This document shows positions 1-64,000 of a stretch of DNA of 64,000 nt, piece after piece (the first letter of the stretch is position 1; the number at the start of each line of letters is the position of its first letter). The stretch lies in contig NZ_POUL01000005.1 in NCBI RefSeq assembly GCF_002890895.1, positions 124,001 through 188,000 on the forward strand. The letters run 5' to 3'. The notes below the pieces were generated by a model. It saw only the letters and a list, made by a program, of their open reading frames with translations, did not search any database and was not told the origin of the DNA. The stretch comes from Stutzerimonas stutzeri. Its GTDB lineage: Bacteria; Pseudomonadota; Gammaproteobacteria; Pseudomonadales; Pseudomonadaceae. Position numbers and translations under genes: made by a program.

Positions 1-577
1 CCGCCGCGCTGTCAAGGCGTATGACCCCAGCTTTCAGCTCAGCCGCGAAGAGAAGGACGAGCTCTTGCAGTTGGCGTTGCTGGCACCGTCCGCGTTCAAC
101 CTGCAGCACGTGCGCTTCGTCGAGGTGAGTAACCCGGAATTGCGCGCGCAGATCCGCGAGGTGGGCTGGGATCAGGCGCAGATGACCGATGCCTCGATGC
201 TGGTGGTGGTCTGTGCTCAGGTCGACAGCTGGGAAAAGAACGTCCGCCGCGTCTGGGACGGTGCTCCGGCTGAAGTTCAGGACTACATGGCCGGCGCCAT
301 CGACAACTATTACCGCGGCAAGCCGCAGGTACAGCGTGACGAGGCCATGCGCAGCTGCGGCCTGATGGCGCAGACGCTGATGCTTGCTGCACGTGGCAAG
401 GGCCTGGATTCCTGCCCCATGGACGGCTTCGATTTCGATGCGGTGTCCAAGCTGATCAACCTGCCGGATAACCACGTCATCGCCATGATGGTCGCGGTCG
501 GTAAGCGCACGGTCGACCCCAAGCCCCGCGTGGGCAAGCTGCCGTTCGACGAAGTGATCATCCGCGACCGCTTCTGA
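1..577 (+). CDS. Nitroreductase family protein (5' end outside window)
   Basis: The reading frame is open from base 2, so the true start lies upstream of the window. The visible part reads RRAVKAYDPSF near its beginning, the usual opening of FMN-dependent nitroreductases (an Arg-rich FMN-phosphate-binding start), followed by LLAPSAFNLQHVRFVEV, the family's APSAFNLQ-type segment. The end resembles the family's VAVGKR segment and closing region. Such enzymes reduce nitro-aromatics, quinones or similar acceptors with NAD(P)H; the substrate here is unknown. About 191 residues are visible, close to the normal full length of roughly 195-200, so only a few residues are missing. A strong hairpin terminator follows at 618-650, so this is probably the last gene of its transcript. 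Confidence 0.85.
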   Translation, partial: RRAVKAYDPSFQLSREEKDELLQLALLAPSAFNLQHVRFVEVSNPELRAQIREVGWDQAQMTDASMLVVVCAQVDSWEKNVRRVWDGAPAEVQDYMAGAIDNYYRGKPQVQRDEAMRSCGLMAQTLMLAARGKGLDSCPMDGFDFDAVSKLINLPDNHVIAMMVAVGKRTVDPKPRVGKLPFDEVIIRDRF

Positions 578-617
578 ATCATCCGAGCGAGCGCGCGAAG
601 CGTTCTCTGTCTCTGCG

Positions 618-650
618 CCGCCGCGGCACTTTCCGCGGCGGTGTGTTTTT
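618..650 (+). terminator. Rho-independent terminator after nitroreductase
   Basis: A perfect 9-bp stem (618-626 with 633-641) has a 6-base loop and is followed by a T-rich run (TGTGTTTTT) to 650. It lies 40 bases after the nitroreductase stop and separates it from the helicase gene. Confidence 0.8.
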
Positions 651-828
651 GCCTGTTGCTGACGACGCTAGCCCGCTGCGTTTGCAGTCTCAAAGCGCGA
701 GCATCGCGGCTTGCCCAAACGCGATGCCTGTTTACGTTTGCAGCGCTGTCCGCGCGTGCCGGTCGCTTTGCTGTACCGTCTCCCTCCTTTTGTTACCCTT
801 CGGCCTCCCGTCCAAGGCGTGACCCCGC

Positions 829-2754
829 ATGATCGAGCAGACCCTCAAGCAGACATTCGGCTACGACGGCTTTCGTCCCGGCCAGGAACAGGCCATCCGC
901 GCGGTGGTGGCCGGTCGTTCGGCGGCGGCGATCTTCCCCACTGGTTCGGGCAAATCGCTGTGCTACCAGCTGCCGGCATTGCTGCTGCCACATCTGACTT
1001 TGGTCGTCTCGCCGTTGCTGGCCTTGATGCAGGATCAACTGGCTTTTCTGCAGCGCCACGGCATCGCTGCCGGTAGCATCGATTCCGCGCAGAGCCGCGA
1101 GCAGGCCAGCGAGACCATGGCGAGGGCCAAGTCCGGCGAGCTGAAGATCCTGATGATTTCGGTGGAGCGGCTGAAGAACGAGCGCTTTCGCAATTTCATC
1201 AGCCAGGTGCCGATCTCCTTGCTGGTGGTCGATGAGGCGCACTGCATCTCCGAGTGGGGGCATAACTTCCGCCCGGATTACCTCAAGCTTCCCGACTACC
1301 AGCGGCAGTTCAATATCCCCCAGGTGCTGCTGTTGACCGCGACGGCGACGCCGCCGGTGATCGCCGATATGCAGGCCAAATTCTTGATTGCCGCGGACGA
1401 CGTGGTCACCACCGGTTTCTACCGGCCCAATCTCAATCTGCTGGTGGAGCCGGTCAGCGGCTTCAACAAGCAGCGGCGGCTGGTGGAGTGGCTGGCGGAC
1501 AAGGGCGGTCAGCCGACCATTGTCTACGTCACCCAGCAGAAGACGGCCGAGCAGGTCGCCGAGCATCTGGCGCAGCGCGGCTTTCCGGCCAGCGCCTACC
1601 ACGCCGGCATGGCCCATGAAGCGCGCGAAGCGATCCAGCGCCGCTTCATGCACGGCGAGCTGAACTGCATCGTCGCCACCATCGCTTTCGGCATGGGTAT
1701 CGACAAGGCCGATATCCGCAACGTGGTGCACTACGACCTGCCCAAGTCGGTGGAGAATTACAGCCAGGAGATCGGCCGTGCCGGACGCGACGGCCAGCCG
1801 TCCGATTGCCTGGTACTGGCCAACCGCGACAGCCTCAGCGTGCTGCAGAACTTCGTCTACGGCGACACGCCGGAACGCGAAGGCATCCGCTGCGTGCTCG
1901 ATGAGTTGCTGCAAGCCGGCGCCGGCGGGCAGTGGGAGCTGATGCTCAACCAGCTGTCGGACCAGAGCAACATCCGCCAGTTGCCATTGAAAACTCTGCT
2001 GGTGCAACTGGAGTTGCGCGGCATCATTGCGCCACGTTTCGCCTATTTCGCTGAGTACCGCTTCAAATACCTGCTCGAGCCCGAGGCGCTGGTGGCGAAG
2101 TTCGACGGCGAGCGGCGGCAGTTCGTCGAGGCCATCGTGCACAGCTCAGCACGGGCGCGAACCTGGTGCACCCTGGATTTCGACGCGCTCTACGGGCAGC
2201 ACGGCGCCGACCGCGCGCGAGTGGTCAAGGCGCTGGAGTACTTCCAGGAAAAGGGCTGGATCGAGCTGGAGAGCAAGCAGATGACCGAGGTCTATGCGCT
2301 GCTCGATCCGCGTTTCGATGCCGACGCCCTGAGTGGCGAGCTGCATGCCTATTTCAAGGGGCATGAAGCCAGCGAAATCACCCGCATCGACAACATGCTG
2401 GCGCTGTTCGAGTCCGCCGAGTGCCTGAGTCAGCGGCTGGCCGCCTATTTCGGTGATCGCCAGGCACCGCAGCGCTGCGGGCATTGCTCGGTCTGTCGCG
2501 GACAGGCCGCGCAACTGCCGGAACCGCCAGCCCTGGCGCCTCTGGCGCAGATGGATCTGAGCGCGCGTTGCGCCGATGTCATTCAGCGCTACCGGCAACT
2601 CAAGGGCGATGCGCCGGGCGCCGAGTGCCTGACGCGCTTTCTCTGCGGCATCAGCGTGCCGGTATTTACCAAGCTCAAAGCGCGCCAGATCCCCGGTTTC
2701 GCCTCGCTGGAGGCCTATCCCTACGCCGAGGTTCGCGCGCGCCTGACGCGCTAG
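829..2754 (+). CDS. RecQ-family ATP-dependent DNA helicase
   Basis: This 641-residue superfamily 2 helicase should unwind DNA 3'->5' during recombination and repair. Visible motifs in order are a Walker A segment TGSGKSLCYQLPA near residue 38, the DEAH box in VVDEAHCISEWGHNFRPDY near residue 134, TATATP (motif III), and QEIGRAGRDGQPSDC (motif VI) near residue 310. A C-terminal zinc-type cluster CGHCSVC lies near residue 550. No clear HRDC domain is seen after it, and at 641 residues the protein is shorter than the canonical RecQ of pseudomonads (about 710 from memory). It may therefore be the second, shorter RecQ paralogue rather than RecQ itself. The gene stands alone and converges with the FIST chemoreceptor, 17 bases away. 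Confidence 0.9.
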   Translation: MIEQTLKQTFGYDGFRPGQEQAIRAVVAGRSAAAIFPTGSGKSLCYQLPALLLPHLTLVVSPLLALMQDQLAFLQRHGIAAGSIDSAQSREQASETMARAKSGELKILMISVERLKNERFRNFISQVPISLLVVDEAHCISEWGHNFRPDYLKLPDYQRQFNIPQVLLLTATATPPVIADMQAKFLIAADDVVTTGFYRPNLNLLVEPVSGFNKQRRLVEWLADKGGQPTIVYVTQQKTAEQVAEHLAQRGFPASAYHAGMAHEAREAIQRRFMHGELNCIVATIAFGMGIDKADIRNVVHYDLPKSVENYSQEIGRAGRDGQPSDCLVLANRDSLSVLQNFVYGDTPEREGIRCVLDELLQAGAGGQWELMLNQLSDQSNIRQLPLKTLLVQLELRGIIAPRFAYFAEYRFKYLLEPEALVAKFDGERRQFVEAIVHSSARARTWCTLDFDALYGQHGADRARVVKALEYFQEKGWIELESKQMTEVYALLDPRFDADALSGELHAYFKGHEASEITRIDNMLALFESAECLSQRLAAYFGDRQAPQRCGHCSVCRGQAAQLPEPPALAPLAQMDLSARCADVIQRYRQLKGDAPGAECLTRFLCGISVPVFTKLKARQIPGFASLEAYPYAEVRARLTR

Positions 2755-2771
2755 ATCAGTGGCGGAGAACT

Positions 2772-4793
2772 TCAGCGCGCGGTCAGACCGATCAGCCGGT
2801 CGGCGACACCTTTGGTTTGCCTCGACGTACCGGCGGTGAGGTTGCTCGAGTTTTCCAGCGCATCCAGCAAGCCGGTCAGCGAGCCGACACCGGCCGACTG
2901 GGTCTCGATGTGCTGCGCCACCGCACGAATCTCGCTGGCCAGGCGGTCGATGTCGGTGCCGATCTCCTCGGCGTTCTTGCCGGTGATCTCGGCCAGCTTG
3001 CGCACCTCGTCGGCCACCACTGCGAAACCGCGACCTTGCTCCCCGGCGCGTGCGGCCTCGATGGCAGCGTTCAGGGCCAACAGATTGGTCTGCCCGGCAA
3101 TCTGCTGAATGGTCTGCACCACCGACTGAATGCGCTGGCTCGACTGCGCCAGATCGCGGGCGCTGCTGACCACCTCATCTGCTTGATGGACCATTTGCTT
3201 GACCGAGCTGCCGGCCTGTTCGATGACGGTGCCTTGCTGGTTGATGTTCAGCGTCAGGTCATCCATCGAGCCGTGCAGTTCGGTGGCGCACTGGCTCAGT
3301 TGCTCGGACATCGAGCGGCGCTCCTCATCGGCTTGCGAGAGCACCTGGCCAAGGTCGGCCAGGCCGCGGAACACCGGGCGGATGTGCTCGTCGAGGCCGT
3401 TGACGTCCACCGCGCTGCTGTAGTCCTGGCGCTTGAACTGTTCGATCTGCTTGACCACCACCTGGCTGAGGCCGGTCAGCTTCTTTATCTGCCGGCGCAG
3501 GAAGAACGCCTTGAACTCGCCGTGGTAGGCGATGAAGTTGTCGGTGTACTCGTCGTGGAACTCATCCTTGCCGTTGGTGCGGAAGAAGAACACCGCGGTC
3601 AGTGTCTGGTTGAGGTTGAGGCCGAGAATCTCACCAAAGGTCGAGTAACCGGCCACTGGAACGTCATCGAACACCGGGTCCATGCCACCCAGAGCCTGCT
3701 CGTTGTTCAGACGACGCAGGATGCAGTCGTTGAGGATGCCCACCAGCGGCTTGCCGGGCTTGTTCTGCATGAATTTCTGGTAGTCGCGGCGGGTGGTTTC
3801 GGCCAGCGGGGTGCGCTTGACCATGATCAGCTCCTCACCGGGCGCAACGTCGCAGAACAGGTGCACGCGCTCGTTGGCGAAGTCGATCTGCGAGATCGAG
3901 CGGACGAAAACCTCTTCGCCTACACGGATGGCGAAGGAGTAGTCGGAGAGCCGCTGCTCCAGCTCTTTTGGCGCGCATTTGAGCGCCTCGCACAGTGCCT
4001 GGACCATGCTGCGGATGTTGCCGCGGGAATCGATCACCTGGCTGATGTAGCGCTCTTCCAGCGAGGCACTGAGCACGCTCAGGCTGAGCGACGTGGGCTC
4101 GAAGTTCTGGCTCTTGAACACCCCGAAACGCACATCCCGCGCACACTTGAGAAAGACGATCAGCGCGTGGTTCTGGTAGCTGCGCTTGCCGTCATGCAGC
4201 TGGGTCTTCTGAAAATCCAGCTTGCCACCGGCCGAGCCGCCGACGAACAGGCAGGGAAAGCGCCCGGACTCGTACAGCGCCTCCATGAAGAAGGATTCCG
4301 AAGCGGAGAGCCCGTCGAAGAAGATGTTGGCGAGGGTGTCGCGGTAGTCGATCTTCATCGACACCTGCACTCGCTTGATCGAGGCCGTCAGTTTGGCGAT
4401 CCGCTGCGCCATGCTCATGCGGTTGCCCTGGCCGCGGATGTCTTCGCTTTCCAGGGGGACCTGAACGATCTCGGCGGCGGCGATGACGCTGGCGTCGAAC
4501 AGCTGCAGCACCACCCGATCCCATTGCGCGCCGGTGGCACAGTAGAGCCGCTGGCCCTCGCTGGAGAGTTCGCCCGCCGTGGTGCACAGGCTGATCGTTG
4601 CCTGCGGAAAACGCTGCGACACCTGTCTTGCCACGTCATCCAGATTCACATGCGGCGAGACGAAGCCGGCAATGTAGGTCGGGTCGAAGCGCAAGGCGGC
4701 GAGCTGCTGGGCCAGCTGCTGGGCCGAGCAGAGCAGACTTGCCGTGCCGCTGGATTGCGTGTGGCCTGGCTTGAATCGGGAAAGCGAAATCAT
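2772..4793 (-). CDS. Soluble chemoreceptor with FIST N/C sensory domains
   Basis: This methyl-accepting chemotaxis protein has 673 residues from the ATG at 4793; a GTG at 4847 would add 18 residues but has no ribosome site. The N-terminal 380 or so residues look like paired FIST_N and FIST_C sensory domains (for example [36 protein letters not shown]). The C-terminal part is a coiled-coil signalling domain with the conserved hairpin tip [20 protein letters not shown] near residues 585-615. There is no transmembrane segment or signal peptide, so it should sit in the cytoplasm. FIST domains are proposed to bind small metabolites such as amino acids; the ligand is unknown. A membrane chemoreceptor is divergently encoded next door. 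Confidence 0.9.
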
Positions 4794-4868
4794 GGGCTTT
4801 ACTCGCGCTTTTAGAAAAGGAAGCGGGACACTCGGCCGCTCCCGCACTGATCAGCCATCGATCAGAAG

Positions 4869-4964
4869 CTAGTTGTTGTTATCGCCACCGTGGCCGTGAG
4901 GCGCATGCCGCTCGGTGGTGCCGTCCTCAGTGACGTTATCGGCCGCTGGATAAAAGATCGCCAT
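4869..4964 (-). CDS. Candidate 31-residue small protein, His/Asn/Gly-rich tail
   Basis: A short frame in the gap between the two chemoreceptors starts MAIFYPAADNVTEDGTTERH and ends in a His-Gly-rich and triple-Asn tail. The protein-like composition and third-position GC preference suggest it could be real, but the ribosome site is weak, it overlaps another open frame on the same strand, and no family is recognised. It may equally be chance or a gene remnant. Confidence 0.25.
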   Translation of the reverse strand: MAIFYPAADNVTEDGTTERHAPHGHGGDNNN

Positions 4965-5120
4965 GCCACCATGGTCTTCATCCGGAAGTACTGAGGGAGG
5001 GGCGACTCGAGTTGACGTGGCTCAACGGAAGTCGACTGCGGCTGTGCAATTGTCGACGAGCGACCTGTTGCCGCAGTGGTTGTGGCCGATAGCAAGGAAA
5101 GCCTCACTAGGAGCGACGCC

Positions 5121-6755
5121 ATGTCTCGCTTGTTCACCGATCTCGGATTCCGCTGGAAAATTACCCTGCCCATTGCGGCACTGGCGCTGCTGCTGGTGCT
5201 GATGGGGGTCGTCGGCATGCGTGGCGTCAACCATGTGGCCGATTCGAGCCAGCAGCTGGCGACACGGCACCTGCCCGCCATCGGGCTGCTGCTCAATGCC
5301 GACCGTGACCTGTATCAGGCCTTTGTCGCCGAGCGCAGCCTGCTCGACAGCGATGCGGGCGACCACGTCCAGGCGCTCAGGGCCAGCCATGCGGAAAACC
5401 TCAAGCAGGCCTACGACCGCGTGCAGCAGTACGCCGCCATGCAGCCAAGTTCGGAAGCGCTGGCGTTGGTCGAGCAGTTCAACCGTGGCTTTCAGCAATG
5501 GTCTGGGGTCTCGCAGCGGGTGATCGAGCAGATCGACCTCGATCCGCTGGCCGCCAGTGCACTGAGCTTTGGCGAAAGCGAGTCGAGCTTCGATGCCATG
5601 CGTGATGCCATCGACAAGCTGGGCGATCTTGAAGCGGCGGCGGCTAACAGCGAAGGCGAGGCCGCCATCGCTGAAGGCGCGGCGACAGCAGAACAGCAGA
5701 TCACCGTGTTGGCTGTTGGTCTGCTCGGCTGCGTGTTGCTGGTGGTGGGTCTGCCTCTGGTGGTGCTGCGGCCGATGCAGCGTTTGCTTGAGCGTGTGCA
5801 GCAGATTGCCGAGGGCGACGGCGACCTGCGCGCCCGGCTGGATGTGCGGTCGGCCGACGAGCTGGGCCAACTCGGCAATGCCTTCAACCGTTTTCTCGAC
5901 AAGCTGCAACCGCTGATCGCCGAAGTCGGTCGGGTTACCGGAGAAGTCGATGCAGCGGCGCGTGATATGGCCAGGATGGCGGCGACGAACGATCAACTGA
6001 TCAGCAGCGAACATGCGGCCGTGGACCAGGTCAGCACGGCGGCGACGGAAATGAGCGCTGCGGTGCATGAAGTTGCGCTGAACGCACAGAACGCTTCTGA
6101 TGCGGCGCGGAATGCGCAACAGCAATCAAGCCAGGGCGCAGCGGTAGTCACCAGCACCGTCCAGTCAATCCGCCAGCTGGCGCAGGAGGTGGAGAGTACC
6201 TCGCAGACCATCGAGGTCTTGGCTGAAGAGACCGCCAGCATTGGTGCGGTACTCGAAGTGATTCGCGGCATCGCTGAACAGACCAACCTGCTTGCGCTCA
6301 ACGCCGCCATCGAGGCCGCCCGCGCTGGGGAGCAGGGTCGCGGTTTCGCCGTGGTGGCGGATGAGGTGCGGGCGCTGGCAGGCCGTACTCAGGATTCGAC
6401 CAAGGACATCCAGCTACGCATCGAGCGGTTGCAGAGCGGGGTTGCCAAGGCCGTGCAGGCCATGCACGCCGGCAGTGGCAAGGCGCGCGACAGTGTGGAA
6501 CGTGCTGCCGGCGTCGATCAGGTGTTGGCCGACACGGCGGAGTCGGTACAGCGCATCAATGACATGGCGGCGCAGATTGCCACGGCTTGCGAGGAGCAGA
6601 GCAGCGTGACCGAGGAGATTGCGCGTAACATCAGCGATATACGCGACCTGTCCGATGATGCGGCTGCCAATTCTACGAAGAGCATGCAGGCCAGTCAGCA
6701 ATTGTCCGGGCTGTCGCAGACTCTGGCGAGCCTGGTGGGGCGCTTCCAGGTCTGA
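5121..6755 (+). CDS. Membrane methyl-accepting chemotaxis protein
   Basis: A transmembrane chemoreceptor of 544 residues. The ATG at 5121 is preceded by AGGAG at a good distance; an upstream in-frame start at 5076 has no such signal. Layout: first membrane helix around residues 12-33 ([17 protein letters not shown]), a periplasmic four-helix-bundle-type ligand region to about 190, a second helix around 194-216, a HAMP domain with [11 protein letters not shown], then the signalling coiled coil with [20 protein letters not shown] near residues 380-400. The ligand cannot be told from sequence. It would feed CheA/CheW, which are not in the window. It is divergent from the soluble FIST receptor, so the two may be co-controlled. 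Confidence 0.93.
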
Positions 6756-6784
6756 ACTGGCGCCCGCGCTTGCACGGCGTCCGG

Positions 6785-6979
6785 CTAACCGGGGACGCGT
6801 ACGCCCCACAGCAGTTTGCCGAGCCCGGTGTCGTCCGGTAACAACAACAGGCTGAGCATAAACACCAGCAGCAGCCCGAGCGCATAGGCCAGGCTGATCA
6901 GGCGCTGCCGCTGGCGGCGTCGTCTCACGGGTGCTGCGCTGGTCGGTTGTGCGCTGGAACGTGAAGGGGATGGGTGCAT
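6785..6979 (-). CDS. Small single-pass membrane protein (64 aa)
   Basis: A 64-residue protein begins MHPSPSRSSAQPTSAAP, followed by a basic stretch RRRRQRQR and one hydrophobic helix (LAYALGLLLVFMLSLLLL) around residues 27-45. The ATG at 6979 has GAGAGG five bases upstream, which favours this start over the longer frame reaching 7081. The basic flank before the helix predicts the N-terminus inside. No family or function is recognised. It converges with the chemoreceptor, 29 bases away. Confidence 0.6.
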   Translation of the reverse strand: MHPSPSRSSAQPTSAAPVRRRRQRQRLISLAYALGLLLVFMLSLLLLPDDTGLGKLLWGVRVPG

Positions 6980-7252
6980 CGTCCTCTCGATGGATAGCAA
7001 GCCATGGCTCATTTGGTCGCGCGGAGCCGACCTGTACCGTTCTGGCGGCGAAGTAAACCCGAAATGAAAGCATAATGCCACTATCGTGAAGACTGTCCCG
7101 ATGGGCTGTCATTCGGGGTGGCTGCCATCCCCCAGCGTCTGCCATCGCAGCGCTGTCACAATCGGAAAAGCTCTAGCGTGGATATCAACCGGCGCTCCTG
7201 GCTGTGTCGACCATACTCAAAGGTCGCCGCCGCCCGACCTGGAGATCCGCTC

Positions 7253-8170
7253 ATGCAGACTCGCCGCCTGCTGCTCAGTCGTTCCGTCCTGTTAGCTACT
7301 GTCGCCGCCCTCGGGCCGCTGCTGCCATTGCTGGCAAGAGGGGCCGAACCGTTACGCCAGCGCGCGATTCCCGCGACCGGCGAGATGCTTCCGGTGATCG
7401 GGCTGGGAACCTCGCGGACACATGACGTTCAGCTCGACGATGACGAGATGCGAACCCTGCTCGAGGTGCTGCGGGTGCTCGTCGAGGGTGGCGCACGGGT
7501 GATCGATACCGCGCCGAGCTACGGCAATGCTGACCGGGTGGTGGGTGAGCTGGTCCAGCGCGGCGATGTACGTAGGCAGGTGTTTCTGGCCAGTAAGGTT
7601 TCCGCCACCGGCCGCGAGCGTGGTGTGGCGCAGATCGAAAAGAGCTTCGAGGCGCTGCAGACCGGAGTGATCGACCTGATCCAGGTGCACAACCTGCAGG
7701 ACACGCGCACCCAGCTCCAGTTGCTCCGCACTCTCAAGGAGCAGGGCCGTATTCGCTACATAGGCGTGACTCACTATGTCGAATCCGCCCATGACCGGCT
7801 CCTAGAGGTGCTCAAGCAGGAGCCTGTCGATTTCGTTCAGTTCAACTATTCGGTTAGCGAGCGCAATGCTGAAAGGCGGTTGCTGCCGTATTGCGCCGAG
7901 CACGGCATTGCCACGCTGATCAACCGGCCCTTTACCCGTGGCAACCTGCTCTCGCGGGTCAAGGGCAAGCCGTTGCCGGGCTGGGCGGCAGACATCGATG
8001 CCGGCTCCTGGGCGCAGTTGCTGCTCAAGTTTATTCTCGCCGAGCCCGCGGTGACCACGGTGATACCTGCCACATCCAATCCGCGCTACATGGCTGACAA
8101 CCTCATGGCCGGCCAGGGCCGGTTGCCGGACGCGCGCCAGCGGGAAATGATTGTCGAAGCCTTCCGATGA
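7253..8170 (+). CDS. Aldo/keto reductase with Tat-like signal peptide
   Basis: A 305-residue (beta/alpha)8 oxidoreductase. The start at 7253 has GGAG eight bases upstream and gives an N-terminus TRRLLLSRSVLLATVAALG, a twin-arginine-type export signal, so the enzyme may be exported folded. The mature part shows PVIGLGTSRTHD, the catalytic Asp/Tyr segment DTAPSYGNADRVVGEL, the catalytic Lys in VFLASKVS and the family's DLIQVHNLQD segment. Exported aldo/keto reductases of this kind exist but their substrates are mostly unknown. It is followed after 31 bases by the transporter gene and may be co-transcribed with it. Confidence 0.85.
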   Translation: MQTRRLLLSRSVLLATVAALGPLLPLLARGAEPLRQRAIPATGEMLPVIGLGTSRTHDVQLDDDEMRTLLEVLRVLVEGGARVIDTAPSYGNADRVVGELVQRGDVRRQVFLASKVSATGRERGVAQIEKSFEALQTGVIDLIQVHNLQDTRTQLQLLRTLKEQGRIRYIGVTHYVESAHDRLLEVLKQEPVDFVQFNYSVSERNAERRLLPYCAEHGIATLINRPFTRGNLLSRVKGKPLPGWAADIDAGSWAQLLLKFILAEPAVTTVIPATSNPRYMADNLMAGQGRLPDARQREMIVEAFR

Positions 8171-8201
8171 CCGTGGCTGAGGGACTCCGGGCTGGGGCTG
8201 G

Positions 8202-9500
8202 ATGATCATGCCGTTTGCCGCGCGTGCCGCCGCGCTGATCAATGCCCGCCCGGGCGAGCTGCGCGCGGCGCTGTCAGGGTTCGCGCTGTTCTTCTGCCTG
8301 TTCACCGGCTATTTCATGCTGCGGCCGATCCGCGAGTCGATGGGTATTCAGGGCGGCGTCGAGAACCTGCAGTGGCTGTTCACCGCGACCTTCGTCGCCA
8401 TGCTGGTAGCGGTGCCGCTGTTCGCCTGGCTCAACTCGCGCGTGGCGCGCATCCATTACATCGACTGGGTGTACGGCTTCTTCTGCCTCAACCTGCTGCT
8501 GTTTGCCGGGCTGTTCTTTCTTCTGCGCGAGAGCATCTGGCTGGCGCGGGTGTTCTACGTGTGGATCTCGGTCTACAACCTGTTCGTGGTCTCGGTTGCC
8601 TGGAGCCTGATGGCCGATGTGTTCGACGCACCCCAGGCGCGTCGGCTGTTCGCCTTCATTGCGGCCGGTGCCAGCGTCGGAGGGCTGATGGGGCCGGCCC
8701 TGAGCACGTTGCTCGTCGGCGTGCTCGGGCAGTTCGGCCTGATGCTGCTGGCGGCTCTGCTACTGGCGGTAGCGGTGGCGATCAAGCACTACCTGATGGC
8801 ATGGCGCGAAGTGCTGGGTGCCGGCCGCCCCGGTGCCGAACACGCCGAAAGCCCGCGGCGACCGGTGATGGGTAATCCGTTCAGCGGGCTGACCCGGGTG
8901 CTGGGCTCGCGCAATCTGCTGGGCATCGCTGCCTTCGTGCTGCTGCTGACCACCGCCAGCACCTTTCTCTATTTCGAACAGGCGCGGTTGGTGGCCGAGC
9001 TGTTTCCGGAGCGTACAGAGCAGGTGCGAGTCTTCGGTGCCATCGACTTCGTCGTGCAGGCTGGCGCACTGCTCTCGCAGCTGTTCATCACCGGGCGTAT
9101 CGCGCAGCGACTCGGGGTGCGGGTGCTGCTCAGCGCAGTGCCTGCGCTGGTCTGTCTGGGGTTCATCGGCTTGGCGCTGGCACCGAGCTTTGCCGTGCTG
9201 GCGGCGGTTATGATCGTGCGCCGCATCGGTGAATATGCGTTTGTTCGCCCAGGCCGAGAGATGCTGTTCGCGCCGCTGGATGCCGAGAGCAAATACAAGG
9301 CGAAGAACTTCATCGATACCGTGATCTATCGCGGTGGTGATGCCCTCAGCGGCTGGGGCAAGGCTCTGCTCGACAGCCTTGGCCAGGGTGTCTGGCTGGT
9401 CGCTCTGGTTGGCGCGGCAAGCGCGGCGGTCTGGGGTGGGGTGGGCTGGCGGCTCGGCGTGCGAGCCGACCAGGTCAGCAGGCAACGCGGGCGAGAATAG
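8202..9500 (+). CDS. NTP/NDP-exchange or MFS-type membrane transporter
   Basis: A polytopic membrane protein of 432 residues with about 12 hydrophobic helices. The opening (GFALFFCLFTGYFMLRPIRE) matches bacterial proteins annotated as NTP/NDP exchange transporter or MFS transporter, a family related to ADP/ATP translocases of obligate intracellular bacteria but also common in free-living proteobacteria, where the substrate is uncertain. Other visible landmarks are RPGREMLFAPLDAESKYKAKNF and IDTVIYRGGDALSGW, typical of the family. Two starts (8202 and 8208) are possible; the first has a GGGG tract upstream. It follows the reductase gene closely. Confidence 0.75.
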   Translation: MIMPFAARAAALINARPGELRAALSGFALFFCLFTGYFMLRPIRESMGIQGGVENLQWLFTATFVAMLVAVPLFAWLNSRVARIHYIDWVYGFFCLNLLLFAGLFFLLRESIWLARVFYVWISVYNLFVVSVAWSLMADVFDAPQARRLFAFIAAGASVGGLMGPALSTLLVGVLGQFGLMLLAALLLAVAVAIKHYLMAWREVLGAGRPGAEHAESPRRPVMGNPFSGLTRVLGSRNLLGIAAFVLLLTTASTFLYFEQARLVAELFPERTEQVRVFGAIDFVVQAGALLSQLFITGRIAQRLGVRVLLSAVPALVCLGFIGLALAPSFAVLAAVMIVRRIGEYAFVRPGREMLFAPLDAESKYKAKNFIDTVIYRGGDALSGWGKALLDSLGQGVWLVALVGAASAAVWGGVGWRLGVRADQVSRQRGRE

Positions 9501-9567
9501 GTAAGGCACGCGGAACTGATTGAATACTGGCAAAATGCCCGCAATTTTCTCCAGACAGGATGTCCCG

Positions 9568-10149
9568 ATGCGCGTCGCCTTGCCGTATCTTCTTTTCGCC
9601 TCGCTTTCCATCACCGGCTGCAGCATCAAGCAGACCGTTACGGCTGCGCATCTGTCGCCCGAGCTGGCGCCGGAGATCTGTGCCATTCCGGCCGTTGGGC
9701 TTCGCGCCGGCTTCAACACCACCTATCAGCAGTTGCTCAGTGACAAGGGATTCAAGGTCCGTCAGTTGGCGGCCGGCAGCAAACCCGACCGCTGTTCCTT
9801 GAGCACCACTTACACCGGGATCTGGCGCTGGGACCTTTTGCTCTACATGAGTTACGCCGACATCCGCGTCTACGAGCAGGGGCGTCAGGTGGGGCAGGCC
9901 GAATACGACGCGCGCTGGGGCAGTGGTCGCCCAGACAAATTCATCAGCGCCGAAAACAAGATTGCTGAACTCACCGACCAACTGTTCCCCGACGGGGCCA
10001 GCGGCCTGGGTGTCGCAAGGCCGCAGGCCGTTGTGAGTGCGCCGCTGAGCCCGCACGCGTACCGTCAGCAGCAACTGCAACGGTTGCAGGATGAGACGTT
10101 GTCTTACGAGGAATATCAACGCCGCTATCGTCAGCTGATGGAGGAGTAG
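9568..10149 (+). CDS. Lipoprotein (possibly Sbal_3080 family)
   Basis: A 193-residue predicted lipoprotein. The ATG at 9568 is preceded by AGGA seven bases away and gives a signal peptide MRVALPYLLFASLSITGC with a clear lipobox (SITG-C), so Cys18 would be lipidated. The mature part (ICAIPAVGLRAGFNTTYQQLL, YTGIWRWDLLLYMSYADIRV) resembles a small lipoprotein family I recall as Sbal_3080; the match is from memory. The C-terminal 40 residues are Gln/Arg-rich. Function is unknown. The gene has its own space between the transporter and the ribosome factor. Confidence 0.7.
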   Translation: MRVALPYLLFASLSITGCSIKQTVTAAHLSPELAPEICAIPAVGLRAGFNTTYQQLLSDKGFKVRQLAAGSKPDRCSLSTTYTGIWRWDLLLYMSYADIRVYEQGRQVGQAEYDARWGSGRPDKFISAENKIAELTDQLFPDGASGLGVARPQAVVSAPLSPHAYRQQQLQRLQDETLSYEEYQRRYRQLMEE

Positions 10150-10328
10150 CAGGCTCAGGCGGCTGGGGGCTTCGAAGCGCTGGCTTTCGGAGCTCAAGCG
10201 CTTCACTGATCTGGGTCAGCGAAGGCCTGTCCGCCGCTGGAGACAATTCAGCCAGACGAAACCGCTGAACCTCGGCGGTACAGACGCCTCGAACCTTAGT
10301 AGGTACGTCATCAATCAGGAGTAGTCGT

Positions 10329-10751
10329 ATGCATGTTCAAGTCAACAGCCACCACATCCCCGGCAGTGTCGAGCTGCATGAGTGGGTCGGTTCGACCGTA
10401 GAGGAGCGGCTGGAGCGTTTCGACGATTTCCTCACTCGCATCGAAGTACACGTCAGCGACGAGAATGCACAGAAGGCCGGCGCTGATGACAAGCGCTGCC
10501 AGATCGAAGCCCGCCCGAAGGGCCATCAGGCCGTATCGGTGACACACAAGGCCGAATCCCTTCAGTTGGCGGTTGAAGGTGCCGCGGAGAAGATGCGCCA
10601 CGCCCTTGAGCACCTGATCGGCAAGTTGGACACCAAGGTACTCTCTGGCGGCGAACTCAATGATCCATTGCGTGACGAGCAACCGCAGGCGGTAAAGGAT
10701 GCGATGCTCGAAGAGGAATTCCTGGAAAAACAGGAAGAGCTCGACAAGTAA
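10329..10751 (+). CDS. HPF/RaiA-family ribosome-associated factor
   Basis: A 140-residue S30AE-family protein. Its start MHVQVNSHHIPGSVELHEWV, the segment RIEVHVSDENAQK and CQIEARPKGHQAVSVTHKAE fit the beta-alpha-beta-beta-beta-alpha fold that binds the 30S decoding region and dimerises or silences ribosomes under stress. The C-terminal 30 residues are acidic and helical (DEQPQAVKDAMLEEEFLEKQEE), longer than in the minimal HPF but lacking the large dimerisation domain of long HPF. AGGAG precedes the ATG. It is a stand-alone gene, unlike the hpf copy usually next to rpoN, so it is probably a paralogue. A terminator follows at 10759. Confidence 0.87.
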   Translation: MHVQVNSHHIPGSVELHEWVGSTVEERLERFDDFLTRIEVHVSDENAQKAGADDKRCQIEARPKGHQAVSVTHKAESLQLAVEGAAEKMRHALEHLIGKLDTKVLSGGELNDPLRDEQPQAVKDAMLEEEFLEKQEELDK

Positions 10752-10758
10752 GGCGTCC

Positions 10759-10782
10759 GGCCCTGGTCTTTACCAGGGCCTT
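10759..10782 (+). terminator. Terminator after HPF/RaiA gene
   Basis: An 8-bp GC-rich stem (10759-10766 with 10773-10780) with a 6-base loop lies 7 bases after the stop. The T tract is short (TT then CCC), so termination may be partial. Confidence 0.55.
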
Positions 10783-10882
10783 CCCAGCTAAACCCGCTTC
10801 ACTCCTCATTATCGTTGCAGTCCGGAACCAGCCCTTGCCGTTGCGTTTCGAATGAGCAATGTCCTCCTCGGGTAGTCCCTTC

Positions 10883-11446
10883 ATGCAGATCATCCTGGTG
10901 CGTCACGGGCGGCCTGACCACAACGCCGACCCATGGAGTACGCCAGCCGGCATGAAGCACTGGGTCGAGGTTTACAATGCCGCCAGTGTTGTGGGCAGCG
11001 AGCGGCCGGAAGCCTTGCGACGTCTTGCTGAGTCGGTTGGCATTGTCGTCTGCAGCTCGCTGATGCGCTGCGTGGAGTCGCGCGACCATCTGGACTGCCA
11101 ATGCCTGCACCAGCCCGATCCCTTGTTTGCCGAGGCCCATCTGCCTTATCCGGACTGGGCTTATCCGTTGATGCCTTCTCGTGTCTGGCGTATTACGTTT
11201 CGCACGGCCTGGTTCCTTGGTTTCGCACGTCACACCGAGCCGGTGAGCGAATCGAGGCGACGTGCGAGTGTCGCGGCCGACAGGCTTATCGAGCTGGCGG
11301 AAACGCATGGCAGCGTGTTGCTGATGGGGCACAAGATCATGAACGCACTGATCGCCACGCAGCTGCGCCGACGGGGCTGGCAAGGGCCGGCACTGCCGCT
11401 GCTGTCGGGCTACTGGCATCCGAGCCGCTACCGCAAGCCATCCTGA
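10883..11446 (+). CDS. Histidine phosphatase (phosphoglycerate-mutase-like) protein
   Basis: A 187-residue member of the histidine phosphatase superfamily. The RHG signature sits at the very start (MQIILVRHGRPDH), with the phospho-accepting His at residue 9; this favours the ATG at 10883 over one 24 bases upstream. A second conserved segment, VLLMGHKIMNALI, carries the other catalytic His. ICSS-like VVCSSLMRCVESRDHL is the usual arginine-bearing loop region. The substrate (sugar phosphate, alpha-ribazole phosphate, protein or other) cannot be deduced. No operon partner is evident. Confidence 0.8.
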   Translation: MQIILVRHGRPDHNADPWSTPAGMKHWVEVYNAASVVGSERPEALRRLAESVGIVVCSSLMRCVESRDHLDCQCLHQPDPLFAEAHLPYPDWAYPLMPSRVWRITFRTAWFLGFARHTEPVSESRRRASVAADRLIELAETHGSVLLMGHKIMNALIATQLRRRGWQGPALPLLSGYWHPSRYRKPS

Positions 11447-11730
11447 TTCGTATGTCCTCAAGGTTGGCGGCAGTGACAGCGCAGACGTGGGCGAAGGCAG
11501 GCCTGAAAATCGGACGATCCAACAACCGCGGCCATTGATGAGGCAAAGTCAGGGGTAATACTCAGAAAAAATAGGGTTGTTGAACGGGGCTCCATGATTC
11601 ATCGCCTGCCCTCAAAAAGGCCGATGGCAGCTAAATCCCGACGTTTTGGATGAAAAGCCGACATAACGACGCAAAGTTTGCGTGAGGCGTGGGATTTGCA
11701 AGGGTGTCAGGGTTGGGCCTCGGCGGTGCG
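11447..11730. other. Gene-free stretch before the first Rsm-type sRNA
   Basis: No credible gene is seen between the histidine phosphatase and the upstream element of the first sRNA. The sequence is more AT-rich than the coding regions and has no strong hairpin with a T tract that I can find. Confidence 0.5.
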
Positions 11731-11748
11731 AATAGCCAAAGGCTTACA
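11731..11748 (+). promoter_or_regulatory. GacA-type upstream activating element, sRNA copy 1
   Basis: An 18-base element (AATAGC, 6-base spacer, CTTACA). The right half is a full match to the GacA consensus (TGTAAG-N6-CTTACA); the left half is degenerate. It lies 43 bases before a likely -10 (TAATCT, 11792-11797), centred about 64 bases before the inferred transcript start. The second sRNA copy has the same element at exactly the same distance, which supports function. Confidence 0.7.
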
Positions 11749-11803
11749 TGAATCTGCGCGATCACGACTACAGCTCCTGCGTTCAAGTAATTAATCTATG
11801 CCC

Positions 11804-11908
11804 ACTCTGAAGCGCAGGAAGCGCTCAGGATCAGGATGATCGACCATTGCCAGGAAGGCGCTCGAATGGAATCGGATAGGTCAGAAAAACCCGCTTCGGC
11901 GGGTTTTT
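11804..11908 (+). ncRNA. RsmX/RsmY-type regulatory sRNA, copy 1
   Basis: An inferred transcript of about 105 nt folds into three successive short hairpins that each expose AGGA in the loop: AGCGC-AGGAA-GCGCT (11811-11825), GATC-AGGAT-GATC (11829-11841) and GCC-AGGAA-GGC (11849-11859). Further single-stranded GGA triplets lie at 11868 and 11874. It ends in a classic terminator (CCCGC-TTCG-GCGGG then five T, 11890-11908). Repeated GGA-in-loop hairpins are the hallmark of sRNAs that sequester the translational repressor RsmA/CsrA downstream of GacS/GacA. The 5' end is inferred from the -10 at 11792. The exact family name (X, Y or another) cannot be set without a search. Confidence 0.85.
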
Positions 11909-12140
11909 GCTTTTCCGCACCCTGCACACGCGTTTCGCGTCAGGCATTGCGCAGCACAGTTTGGCGGCGCTCGGAAAATGCTTCCTGGCCAAGCCACAGA
12001 CTGTTTCGGCAAGATTTGGCTTCTGCCATGCTGATGCTTTATGAAGTCACCGTCTGGTTTATCTCTGAAATTACCAGTGACTCAAATATTCCCGTGGCTG
12101 GGCAGTACTTTATAACTGAATTTAAATAATCCAGACGAAA

Positions 12141-12167
12141 AAAAGCCCCGCCGAAGCGGGGCTTTTT
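12141..12167 (-). terminator. Terminator of cold-shock gene (bidirectional shape)
   Basis: A 7-bp GC stem (12145-12151 with 12156-12162, loop CGAA) is flanked by A runs on the left and T runs on the right, so it can stop transcription on either strand. It lies 13 bases beyond the cold-shock stop. Confidence 0.85.
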
Positions 12168-12179
12168 ATTTCAGGCGTC

Positions 12180-12392
12180 TTAAGAGACTTGAACCTGATC
12201 AGCCTGCATTCCTTTCTGGCCCTTAGTGGCCAGGAAAGAAACTGCTTGGCCTTCGCTCAGGCTTTTGAAACCTGCGCTTTCGATCGAACGATAATGAACG
12301 AACAGGTCTTCGCTGCCGTCGGTCGGCGTAATAAAGCCGAAACCTTTTTCATCGTTGAACCATTTAACTGTGCCATTTTGACGAGTAGACAT
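12180..12392 (-). CDS. Cold-shock-domain RNA chaperone (CspA family)
   Basis: A 70-residue single cold-shock domain (OB fold). Both RNA-binding motifs are intact: RNP1 as KGFGFITP around residues 16-23 and RNP2 as LFVHYRSI around 30-37. The start [20 protein letters not shown] is typical of Pseudomonas CapB/CspD-like proteins. GGGAG lies eight bases before the ATG. It binds single-stranded RNA and DNA and eases mRNA structure in the cold or in slow growth. It is transcribed against the two flanking Rsm-type sRNAs, each several hundred bases away. Confidence 0.93.
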
Positions 12393-12545
12393 GAGTATCT
12401 CCCAGGTGTATTAAGGCTGCAGCGCTGAATTGTCCGGCGCCGAGACTGAGAAGCGAGAAGCAAAACGATCCGAGGAGATGAAACAGAGAAACATCATGCC
12501 GGGTGTCGAAGTGTTAATTGCGAAGCAGTGACCCGGAATATACGC
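12393..12545 (-). promoter_or_regulatory. Probable long leader and promoter of cold-shock gene
   Basis: A TATATT box on the minus strand at 12542-12537 would place the transcript start near 12530 and leave an untranslated leader of about 140 bases, as is common for cold-shock mRNAs. No good -35 hexamer is visible, so the call rests on the -10 alone. Confidence 0.35.
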
Positions 12546-12905
12546 ACATAAAAAGATATGTACAGCATTGTTTGCCTAAGGCTGTTTCAAGAAGGTGACT
12601 ACTGAGCATCTACAAAAAATGAGTTAGCCTGTTATCTCCGTTATTTACAGTCACATATCTCGCCGTTTTCATAAGATTAAATGTTGTGAAATTTCGCCGA
12701 AACTTTATGGGTCGTTTATCGCTCGGCTGGCGGCCAGTTCGCGCCTGCATTGAGAGATTACGGTCTGACATTAGCCCAATCTCCATGGCCCGTGCGGCGA
12801 TAGCGCAGAAGCGACAGCGCTACGTTAACGCCTCAAGCGCATTGCTCCAGAGTTTGTTTCGAGTCAGCGCTTAGAGAGGCTCCCGACGATGCGTTTGTCC
12901 CTTCC

Positions 12906-12923
12906 TATAGCGAAAGGCTTACA
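12906..12923 (+). promoter_or_regulatory. GacA-type upstream activating element, sRNA copy 2
   Basis: TATAGC, 6-base spacer, CTTACA, sharing the segment AGC-N-AAAGGCTTACA with the element of copy 1. It is followed after exactly 43 bases by the -10 TAATCT (12967-12972), the same spacing as in copy 1, although the bases between differ. Confidence 0.7.
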
Positions 12924-12978
12924 AGGATCCCAGTCTTTTGCTCTTCAGCTTGCACGGCCGGATGATTAATCTATGCCC

Positions 12979-13086
12979 AGCTCTGAAGCGCAGGACGCGC
13001 TCAGGATCAAGGAAGATCGACCATCGCCAGGAAGGCACCCGGAAGGATTCGGATGGTCAGGAAAAACCCGCTTCGGCGGGTTTTTT
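12979..13086 (+). ncRNA. RsmX/RsmY-type regulatory sRNA, copy 2
   Basis: An inferred transcript of about 108 nt, closely similar to copy 1. It has the hairpins AGCGC-AGGAC-GCGCT (12987-13001), GATC-AAGGAA-GATC (13005-13018) and GCC-AGGAA-GGC (13026-13036), more GGA triplets at 13041, 13045, 13051 and 13060, and the same terminator (CCCGC-TTCG-GCGGG, then six T). The changes against copy 1 fall in loops and linkers while the stems stay paired, as expected for an RNA under structural selection. Predicted role: titration of RsmA/CsrA-type proteins under GacS/GacA control. Confidence 0.85.
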
Positions 13087-13165
13087 GTTGCCCATGGAAA
13101 ACCGCCGGGAATGCCATAACGTTCCGGCAACCGCGGCACGTGGTGCCACAGCGCAGCCTATCGCT

Positions 13166-14080
13166 TCACCGCGGCAGACTGTCGTGTTCACTTATCGCGA
13201 CGATCTGTTCGATCAGCCATTGCAGGGCAGCATCCCGTTCACGTTGCGCAACGCTGACGATATCCAGCCGGAAGCTACCGAGATCGAAGGGCAGGTCAAA
13301 CAGTTGGAGCGGTAGCATCTCCGCGAAATAGCGCGCCAGCTGCGTCGGCAGCACCGCGGCCAGATCGCTACGCGCGACGATATGTGCGGCCTGCAGGTAG
13401 TTCGGGGTGGTGTAGACCACATCGCGGCTGAGTCCTTGCTCCTCCAGCCATTGATCGACCATGCCGCGCGTCTGTCCGCCGTGGACCCAGAGGTGGCGCA
13501 GGCGCAAAAAGCCGTCGAGGTCCAGTGTCTTGCCAACCAACGGATGACCCTTGCGCACCGCAATCTGCAAGGTTTCGCTGGCCCAGCGTCGGGTATGAAA
13601 ACGGGTCGGCACTTCGACGAAGCGGCCGAGAACCAGATCCAGCTTGCCGTCATCCAGCGCTTCGACCGGCAGGCTTGGGGTCAGATGCTCGATGGCGAGC
13701 TGAATCCCCGGTGCCACGCTCGCCAGGCGAGCCATTAGCGCAGGCATGCAGACCAGCTCGACGTAATCGGTCACGGCGATGACGAAGCGCTGGCGGCTGG
13801 TGCTCGGATCGAAGAAATCCCCGGCATTCAAGGTGTGCTCGATCTGCTGCAACGCATCGCGGATCGGCGCCTCCAGGCTCAGCGCGCGCGGCGTCGGTTG
13901 CATGGCGCGGCCAACACGGACCAGCAGCGGATCATCGAGCAGTTCGCGTAGACGATTGAGTGCATTACTGACGGCCGGTTGGCTGAGCGAAAGCCGCTCC
14001 GCAGCGCGGGAGACATTGCGTTCGCGTAGCAGGGCGTCCAGCACGCGAAGGAGGTTGAGGTCAAAGTTATAGATATTCAT
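13166..14080 (-). CDS. LysR-family transcriptional regulator
   Basis: A 304-residue LysR regulator. From the ATG at 14080 it reads MNIYNFDLNLLRVLDALLRE, then the helix-turn-helix RNVSRAAERLSLSQPAVSNALN around residues 22-43, and a periplasmic-binding-like effector domain from about 95 on. The start and spacing resemble the NodD/LeuO-like subgroup. It is divergent from the hydroxyacyl-CoA dehydrogenase operon with about 100 bases between starts, so it probably controls that operon in response to an acyl or aromatic metabolite. The upstream frame to 14116 has no better ribosome site. Confidence 0.87.
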   Translation of the reverse strand: MNIYNFDLNLLRVLDALLRERNVSRAAERLSLSQPAVSNALNRLRELLDDPLLVRVGRAMQPTPRALSLEAPIRDALQQIEHTLNAGDFFDPSTSRQRFVIAVTDYVELVCMPALMARLASVAPGIQLAIEHLTPSLPVEALDDGKLDLVLGRFVEVPTRFHTRRWASETLQIAVRKGHPLVGKTLDLDGFLRLRHLWVHGGQTRGMVDQWLEEQGLSRDVVYTTPNYLQAAHIVARSDLAAVLPTQLARYFAEMLPLQLFDLPFDLGSFRLDIVSVAQRERDAALQWLIEQIVAISEHDSLPR

Positions 14081-14182
14081 CGGATGAATCTGAAACATCA
14101 CAAGACTAAATTTCAAAAATAGTAGCGTCTTCGTCTATGGTTGGTCTCCAGTTTTTTCCGCCTTGCGATGAGGACAGCTGCT

Positions 14183-15421
14183 ATGAGCCAAACCGGTTTC
14201 GATATCCAGACCGCCGCCGTGATCGGCGCGGGCACCATGGGCCGCGGTATCGTCATGAGCCTGGCCAACGCCGGTGTGCAGGTGCTGTGGCTGGACAACA
14301 ATCCCGAGATGCTCGACCAGGCGTTGGGCGTCGTGGCCGACACCTACGCGCATAACGTCCGCCAGGGGCGGATCGACGAGGCTCAGGCGGCTGCACGTCG
14401 CGCCTGCATCAGCAAAGCGGCCGATTATCAGGCGTTAGCCGATGTCGATCTGGTGATCGAAGCCGTTTACGAGAACCTCGAGCTAAAGCAGACCATCTTC
14501 CGCGAACTGGACGGCATCGTTAAGCCCACCGGCATTCTCGCCAGCAACACCTCGGCACTGGATATCGACGCCATCGCCGCCGTCACCCGGCGCCCGGAGC
14601 AGGTCGTGGGACTGCACTTCTTCAGCCCGGCACACATCATGAAATTGCTGGAAATCGTCCGCGGCGCGGAGACCTCCAAAGCCGTGCTCAAGGCGTCCAC
14701 TGAACTCGGCAAGCGCATGGGCAAGGTCAGCGTGATCGCCGGCAACTGCCAGGGCTTCATTGGCAACCGCATGCTCGCGACCTATGTGCGGGAAGCACGA
14801 ATGATGCTGCTCGAAGGGGCTTACCCGCACCAGGTAGACGCTGCGCTGCAGGGCTTCGGTTTTGCTATGGGGCCGTTCCGCATGTACGACGTAGTCGGCA
14901 TCGACCTGGAATGGCGTTCGCGCGAATTGGCCGGTAAGGGCCAGGATGAGCCTGAGGTGCAGATCGACAACCGCCTCTGCGAGCTTGGCCGCTTCGGTCA
15001 GAAATCCCGCATGGGCTACTACCGCTACGCCGAGGGCAGCCGCCAGGCCGAACACGACCCGGAAGTGGACGCGCTCGTGCAGCGCGAGTCCGAGCGGCTC
15101 GGCTTTCAACGTCGCGAAATTGGCAGCGAAGAAATTCTCGAGCGCTGCCTGCTGGCGTTGGTCAACGAAGGCGCGAAGATTCTTGAAGAAGGCATGGCCG
15201 AGTCCAGTGCTGATATCGACACCGTTTACCTCTACGGCTATGGCTTCCCGGCCGAAGTCGGCGGGCCGATGACCTGGGCTGATCGCCAAGGCCTGCCAGC
15301 CATTCGTGACCGGTTGAATGCACTGGCCGAGCGCCACGGGCCGCACTGGCAGCCGGCCGAGCTGATCGACAGCCTGGCCACGCTCGGCAGTTGCTTCGTT
15401 GACTACAAAAAGGAAGCCTGA
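14183..15421 (+). CDS. 3-hydroxyacyl-CoA dehydrogenase
   Basis: A 412-residue NAD-dependent dehydrogenase that oxidises 3-hydroxyacyl-CoA to 3-ketoacyl-CoA. The Rossmann motif GAGTMGRG lies near residue 18, the catalytic His region is GLHFFSPAHIMKLLEIV, and the C-terminal domain appears duplicated (FAMGPFRMYDVVGIDL and YGYGFPAEVGGPMTWAD). It corresponds to the dehydrogenase half of FadB without the N-terminal enoyl-CoA hydratase. The ATG at 14183 has GAGGA eight bases upstream. It is the first gene of a plus-strand operon, two bases before the acyl-CoA dehydrogenase start. Confidence 0.9.
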   Translation: MSQTGFDIQTAAVIGAGTMGRGIVMSLANAGVQVLWLDNNPEMLDQALGVVADTYAHNVRQGRIDEAQAAARRACISKAADYQALADVDLVIEAVYENLELKQTIFRELDGIVKPTGILASNTSALDIDAIAAVTRRPEQVVGLHFFSPAHIMKLLEIVRGAETSKAVLKASTELGKRMGKVSVIAGNCQGFIGNRMLATYVREARMMLLEGAYPHQVDAALQGFGFAMGPFRMYDVVGIDLEWRSRELAGKGQDEPEVQIDNRLCELGRFGQKSRMGYYRYAEGSRQAEHDPEVDALVQRESERLGFQRREIGSEEILERCLLALVNEGAKILEEGMAESSADIDTVYLYGYGFPAEVGGPMTWADRQGLPAIRDRLNALAERHGPHWQPAELIDSLATLGSCFVDYKKEA

Positions 15422-15423
15422 GC

Positions 15424-17214
<1,791 letters not shown>

Positions 17215-17238
17215 GCTAATCGATCACAGGAGGCACCG

Positions 17239-18402
17239 ATGCATCCGTTCAGCTTTGCCACAACCGCCCAACTGATTTGTGAGCCCGGCTCGTCGCGCCG
17301 GCTGGCCAGTCTCTGCAAGGAGCGCGAGGCGCGTTCCGTATTGGTCGTGACCGATCCTGGGATTACCCGCTTCGGCCTGCTCAACGAGGTGCTTCCGGGT
17401 TTCGAGACGGAAGGGTTGAAGGTCGCCGTTTACGATCAGGTCGTCGCTGATCCGCCGGAAGCCATCGTGCTGGCCGCCGTCGAGCAGGCCCGGTCAGCTG
17501 GCGCTGATCTGGTGATCGGCTTTGGTGGCGGCAGCTCGATGGATGTCGCCAAGCTGGTGGCCCTTCTGGCACACCCGGACAACACCCAGACCCTGCAGGA
17601 TATCTACGGCGTCGGTAACGCCAAGGGCAAGCGTTTGCCGTTGATTCAGGTGCCGACCACCGCAGGCACCGGCTCCGAGGTCACTCAGATCGCCATTATC
17701 ACCACCGGCGAAACCACCAAGATGGGCGTGGTCTCGCCCCTGCTGCTGCCGGACCTGGCGCTGCTCGACGCTGACCTTACCCTCGGCTTGCCACCGGCGG
17801 TGACGGCCGCCACCGGGATCGACGCCATGGTGCATGCCATTGAGGCCTACACCAGCGCTTTGAAGAAAAACCCGATGTCCGACCTGCTGGCGCGCGAGGC
17901 GCTGCGTCTGCTGGCGGCCAACCTCGACGAAGCCGTACACAACGGCAGCAACCGCGAGGCGCGCCAGGCCATGCTGCTCGGTGCCTGCCTGGCCGGGCAG
18001 GCCTTCGCCAACGCCCCCGTGGCTGCGGTGCATGCGCTGGCCTATCCGCTGGGCGGCAACTTCCACATTCCGCACGGGCTGTCGAACGCGCTGGTGCTGC
18101 CGCAGGTGTTGCGTTTCAACGTCAATGCGGCGACCACCCATTACGGCGAGCTGGCGCCGATCATCCTTGGTGATCGGCTGCGCAAGGATGATCCGTCGAC
18201 TTATGCCGAGCAGCTGATCGAGGAATTCGAGCAGATGAGTGCACGTGTCGGTCTGCCGACCCGTTTGCGCGACGCCGGTGTGCCGGAGGACATGCTGTCG
18301 CAACTGGCGAAGGAGGCGATGCTCCAGCAACGCCTGCTGGTCAACAATCCACGCGAAGTGACCGAGGCTGATGCCTTGGCCATCTACCGCGCCGCGTACT
18401 GA
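17239..18402 (+). CDS. Iron-containing alcohol dehydrogenase
   Basis: A 387-residue group III (Fe-dependent) alcohol dehydrogenase. It shows the NAD-binding GFGGGSSMDVAKL around residue 93-105, VPTTAGTGSEVTQIA, and the metal-ligand segments GIDAMVHAIEAYTS and HALAYPLGGNFHIPHGLSNA. Aggag-type ribosome signal CAGGAGG precedes the ATG. It would interconvert an alcohol and an aldehyde or ketone. In this operon it may process an alcohol or hydroxyacid that feeds into or leaves the acyl-CoA steps; the substrate is not known. Confidence 0.92.
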   Translation: MHPFSFATTAQLICEPGSSRRLASLCKEREARSVLVVTDPGITRFGLLNEVLPGFETEGLKVAVYDQVVADPPEAIVLAAVEQARSAGADLVIGFGGGSSMDVAKLVALLAHPDNTQTLQDIYGVGNAKGKRLPLIQVPTTAGTGSEVTQIAIITTGETTKMGVVSPLLLPDLALLDADLTLGLPPAVTAATGIDAMVHAIEAYTSALKKNPMSDLLAREALRLLAANLDEAVHNGSNREARQAMLLGACLAGQAFANAPVAAVHALAYPLGGNFHIPHGLSNALVLPQVLRFNVNAATTHYGELAPIILGDRLRKDDPSTYAEQLIEEFEQMSARVGLPTRLRDAGVPEDMLSQLAKEAMLQQRLLVNNPREVTEADALAIYRAAY

Positions 18403-18461
18403 CCCTGTTGGTGCACCGCGTCGCCTGCGGTGTGCCGGTTTGCTGAACAAGGACTTCTCGA

Positions 18462-18905
18462 ATGGCCGAACAACCGCAGCACCTGCGCGCCAATTACCGT
18501 CACTTCCAGCCGATCACTACGCGCTGGCATGACAACGATATCTATGGCCACGTGAACAATGTCGTCTACTACAGCTATTTCGACAGCGCGGTTAACACCT
18601 ATCTGATTGCGCGTGGCGGGTTGGATATTCACGAAGGCGAGGTGGTGGGGTTCGTGGTCAGTTCTTCGTGCGACTACTTCGCCTCCATCGCCTTTCCCGA
18701 TGTGCTGGAAGTCGGGCTGCGGGTCGGCAAGCTTGGCAACAGTTCGGTGCAGTACGAGCTGGCGATTTTCAAGGCAGGCGAAGCGCAGGCCTGTGCGGCG
18801 GGGCGCTTCGTGCATGTGTTCGTGGACCGCGCCAGCAACCGGCCGACGCCGATCCCGAGCGGTTTGCGGCAGGCGCTCGAAGCGCTGGTGATGACGGCCG
18901 GATAA
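18462..18905 (+). CDS. Acyl-CoA thioesterase (4HBT hotdog family)
   Basis: A 147-residue hotdog-fold thioesterase. The motif [20 protein letters not shown] near residues 21-40 contains the catalytic Asp (D26 by analogy to YbgC and 4-hydroxybenzoyl-CoA thioesterase). It hydrolyses an acyl-CoA to free acid and CoA and is the last gene of the operon started at 14183, 59 bases after the alcohol dehydrogenase and just before a strong terminator. It resembles the thioesterases found with carnitine-catabolism genes, but no carnitine dehydrogenase is nearby. Confidence 0.87.
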
Positions 18906-18930
18906 ACCTCAGCTCTGCGGTAGACAGCTG

Positions 18931-18957
18931 AACGGCCGAGCTTTTTCGGCCGTTTCA
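18931..18957 (+). terminator. Terminator at end of acyl-CoA operon
   Basis: A 9-bp perfect stem (18931-18939 with 18946-18954) has a T-rich loop and short T tract. It lies between the convergent thioesterase and glycine-zipper genes and could serve both. Confidence 0.75.
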
Positions 18958-18993
18958 CTGTGGATGGTCGCGCCGCGCTACGGAGCGGCTGAC

Positions 18994-19455
18994 TCAGCGG
19001 TGATGCTTGTGTTTGTGCTTCCAGTGTCCCTTGGCTTTGCCTGGGTGGCCGTAGTAACGGCGGTCGTCACGGTAGCGACGGTCATTGCGATAGTCGTCAT
19101 CGTCGCCGTAGGCATTGCCGATCGCGCCGCCTGCGCCGCCACCCACGGCTGCACCAATCAGGCCGCCGGTGCTGCCCCCGACGTGCTGGCCGATCACGTT
19201 ACCGCCCGCTGCGCCAAGGCCACCACCAATGGCCGCTTCGGTGCGGCTGCGCTTGTCGGCGCCGACCATGCCGCCCGCAGCGCCGCCTACACCGGCGCCG
19301 ATCGTGGCGCCCGTCGAGCCGCCAAGATGCTCACCGACGACCGAGCCGAGTGCACCGCCCAATGCTCCGCCGACAGCGGCTTCGGTGTTGCTCGCGGCGG
19401 CGATACCGCCGTAGGTCAGGCCAAGGGAAAGAACTATCAGCTGCAGGGACTTCAT
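18994..19455 (-). CDS. Glycine-zipper envelope protein
   Basis: A 153-residue exported protein. The ATG at 19455 is preceded by GAGGTG and gives the signal peptide MKSLQLIVLSLGLTYGGIAAA. The mature part has four or more glycine-zipper repeats of the GGALGGALGSVVGEHLGG kind, including GGAAGGMVGA and GGAGGAIGNAYG, followed by an acidic patch DDDD and a His/Lys/Arg-rich tail ending KHKHKHHR. Glycine zippers of this type insert in or line the outer membrane or periplasm. The charged tail might bind metal or polyanions; that is inference. Confidence 0.75.
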   Translation of the reverse strand: MKSLQLIVLSLGLTYGGIAAASNTEAAVGGALGGALGSVVGEHLGGSTGATIGAGVGGAAGGMVGADKRSRTEAAIGGGLGAAGGNVIGQHVGGSTGGLIGAAVGGGAGGAIGNAYGDDDDYRNDRRYRDDRRYYGHPGKAKGHWKHKHKHHR

Positions 19456-20032
19456 GTACACCTCGATAGCAAAGCCGGCGTGCGGCGAAATTGCCGTCAT
19501 AGACCGGCTTTGCCGGTACCGGGTTCCACGGGCCGCCATCGGGTTCGCAAAACCTGGACGTGGTTCACATGTAGCCAAATCGTCCGCCTCTTCTCCGCCC
19601 GGAAAAGGCTCGTGGAGCCCGACCTCAGCGCCGCGTCAGGGCGTCACTCATTGACTGGTTTCATCGTTTAGCTAACAAGTGGCAGGCCGCTACCGTGCGG
19701 CCTGCTGAATACAAATGTTGACGTCTGGGTGCGTTCGACAAAGGAGCGCCTCGTTGATGGAGGCGCTGCCGAGGCGAACTCGATCAGTGAATATGCCGAG
19801 CAGCCTGGTACCTGTTGAATGGGTTTGACGCTTGGTGATGGTCCGCGTAGTTGCCGCTCGATTAGAGTTGGATAGTCATCGCTCTCCATGCTCGAGATAC
19901 GATCAGCCACCCGGTGCGTCGGCCCTGAGCAGAGCCCGACCACCACCTCGTAGGCTGAGCCTGAGCAGATCGAACCGCAGGTACAGCCCTGAGTCGGATA
20001 TTCTTACAGCACGCCTGCAAGGAAAGTTCGAT
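19456..20032. other. Gene-poor region with two strong hairpins
   Basis: No convincing gene is present between the glycine-zipper gene and fdhD. Two hairpins stand out: a perfect 9-bp stem at 19682-19690/19697-19705, and an 8-bp stem at 19745-19752/19760-19767 with a 7-base loop. Neither is followed by a T tract. They could mark an untranslated leader, an unknown sRNA or a degraded gene. A frame on the minus strand (19946-19668) looks like chance. Confidence 0.4.
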
Positions 20033-20878
20033 ATGCCTCGTCCTGCACCCCTGAATGCTGCCGCGCCCATCGCCAGTTCGGCGCCGGCCGCCTATAGCTA
20101 TGCGGAGCTGAATGCCTCGGAAAATACGGGCGACGCGGTGCTGGCCGAGGAGTGCGCGCTGGCCATCGCCTACAACGGCATCAGCCACGCGGTGATGATG
20201 GTCTCGCCCAGCGCGCTGGAGGACTTCGTCGTCGGCTTCAGCCTGAGCGGCGAGCTGGTTGGCAGCGTCGACGAGATCTACGACATCCAGCTCAGTCGGC
20301 GCGGCGACGCGTTCAGCGCCGAGGTAGAGATCGGCAATCGAGCGTTCTGGGCACTCAAACAACAGCGCCGCAACCTGGCCGGTACCAGCGGTTGCGGTCT
20401 GTGCGGGGTGGAGGCGATCGACCAGGCGCTACCGCAATTGACCCCGCTGGTGTCCAGCCCCTTACCGCCGGCCGCGCACCTGCAGGAGCTGCGCGCGCGG
20501 ATCAACGATGCGCAGCGCCTGGCGCGGCAAAGCGGTGCGCTGCACGCAGCACTGTTTGTCGACGAACATGGCGAGATCGTGCTGTGCCGTGAGGACATCG
20601 GCCGGCACAACGCGCTGGACAAGCTGATCGGCGCGCTGCGCCGCGAAGGGCGTGACGGCTGTCGGGGCTTCGCGGTGGTCACCAGCCGCTGCAGCCTGGA
20701 GCTGATCCACAAGGCTGTGCGTGCGGGTTTGTCTACGCTGGTCAGCCTTTCAGCACCGACCGATCTCAGCGTGCGCTGGGCGCGCCAGCACCGGCTCAAC
20801 CTGATCCATCTGCCGCACCACAGCGCGCCGCGGGTCTACAGCCCGGCGCTTACGGCCGAGCGCGCGCATCCCCGCTAA
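20033..20878 (+). CDS. fdhD: Formate dehydrogenase accessory sulfurtransferase FdhD
   Basis: A 281-residue FdhD. It transfers sulfur from the cysteine desulfurase IscS to the molybdenum cofactor of formate dehydrogenases, which is needed for their activity. The key CxxC loop is visible as GTSGCGLCGVE near residues 120-130, followed by DIGRHNALDKLIGAL and SRCSLELIHKAVRAG, both strongly conserved in FdhD. The ATG at 20033 has AGGA nine bases upstream; the frame is open 67 codons further but without family similarity. No formate dehydrogenase lies in the window. Confidence 0.93.
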   Translation: MPRPAPLNAAAPIASSAPAAYSYAELNASENTGDAVLAEECALAIAYNGISHAVMMVSPSALEDFVVGFSLSGELVGSVDEIYDIQLSRRGDAFSAEVEIGNRAFWALKQQRRNLAGTSGCGLCGVEAIDQALPQLTPLVSSPLPPAAHLQELRARINDAQRLARQSGALHAALFVDEHGEIVLCREDIGRHNALDKLIGALRREGRDGCRGFAVVTSRCSLELIHKAVRAGLSTLVSLSAPTDLSVRWARQHRLNLIHLPHHSAPRVYSPALTAERAHPR

Positions 20879-20891
20879 CCTTCGGGTTTCC

Positions 20892-20911
20892 GCCGTTTGC
20901 ATGCAAACGGC
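20892..20911. repeat. Perfect 20-bp palindrome between convergent genes
   Basis: The ten bases GCCGTTTGCA are followed directly by their reverse complement. It sits 13 bases after the fdhD stop and 39 bases from the end of the convergent sensor kinase. It has no loop and no T tract, so it may be a protein-binding site or act as a bidirectional terminator-like hairpin. Confidence 0.5.
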
Positions 20912-20950
20912 ACCCCTAGACGTTTTTGACGCCGCTGTACCTGCACGGCT

Positions 20951-23056
20951 CTACTCGAGCTCCTGGGCCAGCATGGCGCGGATGCGCGTGGCCAGCAGGT
21001 CGATGGTGAAGGGTTTGCTGATCATGTCCATGCCCTTGTCGAGAAAGCCGCTGCTGGCCGCCTGTTCGGCGTAGCCGGTCATGAACAAGACGCGCAGGGT
21101 GGGCCGCAGCTGGCGTGCGATGTCGGCCAGCTGACGGCCGTTCATGCCGGGCAGGCCGACATCGGAAATGAGCAGGTCCAGCGGTTCACCGCTGACCAGG
21201 ATAGCCACCGCCGCGTTGGCCTCGGCCGCTTCCAGAGCGCGGTAGCCGAGCATGTCCAGCACGTCCATGACCAGCATGCGCACCGCGGCATCGTCCTCCA
21301 CCACCAGCACCCGTTCGCCCTGCAGCGCTTTCGGCACCTGCTCGGCAGGGGCGTCAGGTACAACCTGAGTTTGAAGATCGCAGTGTGCCGGCAAGTAGAG
21401 GGTGACCTCGGTGCCTTGGCCCGGCTCGCTGCGGATCTGCACATGGCCGCCGGCCTGGCGGGCGAAGCCGTAGATCATCGACAGGCCGAGCCCGGTGCCC
21501 TGGCCGATGGGTTTGGTGGTGAAAAATGGCTCGAACGCAGCCGCCAGGACCTTCGGCGTCATGCCGCAGCCACTGTCGATCACGCTGAGGCTGACGTAGT
21601 GCCCGGGGGCCATGTCACCGATCTCACCGGGCTGCTGCAGCATCACGTTGGCCGTGGCGATATACAGGCTGCCGCCGTCGGGCATGGCGTCGCGGGCGTT
21701 GATGACCAGGTTGAGCAGTGCGCTTTCCAGCTGGTTGTCGTCGCTGTGGGCTGGCCACAGGTCCGGCTGCAGCTGAGCGTCGACCAGGATGTGGCTGCCC
21801 AGTGTGCGCACCATCAGGTCGTGCATGGACTCGACCAGCGCATTGATGTCGACCCGCTTGAGATTCAACGGCTGGCGACGGGCAAAGGCTAGCAGCCGGT
21901 GGGTGAGCGCCGCCGCGCGGTTGGCCGAGGTGACCGCCGCGTCGATGAAACGCTGGGTTTCGGCGTGTCGGCCGGTCTGGTTGTAGCGCTGGATAAGGTC
22001 CAGCCCACCGATGATGCCGGTGAGCATGTTGTTGAAGTCGTGAGCGATGCCGCCGGTGAGCTGGCCCACCGCTTCCATCTTCTGCGCCTGGCGCAGCGCT
22101 TCCTGCGCCTGCTCACGACTGGCCATTTCCTTGAGCAGGCGCTCGTAGACTTCCGCCAGCGCCTCGGTGCGCTCCTGTACCCGACTTTCCAGCGTCTCGT
22201 TGAGCTCACGCAGCGCCTGTTCTGCTTCCCAGCGCTCGGTGACGTCCTGAGCCAGCACGAAAAAGCCCTGTACCTCACCCTGGTCGTCGCGGCGCGGCAG
22301 GTATTGGACCTGGGTTTGGCGTGGTTTGCCGTCGCGGTGCGAGCTGTAGGCTTCGAAGCTCAGTTCCTGGCCGGCCAGTGCCGCCTTGATGTGAGCCTCG
22401 CGAATGGCATAGGCCTCTTCACCGATGACCTCGCGAACGCTTTTGCTGTATAGCGACTCGGGGCTTAAGCCATACCAGCTTTCATAGTGGCTGTTGTTGA
22501 AACGAAAGCGCTCATCTCGATCAACGTAGCCGATAAGCACCGGCAAGGCGTCGTTGATCATCTTGATTTCAGCGTTCCGGCGGCGCAGTGCCTCCTCTTC
22601 GCTTGGCCGAAGACAGAGCAGCTGCCCAACGATCTGTTGCCCGTCGCGGATGGGGCTGATGGCGATATCGAAGCCAACATTGCTGCCCGGCGACAGGCTG
22701 CTGTCGACAGGGTGATAGTTGCGCAGTGTGCAGGTCCGGTTGCGCTCAGCGAGCGGGCTCGCATGATGCAGATCCGGCCAGTTGTCGCCCCAGGATGTCG
22801 CGACTGGTGCCCCGAGCGCCCCTGGATGGTGGTCTCCGATGGCAGCGGCATGCGCATCGTTGTACAGCTGCAGGCTGGCTTCGCCCCACAGGATGCACAT
22901 TGGCAGCGGCGTCTCGAGCACGGTGTCGAGCAGTACGCGCAGAACGGTCGGCCAGTGCTCGACCGGGCCCAGCACCGTTGTGCTCCAGTCGTGCAGGCGG
23001 ATCTGCCGGCCCATTTTGCTGCGCTCGGAAGGCCAGAATCCTGCGTCTACAACCAT
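20951..23056 (-). CDS. PAS-domain hybrid sensor histidine kinase/response regulator
   Basis: A 701-residue cytoplasmic hybrid kinase. The N-terminal 150 residues form a PAS-like sensor (LGPVEHWPTVLRVLLDTVLETP, common in soluble hybrid kinases). A second PAS with a PAC-like end (FFVLAQDVTERWEAEQALRELN) covers about 160-280 and is followed by a coiled coil. The HisKA segment MEAVGQLTGGIAHDFNNML has the phospho-accepting His339. The ATPase domain has NLVINARDAMPDGG and GTGLGLSMIYGFARQAGG. The C-terminal receiver has the phospho-accepting Asp632 in SDVGLPGMNG. No membrane segments are seen. The partner regulator is unknown. GGAAGG lies just before the ATG. Confidence 0.92.
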   Translation of the reverse strand: MVVDAGFWPSERSKMGRQIRLHDWSTTVLGPVEHWPTVLRVLLDTVLETPLPMCILWGEASLQLYNDAHAAAIGDHHPGALGAPVATSWGDNWPDLHHASPLAERNRTCTLRNYHPVDSSLSPGSNVGFDIAISPIRDGQQIVGQLLCLRPSEEEALRRRNAEIKMINDALPVLIGYVDRDERFRFNNSHYESWYGLSPESLYSKSVREVIGEEAYAIREAHIKAALAGQELSFEAYSSHRDGKPRQTQVQYLPRRDDQGEVQGFFVLAQDVTERWEAEQALRELNETLESRVQERTEALAEVYERLLKEMASREQAQEALRQAQKMEAVGQLTGGIAHDFNNMLTGIIGGLDLIQRYNQTGRHAETQRFIDAAVTSANRAAALTHRLLAFARRQPLNLKRVDINALVESMHDLMVRTLGSHILVDAQLQPDLWPAHSDDNQLESALLNLVINARDAMPDGGSLYIATANVMLQQPGEIGDMAPGHYVSLSVIDSGCGMTPKVLAAAFEPFFTTKPIGQGTGLGLSMIYGFARQAGGHVQIRSEPGQGTEVTLYLPAHCDLQTQVVPDAPAEQVPKALQGERVLVVEDDAAVRMLVMDVLDMLGYRALEAAEANAAVAILVSGEPLDLLISDVGLPGMNGRQLADIARQLRPTLRVLFMTGYAEQAASSGFLDKGMDMISKPFTIDLLATRIRAMLAQELE

Positions 23057-23222
23057 AGTCCTTCCATTCTGGCGCGCCAGGGTTCTACCCGCATCGCACC
23101 TATGCCGAGTTCATGTATACGCTGGACGTCAGTCACCTGGATCGCCTTTTCCATCATCCGCTGGCCGTCTCTTATAAGGCGGATACACATACGTCTGAGT
23201 TAAGCACGCCCGCATCTTTCGG

Positions 23223-23903
23223 TCAGGCCGAGAAGCCCTGCAGGCTGCGGATCAGCTCGAGATAATCGTCCACAGCGGTGAATTCTTCGGTGTCCTTCCT
23301 GCCTCGGCGACTGTCCGGTTCGCTGATGGCCAGCAGGTGAGCGATGCCGTAAGCCCGCGCACTGCGCAGTACGGACAGGCTGTCGTCGATGAATAACGCG
23401 GTTGCCGGATCGAAATCCAGATCCGTTTTCAGGGCATGCCAGAACTGGGCTTGCTCCTTGGGGAAGCCATAGTCGTGTGAACTGATCAGACGATTGAACC
23501 AGGGTGCCAGTTCGATACGTTCGAGCTTCAGCGACAACGAGTCGCGGTGGGCGTTGGTGATCAACACAACGCGCTTGCCCGCATCGCGCAGAGCCGCGAG
23601 AAATTCGTCGGCAGCCGGACGCAGTGCGATCAGGTCAGCGATCTCGCGCTTCATCTCACGAATCGGCAGGTTCAGCTCGCGGGTCCAGAAGTCCAGGCAG
23701 TACCAGGTAAGCTTGCCCTCATGTTCGTTGAACAGCGGGGCCAGCTCCAGTTCGGCCATGGCGCGGCTGATGCCATGCCGTTCGGCATAGCGCTGGGGCA
23801 GCAGGTCGAGCCAGAAATGGTTGTCGAAATGCAGATCCAGCAGGGTGCCGTCCATGTCCAGCAGGACGGTGTCGATCTCGGACCAGGGCAGTGAAGCGAT
23901 CAT
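23223..23903 (-). CDS. yrfG: HAD-family GMP/IMP nucleotidase YrfG
   Basis: A 226-residue haloacid-dehalogenase-type phosphatase that dephosphorylates purine nucleotides (GMP, IMP) in E. coli YrfG. HAD motif I is LLDMDGTLLDL near residues 14-24, motif II LITNAHRDSL, motif III in YGFPKEQAQFW, and motif IV FIDDSLSVLRSA. The Met at 23903 starts just before the conserved region, so it is preferred to the frame reaching 23978. It is divergent from nudE; the yrfG-nudE-cysQ neighbourhood is usual in pseudomonads, as far as I remember. Confidence 0.88.
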   Translation of the reverse strand: MIASLPWSEIDTVLLDMDGTLLDLHFDNHFWLDLLPQRYAERHGISRAMAELELAPLFNEHEGKLTWYCLDFWTRELNLPIREMKREIADLIALRPAADEFLAALRDAGKRVVLITNAHRDSLSLKLERIELAPWFNRLISSHDYGFPKEQAQFWHALKTDLDFDPATALFIDDSLSVLRSARAYGIAHLLAISEPDSRRGRKDTEEFTAVDDYLELIRSLQGFSA

Positions 23904-24023
23904 GGCGGGCTCTTGTTCGGCGGTTGGCACAATGGTGCGACAGCGGTCGGCTCGATGCAAAGCGTTCGCGGCGATCACAAAAAGCCGGGTTATGATTGGC
24001 CTTCGCGTTCCAAGGATATCCCC

Positions 24024-24590
24024 ATGCGCCAGAAGCCTACCGTACTCGCCCGTGAGATTGTCGCCAGCAGCCGCCTGTTCCGTGTCGAGGAGCTGCAGCT
24101 GCGGTTTTCCAACGGCGTGGAGCGTACTTACGAACGACTGGTCGGCAAGGGGACCGGCTATGGCGCGGTGATGATCGTCGCGCTGGAAGCTGATGGCCGG
24201 GCGCTGCTGGTGGAGGAGTACTGCGGCGGTACCGATACCTACGAACTGTCGCTGCCCAAGGGGTTGATCGAGCCGGGCGAAGACGTGCTCGACGCGGCCA
24301 ACCGGGAGTTGAAAGAGGAGGCCGGTTTCGGCGCGCGCAGCCTGGAATTGCTCACCGAACTGTCGCTGTCGCCGGGCTACATGAGCCAGAAGATTCAGGT
24401 GGTGCTGGCGCGCGACCTCTATCCCGAGCAGCTGCCGGGGGACGAGCCAGAGCCGATGCGTGTCGACCGGGTGGATCTGCGTGAGTTGTCCAGCCTGATC
24501 CAGAACCCGCAGTTCAGCGAAGGGCGAGCCCTGGCGGCCCTTTATCTGGCGCGTGATCTGCTCAGCCAGCGGGGGGAGTTCGCGCTATGA
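24024..24590 (+). CDS. nudE: ADP-compounds hydrolase NudE (Nudix)
   Basis: A 188-residue Nudix hydrolase acting on ADP-ribose, diadenosine polyphosphates and NADH-like molecules. The Nudix box is complete (GLIEPGEDVLDAANRELKEE then AGFG, residues about 90-113). The start MRQKPTVLAREIVASSRLF at 24024 has AGGAT seven bases upstream. The stop overlaps the cysQ start by four bases, so the two are translated together. Confidence 0.9.
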   Translation: MRQKPTVLAREIVASSRLFRVEELQLRFSNGVERTYERLVGKGTGYGAVMIVALEADGRALLVEEYCGGTDTYELSLPKGLIEPGEDVLDAANRELKEEAGFGARSLELLTELSLSPGYMSQKIQVVLARDLYPEQLPGDEPEPMRVDRVDLRELSSLIQNPQFSEGRALAALYLARDLLSQRGEFAL

Positions 24591-25402
24591 GCCATCCCTA
24601 TCTGGCCCCCGTCATTGAGCTGGTCCGCGCTGCGGGCGAGGCCATCCTGCCGCACTGGCGCAACGATGTGCAGGTGCATGAGAAGGCCGATGCATCGCCC
24701 GTAACCGCCGCTGATATGGCGGCTCATCATCTGCTGGCTGATGGCCTCCGGGCGCTCGATGCGGCCATCCCGGTATTGTCCGAGGAAGATTGCGCGCTGG
24801 ATCTTGCCGAGCGTGCCGGCTGGTCGCGTTGGTGGTTGGTCGATCCGCTGGACGGCACCAAGGAATTCATCGCCGGTAGCGAAGAATTCACCGTGAATGT
24901 CGCGTTGATTGAGCAGGGGCGGGTGCTGTTCGGAGTGGTCGGGGTCCCGGCCAATGGCCGCTGCTATTACGGCGGTGCTGCGTTTGGTGCCTGGCGTGCT
25001 GAAGCAGACGGTGCGGCGCAGCCCTTGCGGGTGCGCCATCAGGCTGCGGGCGAGTTCACCGTCGTTGCGAGCCGTCGCCACTCGAGTCCGGCGCAGGAGC
25101 GTTTGCTCTATGGCTTGCGGCAACGTTTTGGCGAGCTGGCATTAGCCAGTGTCGGCAGCTCGCTGAAGTTCTGCCTGTTGGCCGAAGGGGCCGCCGACTG
25201 TTACCCGCGGCTGGCACCGACTTCACAGTGGGACACGGCGGCGGCCCAAGGCGTGCTGGAGGGCGCCGGCGGCGAGGTGCTGAATATTGCCGGCGCCGCC
25301 CTGACCTACGAAGCGCGTGAGGATTTCCTCAACCCCTCATTCCTGGCGCTACCGCGTGACGCCGAATGGCGGGCCGAGCTGATCGAGCTGGCTGGCCGCT
25401 GA
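24587..25402 (+). CDS. cysQ: 3'(2'),5'-bisphosphate nucleotidase CysQ
   Basis: A 271-residue Mg2+-dependent phosphatase of the inositol monophosphatase superfamily. It converts adenosine 3',5'-bisphosphate, a by-product of sulfate assimilation and acyl-carrier-protein synthesis, to AMP. Metal-binding motifs are visible as LSEED near residue 66, WLVDPLDGTKEFI near 87 and SQWDTAAAQGVLEGAGG near 214. Its ATG overlaps the nudE stop, and the two hydrolases may jointly clean up nucleotide by-products. Confidence 0.92.
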   Translation: MSHPYLAPVIELVRAAGEAILPHWRNDVQVHEKADASPVTAADMAAHHLLADGLRALDAAIPVLSEEDCALDLAERAGWSRWWLVDPLDGTKEFIAGSEEFTVNVALIEQGRVLFGVVGVPANGRCYYGGAAFGAWRAEADGAAQPLRVRHQAAGEFTVVASRRHSSPAQERLLYGLRQRFGELALASVGSSLKFCLLAEGAADCYPRLAPTSQWDTAAAQGVLEGAGGEVLNIAGAALTYEAREDFLNPSFLALPRDAEWRAELIELAGR

Positions 25403-25518
25403 CGCTGAGGTGCTCCGGAGGCCGGTTATTCGCGCGGTGACTCGGTCGCGCATAAGGCCATGCTAGGATTCTTGCGGTGACCAAGCCGAGCGCTTGAGTT
25501 GGAACGCTGGAGCTGCCT

Positions 25519-28383
25519 GTGTCGAAAACCCCCACCGGGATACGCCAATGGATCTGGCGTGCCTTCGTTCAGACAACATTGATCCCACTGGTGCTGGTCG
25601 AGGTCGTGCTGATCGCGGCCTACCTGCTGACCAACAGCGCCATCCGCGATGCGCAGATCGAGCACCTGCGCGAAACGGCGCTTTCCGAATTACAGACAGC
25701 CGTGGCGCGTGAGTCGCGAGTGATCAGCCAGCAGCTGCAGGAAGTGGCGAACGCGGCCACCCTGTTTCGTAATTTCTCCCGTCGTGCGCTGGAAGACGAC
25801 AGCCCCGTGGCGCCGTTGCCGCTTGAGCTCAATGCCGATGGGGTGCGCTATAGCCCCCGCGACCTGGGTGGCGCCGCCAGCTTCTACTCGGGGCTGACGC
25901 CCCCGGAACGTCACGATCTGCAGAAGGTGGCCAAGCTGCAGCGGCTCGATCCGCTGATGAAGGAGCTGCACGCCAGCAACCCGCTGATCGCCAGCCTCTA
26001 TTTCAACAGCTGGGACGGCTACAACCACATCTATCCCTGGTTCGATACGGCCCAGCAGTACGCGCCGGATGTGAACATCCCCAGCTACAACTTCTATTAC
26101 CTGGCCAACGCTTGGCACAACCCCGCGCGCCAGGTGGTGTGGACCGACGTCTACCTCGATCCGGCCGGGCAGGGCTGGATGATGTCGGCCGTGGCGCCGG
26201 TTTACCGAGGGGACATGCTCGAAGGCGTCAGCGGTATCGACATCACGGTCAGCGGCCTCCTGAATCAGATCAGTCATCTGCGAGTGCCCTGGGACGGCTA
26301 TGCCATGCTGGTCAGCCGTGACCTGAGCATCATGGCCCTGCCGGAGTCGGGCGAACGGGAATTCGAGCTCAACGAGCTGACCGATCACTATTACAACGGC
26401 GCGGTGCGCCAGGAAACGCTCAAGCCTGAAGATTTCCGCCTTGACCGCCGCGGCCAGACCCGCGAGCTGGCAAAGGCGGTCGCTACGCAGAGCGAGGGGG
26501 TCATGAGCCTGGAGCTGAAGGGTGAACAACGGCTGGTCGCCTGGACGACGGTGCCGCAAACCGGTTGGCACCTGATGGCGGTGGTCGATGAAAACGCCGT
26601 TTTCAGCCAGACCAATGCCTTGGCCAGTCGCTTTCAGCAGATCGGCTATCTACTGATTGCCGGGTTGGTGCTGTTCTACCTGCTGTTTTTCGCCTTCATG
26701 TGGCTGCGTGCGCGCCAGCTCAGCCAGGCGCTGCTGAAGCCGATCGCGGGTATCTCGCAGATGATGGGCCAGATCGGCCTCGGTCGGTGGCGGCCGGAGC
26801 CCGTCTCGTCAAAAATCCGCGAGCTGGATGATCTGGCGCAGCACACCCGCGGCATCGGCGCTCAGCTTGAGGACAGCGAGGCGCAGCGTACCCAGGCTCA
26901 GGAGCGTCTCGAACTGGTGCTTGAAAGCGCCACTGAAAGCCTCTGGGAAAACGACATGCGTCGCGGCGTGATGCAGCTTCGGGGGCGCCTGCCAGCTCGC
27001 TTCGGGTTGTCTTCGGCACAGCTGAGCGAGGCTCAGTTTCTGCAGCGTATCCATCCGCTCGACGTCGCCCAGGTACAGGCCGAACTCGACCGCATGCACG
27101 AAGGGCAGGCGCTGCGCTATGAGAGCGAGTACCGCTTCGCTGATGCGCTGGGTGAATATCACTGGCTGCTCAGTCGCGGCCGCGTGCTGGAGCGCGACCC
27201 GCAAACAGGCGAAGCGACCCTGGTGGCTGGTACGCATGTGGATATCGATGCCATCAAGCGGGTCGAGGACGATTTGCGCCAAGCCATTCAGCAGGCGCAT
27301 GCGGCCAACGAGGCCAAGACTCATCTCATCTCCAGCATCAGCCATGAGCTGCGTACGCCGCTTAACGCCATCCTTGGGTTCGCCCAGCTGATGCGCATGG
27401 ACTGCTCGCCGGATGCGCAGCCGGAAGCTGCTGAGTATCTCGATGAGATCCTGTTGGCCAGCCGGCATCTGAACCAGTTGCTTGGCGATATTCTCGACTG
27501 GTCGAGCCTGCAGGCCGAGCGGCCGCAGCTGACGCTAAAAACCGTCGAAGTCACTGCTTTGATGCATGAGTGCGCCGAGCTGGTGGCGCTTGATGTTCAG
27601 CGCCACGGCCTGCAGTTGGAATTCGATTTGCCGCCCGGGCCCGTCGAAGTGCAGGGCGAGCCGCGTCGGTTACGTCAGGTACTGCTCAATCTGCTGTCCA
27701 ACGCCATCAAGTACAACAAGCCAGACGGGAAGATTGTGCTGCGCATCGAGACGGTCGCCGGCCAGGCAAGGCTGGTGGTCGAAGACACGGGGCTCGGCAT
27801 CGACGAGAGTTTGCAGGCGCAGCTGTTCGAGCCGTTTCGCCGGCTTGGCCGCGAGAGTTCGAACATCCAGGGTGCGGGCATCGGCCTTTCGCTGTGCCTG
27901 GAGTACGCCAAGCTGATGGGCGGCAGTATCGGGGTGAAGAGTGCGCCTGGAGCCGGCAGTCGCTTCTGGATCGCCCTGCCATTGGCGGGTGCGCAGAGCG
28001 CCCGGCCGCTTCGCCAGCGGCCGCGGATCGTCTATGTCGAAGATGACCCGGCCAGCCAGCTGCTGGTGCGCAAGGCCCTGGCTGATCTGGCTGAGGTCAG
28101 CGTAATCGGCAATGGGCGGATGGCCTTGGAACACTTGCTGGTCGATCCGCCGGAGTTGCTGCTGCTGGATTTCAACCTGCCGGAGCTCGATGGTGAGCAG
28201 TTGCTGCGTTTGCTGCGTCAGGCCCCGACCACCCAATGGCTGCCGGTGCTCGTGCTGAGTGCGGTGAGTGAAAAGAAGACCGGGCTCGACTGCCAAGGCT
28301 GGCTGAGCAAGCCGCTGGACCTCGACGAGCTGCGTCGGCAGGTCCGGGATTGCCTTCAGGAGTTCGATCTCCATCCGAGTTGA
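25519..28383 (+). CDS. Membrane hybrid sensor kinase with dCache sensor
   Basis: A 954-residue hybrid kinase starting at a GTG with GGAG six bases upstream. Membrane helix 1 is around residues 20-41 and helix 2 around 375-400. The periplasmic part between them looks like a double Cache domain (YFNSWDGYNHIYPWFD, SAVAPVYRGDMLEGVSGIDI), typically binding small organic ligands such as amino acids or carboxylates. After a HAMP-like and a PAS segment comes HisKA with SISHELRTPLNAILGFAQLM (His609). The ATPase domain has NLLSNAIKYNKPDGK and GAGIGLSLCLEYAKLMGG. A C-terminal receiver carries Asp884 in LLLLDFNLPELDG. No DNA-binding partner is encoded beside it. Confidence 0.92.
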   Translation: MSKTPTGIRQWIWRAFVQTTLIPLVLVEVVLIAAYLLTNSAIRDAQIEHLRETALSELQTAVARESRVISQQLQEVANAATLFRNFSRRALEDDSPVAPLPLELNADGVRYSPRDLGGAASFYSGLTPPERHDLQKVAKLQRLDPLMKELHASNPLIASLYFNSWDGYNHIYPWFDTAQQYAPDVNIPSYNFYYLANAWHNPARQVVWTDVYLDPAGQGWMMSAVAPVYRGDMLEGVSGIDITVSGLLNQISHLRVPWDGYAMLVSRDLSIMALPESGEREFELNELTDHYYNGAVRQETLKPEDFRLDRRGQTRELAKAVATQSEGVMSLELKGEQRLVAWTTVPQTGWHLMAVVDENAVFSQTNALASRFQQIGYLLIAGLVLFYLLFFAFMWLRARQLSQALLKPIAGISQMMGQIGLGRWRPEPVSSKIRELDDLAQHTRGIGAQLEDSEAQRTQAQERLELVLESATESLWENDMRRGVMQLRGRLPARFGLSSAQLSEAQFLQRIHPLDVAQVQAELDRMHEGQALRYESEYRFADALGEYHWLLSRGRVLERDPQTGEATLVAGTHVDIDAIKRVEDDLRQAIQQAHAANEAKTHLISSISHELRTPLNAILGFAQLMRMDCSPDAQPEAAEYLDEILLASRHLNQLLGDILDWSSLQAERPQLTLKTVEVTALMHECAELVALDVQRHGLQLEFDLPPGPVEVQGEPRRLRQVLLNLLSNAIKYNKPDGKIVLRIETVAGQARLVVEDTGLGIDESLQAQLFEPFRRLGRESSNIQGAGIGLSLCLEYAKLMGGSIGVKSAPGAGSRFWIALPLAGAQSARPLRQRPRIVYVEDDPASQLLVRKALADLAEVSVIGNGRMALEHLLVDPPELLLLDFNLPELDGEQLLRLLRQAPTTQWLPVLVLSAVSEKKTGLDCQGWLSKPLDLDELRRQVRDCLQEFDLHPS

Positions 28384-28392
28384 GCCCGCAGA

Positions 28393-29385
28393 TCAGTTGA
28401 CGCGCTCACCGCAGAGGTCGAGGGCGAACCAGTGCTCGACTTCGGTCTGCGACAGCCCGGCGCCGAGCAGCGCGAACAACTTGCCCAGTGCCGCCTCCCG
28501 CGTCATGCCGCCGCCTGACATCAGCCCGCTGGCGGCCAGTTTGCTGCCGGCCGCATAAATGCTGAATTCGACGTGCCCCTGCGGGCACTGGCTGATCGCG
28601 GCCAGTACAACGCCGCGCTGATGGGCGTCCTGCAGCGCCTTCAGCAGATCAGCATCATCCGCGGGCCCAGTACCGCTGCCATAGCACTCGATGAGCACGC
28701 CCTCCACGCCACTGGACAGCAAGGCGTGCACCTGCGTCGCCTGAATGCCTGGGTAGAGCGGCAGCACCGCGAGGTTCACCTGCTGACGCGATTGGCGGTA
28801 GTCGAGTGTTGCGGGAATAGCGGGTGCGCGCTGGCCCTGACGCAGCCGTGGCAGTACGCCGAAGGCATCGAGGCTGGCGGTTCCGAGCTTGCTGACGCGA
28901 GCACCGTGCATCAGTTTGCCGGCGAAGTAGAGATGCACGCCTGGCTCGACGCCCGCGTGCAGCGCCTGCATCGCACCGAACAGGTTGTCCCAGGCGTCAC
29001 TACCGGGCGCGCCGGCCGGCAACATCGCGCCCGTCAGCACCACCGGCACCGGGAGGCCCAGCAGCAGGAAACTTAGCGCCGCCGCGCTGTAGGCGAGGGT
29101 GTCGGTGCCATGCAGGACCAGCACGGCGTCGCAATTGTCCTGCTCGACACCGGCTCGGATCGCCTCGACCATTGCCAGCCAGTGAGTCTGGTTCATGTTG
29201 GCGCTGTCGATGGCGGGCAGCAGTTCGCGGAACTGCCAGTCTGGCAAGGCCAGCTCGGATTGTTTGTCCTGCTGGTCGCGCAGTCGGCTGGCGAAGCCGG
29301 AAGCAGGCATCAGCCCTTCGGCGCTCTGCTGCATGCCGATGGTGCCGCCGGTGTACAGCACCAGGGTGTTTCTGGAAGCCGGCAT
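28393..29385 (-). CDS. ansA: Cytoplasmic L-asparaginase (type I)
   Basis: A 330-residue asparaginase that hydrolyses L-asparagine to aspartate and ammonia. The two catalytic threonine signatures are present: LVLYTGGTIGMQQ at the N-terminus and LVLHGTDTLAYSAAAL near residue 90. No signal peptide is seen, which points to the cytoplasmic type I enzyme. It lies downstream of the Na+/alanine symporter on the same strand but behind a strong terminator, so it may have its own promoter. Aspartate from this reaction could feed aspartase (aspA), encoded 4 kb away. Confidence 0.9.
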   Translation of the reverse strand: MPASRNTLVLYTGGTIGMQQSAEGLMPASGFASRLRDQQDKQSELALPDWQFRELLPAIDSANMNQTHWLAMVEAIRAGVEQDNCDAVLVLHGTDTLAYSAAALSFLLLGLPVPVVLTGAMLPAGAPGSDAWDNLFGAMQALHAGVEPGVHLYFAGKLMHGARVSKLGTASLDAFGVLPRLRQGQRAPAIPATLDYRQSRQQVNLAVLPLYPGIQATQVHALLSSGVEGVLIECYGSGTGPADDADLLKALQDAHQRGVVLAAISQCPQGHVEFSIYAAGSKLAASGLMSGGGMTREAALGKLFALLGAGLSQTEVEHWFALDLCGERVN

Positions 29386-29400
29386 AGGGGTCTCCTAATG

Positions 29401-29425
29401 AAAACAGGGGCCAGCGGCCCCTGTT
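29401..29425 (-). terminator. Terminator of the Na+/alanine symporter gene
   Basis: A perfect 10-bp stem (29403-29412 with 29416-29425, loop AGC), read on the minus strand, is followed by a short T run. It sits between the symporter stop and the asparaginase start. Confidence 0.8.
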
Positions 29426-29443
29426 CAAACGACGCGGAGCAAC

Positions 29444-30889
29444 TTAACGCTGATGTGCCTGACGGGCAGCCGTGGCGGTGTTGACCGTCGATTCACTGGC
29501 GACTCTGGCTGGCCAGACGCTCGGGTCCAGATCCAGATCGGCGAAGTTCTTCGGATCGAATACTGGCGACTCGACACCTGCCTTGCGCTGGCTATCGTAA
29601 TCGCGCATCAGGCGCAGGCCTACCTTGAACAGCAGCGCCAGGGCAATCAAGTTGCAAATTGCCAGCAGCCCCATGGTGACATCGGCAAAACCGAACACCG
29701 TGCCCAGGTCCTGAATCGAGCCCCACATCACCAGGCCGATAACCATGACGCGATACACCAATACTGGCCAGCGCTTGCCGGTGAAGAAGCCCAGTGCGTT
29801 CTCGCCGAGGTAGTAGTTGTAGATCAGCGTGGTGAACACGAACAGCAGCAACGCGACGCTGATGAACACCCGGCCCCACTCTCCGACGACGGCGGCCACA
29901 GCGGTTTGCGTCAGCACCACACCGGCCATTTCGCTGCCCGGCTCGAACACGCCGGAGAGGATGATGATCAGCGCGGTGCAGCTGCACAGGATGATGGTGT
30001 CGATGAATACGCTCAGCGACTGCACGATGCCCTGCGCCACAGGGTGCTTGACCTCAGCCACCGCCGCGACGTTGGGCGCACTGCCCAGGCCCGCTTCGTT
30101 GGAAAACAGGCCACGCTTGACGCCCATGATGATGGCCGCGCCGATGCCGCCGGCGAAAGCGGGTTCCAGGCCGAAGGCACTGCGGAAGATGGTGCCGAAT
30201 GCTTCAGGAATGGCGCTGGCGTTGCTGCCGATGACAAAGATCGCCATGGCGATGTAGGAGAACGCCATGATCGGTACCAGCACGTCGGCGAACTTGGCGA
30301 TGCGCTTGATGCCACCGAAGATGATCAGGCCGATCACCACCATCAGCACGATACCGCTGACAAAGGTTGGCACGCCGAAGGTGTCGTTCATCGAGCTGGC
30401 GACGGTGTAGGACTGCACGGCGTTGAAGCCGAAGCCAAAGGTCACCAGCAGCAGCAGCGACACGACGATGCCCAGCCAGCGCTGGCCGAGGCCGTGCTCG
30501 ATATAGAAGGCCGGGCCGCCGCGATAGCCGCCGTCGGGCTCGCGCCGCTTGTACAGCTGGGCCAGGGAGCATTCGAAGTAACTGGTGGCCATGCCGACCA
30601 GCGCCACGATCCACATCCAGAAGATTGCGCCTGGCCCGCCGAGCATGATGGCGACCGAAACACCGGCAATGTTGCCGGCGCCGACGCGGCCGGCGACGCT
30701 GAGCATCAGCGCCTGGAACGAGCTGAGCTGGCCTGGCTGGCGTTTGAAGGCTTCAGCGAAGATGTGAAACATGCTGCCGAAATAGCGGAACTGAACGAAG
30801 CGCGAGGCAATGGTGAAGAACAGGCCGAGGCCTATCAGCATCACGATGAGCAGCTTGCTCCAGATGAGATCGTTGAGAAGATCGAGCAT
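29444..30889 (-). CDS. Sodium:alanine (AGCS) symporter
   Basis: A 481-residue amino-acid/sodium symporter of the AGCS family, which imports alanine or glycine with Na+. About 11 hydrophobic helices are seen. Family landmarks are SVAGRVGAGNIAGVSVAIMLGG near residue 65 (the consensus loop, usually starting S-G-T/V-V-G) and MGVKRGLFSNEAGLGSAPN near 275. The start at 30889 follows the common opening for the family (MLDLLNDLIWSKLLIVMLIG). The gene is divergent from an HTH regulator with about 150 bases between starts, so that regulator probably controls it. I looked for a glycine-riboswitch-like leader and saw none. Confidence 0.92.
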   Translation of the reverse strand: MLDLLNDLIWSKLLIVMLIGLGLFFTIASRFVQFRYFGSMFHIFAEAFKRQPGQLSSFQALMLSVAGRVGAGNIAGVSVAIMLGGPGAIFWMWIVALVGMATSYFECSLAQLYKRREPDGGYRGGPAFYIEHGLGQRWLGIVVSLLLLVTFGFGFNAVQSYTVASSMNDTFGVPTFVSGIVLMVVIGLIIFGGIKRIAKFADVLVPIMAFSYIAMAIFVIGSNASAIPEAFGTIFRSAFGLEPAFAGGIGAAIIMGVKRGLFSNEAGLGSAPNVAAVAEVKHPVAQGIVQSLSVFIDTIILCSCTALIIILSGVFEPGSEMAGVVLTQTAVAAVVGEWGRVFISVALLLFVFTTLIYNYYLGENALGFFTGKRWPVLVYRVMVIGLVMWGSIQDLGTVFGFADVTMGLLAICNLIALALLFKVGLRLMRDYDSQRKAGVESPVFDPKNFADLDLDPSVWPARVASESTVNTATAARQAHQR

Positions 30890-31040
30890 GGCGGAGAGGT
30901 CTCTGTTGTTGTTTTGACAAATGGTGAAACACCGACCCGGAATGGTTAGCCAGACCCCGCGGTCATTCAATTGCGCGGGTCGCGGCGATCTGGCGCGAGT
31001 TGATGCTAGAATCGCGCCGCTCGCATCACCGGACATCTCA

Positions 31041-31862
31041 ATGCAAGACCACCTCGGCGCCAATCTCAAGCTGCTCTGCAGCCATTACCGCTCGATCGCC
31101 GAGGTCTGTCGAAAGCTGACGATCAACCGCGCCCAGTTCAACAAGTACCTGAACGGGCAGAGCCGCCCCACCGCACACAACCTCAAGCGCATCTGCGATT
31201 TCTTTGGCGTGGAAAGCTACGAACTGAGCCTGCCGAGCGACCAGTTCACTCAGCTGATTGGCATGCGCAGTCACGACCAGGAGCGCATCGCTGCCAGCGA
31301 CCCGCTGCTGGAGTTGTTCCAGCCGATGCGCGACAACGCCAACAGCCTCTCCCGTTATTGCGGCTATTACTTCGAATACGCCAACTGTATGTCGGTGCCG
31401 GGGCAGATTCTGCTGTCGCTGGTGCATCTGCGCGAGGACCGTGGCAGCTTCGTCTTCGAGCGCCAGGAGCGCCAGGAGCAGTCGCGTGCCGACAACCCAA
31501 GGGCCGAGGACTGGGTGGTGCGTTGTCGTTACCTCGGCGCGGCGTTCTACCTGCAGGATCGCCTGTTTCTGATCGACTACGAATCGCTGACCGGAAACGA
31601 GATGAGCCAGACCATCCTCATTCCCAGTTTCAAGAGCCGCATCAGCCGCCTCAACGGCCTGAAGACAGGCGTCTCCAGCGGCGACCGTCGTACCCCGGCC
31701 TGTACTCGCGTGGTCTGGGAGTACCTGGGCAGCGAGATCAATCGGGTCAATGCCTATCGGCAGGTGATGCTTTACGGCCTGGATGACCCGCGCATTGACC
31801 CGGAAATCCGCGATCGACTGGCTGCGGTGTCGTTGCAGGATGGTTTGTTCGAGATCGAGTAA
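31041..31862 (+). CDS. HTH (XRE-like) transcriptional regulator
   Basis: A 273-residue protein with an N-terminal XRE/Cro-type helix-turn-helix (IAEVCRKLTINRAQFNKYLNG, residues about 18-40, followed by FFGVESYELSLP). The long C-terminal part (YCGYYFEYANCMSVPGQILL and more) is of unknown fold, probably ligand-binding. From the ATG at 31041 it starts MQDHLGANLKLLCSHYRS. A possible extended -10 (TGCTAGAAT, 31004-31012) lies upstream. It is divergent from the alanine/glycine symporter, which it likely regulates. Confidence 0.82.
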   Translation: MQDHLGANLKLLCSHYRSIAEVCRKLTINRAQFNKYLNGQSRPTAHNLKRICDFFGVESYELSLPSDQFTQLIGMRSHDQERIAASDPLLELFQPMRDNANSLSRYCGYYFEYANCMSVPGQILLSLVHLREDRGSFVFERQERQEQSRADNPRAEDWVVRCRYLGAAFYLQDRLFLIDYESLTGNEMSQTILIPSFKSRISRLNGLKTGVSSGDRRTPACTRVVWEYLGSEINRVNAYRQVMLYGLDDPRIDPEIRDRLAAVSLQDGLFEIE

Positions 31863-31992
31863 GGCCGGTGCTAGCTGCCGAGCGGCTGCGGCGGTCACTT
31901 AGGCGCACCACAGCTCGGCAAGATGGAAGAGCCTGTAAGCGCGGTCGTCACGCGGCGATGGCGCCGCGCGCACCATCGCCCTGGTGGCAGGT

Positions 31993-32751
31993 TCAGCAGA
32001 GTTCAGGATGCTTGACGCAGGTGCCGTAGCCCTCGGTTTTCATCTCGTCCAGCGCGTTCTGCAGGCGGGTAACCACTTCATCAGGCGTGTCCTTGTTCAG
32101 TGCCAGGTACAGCGGGGCGGAGTTGAACACCAGCACGGTGTTCAAGGCGCCCACGCCTTCCTGCCGGGCGTAGTAGCGCCAGACCGGGTCGGAGGTTGCC
32201 CAGAGATCGATACTGCCGCTGAGCAGCTTCTGCAGATTTTCCTGATCCCGCAGCGAGTTGACCGGCGTGAGGCCCTGGGCTTCGACACGCTGGCTCACAG
32301 CGCTGCTCTTGTAGGCGCCGATGGTGTAGCCCTTGGCCTGTTCCAGGCTGGTCAGCTTGAGGTTCGAGCCAGGGGCCGAGAGCAGTACGCTTTCGTACTG
32401 GGCGATGGGGCCGACCCACTTGAACAGCGGGCGGCGGTCATCGGTCATGGAGGTGGAAAAAAGCCCGTGGTCGGGGAAATCCAGGGTCGCCTGGTAAACG
32501 CGATCCCAGGGAAAGCGCAGCGTCATCGAGTAATCAATGCCGGCGCGCTTGAACATCTCCCGGACGGTGTCCGCACTGATGCCCTGAATGTGCTCTTCCT
32601 TAGCGAAGTTCTTGCCGCCCTCGGCCATGTTGAACGGCGGGAAGTTCTCGGTCTGCAGCACCACTTCGTAGCCTTGCGGCAGCTCTGCATGCGCGAGCGG
32701 CACGCCGGTAATGGTGCTGAACAACAGGGTGATGGCGAGTAGTCTGCGCAT
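31993..32751 (-). CDS. Periplasmic substrate-binding protein (SBP family 3)
   Basis: A 252-residue exported protein; MRRLLAITLLFSTITGVPLAHA is a clean signal peptide, and GGAGG lies four bases before the ATG at 32751. The mature part has the SBP_bac_3 layout (YEVVLQTENFPPFNMAEGG, then GISADTVREMFKRAG) and a C-terminal Cys pair (GTCVKHPELC). No permease or ATPase is adjacent, so it is an orphan binding protein, possibly feeding a sensor or a distant transporter. The ligand is unknown, though the family mostly binds polar amino acids or similar compounds. Confidence 0.82.
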   Translation of the reverse strand: MRRLLAITLLFSTITGVPLAHAELPQGYEVVLQTENFPPFNMAEGGKNFAKEEHIQGISADTVREMFKRAGIDYSMTLRFPWDRVYQATLDFPDHGLFSTSMTDDRRPLFKWVGPIAQYESVLLSAPGSNLKLTSLEQAKGYTIGAYKSSAVSQRVEAQGLTPVNSLRDQENLQKLLSGSIDLWATSDPVWRYYARQEGVGALNTVLVFNSAPLYLALNKDTPDEVVTRLQNALDEMKTEGYGTCVKHPELC

Positions 32752-32787
32752 GGGGCCTCCGTGAAAGCGGCGGAGTCTACGCAAGCG

Positions 32788-32810
32788 AAAAAAACGGCGG
32801 CATGTGCCGC
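32788..32810 (-). terminator. Terminator downstream of aspA
   Basis: A 6-bp GC stem (32797-32802 with 32805-32810), read on the minus strand, is followed by seven T. It lies about 105 bases after the aspA stop, before the binding-protein gene. Confidence 0.65.
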
Positions 32811-32916
32811 ATCACGCTTTGATCGGTGCGCCTGCGCCGCCTCGCACGGAGAGCGGCGCTTGCACCTTCACTGACGAGCACCGTGGCTCTGCCGCCGCTG
32901 GTTTGCCTTGCCGGCG

Positions 32917-34341
32917 TTACGCCTTCAGCGGCACCAGTCGCGGCGCGATCATGTTTTCCGGGCGCAGGATGTCGTCTAGGGTGGCGTCGTCCAGCAGCTG
33001 TTCCTCTCGCACCAGTTCCAGCACGCCACGGCCGCTGAGCAGCGCCTGGCCGGCGATGCGAGTGGCGTTTTCGTAGCCGATGTAGGGGTTCAAAGCGGTG
33101 ATCAGGCCGATGGAGTTTTCCATCAGGCGCCGGCAATGGTCCTCGTTGGCGGTGATGCCGACGATGCAATGCTCGCGCAGCATGTCCATGGCGCGTTGCA
33201 GCAGGCGGATCGAATCGAACAACTTGAAGGCAATCAGCGGCTCCATGACGTTGAGCTGCAGCTGCCCGGCCTCGGCGGCCATGGTCAGTGCCAGGTCATT
33301 ACCAATCACCTCGAAGGCCACCTGGTTGACCGCTTCGGGGATCACCGGGTTGACCTTGCCTGGCATGATCGAGCTGCCCGGCTGGCGCGGCGGCAGGTTG
33401 ATTTCGTTGATGCCGGTGCGCGGGCCGCTGGAGAGCAGACGCAGGTCGTTGCAGATCTTCGACAGCTTCACCGCCAGGCGCTTGAGCATGCTGGAGAAGG
33501 TGACGAAGGCGCCCATGTCCGAGGTGGCTTCGATCAGGTCGGCAGCAGGTTTGAGCGGGTGGCCGCTGATGGTCGCCAGACGCTGCACCGCCAGGGCCTG
33601 ATAGCTGGGGTCGGCGTTGATCCCGGTGCCGATGGCAGTGCCGCCGAGGTTCACCTCGACCAGCAGCTGCGGCGCGATCAGGCGCAGGTGCTCAAGGTCC
33701 TCGCCGAGGGTGGTGGCAAACGCGCGGAACTCCTGGCCGAGGGTCATGGGCACTGCGTCCTGCAGCTGGGTGCGGCCCATCTTGAGGATGTGCGCAAATT
33801 CCCCCGACTTGCCGGCAAAGGCTTGTACCAGGCTGTCGAGGCTGGCCAGCAGGGTGTCATGACCCAGCAGCAGGCCCAGGCGAATGGCGGTCGGGTAGGC
33901 GTCGTTGGTCGATTGCGCCATGTTCACGTCGTTGTTCGGGTGCAGGTGGCGATACTCGCCCTTGGCGTGGCCCATGTATTCCAGGGCCAGGTTGGCAATC
34001 ACTTCATTGGCATTCATGTTGGTCGAGGTGCCGGCGCCACCCTGAATCATGTCGACGACGAACTGGTCGTGGTGCTCGCCACGGACCAGGTGCGCGCAGG
34101 CCTGACTGATCGCCGTGTGCTTGGCGCCGCTGAGATGGCCGAGTTCTCGGTTGGCGTCCGCCGCCGCCTGCTTGACCATGGCCAGTGCCACCACCAGTTT
34201 TGGAAAGTGCGACAGCGGCACGCCGGAGAGGTGGAAGTTGCGCACCGCGCGCAGCGTCTGGATGCCGTAGTAGGCGTCAGCGGGTACTTCGAGGGAGCCA
34301 AGCAGGTCTTTTTCGAGGCGGAAAGATGCAGCGGAGGACAT
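32917..34341 (-). CDS. aspA: Aspartate ammonia-lyase (aspartase)
   Basis: A 474-residue member of the fumarase/aspartase superfamily converting L-aspartate to fumarate and ammonia. Signature loop GSSIMPGKVNPVIPEAVNQV (catalytic Ser) is near residue 318. Other conserved segments are GGAGTSTNMNANEVIANLAL near 100 and HPNNDVNMAQSTNDAYPTAI near 138, which favour aspartase over fumarase. The Met at 34341 is chosen because the conserved DLLGSLEVP follows; another Met four codons upstream (34353) is possible. It is divergent from a LysR gene. Confidence 0.92.
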   Translation of the reverse strand: MSSAASFRLEKDLLGSLEVPADAYYGIQTLRAVRNFHLSGVPLSHFPKLVVALAMVKQAAADANRELGHLSGAKHTAISQACAHLVRGEHHDQFVVDMIQGGAGTSTNMNANEVIANLALEYMGHAKGEYRHLHPNNDVNMAQSTNDAYPTAIRLGLLLGHDTLLASLDSLVQAFAGKSGEFAHILKMGRTQLQDAVPMTLGQEFRAFATTLGEDLEHLRLIAPQLLVEVNLGGTAIGTGINADPSYQALAVQRLATISGHPLKPAADLIEATSDMGAFVTFSSMLKRLAVKLSKICNDLRLLSSGPRTGINEINLPPRQPGSSIMPGKVNPVIPEAVNQVAFEVIGNDLALTMAAEAGQLQLNVMEPLIAFKLFDSIRLLQRAMDMLREHCIVGITANEDHCRRLMENSIGLITALNPYIGYENATRIAGQALLSGRGVLELVREEQLLDDATLDDILRPENMIAPRLVPLKA

Positions 34342-34531
34342 GAGGATTCTCATCCGAGAGAAAAGCGGCGTTTGCCGCGAAGGCCGCTACCATAGGGTTT
34401 CCGCGGGTTCTGCGGCCAATGCCGTTAAACGCTGGGTCATGCGTGATCGGCATAGCGGTGGTGTGACGTCCTTCAGCTGAGAAGCGTTATTGCTGCCCAT
34501 CAGCACCCTATTGATTGCTCCGGGAGTCGGC

Positions 34532-35458
34532 ATGAACATCGAAACCAAGTGGCTGGAGGATTTGGTCGCCCTGGCCGCGACTCGAAGTTTTTCCCAGGCA
34601 GCGGAGCGACGCTTCGTCACCCAGCCAGCCTTCAGTCGGCGCATTCGCAGCCTGGAAAACTGCCTTGGGTTGACCTTGGTGAACCGCGCCAAGACGCCGG
34701 TCGAGCTGACCGAGGCGGGCCAGCTGTTCCTCGTCACCGCACGCAACATGATCGATCAGATCGGCGAGGTGGTGCATTACCTGCACAACCTCGAGGGGCA
34801 GCGCGGCGAGGTGTTGCAGATTGCCGCTGCGCATTCGCTGGCGCTGGGCTTCTTTCCCGAGTGGCTGGCGCGTCTGCATCAGGACGGTGTGCCGGTGAAC
34901 AGCCGACTGGTCGCGACCAATGTCGGTGAGGCGGTGCACTCGCTGCGCGAAGGCGCCTGCGACCTGATCCTCGCTTACTACGACCCAGACGCCGCGCTGC
35001 AAATGGATCCTGAGCTGTTCCCGTCCCTGTCGCTGGGCCGCACCGAAATCGTTCCAGTGTGCGCGGTCGATGCCGCTGGCGAGCCCCTGTTCGACCCAGA
35101 CAGCGGGCAGAGCGTCCCGCTGCTGGCCTACAGCGCTGGCGCCTCGCTCGGCCGTTCGGTCAATTTGCTGTTACGCCAGCGCGGCCTGCGCTCTTCCACG
35201 GTGTACGAAACGGCCATGGCCGACAGTCTGAAAAGCATGGCCATGCAGCGCCTCGGCCTGGCCTGGGTGCCGCGACTGAGCGTGACTGCCGAGCTGGAGC
35301 GCGGCGAACTGGTGGTTTGTGGCGGCGAGCACTGGCGCGTGCCGCTGGAGATTCGCCTGTACCGCTGCGCGTTGGTACGCAAGGCACCGGTTCGCCTGCT
35401 TTGGCGCAAGCTGGAAGCAGGCGCGGGGCAGGGCGTTGAGGGCGTGCTGAAAGAGTGA
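34532..35458 (+). CDS. LysR-family regulator, HypT/YjiE-like
   Basis: A 308-residue LysR protein. It starts MNIETKWLEDLVALAATRSF and its helix-turn-helix is FSQAAERRFVTQPAFSRRIRSLE. The IETKWL-type opening recalls the hypochlorite-responsive regulator HypT (YjiE) of E. coli, but the sensing methionines or cysteines have not been checked, so this is a subgroup call only. GGGAG lies before the ATG. It is divergent from aspA and may control it; in P. aeruginosa, as I recall, the same order (aspA, LysR, adhA, purE, purK) is kept. Confidence 0.85.
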   Translation: MNIETKWLEDLVALAATRSFSQAAERRFVTQPAFSRRIRSLENCLGLTLVNRAKTPVELTEAGQLFLVTARNMIDQIGEVVHYLHNLEGQRGEVLQIAAAHSLALGFFPEWLARLHQDGVPVNSRLVATNVGEAVHSLREGACDLILAYYDPDAALQMDPELFPSLSLGRTEIVPVCAVDAAGEPLFDPDSGQSVPLLAYSAGASLGRSVNLLLRQRGLRSSTVYETAMADSLKSMAMQRLGLAWVPRLSVTAELERGELVVCGGEHWRVPLEIRLYRCALVRKAPVRLLWRKLEAGAGQGVEGVLKE

Positions 35459-35503
35459 AAGCAGGCCGGACTCATCGGCACAGGATGAGTCCGGGCGATC
35501 CTG

Positions 35504-36526
35504 CTAGATGTTCATCACGATTCGGCCTTCGATGGTGCCGGCGCGCATCTGGTCGAAAATCTGGTTGATGTCGTCGAGTTTGCCGCTGTGGATGGTCGCC
35601 TTGACCAGGCCTTCGGCGGCGAAATCCAGGGCTTCCTGCAGGTCCGCGCGGGTGCCGACGATGGAGCCGGTGATACTGATCGCCTTCAGCACCACGTCGA
35701 AGATCGGCGTCGGAAAGTCGCCTGGCGGCAGCCCGACCAACGCCACGGTGCCGTGCCGCCGTGCCATGCCGATGGCCTGGCCAAAGGCGCTGTTGGACAC
35801 GGCCGTGACCAGCACGCCGTGGGCGCCACCGATGTCGCGCTGGATCACCTCGACCGGATCTTCCGTTCGCGCGTTGATGGTGAGGCTGGCGCCCAGTTTT
35901 TTCGCCAACTCCAGCTTGGCGTCGTCAACATCAACCGCAGCCACGTGCAGGCCCATCGCCTTGGCGTATTGCACTGCGACGTGACCGAGCCCGCCAACTC
36001 CGGAAATCACCACCCACTGTCCCGGTCGTGCGTTGGTCACTTTAAGGCCCTTGTAGACCGTCACGCCCGCGCAGAGAATCGGCGCAATCTCGTCAAAGGC
36101 CACCTCTTTGGGTAGAAGCCCCACGTAGTTCGGGTCGGCGAGGACGTATTCGGCGTAACCACCGTTGACCGAGTAACCGGTGTTCTGCTGTTCAGTACAC
36201 AGCGTTTCCCAGCCGGTCAGGCAGTGCTCACAGCAGCCGCAGGCACTGTACAACCAGGGCACGCCGACCCGGTCACCTTCCTTGACCCGGCTGACGCCAC
36301 TGCCCACTGCAGCTACGTAGCCAACGCCCTCATGCCCGGGAATGAACGGCAGCGGCGGACGTACAGGCCAATCGCCTTCGACGGCGTGCAGGTCGGTGTG
36401 GCAGACGCCACAGGCCTCGATCTTCACCAGGATCTGCCCTGGGCCGGGTAGGGGCACCTTCACTTCTTCGATGCGCAGCGGTTCACCGTAGGCGTGGGCC
36501 ACGGCGGCTTTCATGGTCTGGTTCAT
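35504..36526 (-). CDS. adhA: Zinc-dependent alcohol dehydrogenase
   Basis: A 340-residue medium-chain dehydrogenase oxidising ethanol and other primary alcohols with NAD+. Catalytic zinc ligands are seen in [16 protein letters not shown] (Cys near residue 38) and [12 protein letters not shown]. The structural zinc site is a four-Cys cluster, [15 protein letters not shown], near residues 91-106. The NAD fold is [17 protein letters not shown] near 171. AGGAG lies before the ATG at 36526. Its location next to purE matches the adhA locus of P. aeruginosa as I remember it. Confidence 0.93.
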
Positions 36527-36562
36527 GGCTGTCTCCTTGCGATCGGAACGCCGAGTCTGCGC

Positions 36563-36578
36563 CCGGTCTGATGACCGG
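36563..36578. promoter_or_regulatory. Inverted repeat upstream of adhA (possible operator)
   Basis: CCGGTC-TGAT-GACCGG is a perfect 6-bp inverted repeat 37 bases upstream of the adhA start. The motif GATGACCGG recurs at 36624-36632, where it runs into the palindrome GACCGGTC (36627-36634). Two related sites in one promoter region suggest a regulator-binding region; the regulator is unknown. Confidence 0.35.
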
Positions 36579-36661
36579 ACCATTGACCTCCGGCAAGCCA
36601 ACAAACTTTTTCCGGCCGTTTCAGATGACCGGTCGCAGGTGCCGGGGGCTGGGGCGTGCGT

Positions 36662-36774
36662 TATACTGCGCGGCCTTTGGTCGGGCCGGTTCCGACCCTG
36701 TTCCTGCACGGCCGCGCTGTTTTCAGCGCGGCCGTTGTTCCTGATGCGCCTAGGCGCCGAAGAGAGGCACGACG
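36662..36774 (+). promoter_or_regulatory. purE promoter and structured leader
   Basis: A -10 box TATACT (36662-36667) suggests a transcript start near 36674 and a leader of about 100 bases. The leader holds two successive hairpins: GGTCGG/CCGACC (36679-36684 with 36692-36697), and a perfect 12-bp stem with a TTTT loop (36708-36719 with 36724-36735). The stem is not followed by a clear T tract. It could be an attenuator, an RNA stabiliser or a protein site. No good -35 is seen. Confidence 0.5.
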
Positions 36775-37266
36775 ATGACCGCACTGGTAGGCGTGATCAT
36801 GGGCTCCAAGTCCGATTGGTCCACCTTGAGCCACACCGCAGATATGCTGGAAAAGCTCGGCATTCCGCACGAAGTCACCGTGGTGTCTGCACACCGCACG
36901 CCCGACCTGCTGTTCCAGTACGCCGAACAGGCTGAATCCCGCGGTTTGCGCGTGATCATCGCGGGCGCCGGTGGTGCCGCGCACCTGCCGGGCATGTGTG
37001 CCGCCAAGACTCATCTGCCAGTGCTTGGCGTGCCGGTGCAGTCATCGATGCTCTCGGGTGTGGATTCGCTGCTGTCGATCGTGCAGATGCCGGCAGGCGT
37101 GCCGGTCGCCACGCTGGCCATCGGCAAGGCGGGCGCGATCAATGCCGCGTTGCTGTCGGCCAGCATCCTGGGCCACGAATTCCCCGAGTATCACGCCGCG
37201 CTGAAGAAATTTCGCGACGAGCAGACCCAGACCGTGCTCGACAATCCGGACCCGAGGGACGCGTAA
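36775..37266 (+). CDS. purE: N5-carboxyaminoimidazole ribonucleotide mutase PurE
   Basis: A 163-residue class I PurE that converts N5-CAIR to CAIR in de novo purine synthesis. Conserved segments are IMGSKSDW near residue 9, SAHRTPD near 38, [14 protein letters not shown] and [20 protein letters not shown]. Its stop (TAA, 37264-37266) overlaps the purK start by one base in a TAATG junction, so the two are translationally coupled. Confidence 0.96.
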
Positions 37267-38351
37267 TGAAGATCGGCGTGATCGGTGGCGGCCAGCTGGG
37301 CCGCATGCTTGCCCTGGCAGGCACCCCGCTGGGCATGAACTTCGCTTTTCTCGACCCCGCTCCGGACGCTTGCGCGGCGGCCTTGGGCGAGCATCTGCGT
37401 GCGGACTATAACGATCAGGACCACCTGCGGCAGTTGGCCGACGAGGTCGATCTGGTGACCTTCGAATTCGAGAGCGTGCCGGCCGAGACTGTCGCCTTCC
37501 TGTCGCAGTTCGTGCCGGTCTATCCGAGCGCCGAGGCGCTGCGTATCGCTCGTGACCGCTGGTTCGAAAAGTCCATGTTCAAAGACCTCGGCATCCCGAC
37601 GCCGGAGTTTGCCGATATCCAGTCCCAGGCCGATCTTGACGCCGCGGCCGCCAACATCGGCCTGCCGGCCGTGCTCAAGACCCGCACCCTGGGTTATGAC
37701 GGCAAAGGCCAGAAGGTCCTTCGCAAACAGTCCGACGTTACCGACGCCTTCGCCGAACTGGGCAGCGTGCCGTGCATCCTCGAAGGCTTCGTGCCATTTA
37801 CCGGGGAAGTGTCGCTGATTGCGGTGCGCGGGCGTGACGGCGAGACCTGCTTTTACCCGCTGGTCCACAACACCCATGAAAACGGCATCCTGCGGCTGTC
37901 GGTGGCGAGCACCCATCATCCGCTGCAAGCGCTGGCCGAGGATTATGCCGGCCGCGTGCTGAACGAGCTGGATTACGTCGGCGTGCTGGCCTTCGAGTTC
38001 TTCGAGGTCGACGGTGGGCTCAAGGCCAACGAGATCGCGCCGCGCGTGCATAACTCCGGTCACTGGACCATCGAAGGCGCCGAGTGCAGCCAGTTCGAAA
38101 ACCACCTGCGCGCTGTAAGTGGCTTGCCGCTCGGCTCGACGGCAAAGGTCGGCGAGAGCGCCATGCTCAACTTCATCGGTGAAGTGCCGGACGTGGCCAA
38201 GGTGATCGCGGTCGAGGACTGCCATCTGCATCATTACGGCAAGGCGTTCAAGGTCGGACGCAAGGTCGGTCATGCCACGCTGCGATGCCCGGACCGCTCC
38301 ACGCTGGATCGGCAGATCACTGCCGTCGAGTCGCTGATCGCCCGCGACTGA
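37266..38351 (+). CDS. purK: N5-carboxyaminoimidazole ribonucleotide synthase PurK
   Basis: A 361-residue ATP-grasp enzyme that makes N5-CAIR from AIR, bicarbonate and ATP, the step before PurE. It starts [19 protein letters not shown] (pre-ATP-grasp Rossmann fold). Further landmarks are PAVLKTRTLGYDGKGQ near residue 139, the ATP-grasp segment VLAFEFFEVDGG and NEIAPRVHNSGHWTIEGA near 257. The start is taken at the TAATG overlap with purE. A longer frame to 36996 exists but would run through purE. Confidence 0.96.
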   Translation: MKIGVIGGGQLGRMLALAGTPLGMNFAFLDPAPDACAAALGEHLRADYNDQDHLRQLADEVDLVTFEFESVPAETVAFLSQFVPVYPSAEALRIARDRWFEKSMFKDLGIPTPEFADIQSQADLDAAAANIGLPAVLKTRTLGYDGKGQKVLRKQSDVTDAFAELGSVPCILEGFVPFTGEVSLIAVRGRDGETCFYPLVHNTHENGILRLSVASTHHPLQALAEDYAGRVLNELDYVGVLAFEFFEVDGGLKANEIAPRVHNSGHWTIEGAECSQFENHLRAVSGLPLGSTAKVGESAMLNFIGEVPDVAKVIAVEDCHLHHYGKAFKVGRKVGHATLRCPDRSTLDRQITAVESLIARD

Positions 38352-38400
38352 CCGTCCGGCCGTCTGGCTTGCTGCTTTACGCGGCGAACTGGCTGACTCG

Positions 38401-38443
38401 CCTCAGGTCCGAGAATACGTAACGCCTATTTTCGGACTTGAGG
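38401..38443 (+). promoter_or_regulatory. Possible ribosome-site-sequestering hairpin before GlsB-type gene
   Basis: Bases 38401-38412 pair with 38432-38443 over 12 bp (one G-U pair in RNA) around a 19-base loop. The 3' arm ends inside the ribosome site AGGAG (38441-38445) of the following gene. If transcription starts upstream, the stem would hide part of the site. If not, this is an inverted repeat that could bind a protein. Confidence 0.45.
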
Positions 38444-38452
38444 AGATTGCCC

Positions 38453-38704
38453 ATGGGCATCATCGGAACCATCATCATCGGCCTGATCGTAGGCCTCATC
38501 GCACGCTTCCTGAAGCCCGGCAACGACAGCATGGGCTGGATCATGACCATCCTGCTGGGTATTGGCGGTTCGCTGCTGGCTACGTACGGCGGCCAGGCGC
38601 TCGGTCTGTATGAGGCGGGCGAAGGTGCGGGCTTTATCGGTGCGGTAGTCGGTGCGATTATCCTGCTGGTCATCTACGGCATGGTCACCAGCCGTAAACA
38701 TTGA
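38453..38704 (+). CDS. GlsB/YeaQ/YmgE-family stress membrane protein
   Basis: An 83-residue membrane protein of the transglycosylase-associated (GlsB/YeaQ/YmgE) family. It shows the usual opening MGIIGTIIIGLIVGLIARFL, followed by KPGNDSMGWIMTILLGIGGS and a final helix GFIGAVVGAIILLVIYGMV, i.e. three hydrophobic segments. Members are induced by envelope, acid or general stress; the molecular role is not established. AGGAG lies seven bases before the ATG and overlaps a hairpin. Confidence 0.92.
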   Translation: MGIIGTIIIGLIVGLIARFLKPGNDSMGWIMTILLGIGGSLLATYGGQALGLYEAGEGAGFIGAVVGAIILLVIYGMVTSRKH

Positions 38705-38753
38705 TTCGTCGGGGCCGTGCCCGGCGGCCCCATTCCCACAGCTTTCGGTTGTC

Positions 38754-39284
38754 ATGCGCCCTTTAATTCTGCTCGTCCTTCTGTGCTGCGTTTCCGTCAC
38801 CCATGCCGCCCCGGCGGAACTCGACTGGCTTGAGCTGATGCCGGCTGAGGATCGTCAGGCGCTGGAAGAGATGCCGGAAATCGAGCATGACTCGCCAGAA
38901 AACGATGGATTCAGCGATCAAGGCGCTCTCAAGCAGGGTGCTGGTCTGCCCGCGGTGATGTACTCCGCCAAGACCGTGCCGGCGCTCAACGGCAAGCTGA
39001 TTCGCCTGGGTGGCTATCCGGTCCCGCTGGAAACCGATAGCCAGGGCCGCAGTACCGAGTTCTTTCTGGTGCCTTATCCGGGCGCCTGCATCCATGTCCC
39101 ACCGCCACCGCCCAATCAGATCGTGATGGTCCGCTATCCTGCCGGGATCATGCTGGACGATATCTATGCTCCGCTTTGGGTAGATGGCACGTTGCAGATC
39201 GAACCGGTCAGCAATGACCTGGCGGACGCGGCCTACGCGATCTCGGCCGCTGAGGTAAAGCTGGTAGACGAAAGCGATCTTTAG
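38754..39284 (+). CDS. DUF3299-type exported protein
   Basis: A 176-residue exported protein. MRPLILLVLLCCVSVTHA is a Sec signal peptide cut before APAELDW. The mature part contains GKLIRLGGYPVPLE and EFFLVPYPGACIHVPPPPPN, which matches my memory of DUF3299 proteins. They sit in the periplasm and are often near ABC-type exporters of unknown use; here no such partner exists. The start at 38754 follows the GlsB-type gene by 49 bases. A four-base gap separates it from the frameshifted gene downstream. Confidence 0.75.
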   Translation: MRPLILLVLLCCVSVTHAAPAELDWLELMPAEDRQALEEMPEIEHDSPENDGFSDQGALKQGAGLPAVMYSAKTVPALNGKLIRLGGYPVPLETDSQGRSTEFFLVPYPGACIHVPPPPPNQIVMVRYPAGIMLDDIYAPLWVDGTLQIEPVSNDLADAAYAISAAEVKLVDESDL

Positions 39285-39287
39285 CCG

Positions 39288-39964
39288 ATGAAGCGACCGT
39301 TGTCTCCTTCACAGCACAAGGCTTTCGCAGAGCTGGCGAAGCAGATCGAGGGCATCGATGAGGCGGTATACCAGGCTTTCGATAGGGATCCGCTGGAACC
39401 GATCATCGGTCTAGGGCCGGCCGACGCCCCCCTTGCGTTCTTTGGGCGTGATCCGGGGCGTGAGGAAGTGCGCTACGGTGAGCCCTTCATCGGTGGCGGT
39501 GGGCAGCTGGTGCGGCGCGGGCTTTATCGGCATCTCCACGGCGCAGACATGCCGGATTTCGAGGCCAGCCGCTGCGTGGGTGAAGGGTTTTCTGGATCAA
39601 CACGGTGCCCTACAAACCGCTCGGTAACCGCGCCTGGTCGATGGCCGTAAAGCGTCGGTTTCATCCATTGATGCGCCAGTTGCTGGTCAACAACTGGCAG
39701 GGCCGCGACATCATCACGCTGGGACGTGAAGCGTTTCTCTGGTTTGGTCTGGATCAGCCACGCGAAGTGCGCCAGGAGCTTGAGGCATTCTGGCAACGAG
39801 ACGACCTTTTCACCGGGCATTTCGATCTCGAACTGACGACGGGGACGGGCAGTGGGCGCGCTTTTCGCCTGCATCCGCTGCCACACCCATCACCGCGCAA
39901 CCTGACCTGGTTCAAGCGGTTTCCTGAGCTGTTGCAATTACGTCTGCAGCAGTTGCTCGGCTGA
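39288..39964 (+). pseudogene. Uracil-DNA-glycosylase-like gene broken by one-base frameshift
   Basis: Two frames together make one protein of about 225 residues. The first, from ATG 39288, has FFGRDPGREEVRYGEPFIG, a Gly-Asp-Pro-Gly loop like that of uracil-DNA glycosylase family members. It goes out of frame at a run of four T at 39588-39591 and stops at 39650. In the -1 frame the sequence continues as FWINTVPYKPLGNRAWS and ends near HPLPHPSPRN, the usual His-Pro-Ser-Pro catalytic loop. One extra T would restore a single reading frame. The cause may be real decay or a sequencing error; the run is not a canonical slippery site. Confidence 0.72.
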
Positions 39965-39969
39965 CACCC

Positions 39970-41049
39970 TCAGCCCTCGGTGCTGTGGCGTTGTACGAAG
40001 CGGCGATCGAGATGATCTTTCAGGCGGCCGAGCACTCGGCCTTCGGCCGCGACCCCACCCCAACTCAGCAGTGCCCCATGCTGGCCATCAGAGAGCAGTG
40101 CGAGACTTTGCGACTGGGGGTGATAGTGGCGCAGTGGTTGGCCAATCGAGGCTCTTGTGAGATTGGTAGCCAGCACACTCGCCTGGCGCACTGCATGGAC
40201 GCCGTTGTGAACGGCGCCCGGCAGGCTGGCGCAATCGCCGCTGGCGAACACGTGGGGATGCGAGCGACTCTGCAGCGATGCGGATATCTCGATGAAGCCA
40301 CGCCGGTCCACGCGCAGGCCCGATTCGCGCAGCCAGCCGAGCGGGCTGGGACCTGTGGCGACGATCAGGCGTCGTCCGCGCCAGCGCACCTGACCCTCGC
40401 CGACGAGGGTGCTGCCATGTACGGTCTGGATCGGGGTGTGCTCATGGACCTGCACCTTGGCTTCCTGCAGGTGCCGCAGGGCCAGCCGCCTGAGGCGCGG
40501 CGAGTGGCCGGCAAGCAGGTCGTCTGCGCAGAACAGATCGATCGCCGGCACCCGCCCGGCCATGGCCAAGGCCAGTTCCACACCCGCTGCACCGCCCCCG
40601 ACTATGCCCACAGGCTCGGGAATCTCCTGCCACTGTTGCCAGCGGCGAATGAAGTCGGCGAACGGCTTGACCGAGAGCAACTCCATGCCGTCATCGGTCT
40701 GTTCCGGCAGCCAGGGCAGAGAGCCCAGATTCAATGACAGCCAAGTACTGCGCAGCGTCTCGCCGGTAGCCAGGAGCAGCTCTGGTGTTTCGGGAAGCAG
40801 GGCCACCAAAGTGCCCTGGATGAATTCAACCTCGGCTGCGGCGCACAGTTTGGGCAGCGCAACGCGGCAGTCGCGCGTCTGGTAATGCTCGGCGATCAGG
40901 CCGGGCATCATTCCGGAATACCAGGCGTGCGGCTCGGCCGAGACCAGCCCGATCCGGCCCGCCGGGCGGTCACGGCTGGCCCATTGGCGCAGGACCCCAA
41001 GGTGGCTGTGTCCGCCGCCGGCCAGTAGGACATCGAAGTCGGCGTTCAT
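39970..41049 (-). CDS. FAD-dependent pyridine nucleotide oxidoreductase (SelD-N-terminal-like)
   Basis: A 359-residue NAD(P)/FAD-binding protein. FAD motif LLAGGGHSHLGVL is near residue 9, a second nucleotide motif PVGIVGGGAAGVELALAMAG near 147, and HPHVFASGDCASLPGA near 263 is the FAD-ribityl signature. The GGGHSHLGVL opening matches proteins related to the N-terminal domain that is fused to selenophosphate synthetase (SelD) in some bacteria, so it may be linked to selenium or to membrane electron transfer. A 25-residue frame upstream overlaps its start by four bases. Confidence 0.82.
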   Translation of the reverse strand: MNADFDVLLAGGGHSHLGVLRQWASRDRPAGRIGLVSAEPHAWYSGMMPGLIAEHYQTRDCRVALPKLCAAAEVEFIQGTLVALLPETPELLLATGETLRSTWLSLNLGSLPWLPEQTDDGMELLSVKPFADFIRRWQQWQEIPEPVGIVGGGAAGVELALAMAGRVPAIDLFCADDLLAGHSPRLRRLALRHLQEAKVQVHEHTPIQTVHGSTLVGEGQVRWRGRRLIVATGPSPLGWLRESGLRVDRRGFIEISASLQSRSHPHVFASGDCASLPGAVHNGVHAVRQASVLATNLTRASIGQPLRHYHPQSQSLALLSDGQHGALLSWGGVAAEGRVLGRLKDHLDRRFVQRHSTEG

Positions 41050-41123
41050 AGCGGTTCAGCACAAGGCGGACGCAGACGTGGCGCGAACTGGCCGGGACCC
41101 GTCTTCGGCAGCGTGGCTTCCAT
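41046..41123 (-). CDS. Candidate 25-residue leader peptide coupled to oxidoreductase
   Basis: A short frame beginning MEATLPKTGPGQFAPRLRPP, with AGGA eight bases before its ATG, ends in a TGA that overlaps the ATG of the oxidoreductase in an ATGA junction. This arrangement would couple their translation. No homology is recognised, so the peptide itself may have no function. Confidence 0.35.
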   Translation of the reverse strand: MEATLPKTGPGQFAPRLRPPCAEPL

Positions 41124-41270
41124 GGCAAAAGTCCTCCAGAGCATTGCGACTGGCCGGCAGGCTTTGCATCAGCCCCAGTCATCGACCGGCTGGGGATGGT
41201 GCTCGCTTGCAGTATAGATTCAATGCGTCCGGTTGCCCGGATCCTGGCTGACGGCAGGCGGCCGGACCGC

Positions 41271-42167
41271 TCAGACCGTTTCGACGCTGATCGAGACGCT
41301 CAGGGTATGGCGTGCGTTGGCCTCGAGCTGGACTGCATCGCCCATGACGTTTGCCGTTTCGATGCACAGCATGCGTTGCCAGGCGTCGTCGGCGAACTGG
41401 GATAGCCGTTGCGCCTTGGCGATCCAGGGGTTCCACAGAACGGCAGAGCGTGAGCCATGCGTCTCGAGCATGATCCGTCGCTTTAGGCCCGGGTCGAGCA
41501 GGCTCAGCCTCGAAGGAAGATCCAGATAGATGCGGTCGGTCTCACCGGCGAATGCCAGGTCGCCCTGTTGCTGTCGCTGCTGCCAGTCTTCCAGAGTTTC
41601 GATATAGGGGCATCCGTCCAGGCCCTCGACCGTCACCTGATGGATGTCACTGATGGTGAAGTAGCTGTGCAAGGCCTGTGACAGTGCAACTGCCGTATCG
41701 CTGCGGTTGTGGCTGGTCAGCGACAGGTGCAGGCCCTTGCTGTCCAGGCAGACCTGCAGGCTCAGCTCGACAGCATGCGACCAGCCGGGCAAATCAGGGT
41801 TGGCGTTGCAGGTAAACAGCAGCGTGACGCTGTCGGCGTTGCTGTCGCTGCGTGCCAGTACCCAGTCGATATTGCGCACCAGCCCATGTGCCGGTGCCGG
41901 CTGGCTGCCCTGGTAGCTGTCCTGAATCGGCCGTGGGTTGCGCGCCAGATCACCAAACCAGGGCCAGCAGACCGGTACGCCGCCCCGCACTGACTGACCG
42001 GATTGAAACGCGGCTTGCTCGCTGAGCCAGATGACTGGTGGTGCATCGCCCTGTCGATAACTGAGTAGCTGGGCACCTTGCTCGGCGACGACCGCTTCTG
42101 CGTCGCCGTATCGAATCCGCCAGCAGGCGAGTTGGTCCTTTTCGATGCGCTGAATGTCGACGGGCAT
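41271..42167 (-). CDS. D-hexose-6-phosphate mutarotase
   Basis: A 298-residue aldose-1-epimerase-like protein that interconverts alpha and beta forms of glucose-6-phosphate. The family landmarks are RGGVPVCWPWFGD near residue 62, PAHGLVRNIDWVL with the first catalytic His near 94, LSQALHSYFTISDI with the second near 165, and the late glutamate in MLCIETANV. The start MPVDIQRIEKDQLACWRIRY (42167) is preferred to the frame reaching 42290 because conserved sequence begins there. It lies downstream of the ABC transporter permease on the same strand, 144 bases away. Confidence 0.87.
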   Translation of the reverse strand: MPVDIQRIEKDQLACWRIRYGDAEAVVAEQGAQLLSYRQGDAPPVIWLSEQAAFQSGQSVRGGVPVCWPWFGDLARNPRPIQDSYQGSQPAPAHGLVRNIDWVLARSDSNADSVTLLFTCNANPDLPGWSHAVELSLQVCLDSKGLHLSLTSHNRSDTAVALSQALHSYFTISDIHQVTVEGLDGCPYIETLEDWQQRQQQGDLAFAGETDRIYLDLPSRLSLLDPGLKRRIMLETHGSRSAVLWNPWIAKAQRLSQFADDAWQRMLCIETANVMGDAVQLEANARHTLSVSISVETV

Positions 42168-42311
42168 GGGCAGTCTCGTTGGCAAATGGGGAGAGTTGAG
42201 ACCCTGCCGGCGGCCAGGGATTCCGCAGGCTGGCAGGCGTGACGACTGGAGGGCAATGCTGCCGAACGGCCCGCGGCGCAAAGCGACCACGGGCCCATCA
42301 GCCCTGTGCCT

Positions 42312-43001
42312 TCAGCGCCCTTGGCAGGCGTCGACGCGCAACCAGCGCTCCAGCAGCTTGAAGCCCTGCATCAGCACAAAGGCGATGATCAGGTAGATCA
42401 GGCCGGCAGTGAGGAACATTTCCTCGTGCATGTAGGTGCGCGCGGCGATCTTGCGCGCCATGCCGGTCAGTTCCAGCAAGGTGATGGTGCTCGCCAGGGC
42501 GCTGGCCTTGAGCATCAGGATCACTTCGTTGCTATAGGCGGGCAAACCGATGCGGGTGGCACGCGGCAGGATGACATGGCGCAGGGCCTGATAGCGGGAC
42601 ATGCCCAGCGCGCGGGCCGCCTCGACTTCACCGGCCGGCACGTTCTGAATCGCGCCGCGCAGGATTTCCGCGATGTAGGCGGCGGTGTGCAGCGTCATCG
42701 TAATGATTGCGCACCAGTAAGGGTCGCGCAAAAACGGCCACATCCAGCTTTCGCGAACGGCCTCGAACTGGGCCATGCCGTAGTAGACAAGGAACAGCTG
42801 CACCAGCAGCGGCGTGCCACGGAAGAAGAAAATGTAGCCGTAAGGCAGGGCACGCACTGCAAGCAGGCGCGAGGACCGGGCGATGCCCAGCGGCAGCGCA
42901 AGAATCAATCCGGCCACTACCGAAACACCGACCAGCTGCAGTGTCAGCCAGGCGCCTTCGAGAAAGTCCGGCAGCCACTTGATGAACAATTCCCAGCTCA
43001 T
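42312..43001 (-). CDS. Polar amino-acid ABC transporter permease (HisM type)
   Basis: A 229-residue permease with five predicted helices. The EAA loop that contacts the ATPase is visible as AEVEAARALGMSRYQALRHVILPRA-like sequence around residues 142-165. Its position last in the operon and similarity to HisM/ArtM fit a polar (basic) amino-acid importer. Its start overlaps the stop of the other permease by four bases, indicating coupling. Confidence 0.9.
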   Translation of the reverse strand: MSWELFIKWLPDFLEGAWLTLQLVGVSVVAGLILALPLGIARSSRLLAVRALPYGYIFFFRGTPLLVQLFLVYYGMAQFEAVRESWMWPFLRDPYWCAIITMTLHTAAYIAEILRGAIQNVPAGEVEAARALGMSRYQALRHVILPRATRIGLPAYSNEVILMLKASALASTITLLELTGMARKIAARTYMHEEMFLTAGLIYLIIAFVLMQGFKLLERWLRVDACQGR

Positions 43002-43693
43002 GCGGCGCTCCTGGAAAAGCCGCGACCGGCACGTCGTTCAAGAAAATACATGCCCGTCATGGCGATCACGGTTAGGCCCAGGTAAATCAGGGCAGCGACG
43101 ACGAAGAAGGTGAAGGGCTCTTTGCTGGCGGTGACGGCAATCTGCGAGCTGCGCATGATTTCTTCCAGGCCGATGACCGAAACCAGCGCGGTATCCTTCA
43201 TCAGGATCATGAACAGGTTGCCCAGGCCGGGAAGGGCCAAGCGCCACATCTGTGGCAGGATCAGTCGCAGGAAAATCCGCCGTTTGCCCAGACCCAGTGC
43301 CAGACCGGCTTCGCGATGGCCTTTGGGAATGGCCAGCAGCGCGCCCCGGAACACTTCGGTGGCATAGGCGCCGAAACACAGGCCGAGAGCGATGGTACCG
43401 GCCGCGAAGGGGCTCAAAGCCAGATTCTCGATGCCGAAGATCTCGCCGATGCCGCGCACCAGGCCGATGGTGCCGAAATAGATCAGCAGTACCCAGAGCA
43501 GCTCGGGTACGCCGCGAACGATGGTCGAATAGGTGCCGCCCACCCAGCGCAGGGTGGCGTATGGCGATGTCTTGGCAAGTGCACCGAGCAAGCCCAGCAC
43601 CAGGCCCAGGGCCAGGGATGCAAGAGCCAGCTGAATGGTCATCCAGGTACCGGCGATCAGCGCCGGACCGAATCCATGAAGGTCGGGAATCAT
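42998..43693 (-). CDS. Polar amino-acid ABC transporter permease (HisQ type)
   Basis: A 231-residue permease of the HisQ/ArtQ type; YSTIVRGVPELLWVLLIYFG near residue 55 and the EAA loop (HREAGLALGLGKRRIFLRLI) near 128 are typical. It pairs with the HisM-type permease to form the membrane channel for a polar amino acid. It overlaps the next gene by four bases. Between it and the binding-protein gene lies a hairpin at 43708-43743. Confidence 0.9.
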   Translation of the reverse strand: MIPDLHGFGPALIAGTWMTIQLALASLALGLVLGLLGALAKTSPYATLRWVGGTYSTIVRGVPELLWVLLIYFGTIGLVRGIGEIFGIENLALSPFAAGTIALGLCFGAYATEVFRGALLAIPKGHREAGLALGLGKRRIFLRLILPQMWRLALPGLGNLFMILMKDTALVSVIGLEEIMRSSQIAVTASKEPFTFFVVAALIYLGLTVIAMTGMYFLERRAGRGFSRSAA

Positions 43694-43707
43694 ATGGGCT
43701 CAAACAC

Positions 43708-43743
43708 CAAAGCCCGACCTACCCATACGGCGGCCGGGCTTTG
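43708..43743 (-). terminator. Intra-operon hairpin between binding-protein and permease genes
   Basis: A 9-bp stem (43708-43716 with 43735-43743) with an 18-base loop sits between the binding-protein stop and the permease start. There is no T tract, so partial termination or mRNA stabilisation is more likely than a full stop. It would give more binding protein than permease, as is usual in such operons. Confidence 0.5.
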
Positions 43744-43754
43744 ATTCAGACGGA

Positions 43755-44510
43755 TCAGTAGATGTTGAAAGGGAAGTACTTGGCGTTGATCTTCTCGTAA
43801 GTACCGTCGGCTCGGATTTCAGCCAGCGCCTTGTTCAGCTTCTCGCGCAGCTCATCGTTGCCCTTGCGCACGGCGATGGCGATCTTGTCATTGTCGAACA
43901 CCGGCTCACCCTTGAACTCGAAGTCCTTGCCAGCATCGCTCTTGAGCCATTCCCACTGCACGAACGAGTCGGCGAGGATGCCGTCGACGCGGCCGGAGGC
44001 CAGATCGAGGTAAGCGTTTTCCTGGGTGTCGTAGAGCTTGATGTCGACCACGTCGTCCATGTTGTCTTCGAGCCAGGTGCCGGCGATGGTAGCCCGCTGG
44101 GCACCGATGGTCTTGCCGTCCAGGTAGCTCTCGTCAGTCTTGAAGTCGACCGACTTGGGCGCTACGAACTGCAGCTTGTTGGTGTAGTAGTGGTCCGTGA
44201 AGTCGACCGCTTGCTTGCGTTCCTCGGTGACCGACATCGAGGCGGCGAGGAAGTCGAACTTGCCGGCGTTCAGCGCGGGGATGATGCCGTCCCAATCTGA
44301 GGTCACCACTTCGCACTCCACTTCCATCTTCGCGCACAGGGCGTGGGCGATGTCGAGGTCGAAGCCGACCACTTGGCCGCTGGCATCGATCAGGTTGAAG
44401 GGAGGGTAGGCGCCCTCGGTACCGATGCGCAGCTTGTCAGCGGCGAAGGCGTTGGCGCCGAGCATCAGGGTGGCGGCGGCAGTCAGCAGAATCTTCTTAT
44501 AGCTTTTCAT
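43755..44510 (-). CDS. Polar amino-acid ABC transporter binding protein (HisJ/ArgT-like)
   Basis: A 251-residue periplasmic binding protein with signal peptide MKSYKKILLTAAATLMLGANAFA. The mature part has LRIGTEGAYPPFNLIDASG, GFDLDIAHALCAKM, and DWDGIIPALNAGKFDFLAAS, the hallmarks of the lysine/arginine/ornithine/histidine binding group. The two Cys in ALCAKMEVECE could form the disulfide known in HisJ. It binds the substrate and delivers it to the two permeases that follow. Confidence 0.9.
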   Translation of the reverse strand: MKSYKKILLTAAATLMLGANAFAADKLRIGTEGAYPPFNLIDASGQVVGFDLDIAHALCAKMEVECEVVTSDWDGIIPALNAGKFDFLAASMSVTEERKQAVDFTDHYYTNKLQFVAPKSVDFKTDESYLDGKTIGAQRATIAGTWLEDNMDDVVDIKLYDTQENAYLDLASGRVDGILADSFVQWEWLKSDAGKDFEFKGEPVFDNDKIAIAVRKGNDELREKLNKALAEIRADGTYEKINAKYFPFNIY

Positions 44511-44526
44511 GCGATGTGTTGCTCCA

Positions 44527-45300
44527 TTAGCGATGGCTGGACATGAACTGTTTACAGCGTGCCGATTGGGGATTGTCGAACACCTGCTCCGGCGTTCCTT
44601 GCTCTTCGACCAGGCCCTGGTGGAGGAAGACGACCTCACTGGAAACCTGCTTGGCGAAGTTCATTTCATGGGTGACCAGCAGCATGGTACGACCCTCATC
44701 GGCCAGCGACCGGATCACAGTAAGCACTTCTTGTACCATTTCCGGGTCGAGTGCCGAAGTGGGCTCGTCGAACAGGATCACCTGTGGCTGCATCGCCAGG
44801 GTCCGGGCAATCGCCGCTCGTTGCTGCTGACCACCGGAGAGCTGGTTCGGGTAGACGTGACGCTTGTCGGCGATGCCCACCTTGGCCAGCAGTGCCTCGG
44901 CCGTTTCGGTGGCTTCGGCCTTGCTCTGGCCCAGCACGCGACGTGGCGCCTCGATGATGTTGTCGAGCACGCTCATGTGCGGCCAGAGATTGAAGTTCTG
45001 GAATACGAAGCCGAGCTTGCTGCGCATCTGGTTGATCTGCTTGGCATCGGCAGCGACCAGATCGCCGTCTTTGGCGCGTTTTAGGCGCAACGCTTCGCCA
45101 GCGACGATGATCTCGCCCTCATTGGGATTTTCCAGCAGATTGATGCAGCGCAGAAAGGTCGATTTTCCTGAGCCGGACGAGCCGAGGATCGAGATGACAT
45201 CGCCGTCGCGGGCGGTCAGCGAGATGCCCTTGAGAACTTCCAGATCGCCGTAGCGCTTGTGCAGATTGCGGATTTCCAGTGCGGGTATGGCCTCGGCCAT
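44527..45300 (-). CDS. Polar amino-acid ABC transporter ATPase (HisP type)
   Basis: A 257-residue ABC ATPase. Walker A is GSSGSGKST near residue 41, the signature [15 protein letters not shown] near 159, Walker [16 protein letters not shown] near 179, and the switch His in [10 protein letters not shown]. It powers uptake of the amino acid. It is the first gene of the operon, 16 bases before the binding-protein start. Confidence 0.93.
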
Positions 45301-45595
45301 AGAGCTTCCTCTTCTCGAAACAGGTCATCGCCTGGTCCGTTTCTATGTAAATTGCGCTCCGGCCAACTGCTCGCCGTCCTGGCGAGGCGCAAACCTAGCA
45401 TGGGAGGGGGCATGCGCCAAGCGCGGCGCGGCCCCGAGTGCTGTGACCGGCCAGTCACTTCGCTTGCCGCGGCCAATGTGCCTTTACCTGTATAGATGAA
45501 GTTGACCTCGCTTGCCCGATACAGCCTCAGACCCGGATAACAACCGCCGGCCGAACCCTGGTAACGGGGCCGGCCGGGTGTCGATGCGAGCGCGG

Positions 45596-47653
45596 CTAGG
45601 ACGGCTCGCTCTTGGGCAGATCGGGATCGCCTGTGAGCATCTCGTCATGCTCGCCCATTTTCCACGGCAGGCTGCCGGGCGAGATGTGCAGGAAGTGCAG
45701 GTACTTCTCGAACTGGTCGAGGATGTCGCTGATGATGTCGGCCTGGTCATAGCCATAGATGTCGTAGTGCTGTCCGCCGCGGCGTAGGAAGACCTCGGCC
45801 CGGAAGTACTGCTCGTCGGTGTCCGGCCCCTCGGACAGGGCGAACGCTGGCATGGCATACCCGACAGCGCGGATCTCATAGACGAAATCCACCTGGTCCT
45901 CTTTGATTACTTCCAGATAGACCCGCGAATTGGCCTCGTCCGAGTGCACTTCGGCCGTCCACTCCTGGCCGCCAAGCTCGCGCTGCACTCGACGCATGGC
46001 CTTGAGTACGGTGCTGCCCATGAACGCATCGACCTGCTCGCGATCAGGAAAACTGACCAGGCCGGCCAGCCGCTTCTTCCACAGGCCGGGCCCGGCATTG
46101 CTGGCCAGTCGGCTGCTCTGCATATGGTTCTGCAGACTGGTTTCATGGTGCCCTTCGATCACCAGCGCGCGCCACATGCCCAGCGCGGCAATCATCATGA
46201 TGATGGCGAAGGGTAGGGCACTGGCAATGGTCATGGTTTGCAGCGCGCTAAGCCCGCCCGCCAGCAACAGCGCGGAGGCGACTACGCCCTCGATGCTGGC
46301 CCAGAAGACCCGCTGCCAAACGGGCGTATGAATTGCGCCACCGGCTGCCAGGGAGTCGATTACCAGCGAGCCGGAGTCGGAGGAGGTTACAAAGAAGGTT
46401 ATGATCAGCACCACCGCCAGAAAGGAGGCGATGGAGGTCATCGGCAGCAGCTCGAACAGTTTGAACAGGGCGATGGCGTTGTCCGCCTGCACGTCGGATA
46501 TCAGCGAGGTGTAACCCTCGACCATGATCAAGTGCAGCGCGGTATCACCGAATACCGAGAACCAGAGAAAGGTGAAGATGGTCGGCACGAACATCACGCC
46601 GAAGACGAACTGGCGAATGGTCCGGCCGCGACTGATCTTGGCGATGAAGAGGCCGACGAAGGGCGACCAGGCGATGGTCCAGCCAAAGATGAACAGCGTC
46701 CAGTTGCCGATCCAGTCGCTGCGGCTGTAGGCCTGAAGGTTAAAGGTCCGTTCGATGATGTTGTTCAGGTAGCTGCCGGTGTTCTGCAGGAAGGTCTCGA
46801 GGATAAAGATGCTCGGCCCGACCAGGAATACAAACACCATCAGCCCGATCGCCAGGACCATGTTCAGCAGCGACAGGTTCTTAACGCCCTTGTCCAGGCC
46901 GGCAACCACCGAGCAGATCGCCAGACCGGTGATGATCGCGATAGCGATGATCTGGACGTTGATGCTGATCGGTATCGAGGGCCAGAGGTAGTTGACGCCC
47001 GCATTGATCTGAGTGACCGACAATCCGAGTGTCGTGGCGATGCCGAACAGGGTGCCGAGAATCGCAAAGACATCCACAACATGACCGATCGGGCCGTAGA
47101 TGCGCTCGCCGATGATCGGGTAGAGCGCCGAACGCATGGACAGCGGCAAGCCGTGGCGGAACGAAAAATACGCCAGGACCAGTCCGGTCAGCCCATAAAT
47201 CGCCCAGATATGGAAGCCCCAGTGGAAGAAGGCGATCTGCATCGCCTGCTTGGCGGAATCAACCGTTTCCGCCGCGCCCGCTGGTGGCGACGCATAGTGC
47301 AATACCGGCTCGGCGACGCCGAAAAACAGCAGTGCGATGCCGTATCCAGCTGAAAACAGCATCGCAAACCAGGCCGGAAAGCTGTACTGCGGCTCGGCGT
47401 GGTCGGGGCCCAGCTTGATGCTGCCCCAGGGCGTCATGGCGATGCCGACGATGAACACCAGAAAAAACGCCACCGACAGCATGTAGAACCAGCCGAAATT
47501 GGTGGTGATGAAGGCCAGCGTAGAGCTGAACACCTCGCCGGCCAGATCCGGGTTGCTCATCGTGCCTATGACGAGAAGGAGCGTGACGACCACGGCGGGG
47601 ATGAAGACGGGGAAAAGGATGATGGCCTTGGGTAGCTTTTTGTTTGCTTCCAT
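45596..47653 (-). CDS. betT: BCCT-family choline/betaine-type transporter
   Basis: A 685-residue BCCT transporter. It has 12 predicted helices in the first 500 or so residues and a long cytoplasmic C-terminal domain (about 170 residues, QEWTAEVHSDEANSRVYLEV), which in BetT of Pseudomonas is involved in osmosensing. The family core FHWGFHIWAIYGLTGLVLAY is near residue 150, and the aromatic-rich region FGWTIAWSPFVGLFIAKISRG near 325 is the BCCT signature. It likely imports choline with H+ or Na+. The ATG at 47653 is chosen over a GTG at 47683, which has no ribosome site. Confidence 0.9.
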   Translation of the reverse strand: MEANKKLPKAIILFPVFIPAVVVTLLLVIGTMSNPDLAGEVFSSTLAFITTNFGWFYMLSVAFFLVFIVGIAMTPWGSIKLGPDHAEPQYSFPAWFAMLFSAGYGIALLFFGVAEPVLHYASPPAGAAETVDSAKQAMQIAFFHWGFHIWAIYGLTGLVLAYFSFRHGLPLSMRSALYPIIGERIYGPIGHVVDVFAILGTLFGIATTLGLSVTQINAGVNYLWPSIPISINVQIIAIAIITGLAICSVVAGLDKGVKNLSLLNMVLAIGLMVFVFLVGPSIFILETFLQNTGSYLNNIIERTFNLQAYSRSDWIGNWTLFIFGWTIAWSPFVGLFIAKISRGRTIRQFVFGVMFVPTIFTFLWFSVFGDTALHLIMVEGYTSLISDVQADNAIALFKLFELLPMTSIASFLAVVLIITFFVTSSDSGSLVIDSLAAGGAIHTPVWQRVFWASIEGVVASALLLAGGLSALQTMTIASALPFAIIMMIAALGMWRALVIEGHHETSLQNHMQSSRLASNAGPGLWKKRLAGLVSFPDREQVDAFMGSTVLKAMRRVQRELGGQEWTAEVHSDEANSRVYLEVIKEDQVDFVYEIRAVGYAMPAFALSEGPDTDEQYFRAEVFLRRGGQHYDIYGYDQADIISDILDQFEKYLHFLHISPGSLPWKMGEHDEMLTGDPDLPKSEPS

Positions 47654-47963
47654 GTGTTTTCTGGCCTCTGGCTGGCTGGACACGGGGGGACGGAAACGCG
47701 CAGGGACGCCTCGAAGCGAAACCGATATCAGAAGGGTAGACGGTGTTTGGCCAGGGAATACTCACCAGAAATTGTTGTTGCGGAGCGTTTAAGGCTCAAG
47801 GAAGTCGCCAGCCCTCTGCCGGATGGACGAGCTTTCCCGAGCCCAGGTAGAGCTTTCGCCGCTGCACTGTCGTGTTGCGGTGCGCCAGGCCTGCTGGCGG
47901 GCGCGCAGGAGAGCGTCCACAGATCTGGTTCGCCTCGTTGGCCTCCAGCTCCCCCCGGCTGTG

Positions 47964-48920
47964 CTAGACGGCCATGCTCTTGATGCGCGATTGCCTGCTA
48001 TAAAACGCCTGAATAGCCCACACAACGCCTATGAACAGCATCCCCGTGCCAAGCGCTTCGGCAGTAGACGGCCAGCGTTGCGAAATGAGCAGACCCAGTG
48101 CCGTCGCGTAAAGGGTTTCACTGGCGATCAACTGACCGCTGAGCGCGAGGGGTAGCCTGCGAGTTGCAACTGACCATGCCCACGCCGCAGCCAGTGTGGC
48201 GCCGAGGCCTTGCACCATTCCACTGATTATCAGCGCCTGAGTTCCGGCCACTTCGCCTGGCTGTATAGCGAAGTTGGACAGCTCCAAGTAGAGCCCAACC
48301 GGGATAAAGACCAGCATTTCAACGGCGCAACTGATAATCAGCATGGCCGACCACAGCATCGGTGACATCTTTGGGCGTTTGGCCAAAGCGCTTTCATTGA
48401 ACAGGCCGAACCCCGTCCAAAAGGCAATAGCGACCAGTGATGCAAGCAGCCCAAACAGTATTGAGCCTGTTGGGCGGTCCACCATCGCCCCGCTTGCGTT
48501 GAACACGCTGTAGTTGACCACCCCTATCCCAAGGGCTGCCATCACCAGCGGGCCGGCAATTGCGCGCCAGGGGATGCTGGAGCTTCGCAAGTTAGCAGTG
48601 ATGGCGAGCACTATCGGGACGGAGCCCATCATGACCGGAGGAATCACCGGACCTGCAGCCAATACCGCCGTGGTGATCAGAAAGAAGAAGCCGATATAGC
48701 CCAGGAACCCCAGCAGCGCGGCCCATGCCCAGTCGTTCAGCCGCAACTGTCGAACTTCACGACGGTAGATGAACAGCACTATCGCGCTGCCCACGCCGGC
48801 AAAGGCGTAGCTCACCACGGCCAGATCGAAAACGCTGTAATCGCCAACCAGTTGCGGAAAGATAAAGAGCAGTGACCAGGAAAAGGTCGCAGCTATTGCT
48901 GCCAGCAGGCCGAGTGTCAT
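47964..48920 (-). CDS. EamA/DMT-family transporter
   Basis: A 318-residue membrane protein with about 10 helices in two similar halves, as in the EamA (drug/metabolite) family. Its first helix is GLLAAIAATFSWSLLFIF. Its start overlaps the stop of the TetR gene by four bases, so the two are translated together, and the TetR is the likely regulator. It is probably an exporter of a small compound; the substrate is unknown. Confidence 0.85.
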   Translation of the reverse strand: MTLGLLAAIAATFSWSLLFIFPQLVGDYSVFDLAVVSYAFAGVGSAIVLFIYRREVRQLRLNDWAWAALLGFLGYIGFFFLITTAVLAAGPVIPPVMMGSVPIVLAITANLRSSSIPWRAIAGPLVMAALGIGVVNYSVFNASGAMVDRPTGSILFGLLASLVAIAFWTGFGLFNESALAKRPKMSPMLWSAMLIISCAVEMLVFIPVGLYLELSNFAIQPGEVAGTQALIISGMVQGLGATLAAAWAWSVATRRLPLALSGQLIASETLYATALGLLISQRWPSTAEALGTGMLFIGVVWAIQAFYSRQSRIKSMAV

Positions 48921-49489
48921 GCGCTCTTCTCCCGTGATTCCTGTTGCTGGATCCAGCTCTGAGCCATCCTTCGAGCTGTATCGAATACCGGCGTGTCCTG
49001 GCTCATCGAACCGCTGACAAAACTGCCCTCCAGCAAGATAAACAGGCCTTCAGCCGCTATATCAGGGTCCCGTACACCGGCGCTCGCGGCCAACGCCGAG
49101 AGATTCTCGCGAATCCCCTGTTTATGCCGACTGACTGCCAGGCGCACAGGATGGTCCGGCTGCGGGAACTCAGCCGCACTGTTGACAAACAAGCACCCGC
49201 GCCCGCTGTCTCGCAGAAGAAAGCGCTCATAGAGGTCGAAAAAAGCAAGCATGCTGCTGACCGGATCGGGCTGCTTCGCCAAGGTGCGCGCTACCTCTTC
49301 ACGCCAGCGCCGGTCGCGCTCATCAAGACAGGCCACTATCAAGGAATCTTTGGATGGGAAGTGGCTGTAGAGCGTCATCTTGGTAACGCCGGCCAAAGAG
49401 GCAATGGCCGTTACCCCAGTGATATGCACACCGTGCGATAGGAACAGTCTCAGCGCCGAATCAATCAAGCGCGTTCTGGTTTTGTCCAT
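48917..49489 (-). CDS. TetR/AcrR-family regulator
   Basis: A 190-residue TetR protein: N-terminal helix-turn-helix (GVTAIASLAGVTKMTLYSHF, residues about 24-43), then an all-helical ligand domain. It starts MDKTRTRLIDSALRLFLSHG at 49489. Coupled to the EamA transporter by a four-base overlap, it probably represses its own operon and is released by a compound that the transporter exports. A possible operator lies about 35 bases upstream (49523-49539). Confidence 0.88.
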   Translation of the reverse strand: MDKTRTRLIDSALRLFLSHGVHITGVTAIASLAGVTKMTLYSHFPSKDSLIVACLDERDRRWREEVARTLAKQPDPVSSMLAFFDLYERFLLRDSGRGCLFVNSAAEFPQPDHPVRLAVSRHKQGIRENLSALAASAGVRDPDIAAEGLFILLEGSFVSGSMSQDTPVFDTARRMAQSWIQQQESREKSA

Positions 49490-49522
49490 GGTGCAGGTCT
49501 CAGCGTGGTGACAGCTGAAACT

Positions 49523-49539
49523 ATACTGACCGGTAAGGT
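49523..49539. promoter_or_regulatory. Possible TetR operator
   Basis: ATACTGACCGGTAAGGT is centred on the palindrome ACCGGT and resembles half-conserved TetR-family operators of the ATAC-tgACCGGT-type. It lies just upstream of the TetR gene. This is a shape match only. Confidence 0.3.
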
Positions 49540-49776
49540 TGAGGTTTGCCCAAATACGACCTGGGTTCTGGCTGTTACGACAAGGACAAGAAGCGGTGAC
49601 CAGGCGGCAGTGGAGAGCCTCACCCATCTGGGTCTGGTCATTGGCCATGAGACGGCGAGCAATACCGTGCTGGGCCGCTCACGCGGCGCGAAAGTCAGCC
49701 TTCTCTGTTGAGCGCTGCTGCGCCTTGGTGCGTGGGGGTGAGCCGGCGGTCAGGGGCTCGGTCCGGTCGGAGCGGT

Positions 49777-50112
49777 TTAGGGGGTATTTCTGGCCAAGGA
49801 AAAGCCCCTTAGCAACAGGCGCAGCCAGTCGGGCTTCCAGCTCAACGTCAATGACAGCGTGAAGGCGGAGGCGCTGAGCAGCAGCGCCCAGAGCACCGCT
49901 CCGAAACCGCTGCCCTGTATCTTCAGCAGAATCACCAGCGCAGCGGTAAGGCACGTTACCGCAACGAACAATCGAGCAAACTGACCCGCAGGCGAGGCTG
50001 CATGGGCCAGCGGATCGACAGCCTTGCGATGCGGCGCCTGGGAGAGTGCCAACAGGGCGAAGGCGAAATAGCACAGCGCGAATGCCAACATCGAGGCGAG
50101 CAGTTCAGGCAT
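49777..50112 (-). CDS. DUF3325-type small membrane protein
   Basis: A 111-residue protein with about three hydrophobic segments (LLASMLAFALCYFAFALLAL, FVAVTCLTAALVILLKIQG, VLWALLLSASAFTLSLTLSW). DUF3325 proteins stand next to PepSY and DUF3649 genes in siderophore-iron operons, as here. It probably works with the PepSY membrane protein in siderophore-iron reduction or release; the exact function is unknown. It overlaps the PepSY stop by 8 bases. Confidence 0.8.
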   Translation of the reverse strand: MPELLASMLAFALCYFAFALLALSQAPHRKAVDPLAHAASPAGQFARLFVAVTCLTAALVILLKIQGSGFGAVLWALLLSASAFTLSLTLSWKPDWLRLLLRGFSLARNTP

Positions 50113-51682
50113 GAGGCGGCTCGATCCGTGAAGGGCGCGAGGCGGGTGGTGCGCTGATCTGGGCCCTTCGAATTCGTCGCGACGCCAGCAGGCAGAGCCC
50201 AGCGAGTACCAGCAGCATCATGTCCATGCCTGCAACGGCGGCAGATCCGGAAAACAGGCTGAGCGGCAGTAGAAAAGCGGTGGTGAGTGCATTAAGCGCC
50301 ACCGCTGTAACAGCCAGTACGGCAGCACATTGCAATTGCTGGCGCCACGCCTGCGCCGGGTAACACGCAGCGTGGGCCAGTGCCAGAAGCCAGCTCAAAC
50401 AGAACGCCCAAATCTCCAGCTCTGCGCGACTTTGGCCAAACCATTCACTGCCAGCGGGCAGCAGCCGGTTTGTGACGAAGAAGGTCAGCGTTGCGATCAT
50501 CAGTCCTGGGCCGGCCGTCACGCTGACAGCGTCGACCACCCGAGTGCCGATGCGTCCCTGACGTTCATGCCTGGCGCGCCGCGAGCCGGACCAGAACAGC
50601 AGGCCGGTGCCGATCAGCACACAGCCACTCATGCCACCGATGAAATAGAGCCAGCGCAGCGTCCAATGCTCGAACTGGATGAAATGCAGGCCGGTCAGAA
50701 AGCGCTGCACGCCAGCAACGGGGGCCGCCGAGTGCTGGTGCAGCAGCTCACCCGTGGTGCCGTCAAACGTCAGCCGATCGACATTCATCGTCACCTCGTT
50801 GGCATGGGAGCGGCGAAACTCGACATAGGCGTTACGGTCGCCTGGATGCCAGACCCGCACGAAGTAAGCTTGGCCAGGCGTGCCGCTCCTTTCCCAAACT
50901 TCTTTTGCGCTCGTCAGCATTCTGTCCAGCGACGCGATCTCTGCGGTCAGTCCGGATGCCGGGCGTGAGTAATTACCCAGTGCCTCCAGCTGGAGCTGCG
51001 CCCGGCCTTGTGGATAGAGGGTCTGGGTGATTCCGGGGAAATAGATCGAATAGAAAATGATCAGCCCCGACAGGCTGATGCCGAAGTGAAACGGCAAGAC
51101 CAGCACACCGGTCAGGTTGTGCAGATCTAGCAGTTTGCGCTGCAGTCGCTTGTGCGGTCGAAACGTGAAGAATTCGGCGATCAGCTTCCGATGCGCGACG
51201 ATGCCGGACGTCAGTAGCACCAGCATGCCCATTCCGGCCGCGCCAACCAGCCAGTAGCCGATGCTGCGCCAGCCCAAGTGCAGGCTGAAGTGGAAGGGAA
51301 ACAGGAACCGGGTGCCGGCCCAGCTGCCCTGGTCGGCCAACAGTTCACCGGTACGCGGATCGATATGACGGCGCACGGCATCTTGTTGTGGGCGCCGGTA
51401 GTCAAGCTGAAGCGTCGGCACGCGCGGTGTCGGCAGGCTGATGCTCCAGACAGGAGCGTCCTGCGCCAGTTGGCGCGCATGAGGGACGACGAGCTGGTCA
51501 AGCGAGAACTCCACGGGAGGCGGCGGAAGGCGCGTGTCGGGTTGCATCCAGCGGTCGATTTCCCGATCGAAGACTGAAAGCGAGCCGGTCCAGAAGATTG
51601 CCAGAAGCAAGCCGCCAAATAGCACGCCCGCCCAGGTGTGGAGCCATGACATCGACTGCCGAAAGCCGCTACCAGGCGCCAT
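50105..51682 (-). CDS. PepSY-associated membrane protein (iron-reductase-like)
   Basis: A 525-residue inner-membrane protein with PepSY-associated helices. It begins SMSWLHTWAGVLFGGLLLAIFWTGS, has a large periplasmic part, and later helices such as WLYFIGGMSGCVLIGTGLLFWSG. His residues in several helices (SLHLGWRS, LHNLTGVLVLPFHF, FEHWTLRWL) could bind heme, as in siderophore reductases FoxB/FegB. Its start follows the DUF3649 stop directly (TGAATG). It may reduce ferric siderophores in the periplasm. Confidence 0.85.
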   Translation of the reverse strand: MAPGSGFRQSMSWLHTWAGVLFGGLLLAIFWTGSLSVFDREIDRWMQPDTRLPPPPVEFSLDQLVVPHARQLAQDAPVWSISLPTPRVPTLQLDYRRPQQDAVRRHIDPRTGELLADQGSWAGTRFLFPFHFSLHLGWRSIGYWLVGAAGMGMLVLLTSGIVAHRKLIAEFFTFRPHKRLQRKLLDLHNLTGVLVLPFHFGISLSGLIIFYSIYFPGITQTLYPQGRAQLQLEALGNYSRPASGLTAEIASLDRMLTSAKEVWERSGTPGQAYFVRVWHPGDRNAYVEFRRSHANEVTMNVDRLTFDGTTGELLHQHSAAPVAGVQRFLTGLHFIQFEHWTLRWLYFIGGMSGCVLIGTGLLFWSGSRRARHERQGRIGTRVVDAVSVTAGPGLMIATLTFFVTNRLLPAGSEWFGQSRAELEIWAFCLSWLLALAHAACYPAQAWRQQLQCAAVLAVTAVALNALTTAFLLPLSLFSGSAAVAGMDMMLLVLAGLCLLASRRIRRAQISAPPASRPSRIEPPHA

Positions 51683-52024
51683 TCAGTCTGTCCCCAGCAG
51701 GGGAGCTAGCCATTGGCTTAGTGCCCCTCCGATCAGGATGCCTGTCAGCAGCAGCGCCCAGACCCGCCAGAGTCTGGGCTCGCTGAAACTCCAGATGAGC
51801 AACACGAGATAGAGAATAAAGCCCAGCATTGCAGCCAGGATTACCGCTTCGCTGCGCGCGATGCTGCCAAACAGGACCAGCAGTTGCGCGCTTGCCGAGG
51901 CTAGCGCGACCGTGCAGGCATAGCCGCCACCGATGGCCGCGACAACGCGCAGCGCCAGGCTGGCGCGGCGTGACCATCGATGGCTTGGAACTTGCCTGTC
52001 AGGCTTTGTCGCGGCTGCGGCCAT
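51683..52024 (-). CDS. DUF3649-type small membrane protein
   Basis: A 113-residue protein with three hydrophobic segments (LALRVVAAIGGGYACTVALA, AVILAAMLGFILYLVLLIWS, VWALLLTGILIGGAL). DUF3649 proteins are regular members of TonB-receptor/PepSY iron operons and are sometimes labelled iron transporters. It lies four bases after the receptor stop and abuts the PepSY start. Confidence 0.8.
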   Translation of the reverse strand: MAAAATKPDRQVPSHRWSRRASLALRVVAAIGGGYACTVALASASAQLLVLFGSIARSEAVILAAMLGFILYLVLLIWSFSEPRLWRVWALLLTGILIGGALSQWLAPLLGTD

Positions 52025-52028
52025 GGCC

Positions 52029-54158
52029 TCAGAAACTGACCTGATAACCGAGGGTGAACGTGCGTCCGCGGCCGTTGAACACTCGCCCGTTGCGGGTCAG
52101 GTCCGAGCCGGTATTGGCCGCCTGCGAGTAGTAGGTCAGGTAGTCCTCGTTGAACAGGTTCTCGATCCCCAGGCGGGCTTCGCCGACCGGCAGGCGATAA
52201 CCCAGCGTGGCATCGACCAGGGTGTATCCATCGAAATCCAGCCCAGGCTGATCGAAGCTTCTGCTGGCGTAGTGGTTGGCCTGCAACAGGCTGTGCAGCT
52301 TGTCGTTCCAGTTGGCCTGCCAGCCGATGCCATAGCGATCCGGCGAGATGTTCGCACCATTGAGGTCGGTATCGACCTTGCCGTCATCGTCAGTATCGGA
52401 CTGGCCGTTGACCTGTGCATACATCAGCTTCAGGCGGTGCGCCTCGGTGATCTGCCAGCCACCGGTGAACTCGATGCCATCGATTTCGGTGCGCTCGCGG
52501 CGAACCTGATAGACCCCGCCCACGCTGTCCAGCCGCGATCCGAGTTCGGCATCCGACTCGTAGTAACTGATCTCCGCATCGAACGGGCCGTGGTTCAGGC
52601 GAAAGCCGATTTCACGGTTTTCGGTAACGACCGGTTGCAAGTCTAGGAAGTTGTCCACACTGGTTCCCGGAGTGCCGATGCCCCGCAGCACGCGACCGAC
52701 ATCCGGCATGCCGAAGCCTTCCGAGTAGTTGGCGAACAGTTGCGCCCAGTCATTCATTTGCCAGACCACACCGGCGTTGTAGAGCGTTTCCTCGAAGGTC
52801 GGGTTGCCACCTTCCACATCAACATTGCCTACCGGTTTGGTCGAAGCGATGGTGCGGAAGCCGTCGACGTCGAGGTCGGCGAATTCATGACGCACCCCCG
52901 CGTGGAAGGTCAGCTGGTCGAGGGCGCGGATCTCAGCCTGAAGGAAAGGGGCATAGTTACGGAATACCGTCTCAGGAACCCACTCCCGATCAGTGAGGAT
53001 CAGCTGCTGGCTGGTAGTGTCCTGCAGCACATCAAGACCGCCGGTGAGCATCAGGCGATTGTCGAGCATGCCGTCGCGGCTGACGGTCAGCTTGCCGCCG
53101 ATCTTGTCAGACTCGTTCTGCGACTGGTCGAACAGCGTTCCCGCTGGCGCGATGCTGGGGTCCTGGAAAGTGGCGTTCGTGCCGCCACCAAAACGTGCAC
53201 GAAATCGCTGGGTATAAAGCTGCAGGCCCAGTTCGTTGCCATAGAAATCGGCATGCTTGTAGGACAGGCTGGTGGCCAGCGTTTCGTTCTGAGGAGCCTT
53301 GCCCTGCGGGTCGCCTTTGCGCGAAGTGGCGGGAATCTCAGCGTTGGCGTTACCCGGTACGTTGACGTACTCGTGTTCGCCTTCGACTTCGTAACGATTG
53401 ATCATCAAGCCGATGTTCTGATTGTCATCCAGCCAGTAGCCGAGCTTGAGCAGCAGATCGGTGCCGGTCGAATCCATCACGTCGCCCTGGGTGTCGTCGA
53501 CGCCGATCAGATCCCCATTGGCGTCGTAGAACATGCCCTGAGTCTGCCAGCTGGCGGCGGCAAGGTAGTCGAGATCGCCCTGGGTGCCTTCAACACGGTA
53601 GTCAAGTTTGTAGCCCAGTCCTTCGGACTCGTAGTCTCCGGGTGCGGTAAAGCTGACGCCCGCGTGCTGGCGCAGCGCACCGCTGGCCGGGCGGCGGGTG
53701 ACATAGTTGATGATACCGCCCGTGGCACCCAGACCGTGCTCGGCACTGGCTCCGTGGATGACTTCGATGCGTTCGACCATCGACAGGTCGATGACGTAAC
53801 CGTCGCGCTGGCTGTCACGCAGCGGTGTGGACTGTGGTACGCCGTCGATGAGAATCAGCGCCGAGCGGCCGCGGAAAGTCTCGCCTGCGCTGCTCATCTT
53901 CTGCCTGCTTGGCGAATAGGACGGGATCAGGTTGCTTAGCACAGCGCCATGATCCGAGGTAATCGCCAGTTGTTGTTCGATCTGCTCGCGGCTGATCACC
54001 GTAATTTTCTGTGGCGTCTTGCCGGCCTCGCTGCGGGCGCGTGTCGCGCTGATGGTTACCGCCTCAAGTTCAGCGGCCTTTTCGGCGAAGGCCGGGACCG
54101 ACAAGAAGGAAATCGACGCGAGCGAAATGGACAGACACAGACAGGATTTGCGGAACAC
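52029..54158 (-). CDS. TonB-dependent siderophore receptor
   Basis: A 709-residue outer-membrane receptor. The GTG at 54158 has GGGAG six bases upstream and gives a signal peptide MFRKSCLCLSISLASISFLS with cut near AFA. The plug domain is at about 40-150 (ITVISREQIEQQL, ALILIDGVPQSTPLRDS, VIHGASAEHGLGATGGIINYVT), and the rest is a 22-strand barrel ending in FTLGYQVSF with the terminal Phe. Probable ligand: a ferric siderophore of the carboxylate or hydroxamate type, not resolvable here. A Fur box lies upstream. Confidence 0.92.
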   Translation of the reverse strand: MFRKSCLCLSISLASISFLSVPAFAEKAAELEAVTISATRARSEAGKTPQKITVISREQIEQQLAITSDHGAVLSNLIPSYSPSRQKMSSAGETFRGRSALILIDGVPQSTPLRDSQRDGYVIDLSMVERIEVIHGASAEHGLGATGGIINYVTRRPASGALRQHAGVSFTAPGDYESEGLGYKLDYRVEGTQGDLDYLAAASWQTQGMFYDANGDLIGVDDTQGDVMDSTGTDLLLKLGYWLDDNQNIGLMINRYEVEGEHEYVNVPGNANAEIPATSRKGDPQGKAPQNETLATSLSYKHADFYGNELGLQLYTQRFRARFGGGTNATFQDPSIAPAGTLFDQSQNESDKIGGKLTVSRDGMLDNRLMLTGGLDVLQDTTSQQLILTDREWVPETVFRNYAPFLQAEIRALDQLTFHAGVRHEFADLDVDGFRTIASTKPVGNVDVEGGNPTFEETLYNAGVVWQMNDWAQLFANYSEGFGMPDVGRVLRGIGTPGTSVDNFLDLQPVVTENREIGFRLNHGPFDAEISYYESDAELGSRLDSVGGVYQVRRERTEIDGIEFTGGWQITEAHRLKLMYAQVNGQSDTDDDGKVDTDLNGANISPDRYGIGWQANWNDKLHSLLQANHYASRSFDQPGLDFDGYTLVDATLGYRLPVGEARLGIENLFNEDYLTYYSQAANTGSDLTRNGRVFNGRGRTFTLGYQVSF

Positions 54159-54211
54159 GAGAAGCTCCCGATATTGGTGTTGTTGGGAAATCGGGGCGGG
54201 AATGTAAACTA

Positions 54212-54231
54212 AATGAAAATAATTGGCATTA
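54212..54231. promoter_or_regulatory. Fur box upstream of the TonB receptor
   Basis: The 20-base block matches the 20-base Pseudomonas-style Fur motif I had in mind (AAATGATAATAATTATCATT) at 17 positions. It lies 54 bases upstream of the receptor start, in an AT-rich patch in an otherwise GC-rich region. It predicts iron repression of the whole receptor-DUF3649-PepSY-DUF3325 operon. Confidence 0.75.
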
Positions 54232-54526
54232 GCTTTGTCGTCATGCTGACGCCACTGGCCACCTCGCGGGTGTTATCGCCGGGAGCAAAGTGCTCTGCCT
54301 CGGGCATTCGACGGGGGAAGTCATCATTTAAGAGGCGTTGATACAAAATGTAAGCCGCACTTGGGCCGGATGCCACGCAGGTCGTCTGGACCTGAGGCGC
54401 GCCGGTTTGCGGCGGACATAGATGCCGCGCAGGGCAGGGCGATTGGCTTGATGCGCTCGGTGTTGCGGAGAGAGGCTGCTGGGCCGCAGACGAAGAGTTC
54501 GTAGCAGAAAATAAGCGGCAGAAAGC

Positions 54527-54557
54527 AAAAAGGCCCACCGCATGGGTGAGCCTTTTT
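54527..54557 (-). terminator. Original tRNA-Phe terminator, now left of the island
   Basis: AAAAAGGC and GCCTTTTT (54527-54534 with 54550-54557) pair around an inner CACC/GGTG stem. Read on the minus strand it would stop transcription entering from the right. It lies 12 bases left of the left att repeat, so before the island was inserted it would have been 12 bases after the tRNA-Phe 3' end. Confidence 0.75.
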
Positions 54558-54568
54558 GTTCGGATTAG

Positions 54569-54592
54569 TGGTGCCAGGGACGGAACCGAACC
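54569..54592. repeat. Left attachment repeat (attL)
   Basis: 24 bases that match the 3' end of tRNA-Phe (62016-62040) except for one deleted base and one A/T-C change. The shared core CCAGGGACGGAA is uninterrupted. It marks the left junction of the integrative element. Confidence 0.75.
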
Positions 54593-54641
54593 ATGCGATG
54601 AAAGTGGCGCGATATAAGGCTTTCTCTAGTGTGCGGTAAAT

Positions 54642-54654
54642 AATCTACGCACAA
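54642..54654. repeat. Integrase arm-type repeat, left end
   Basis: AATCTACGCACAA, identical to 61892-61904 next to the integrase. A second partial copy (AATCTACCC) follows. Short repeats of this sort at both ends of an integrated element fit arm-type binding sites of the tyrosine recombinase. Confidence 0.55.
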
Positions 54655-54814
54655 ATCTACCCGCTTTTTCTTTTGCTGCCCCCTGTTTTGGAGTTTCGGG
54701 TCGCTGTTGTGCCTTGGTGTTTTCTTAGCGTGCTCCGGCTCGCTATCAGCGTCGAAATCTAAACCCATCTACTTTGGAAACCGTGCCGGGGCGCTTGATA
54801 TCCGTTGATTGTTT

Positions 54815-55060
54815 TTTCAGCCTTACCCCTTGGGGCAACCTTGGGGTTCCTCCCCGTAATCGCCCCGTCACCCTTGCGCTAATCGTCCGGCTACGCGATC
54901 GGCTTACCGTGACCTTACCGTTTCGTCTTGCGGTGATCTTGGGGCTACCTCGCCCTAATCTCGCCCTCGTCTTACCGTTCCGACTGGTCACCGGGGCTGG
55001 TAACCCTTGCCCTAACCTTGCCGTCCGCCTCACCCTGATATCACCCTCTTGGACTCGCGC
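54815..55060. repeat. Degenerate direct repeats (iteron-like region)
   Basis: At least nine copies of a short motif of the form [C/T]TNACC[C/G]T or a close variant occur in about 240 bases; perfect CTTACCGT copies lie at 54903, 54914 and 54971. Others are TCACCCT at 54868 and two more near 55030 and 55041, plus CGCCCTAAT-type variants. Such spaced repeats are seen in plasmid and satellite origins, bound by a replication initiator. A matching initiator is not proven. Confidence 0.45.
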
Positions 55061-55708
55061 GCGTGCGCGTACTGGTCACTAAACCGGCTTTCATGGGGTT
55101 GATTCCCCGAAACGGGGTGCCGCGTGGAAAGTGCGCGTGAAAAATGCGTGCTTTCCGTGCGTACCAGCTTGCGCACCAGGACTGCGAACCAATAGCGCGA
55201 ACATTGCGAACCGCTGTCGTGATCGGCTTATCGGGTCATGCGGGGAATGCGGATTTTGGGGAAACAAGAATGTAGCTCCCCCTATCGTTCGGGAAAGCGA
55301 AGCGATGAACTTTCAACCCACCCCCTCCCCACAAAGGGTCCTCCCGGCAGGGCGGCACGGGTGCGGGTGGTTCGTGCCGTGACCATTCGCTATATACGGC
55401 GCTGTCAGGTGGGTTGGTTGTTGTTTCGTTGTCTCGCTCCAGGCTTCGCCGGTCGGGCGCTGGTGCTGGGCAATAGGCCAACTGGTGCCGGTCGTTTCCG
55501 CATGGCTGGTAATCGTTGCGGGCTTGCTGGCGGGGCTTCCAGCGGAAAGCGGAACCGGAAGCGGTGGAAGCCCCAAAAAATCCGTATGAAGCGAAAGGGC
55601 GGGGCACGAATCACCCCCATAGGCCCACCCCGTCAGGAGGACCCAAGGCCACCCCTTAGACCACGCGCAGCACGGGTGGCAGCTTGAGCGTTCGAGCTTC
55701 GCTAGCTT

Positions 55709-56044
55709 TCATAGACTCGGCTCCTCTGGTGCGTCGTCTAGTTTCGCATCAGGCCAGCGCCAGCGAACGGCGGCTAAGGCTGCGGAATAGGTCATTGGCT
55801 GTCCCACCATGTAACCAATCGGCTGGCCTGCTCGGGTAATCCTCCAGGCGGCGCGCTTCGGCTCGATGGTGGATGTGTGTGTTGAGTCGTTGGCCGCGCT
55901 CAGCTCTGCCAGCAGTTCGGTCAGGTGCTCCCGTATGAACTGGCGCATGGGGTCGGTGATGCGCTCGACCGGCGAGACGCGCAGTCGGTCGGCCACGCAC
56001 TCGACAGTCAGACCGGCCCGGCGCAGGTGGCCCAGGGCGGCCAT
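55709..56044 (-). CDS. Small TubC_N-like docking-domain protein
   Basis: A 111-residue protein whose N-terminal half (HLRRAGLTVECVADRLRVSP, then ITDPMRQFIREHLTELLAEL) resembles the TubC N-terminal docking-domain fold, which binds partner proteins through short motifs. The C-terminal part is Trp/Arg-containing (RRAAWRITRAGQ is not quite this but AAWRITRAGQPIGYMVGQ is seen) and unassigned. Similar small proteins end replication modules of integrative elements in Pseudomonas. It overlaps the ATPase gene by one base (TAATG). Its role may be protein recruitment to the helicase or initiation complex. Confidence 0.6.
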   Translation of the reverse strand: MAALGHLRRAGLTVECVADRLRVSPVERITDPMRQFIREHLTELLAELSAANDSTHTSTIEPKRAAWRITRAGQPIGYMVGQPMTYSAALAAVRWRWPDAKLDDAPEEPSL

Positions 56045-57564
56045 TATCCGAAGTACTCCGCGTTGTCTTCGGTCTGTACCCTGTTTTTATCCGTAACATC
56101 GTCACAAGCCGCGCCATTGCTGTCTTTCAGCCTGTTTTTATCCGTAACGATTGGCGCTTGCGTTACGCCTTTAAAACCGCTGTAAGCCGCGTGGTTGCTG
56201 GCTTGTGACGGTGTTACGGCTGTTGCGGGGGTGTCGGAGGACAGATACCGTTTGAACGCTTCGGTGAACTGCTCCCGCTTGTAACCCTTGGCGACCTTGT
56301 AGCCGATGCGATGGGTGCTCGGCTTGATACCGAACTCAGAGAGCCGCTTGGAAAGCTGGTGCGGTGTCATGGGTTTGCCTCGGTTCCACGCGGCCCACGG
56401 CGCTTCCTCATCTTCGGCCAGTGCCTCCAATAGATCGGCGGTCGCCAGACGCTCGGCGCGGCGGGTGTCGAAAGCGTCGCGGATCGAAGCCAGCAACTCC
56501 GCGCCGATGCTGGGGGTGTCTTCCTCCAGGCCGTGAAGTGTCGCGGCAGCATTACGGGCTATGCGCGGCCAGTTGCCCCCGGCCACTTCCGCGACGGCTA
56601 GCAGCGGTTCCCAACAGTCGTTGGCGCGGTCATTCAGGCCGTCCACTTCGGCGGGTCTGGCTGTGCGGATGGCCTCTCGGTTGTCGATAGCGAAGCGTGC
56701 CAGCTTGCTTACCAGCTCGGCGAAGGCGGCGGGGTCGGCGTGACGAATCTTTACCGTACGCTCCCCCGGTAGCTTGCGGCGCAGGCGTAGCGGAATGCTC
56801 CGGTCGGACAGGGTGTCGGCAATCTTCCCGATACCGCATAGCGCCTTCGCGCCCCATACATTGAACCGGGTGGGCATGTGGTCATCGCCAACGCAGCGAA
56901 TCACGAAAGCGGAGTCACGCGTAAACCCGGCATTGAGTATGCCCCGCGCTTCCTCGTGTTCGGCCAAGAAGGCGTCCACCTCGTCAATCAACAGGGTTGG
57001 CGTCCACAGCTCCAAGGCGCGGAACAACGCAGCCGGAGCGATGTTGGAGACGGCCAGCGAGCGGCAGGCTAGACGTGCCAGCACGCCAAGCATTACCGTT
57101 TTCCCGCAACGCTTCTCCGGAGCGGTGATGTTTGCAATCGGCGCGACGTTCACCACGTCCACAAACCATGTAAAGGCGGTCCACAGCGCAGCGGCGTGAA
57201 CAGTTGCCGGGTCGGCTATCACATGGCGGCGAATGATCGCGGCCAAGGCTTCCAGCAGCTCGGCACCGTCCACCAGATCAGGCCATAGCGTGACCTCGGG
57301 GAACAGCTCATCGGTGCCCCCAGCAGCTTCGTTGGCTGGGCTGGTCAGCTTGTCCAGGTCGACCATGCTTGCTGTCTTGGCTTCCTTCACCGCGTGACGA
57401 ATGCGCGCCCAGCGAGCAGGGTCGGTTCCTCTAACCTGGCGCAGCAGGGCCAGCACTTCGGGTTCGAAGATCGCTCCGGGATCTTGCTTGCTCCTGGCGA
57501 GTGCGTCCGCGATCGGGTCGGGTGCCGGTACGGGTTCGGGGATCAGTTCGGCAAGGTTGCTCAT
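56044..57564 (-). CDS. DUF3631 domain ATPase
   Basis: A 506-residue protein of the replication module. Walker A is in NITAPEKRCGKTVMLGVLA near residue 165; Walker B is TLLIDEVDAFLAEHE near 205. The middle and end (WNRGKPMTPHQLSKRLSEFG, IKPSTHRIGYKVAKGYKREQ) match DUF3631, an SF3-helicase-like domain of phage and island replication proteins. It overlaps the Toprim gene by four bases (ATGA), with GGGAGG upstream. It probably works as the helicase or loader of the element. Its tail has a duplicated VTDKNR. Confidence 0.85.
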   Translation of the reverse strand: MSNLAELIPEPVPAPDPIADALARSKQDPGAIFEPEVLALLRQVRGTDPARWARIRHAVKEAKTASMVDLDKLTSPANEAAGGTDELFPEVTLWPDLVDGAELLEALAAIIRRHVIADPATVHAAALWTAFTWFVDVVNVAPIANITAPEKRCGKTVMLGVLARLACRSLAVSNIAPAALFRALELWTPTLLIDEVDAFLAEHEEARGILNAGFTRDSAFVIRCVGDDHMPTRFNVWGAKALCGIGKIADTLSDRSIPLRLRRKLPGERTVKIRHADPAAFAELVSKLARFAIDNREAIRTARPAEVDGLNDRANDCWEPLLAVAEVAGGNWPRIARNAAATLHGLEEDTPSIGAELLASIRDAFDTRRAERLATADLLEALAEDEEAPWAAWNRGKPMTPHQLSKRLSEFGIKPSTHRIGYKVAKGYKREQFTEAFKRYLSSDTPATAVTPSQASNHAAYSGFKGVTQAPIVTDKNRLKDSNGAACDDVTDKNRVQTEDNAEYFG

Positions 57565-58481
57565 TGATTCGCCTCCCGCCATTGGCGCAGGTCGTTGAAG
57601 TCGGAAAGGCTCGGCGGCTCGGCTCCGCTCCAGGGCGGCAAGACCAGCCCACATTCCAGCGCGGCGGCGGCTTGGGTGGCTGCGGTGCGTCCGGGGTTGC
57701 CCTCGGTCTGGCGGTCATCGTCACCCGCGATAATCAAAGTGCTGTCCGGGTAGTGCCGCTGTAGGTGGCGCCCGACTTCCAGCAGATTGCCCGCATTCAT
57801 TGCGCAGGCGACGGCGGCTCCTTTGGCTTCGTGAATAGTGGCGCCAGTTGCCCAACCTTCGCAGACGTACAGCGGCTGGCCTGGCTCCAATGTGCCGATG
57901 GGCGAATAGCAACCCTTCACCCGGCCACCAGACAGAAACCGCTTGTCGCCGTCCGCTGCGATGCGTTGCAGGTTGACCAGCACGCGCCATAGGTAGAGCG
58001 GAACCAACAGAACTTCGCCACGCTGGCGCAGCCCATGAGACTTGCAGCCCTTAGCGATCAGGTATGGGTGTCGCGGGTCAGCCGGGGCGCTGGTGTTCCA
58101 TAGCCGTTGCGCCTCGATGGCTGCGGCTTGCTGGCGCTGGTGCTGCTCCGCTTCGCGCTGGTGGCGTGCCTTCTCGATGCGCTGGCGGATCAATTCGGTT
58201 TCCATCGGGTCGGCTGGTTTGCGGCTGCTCCAGATGCTTGAGCCTCCCGCCTTCCAGCTGCCGAACGCACCCGACGCGATGCCGTCCAGGTGCAAGACAT
58301 ACCAGCCGTTGAGCGTGCCGGGTTTGTCGTCTGGCACGCGGAAACGGTGAATGGTGCCGTCTGCTACAGGCAGCCAATCCAACGGGCCGAATGTGGCTTG
58401 CAGGGCGTCGCGGAAAGCCAGTTCGGCTTTCTCCAGGCAAGCCGATCCCCTCGACGCATGGGCGCCGTTTTGAATGGTCAT
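57561..58481 (-). CDS. Toprim domain (primase-like) protein
   Basis: A 306-residue protein with a C-terminal Toprim-like domain. The acidic catalytic residues can be seen in LYVCEGWATGATIHE (Glu near residue 206) and LIIAGDDDRQTEGNPGR near 251. The N-terminal half (WYVLHLDGIASGAFGSWKAG) is that of phage/plasmid DUF927- and primase-associated proteins. It probably primes replication together with the DUF3631 ATPase. Gap to the next upstream gene is three bases. Confidence 0.85.
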   Translation of the reverse strand: MTIQNGAHASRGSACLEKAELAFRDALQATFGPLDWLPVADGTIHRFRVPDDKPGTLNGWYVLHLDGIASGAFGSWKAGGSSIWSSRKPADPMETELIRQRIEKARHQREAEQHQRQQAAAIEAQRLWNTSAPADPRHPYLIAKGCKSHGLRQRGEVLLVPLYLWRVLVNLQRIAADGDKRFLSGGRVKGCYSPIGTLEPGQPLYVCEGWATGATIHEAKGAAVACAMNAGNLLEVGRHLQRHYPDSTLIIAGDDDRQTEGNPGRTAATQAAAALECGLVLPPWSGAEPPSLSDFNDLRQWREANQ

Positions 58482-58484
58482 GGT

Positions 58485-58817
58485 TTAGCCCTCTGCGGTG
58501 GGGTGTGGCGCGGCGGCCTTGCGGCGCTCTAGCTCGTACTCGGCGCCGTTGGCCACGTCAGTGAGCCGGCCCGATAGGTAGCCAAGTGATTGAAGCAACC
58601 AGCCAATATCGCGGGCGGTATGGTTGGTAAGTTCACCAGCGTCGGCGGTGTTGGCCAGCAGCTCGCCAATGGCGGCGATGCCGTGCCCGACCGTCATAGC
58701 CTCGCACTCGGCGGTGCGCTCGATTGCGTCCAGATCGTCGGCGGACAGTGTGTTAAGGCGCGAAGGGTCCGGCAGTAGATGGCCCCAGCACACGGCGATG
58801 GAGTGCGGCGCGCTCAT
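58485..58817 (-). CDS. Hypothetical protein of replication module
   Basis: A 110-residue protein with no recognised family. It has two Cys near the N-terminus (SIAVCWGHLL, AECEAMTVG) and is probably mostly helical. It overlaps the winged-HTH gene by four bases and is followed after three bases by the Toprim gene, so it is part of the same transcript and translation unit. Its function is unknown. Confidence 0.6.
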   Translation of the reverse strand: MSAPHSIAVCWGHLLPDPSRLNTLSADDLDAIERTAECEAMTVGHGIAAIGELLANTADAGELTNHTARDIGWLLQSLGYLSGRLTDVANGAEYELERRKAAAPHPTAEG

Positions 58818-59113
58818 TCTGTTGCCTCCGCGCTGGTGCTGCTCAGGTAGTAAAGGGCGACGCCGTTATGGGTAATGCCGTCCTCATCGGTCAACGTGAC
58901 CCGTTCGGTGCGGATGGTGTGGCCAGCGGTGCGCAGCTCCTTTATGCGCCCTCCAGGGTGCATGACATGCAGCTCGCGGCGGGCGGTAAAAGTGTCCAAT
59001 GCGCCCATCCGTAAACGTGCCAGCAGACGGGCGCGCTGTGCTTCGACGCTGGTACTATGGCGCTGCGTTTTCTTGGGGCTGGCCTGTTGGTCGGCCTTTT
59101 TTGTGTCGGTCAT
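58814..59113 (-). CDS. Helix-turn-helix protein of island
   Basis: A 99-residue protein with a winged-helix-like C-terminal half. ARLLARLRMGALDTFTARRE followed by HPGGRIKELRTAGHTIRTER resembles small HTH proteins in Pseudomonas islands that I recall (RLLARL...TTLEARREL). The first 25 residues are basic and probably disordered. It abuts the AlpA-type gene (one base between) and overlaps the next by four bases. It may act in replication control or excision. Confidence 0.7.
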   Translation of the reverse strand: MTDTKKADQQASPKKTQRHSTSVEAQRARLLARLRMGALDTFTARRELHVMHPGGRIKELRTAGHTIRTERVTLTDEDGITHNGVALYYLSSTSAEATE

Positions 59114-59335
59114 TTATGCAGCCTCCCCGCGTTGGGCGGCGAGCGAATCGCACCACTGCAAAATTTCTAATTCGACCCAGGCAACGGACTTAGGCCCAAG
59201 GGTGACTTGAGCTGGGAAGGTTCCGGCAGCAATGCGCCGGTAGATTTCGGATGTGGAAAGGCTGGTGTAGTCCTTCACCTTGGCCAGCTTGATAAAGCGG
59301 CATGGAAGTTGGGCGGGGTTCGTATGTGCGGCCAT
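59114..59335 (-). CDS. AlpA-family excisionase/regulator
   Basis: A 73-residue MerR-like helix-turn-helix protein; FIKLAKVKDYTSLSTSEIYR and RRIAAGTFPAQVTLGPKSVAW match the AlpA family, which regulates integrases or acts as excisionase. The start at 59335 has AGAGG eight bases upstream. It heads the six-gene replication module and could control both integrase and module. Confidence 0.85.
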   Translation of the reverse strand: MAAHTNPAQLPCRFIKLAKVKDYTSLSTSEIYRRIAAGTFPAQVTLGPKSVAWVELEILQWCDSLAAQRGEAA

Positions 59336-59448
59336 ATCGTGTGCCTCTTGGGCTTTGTTGAACACGATTGGCATTGAATACAGCGAAGCGGCAGAAGTAA
59401 CCGCAACTGCGGAGCGAGAAACCGCAATTGCGGTGCGGCTGCGGTGAC

Positions 59449-60498
59449 TTATTCCGCGTCAGCCTTGGCTTTATTAGCTGCGGCGAAGATGGTTTGAAGG
59501 TTGCGGTCAGACAGGCCGCGCCAAGGAAACCGCTCCAAAATCGCTGCCTTGATGGCTTCCTGATTCATACCCTGCGGTCTCGGGCGCTCAACGGGCGCTT
59601 TCAGAAGCTCTAGAAGTGCGGCAATGGCCAGAAAGTAAGAGGGCTTTGTCTCGGCTCCGGCCTGCTCCGCGGGCTTTTCTGGCTGAGCGTCGTCAGCCAG
59701 CAGCTTTTCCTCAAGCTCCCGAAGCGATGAAGTCCGCACAATCAAAACGCTGCCATCTGGAAGCCCTCCAGCTGGGTAATACCGACTCTCCCCCTCCAAG
59801 AATTCCTTTCTATCTTCGTCGTGCTTCTGAAGCAGCTCTTTAGCCTCATCACGCTGCTTTTCGTCACCATGAAACAGCTGTGTTAACCATTTGAAGCTAG
59901 CGCGCGTGCCGGCCAAATAGGGGTTGTCTTCATAGCTATCTTGAAGCTGGTAGATGTACGTTTCATCGCGCACAAAAGCGCCATCAATGCCCTGAAGGGT
60001 TACGGCTGGTCCCTTGGTTTTCTGCTGGTAAGCATGTTCAACGTCTAGTCGCTCATTACCGATTAAGGGCAAATCCCAAACGTCGCCCCTTATGTGGAAA
60101 ATGTCTTCCTCAAGGTTTATGTACTGGTCGTGGCCTGCCGCCAGGCTGGTCATAAGCGGGGTCAGCCCTAGGTCTGCGCTTTTCGGGTTCTCTTGCCAAA
60201 GCTTTTGCAATTGCCGAGGCGCCGTTATAGCAGGTGCCTCGGGTTCACTCTCTAGAAAAACCACGCCCGGCGTGTTGAATAGCTGGGGAATCAACGTCCA
60301 GTTAGTGTCTTCGAACGGAACAATCTCACCGCGTCGCGCGACGGCATGATTAACGAAATATACAGATAGCTTTAAATGGCCATCGAGCGCAAAACGCAAA
60401 ACGTCAGCCTCGGTTACTTTTTCTCCGGCACTGATAGAAAGGCGCTTGGCGGCATCTTTGATTGTCAGCCATTTCTTTAGCTTCAAAAGCTTGCTCAT
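59449..60498 (-). CDS. Island cargo protein with N-terminal HTH-like domain
   Basis: A 349-residue protein between the AlpA-type gene and the integrase. The N-terminal part KKWLTIKDAAKRLSISAGEK followed by LRFALDGHLKLSVYFVNHAV looks like a MerR-type HTH. The C-terminal 35 residues (MNQEAIKAAILERFPWRGLS, then NLQTIFAAANKA) form a helical domain seen in similar proteins beside integrases. The middle is unassigned. GC in a sample of 60 bases (59941-60000) is 50%, clearly below the flanks, which suggests separate origin. GGGAGGG lies seven bases before the ATG. The function is unknown; a defence or regulatory role is only a guess. Confidence 0.75.
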   Translation of the reverse strand: MSKLLKLKKWLTIKDAAKRLSISAGEKVTEADVLRFALDGHLKLSVYFVNHAVARRGEIVPFEDTNWTLIPQLFNTPGVVFLESEPEAPAITAPRQLQKLWQENPKSADLGLTPLMTSLAAGHDQYINLEEDIFHIRGDVWDLPLIGNERLDVEHAYQQKTKGPAVTLQGIDGAFVRDETYIYQLQDSYEDNPYLAGTRASFKWLTQLFHGDEKQRDEAKELLQKHDEDRKEFLEGESRYYPAGGLPDGSVLIVRTSSLRELEEKLLADDAQPEKPAEQAGAETKPSYFLAIAALLELLKAPVERPRPQGMNQEAIKAAILERFPWRGLSDRNLQTIFAAANKAKADAE

Positions 60499-60597
60499 TG
60501 CCACGCCCTCCCAGGCGCTCCCATCCTGAATAAATCGGCTAGCCAGGCGGGTGGGAAATCCGCTTTTCGCTCCGTCGAGCTAGGCCAGCCAAAACCG

Positions 60598-61806
60598 TTA
60601 AGCCTTGCGCTTGATGCTCACCACGTTGGCGCCACCACACTGCGCGTCTATCGAATCGGCCCAGGCTTGCATCATCTCTCGGCGCTGCTCCAGATAGGTG
60701 GCGTGGTTGTAGGTGTCGCGGATTTCGTCGTTGTCTCCGTGGGCTAGCTGGCGTTCGATCCAGTCCCGGTTATAGCCGCGCCCGTTCAGTTCGGTGCTCA
60801 GCAGATGGCGGAAGCCGTGGCCAGTCTGGCGCCCTTCGTAGCCCATCAGGCGCAGCGCCTTGTTAATCGTGTTTTCAGACATTGGCCGGTCGGGGTTCTG
60901 CTGCCCTGCAAACACTAGCGGGTAATCGCCGGTGATTTCCTTGAGCTGGCGCAGGATGGCAACGGCTTGGCGGGGCAGGGGCACCACATGCGGGCGGCGG
61001 GCTTTCATGCGCGCTTTCGGAATGGTCCAGGTGGCGCCGTCTAGATCGAACTCCGACCAAGGCGCCTGTCTCAGCTCACCAGGGCGAACGGCTGTCAGCA
61101 CCAGCAAACGGATGGCGCAGCGGGTCAGGGTGTTGAGCGTGGTCGATTCGATCTTGCCCAGCAGCTCGGGCAATTCGGCAAAAGCAACGTGCGGATGGTG
61201 CCGGGTGGCTTTTGGCGGTGCGGCTACCACGTCCAGATCGGTGGCGGGGTTGGCTTCGACTACGCCACTGGCCAGACCGAAGCGGAATATCTGATGTAGC
61301 CATTGGCGAATTTTGCCAGCGGCATTCAGCGTGCCCCGCGCTTCGACCTTGCGCACCAGCTCGACCAGATCGGGGCGGGTGATGGCTTTGACCGGGCGGG
61401 CACCGATGCCGGGTATAAGGTCGTTTTCCAAATACAGCTTGGCTTTGTAGGCCGTACTTTCTGCCCAGCGCGGCGCGTTGTAGGCATACCACTCCCGCGC
61501 CAGCGTCTCGAATGTCACCCCATCGGCCCGCTGCGCTTGTCTGGCGGCTTTTCTCTGCTCGCCGGGGTCGGTGCCCTCGGTTAGCAGCTGGCGGGCCTCG
61601 TCGCGCTTCTGGCGGGCTTTCTGGAGCGTGACGGCAGGATAGGTGCCAAGCGCCAGCATCTTTGCTTTGCCGTCGAAGCGGTAGCGATAGCGCCACAGCT
61701 TCGAGCCGGTCGGCGCCACTTCCAGGCATAACCCGTTGGCGTCCGTGAGCCGGTATAGCTTTTCCTTCGGCTTGGCGGTGCGGATGGTGGTATCGGATAA
61801 GGCCAT
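60598..61806 (-). CDS. int: Tyrosine-type integrase of island
   Basis: A 402-residue phage-type integrase (P4-like). It has an N-terminal DUF4102-type domain (TIRTAKPKEKLYRLTDANGL, KMLALGTYPAVTLQKARQKR). The catalytic Arg is in LTAVRPGELR near residue 255, the HxxR box in HGFRHLLSTEL near 342, and the nucleophile Tyr is in YNHATYLEQRR near residue 375. It would catalyse insertion at the 3' end of tRNA-Phe. GAGGG precedes the ATG at 61806. The arm-type repeats lie within 100 bases upstream. Confidence 0.95.
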   Translation of the reverse strand: MALSDTTIRTAKPKEKLYRLTDANGLCLEVAPTGSKLWRYRYRFDGKAKMLALGTYPAVTLQKARQKRDEARQLLTEGTDPGEQRKAARQAQRADGVTFETLAREWYAYNAPRWAESTAYKAKLYLENDLIPGIGARPVKAITRPDLVELVRKVEARGTLNAAGKIRQWLHQIFRFGLASGVVEANPATDLDVVAAPPKATRHHPHVAFAELPELLGKIESTTLNTLTRCAIRLLVLTAVRPGELRQAPWSEFDLDGATWTIPKARMKARRPHVVPLPRQAVAILRQLKEITGDYPLVFAGQQNPDRPMSENTINKALRLMGYEGRQTGHGFRHLLSTELNGRGYNRDWIERQLAHGDNDEIRDTYNHATYLEQRREMMQAWADSIDAQCGGANVVSIKRKA

Positions 61807-61854
61807 TGCAATTCCCTCGCAAGCCGCGCCATTCGGGCGCCCCATTGTGTCGCT

Positions 61855-61904
61855 GTGAGTAGATTTTTAGACCGAACCGGCTCTACTCACGAATCTACGC
61901 ACAA
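61855..61904. repeat. Integrase arm-type repeats, right end
   Basis: Three copies of TCTAC[G/T]CAC lie within 50 bases: an inverted one at 61855-61866 (GTGAGTAGATTT), TCTACTCAC at 61882-61890, and AATCTACGCACAA at 61892-61904. They lie between the integrase gene and the att core, and one copy is shared with the left end (54642-54654). Confidence 0.55.
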
Positions 61905-61946
61905 TTGTTTGGGCTTACAAGGGAAGGGTAGGGAAGTGCAGACAAC

Positions 61947-61967
61947 AAAAAACCCGCACTAGGCGGG
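61947..61967 (-). terminator. tRNA-Phe terminator brought by the island
   Basis: The stem 61953-61957 with 61963-61967 (loop of 5) is followed on the minus strand by six T. It lies 48 bases after the tRNA-Phe 3' end inside the element, so it would end the tRNA transcript in place of the old terminator stranded at 54527-54557. Confidence 0.7.
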
Positions 61968-62015
61968 CTTCTTGTGGGCTTTCGGGTGGTTTTGACACCA
62001 CCTGAAAACGAAAGG

Positions 62016-62040
62016 TGGTGCCCAGGGACGGAATCGAACC
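62016..62040. repeat. Right attachment repeat (attR) in tRNA-Phe
   Basis: This is the 3' 25 bases of the tRNA-Phe gene, including the CCA end. It matches the left repeat at 54569-54592 except for one base insertion and one change. It is the site used by the integrase and keeps the tRNA gene whole. Confidence 0.75.
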
Positions 62041-62091
62041 GCCGACACGGGGATTTTCAATCCCCTGCTCTACCGACTGAGCTACCTGGGC
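62016..62091 (-). tRNA. tRNA-Phe (GAA)
   Basis: A 76-base cloverleaf including encoded CCA. The acceptor stem GCCCAGG pairs with CCTGGGC. The anticodon stem GGGGA/TCCCC holds the loop TTGAAAA with anticodon GAA, which reads Phe codons. T-arm GGCGG-TTCGATT-CCGTC is standard. The 3' end is the island insertion site. Confidence 0.97.
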
Positions 62092-62251
62092 AACGGGGCG
62101 CTATTAGACGGATTTGCCGTTTGCCTGTCAAGCGTGGCTTTGAAAATATTTAGTTAGAACGGGCATTTAGCGATATATGCAGGCGCTTTGGTCTCTAGGC
62201 GCGACAGCAAACCTTGGCGCTGGCTCTTGCTGCGCCAAGGTTGCGAATACC

Positions 62252-62524
62252 TTATTCGCTCGGCGGCACGTAGCCTTCGGCCTGGGCGTATTCTTCGCCG
62301 GAGAGATATTTGTCCATCTCGGTCTGCAGGAATTTGCGGTCCTCGGCGTTCATCATGTTCAGCCTGCGCTCATTGATCAGCATGGTCTGGTGTTTCTGCC
62401 AATCGTCCCAGGCCTTCTTCGAGACGTTTTTGTAGATGTCTTCGCCCTTGGCGCCAGGATAAGGCGGGCGCTCCAGGCCGGGCAGTTCTTCTTTGTACTT
62501 GCGGCAATTCACGGTGCGGGTCAT
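62252..62524 (-). CDS. yggX: Oxidative damage protection/Fe(II) trafficking protein YggX
   Basis: A 90-residue YggX that protects Fe-S clusters from oxidative damage and may traffic Fe(II). It starts [20 protein letters not shown] with the single conserved Cys at residue 7. Other conserved sections are [18 protein letters not shown] and [10 protein letters not shown]. It overlaps mutY by four bases, matching the mutY-yggX operon seen in enterobacteria and pseudomonads. Confidence 0.96.
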
Positions 62525-63603
62525 GACATCTCTCCTGCGTTCAATTCGGCGGCGGCGCGCTTGAGCAGCGTCTTTACCGGGGCGGCAAGCCCCAGTCGCG
62601 GCGGGGTGGCGAGGTTATACCAGAGCCAGTCCGGCTCGGCCACGGCGCCGACTTCTGACGTGACTCTGATCAGCCAGGGCTCGATGGCCAACTGGAAATG
62701 ACTGAAGGTATGGGTCAGGGTGGGGAGCTCGCGGCGCTGCTGCAATTGCAAGGCGTGACGTGCAGCGAGCGGGTCGAGCGCAGCTAGATCATCCAGCTCC
62801 GGCAGGCTCCAGAGTCCGCCCCACAGTCCCGTAGGTGGGCGGCGATAGAGCAGTATGGCGCCCTCATGGTTGGCCAGCAGCGGCATCAGGGTGCGCTTGC
62901 GCGGTAATGTCTTGCGCGGCTTGGGCGTCGGAAACTCGGTTTCGCGGCCCAGCAGGTGGGCGCGGCAGCCAGTCTTCAGTGGGCAGAGCAGGCAGCTGGG
63001 TTTGCTGCGCGTGCAGAGTGTCGCACCCAGGTCCATCATTGCCTGGGTGTAATGGTTGACTCGTGTTTGTGGGGTCAGCCGCTCGGCCACGTCCCACAGC
63101 TGCCGGGCTACCTTTGGCTCGCCTGGATAGCCCTCCAGTGCGGCAAAGCGGGCCAGCACGCGCTTGACGTTGCCGTCCAGAATTGGTGCCCGCAGGCCCA
63201 TGCTCAGGCTGGCAATGGCGCCGGCAGTGGACCGTCCAATGCCGGGCAGCTCGGCCAGCTGTCCCACGTCCTGCGGAAATTCACCGCCATGCTCGGCAAC
63301 AACCAGTTTGGCGGTCTTGTGCAGGTTTCGTGCACGGCTGTAGTAACCCAGCCCGGTCCATAGATGCAGAACTTCGTCCTCTGGCGCGCTGGCCAGGGCT
63401 TCGACGGTGGGTAGCGCTGCCATGAAGCGGTCGAAGTAGCCGAGCACGGTGCTGACCTGCGTCTGCTGCAGCATGATCTCCGATACCCACACACGGTAGG
63501 GCGTGATGCCTTGCTGCCAGGGCAGATCCTTGCGCCCGTGGCGGTCGTACCAGTCGAGAACGGCGACGCTGAACTGCGCGTCGCTCAACGCTTGCTGGGT
63601 CAT
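62521..63603 (-). CDS. mutY: A/G-specific adenine glycosylase MutY
   Basis: A 360-residue glycosylase that removes adenine mispaired with 8-oxoguanine. The catalytic Glu42 is in [11 protein letters not shown], the helix-hairpin-helix with catalytic Asp143 is [18 protein letters not shown] to [14 protein letters not shown], and the [4Fe-4S] cysteines have the C-X6-C-X2-C-X5-C spacing ([17 protein letters not shown]). The C-terminal Nudix-like domain ([11 protein letters not shown]) recognises 8-oxoG. Its ATG overlaps the AsmA stop by four bases. Confidence 0.96.
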
Positions 63604-64000
63604 CGATTGAACAGGCCTTTCAGTGCGTCTTTCAATTCGGGACTGACCTTGTCGCCCAGCTTCTCTTCGATGGTCTCGTTGAGCTTGTCTCCGGCGAGCC
63701 GGGCGGCGATTTTGCCGAGGCGGTCGTTGTCGAAGCGACAGGCCTTGGCACCCAGTTCGAGCGGACCGCGGCAGCGCAACGGCCATTCGATACCGACATA
63801 CCGTTCATTGACTGCACAGGCCGGGTCGGGCATGTCGCCCTTGTCACCCTCGATCACGAGGCCGATGCGGTAGTCCATGCCGAGCACGCGCAGGTCAACA
63901 TCACCCTCGCCGTTCACCGTGAGGCCGGGAATGCTGACCTTCAGGTCGGGGTTGCTGGCGACGCCATTGCGCAGGGTGAGGCTGCCTTTCAGTTCGCGGA
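63600..64000 (-). CDS. AsmA-family protein, C-terminal end only
   Basis: The frame is open to the window edge, and the visible 130 or so residues are the C-terminus. The segment [20 protein letters not shown] followed by [20 protein letters not shown] fits the AsmA C-terminal domain. AsmA-like proteins span the periplasm and help in lipid or outer-membrane assembly. The gene precedes mutY, overlapping by four bases, in keeping with the usual asmA-mutY-yggX order in pseudomonads. Confidence 0.75.

Follow-up and report, generated by a model that had tools for sequence, protein, structure and literature searches.

Paired rsmX Small RNA Genes around a Cold-Shock Gene at a Conserved Locus of Stutzerimonas stutzeri

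Results

The window, the whole 64,000-nucleotide stretch of Stutzerimonas stutzeri DNA that was analyzed, carries two rsmX genes on the + strand, copy 1 at 11802..11909 and copy 2 at 12978..13086, separated by a gap of 1,068 nt. In an Rfam covariance search, both copies matched RF02144 over the full model, positions 1 to 114, with 75.6 and 92.1 bits, respectively, against a cut-off of 56. The E-values of the two matches were 4.2e-12 and 7.3e-16. No third RF02144 match was found in the genome among the 150 of 830 first-look candidates that were scored, and none of 14 control genomes (0/14) gave a match. Identification of the copies as RsmY (RF00195) was rejected, with 43.4 and 36.2 bits falling below the cut-off of 57. 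The first-pass annotation had proposed two Rsm-type sRNA genes flanking a cold-shock gene and had offered a covariance search as the point at which this could fail. Rsm/Csr matches were found, both copies exceeded the rsmX cut-off, and the gene between them, on the - strand at 12180..12392, encodes a 70-aa cold-shock protein (Pfam CSD, 1.2e-28), so the proposal held. Its start at 11731 is instead the first base of a GacA-type site, and the RNA begins at 11802.

The predicted fold of each copy has three small GGA-loop hairpins and a terminator hairpin, along with one more small hairpin or stretch containing GGA. The GGA loops are AGGA as previously described, except for the second loop of copy 1, which is just GGA in the lowest-energy fold. 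Copy 1 contains 6 GGA triplets and copy 2 contains 8, and both end in a hairpin with a T-rich 3′ arm (11885..11908 and 13061..13086, + strand), the Rho-independent terminator expected of RsmX; the further triplets and the terminators had also been anticipated. Compared with 200 shuffled sequences each, copy 1 had a folding energy of z -2.8, equalled or bettered by a single shuffle, and copy 2 one of z -4.0, which none of the shuffles reached. A generic scan for sigma-70 promoters and terminators listed none of the features of the pair. The simple scan presumably missed both terminators because the T run was counted inside the stem.

Aligned with each other, the two copies have the same letter at 94 of 107 ungapped positions, or 94 of all 110 columns, which makes them similar, and the earlier description "near-identical" too strong. 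Of the 16 columns that differ, 11 are unpaired and 5 are paired, the latter all confined to the outer third stem and the small hairpin that it encloses. The claim that stems are kept while loops vary is thus right as a trend, but not for these five paired differences.

Similarity between the copies extends upstream in two blocks. The first (11790-11908 with 12965-13085) comprises the RNA and a promoter core, and the second (11732-11754 with 12907-12929) covers the GacA-type site; the stretch between site and core has diverged. Copy 1 has its GacA-type upstream activating site at 11731..11748 (+), AATAGCCAAAGGCTTACA, with 2 mismatches to the pattern TATAGCGAAANGCTTACA. That of copy 2 at 12906..12923 (+), TATAGCGAAAGGCTTACA, has 0 mismatches and is the only mismatch-free fit in the genome. 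Both copies therefore show the GacA-type site expected for RsmX. Across the whole genome, 7 sites fit the pattern with at most three mismatches, versus 3 for a reversed control pattern. Compared with the GacA site printed for P. brassicacearum, TATAGCGAAACGCTTACA (PMC7911923), the copy 1 site shares 15/18 letters and the copy 2 site 17/18. The core block, ATTAATCTATGCCC, has the same letters in both copies (11790..11803 and 12965..12978, + strand), and its position suggests that it acts as the promoter.

The upstream arrangement is conserved across the genus. Of the 80 rsmX copies at 48 loci, 79 have a CTTACA half-site that starts 58-61 bases 5′ of the RNA, the single exception being L049_1of1, versus any CTTACA at all in only about 2 of 80 shuffled upstream sequences. 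RF02144 matches occurred in 49 of 56 same-genus genomes, over the cut-off in 46; a search with stricter filters gave no rsmX match in the other 7. The 48 loci compared include that of the window's own genome and leave out one genome (G025) with a single 33.8-bit match. Two copies were present at 28 loci, one at 18, and three at 2, where the single copy of L084 may be an undercount, as this locus runs out near a contig end. Paralogues thus lie together at 30 of 48 loci, in agreement with the expectation of paired copies in relatives. In one genome, a third match, at 73.3 bits and thus over the cut-off, lies on another contig, away from the usual locus (G021:C13:4117-4224), and is not part of these counts.

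The neighborhood is retained as well. At least one of the eight genes surrounding the window's pair was found nearby at 47 of 48 loci (exception, L071), and the cold-shock gene lies between copies at 22 of the 30 multicopy loci, that of the window included. The cold-shock, LysR, and S30AE/HPF-type neighbors have Pfam matches above the cut-off, and the histidine phosphatase neighbor falls just under it (19.8 vs 21.7 bits); a transporter, a lipoprotein, and two acyl-CoA metabolism genes were named by eye.

Searching named genomes with an exact pattern gave 24 stretches, every title being Stutzerimonas or Pseudomonas. When 148 genomes from the family, among them those of the same genus, were searched, 102 gave a match at E 0.001, and in 53 a match passed the cut-off. 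In each of two genomes from another genus of the family, five rsmX matches stand in a row with a period near 228 bases (G117:C1:1082522-1083551 and G131:C2:98627-99657), and some genomes of another set within the family carry several scattered copies.

Four GGA motifs are invariant in all 66 distinct genus copies (66/66). Standard pairs fill 94.1% of pair cells across these copies, compared with a shuffled mean of 93.2% (maximum 93.6% in 500 shuffles), and 8 pairs show double changes, against 3.9 on average in shuffles. For three of the 33 pairs, located in the outer third stem and the small hairpin it encloses, only about half of the sequences have a standard pair. Covariation among genus copies gives modest support to the structure. 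One rsmX copy, at L086:3627-3748 in reverse-complemented locus coordinates, has a second terminator-like stretch inserted 5′ of its terminator.

A maximum-likelihood tree was built from the 80 rsmX copies (66 different) over 111 columns, with 28 of 63 inner branches left open. A branch with support 97/95 unites 26 of the 28 first-position copies with 4 single copies and 2 copies from triple loci. Position labels are clustered, with 8 changes for first copies (shuffled mean 22.1) and 6 for second copies (shuffled mean 21.9). The second copies form more than one group, as at least 2 of their 6 changes are forced by supported branches. The window's two copies lie on different branches; copy 2 falls in a group (98/76, not starred) that also holds one triple-locus copy and 10 further second copies. 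Thirteen of the 28 second copies, the window's not among them, lie closer to the branch of first copies, a pattern compatible with partial gene conversion or with duplication on more than one occasion. The L040 and L048 pair lies outside the main first-copy branch. The three consecutive rsmX copies at L047:3641-4202 group with one another, and two of them are a single letter apart, which suggests recent duplication or conversion.

With 26 of 28 first copies gathered on a single supported branch, the duplication looks old. Genomes whose second copies are of different kinds have their first copies on this same branch, so the first lineage is most likely older than their split. The tandem duplication of an RsmX-like gene put forward in the first-pass annotation is supported by the match of RNA, promoter core, and GacA-type site between copies and by the adjacent paralogues at 30 of 48 loci, and it is older than "near-identical" implied. 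A very recent duplication in this strain was not supported, the copies lying in different branches.

Other parts of the Gac/Rsm pathway are present in the genome. One match over the cut-off was found each for RsmY (RF00195, 76.9 bits) and RsmZ (RF00166, 92.1 bits), together with two CsrA-family proteins. NF007018/PRK09483, which we take to be the UvrY/GacA family, gave one match over its cut-off of 280 (321.6 bits; 59 matches in all), and the matching gene is probably gacA.

Outside the window and 62 kb away, a candidate RNA at G000:C18:73313-73434 (L035:1501-1622) scored under all Rfam cut-offs. Its RsmY score was 35 bits (cut-off 57), and it has GGA hairpins, a strong terminator, and a fold z of -4.0. 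Full-length homologues occur in 19 of 56 genus genomes, own included, with two more around the terminator only, and the aligned homologues have 5-9 GGA motifs each. Among eight loci scanned, five had RsmY matches at E 0.01 or better, each scoring under the cut-off. The genome-wide pattern search placed no GacA-pattern site within three mismatches near it. This candidate may be a further Rsm-type RNA, and we treat it as a lead.

Elsewhere in the window, 56044-62091 is a probable integrative element at tRNA-Phe (62016-62091), with ORF roles read by eye. It has an integrase-like ORF (60598-61845) and an int-alpA RNA (60524-60590), and further ORFs within it resemble the replication region of a mobile element. 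No direct repeat at tRNA-Phe was seen in a repeat search of 45000-64000.

Discussion

Herein, family membership, structure, promoter-site anatomy, synteny, and branch pattern identify the two sites as an rsmX pair. We are highly confident that the two are rsmX paralogues that each have a separate GacA-type site, promoter core, and terminator and would act as GacA-driven RsmA sponges. From this identity we infer transcription, GacA dependence, and RsmA binding of the window copies, as well as any division of labor between them. Titration of RsmA would follow by analogy with the RsmX family and with work on P. brassicacearum, in which the wild type transcribes RsmX-2, a gacA mutant does not, and overexpressing RsmX-2 in such a mutant brings back wild-type traits (PMC7911923).

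Under this proposal, active GacS/GacA would lead GacA to switch on both copies. The resulting RsmX RNAs of roughly 108 nt would display GGA loops, bind RsmA-family dimers, and thereby draw them away from target mRNAs. Given the old duplication and the different lineages of the copies, both would most likely supply one common sponge pool, perhaps at unequal strength. When biofilms of P. stutzeri A1501 were assayed, an rsmY rsmZ double mutant already behaved like a gacA mutant, and the authors of that study suggest that no additional Rsm RNA is active in A1501 biofilm control (PMC8249394). RsmX may therefore be weak or silent in such conditions.

The copies could also have split roles, copy 2 being the main sponge and copy 1 answering other signals or binding a different RsmA-family protein. 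Their positions on different tree branches, the unequal agreement of their upstream sites with the published one (15/18 for copy 1 vs 17/18 for copy 2), and their GGA counts (6 vs 8) are in line with this, as is the 8-fold lower expression of rsmX-2 in P. brassicacearum, which its authors suggest may be explained by changes in the UAS (PMC7911923). However, the core GGA motifs are equal in both copies, and across the genus the bias is weak, the site score being higher in the second copy in 13 of 28 pairs, in the first in 6, and in neither in 9. The same authors suggest redundant function for their pair. We consider split roles possible but rather doubtful. A wider version is, in our estimate, unlikely: the pair would be genus-old paralogues with different jobs, and the candidate outside the window would titrate RsmA without a GacA site, giving five sponges and two RsmA-type proteins. 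If true, A1501 work taking RsmY and RsmZ as the full set would be incomplete.

Decay of copy 1, leaving copy 2 alone to matter, would account for its lower score (75.6 vs 92.1 bits), its weaker GacA-type site, and the single copy at 18 of 48 genus loci. However, copy 1 scores above the cut-off, retains the four core GGA motifs, the terminator, and the GacA-type site, and has the same sequence over 108 columns as its counterpart in the closest relative read, L057_1of2, which makes decay quite improbable. Simple GGA hairpins can arise by chance, but chance hairpins beside terminators were rejected as practically excluded by the covariance hits and their E-values, the 0/14 control genomes, the fold z-scores, and the conservation of neighborhood and upstream half-site in relatives.

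This analysis extends a known family of regulatory RNAs by well-supported members and places rsmX at a conserved locus in many genus genomes, often in two and sometimes in three copies. Its main use is as a caution: P. stutzeri Gac/Rsm experiments that delete rsmY and rsmZ alone leave any rsmX pair intact. A search of open-licence literature found nothing on Rsm sRNA under the name Stutzerimonas, nor on rsmX in oryzihabitans; PMC12459779 mentions rsmX/Y/Z in A1501.

Tandem rsmX genes are in print. PMC7911923 describes rsmX-1/rsmX-2 in P. brassicacearum NFM421 and predicts further pairs for P. fluorescens F113 and P. stutzeri, the P. stutzeri strain in its Table 1 being A1501, printed "A150". 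With both the tandem arrangement and a function for RsmX-2 published there, our finding is largely known, and the window pair represents additional members of a known RNA family. RsmY (RF00195) and RsmZ (RF00166) belong to the same Rfam clan as RsmX and share its sponge principle. P. syringae likewise has more than one rsmX copy, with two lying next to each other (Table 1 of PMC7911923), but its RsmX1-5 set comprises five rsmX genes (Moll et al. 2010, as cited in PMC7911923 and PMC7366521) compared with the two found in this genome. The closest counterparts are the listed tandems of P. stutzeri and P. brassicacearum NFM421, which agree with the window pair in family, size, GGA hairpins, GacA-type site, and tandem layout. 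The printed P. stutzeri copies are predicted and lie 129 nt apart, whereas those of the window lie 1,068 nt apart with the cold-shock gene between them.
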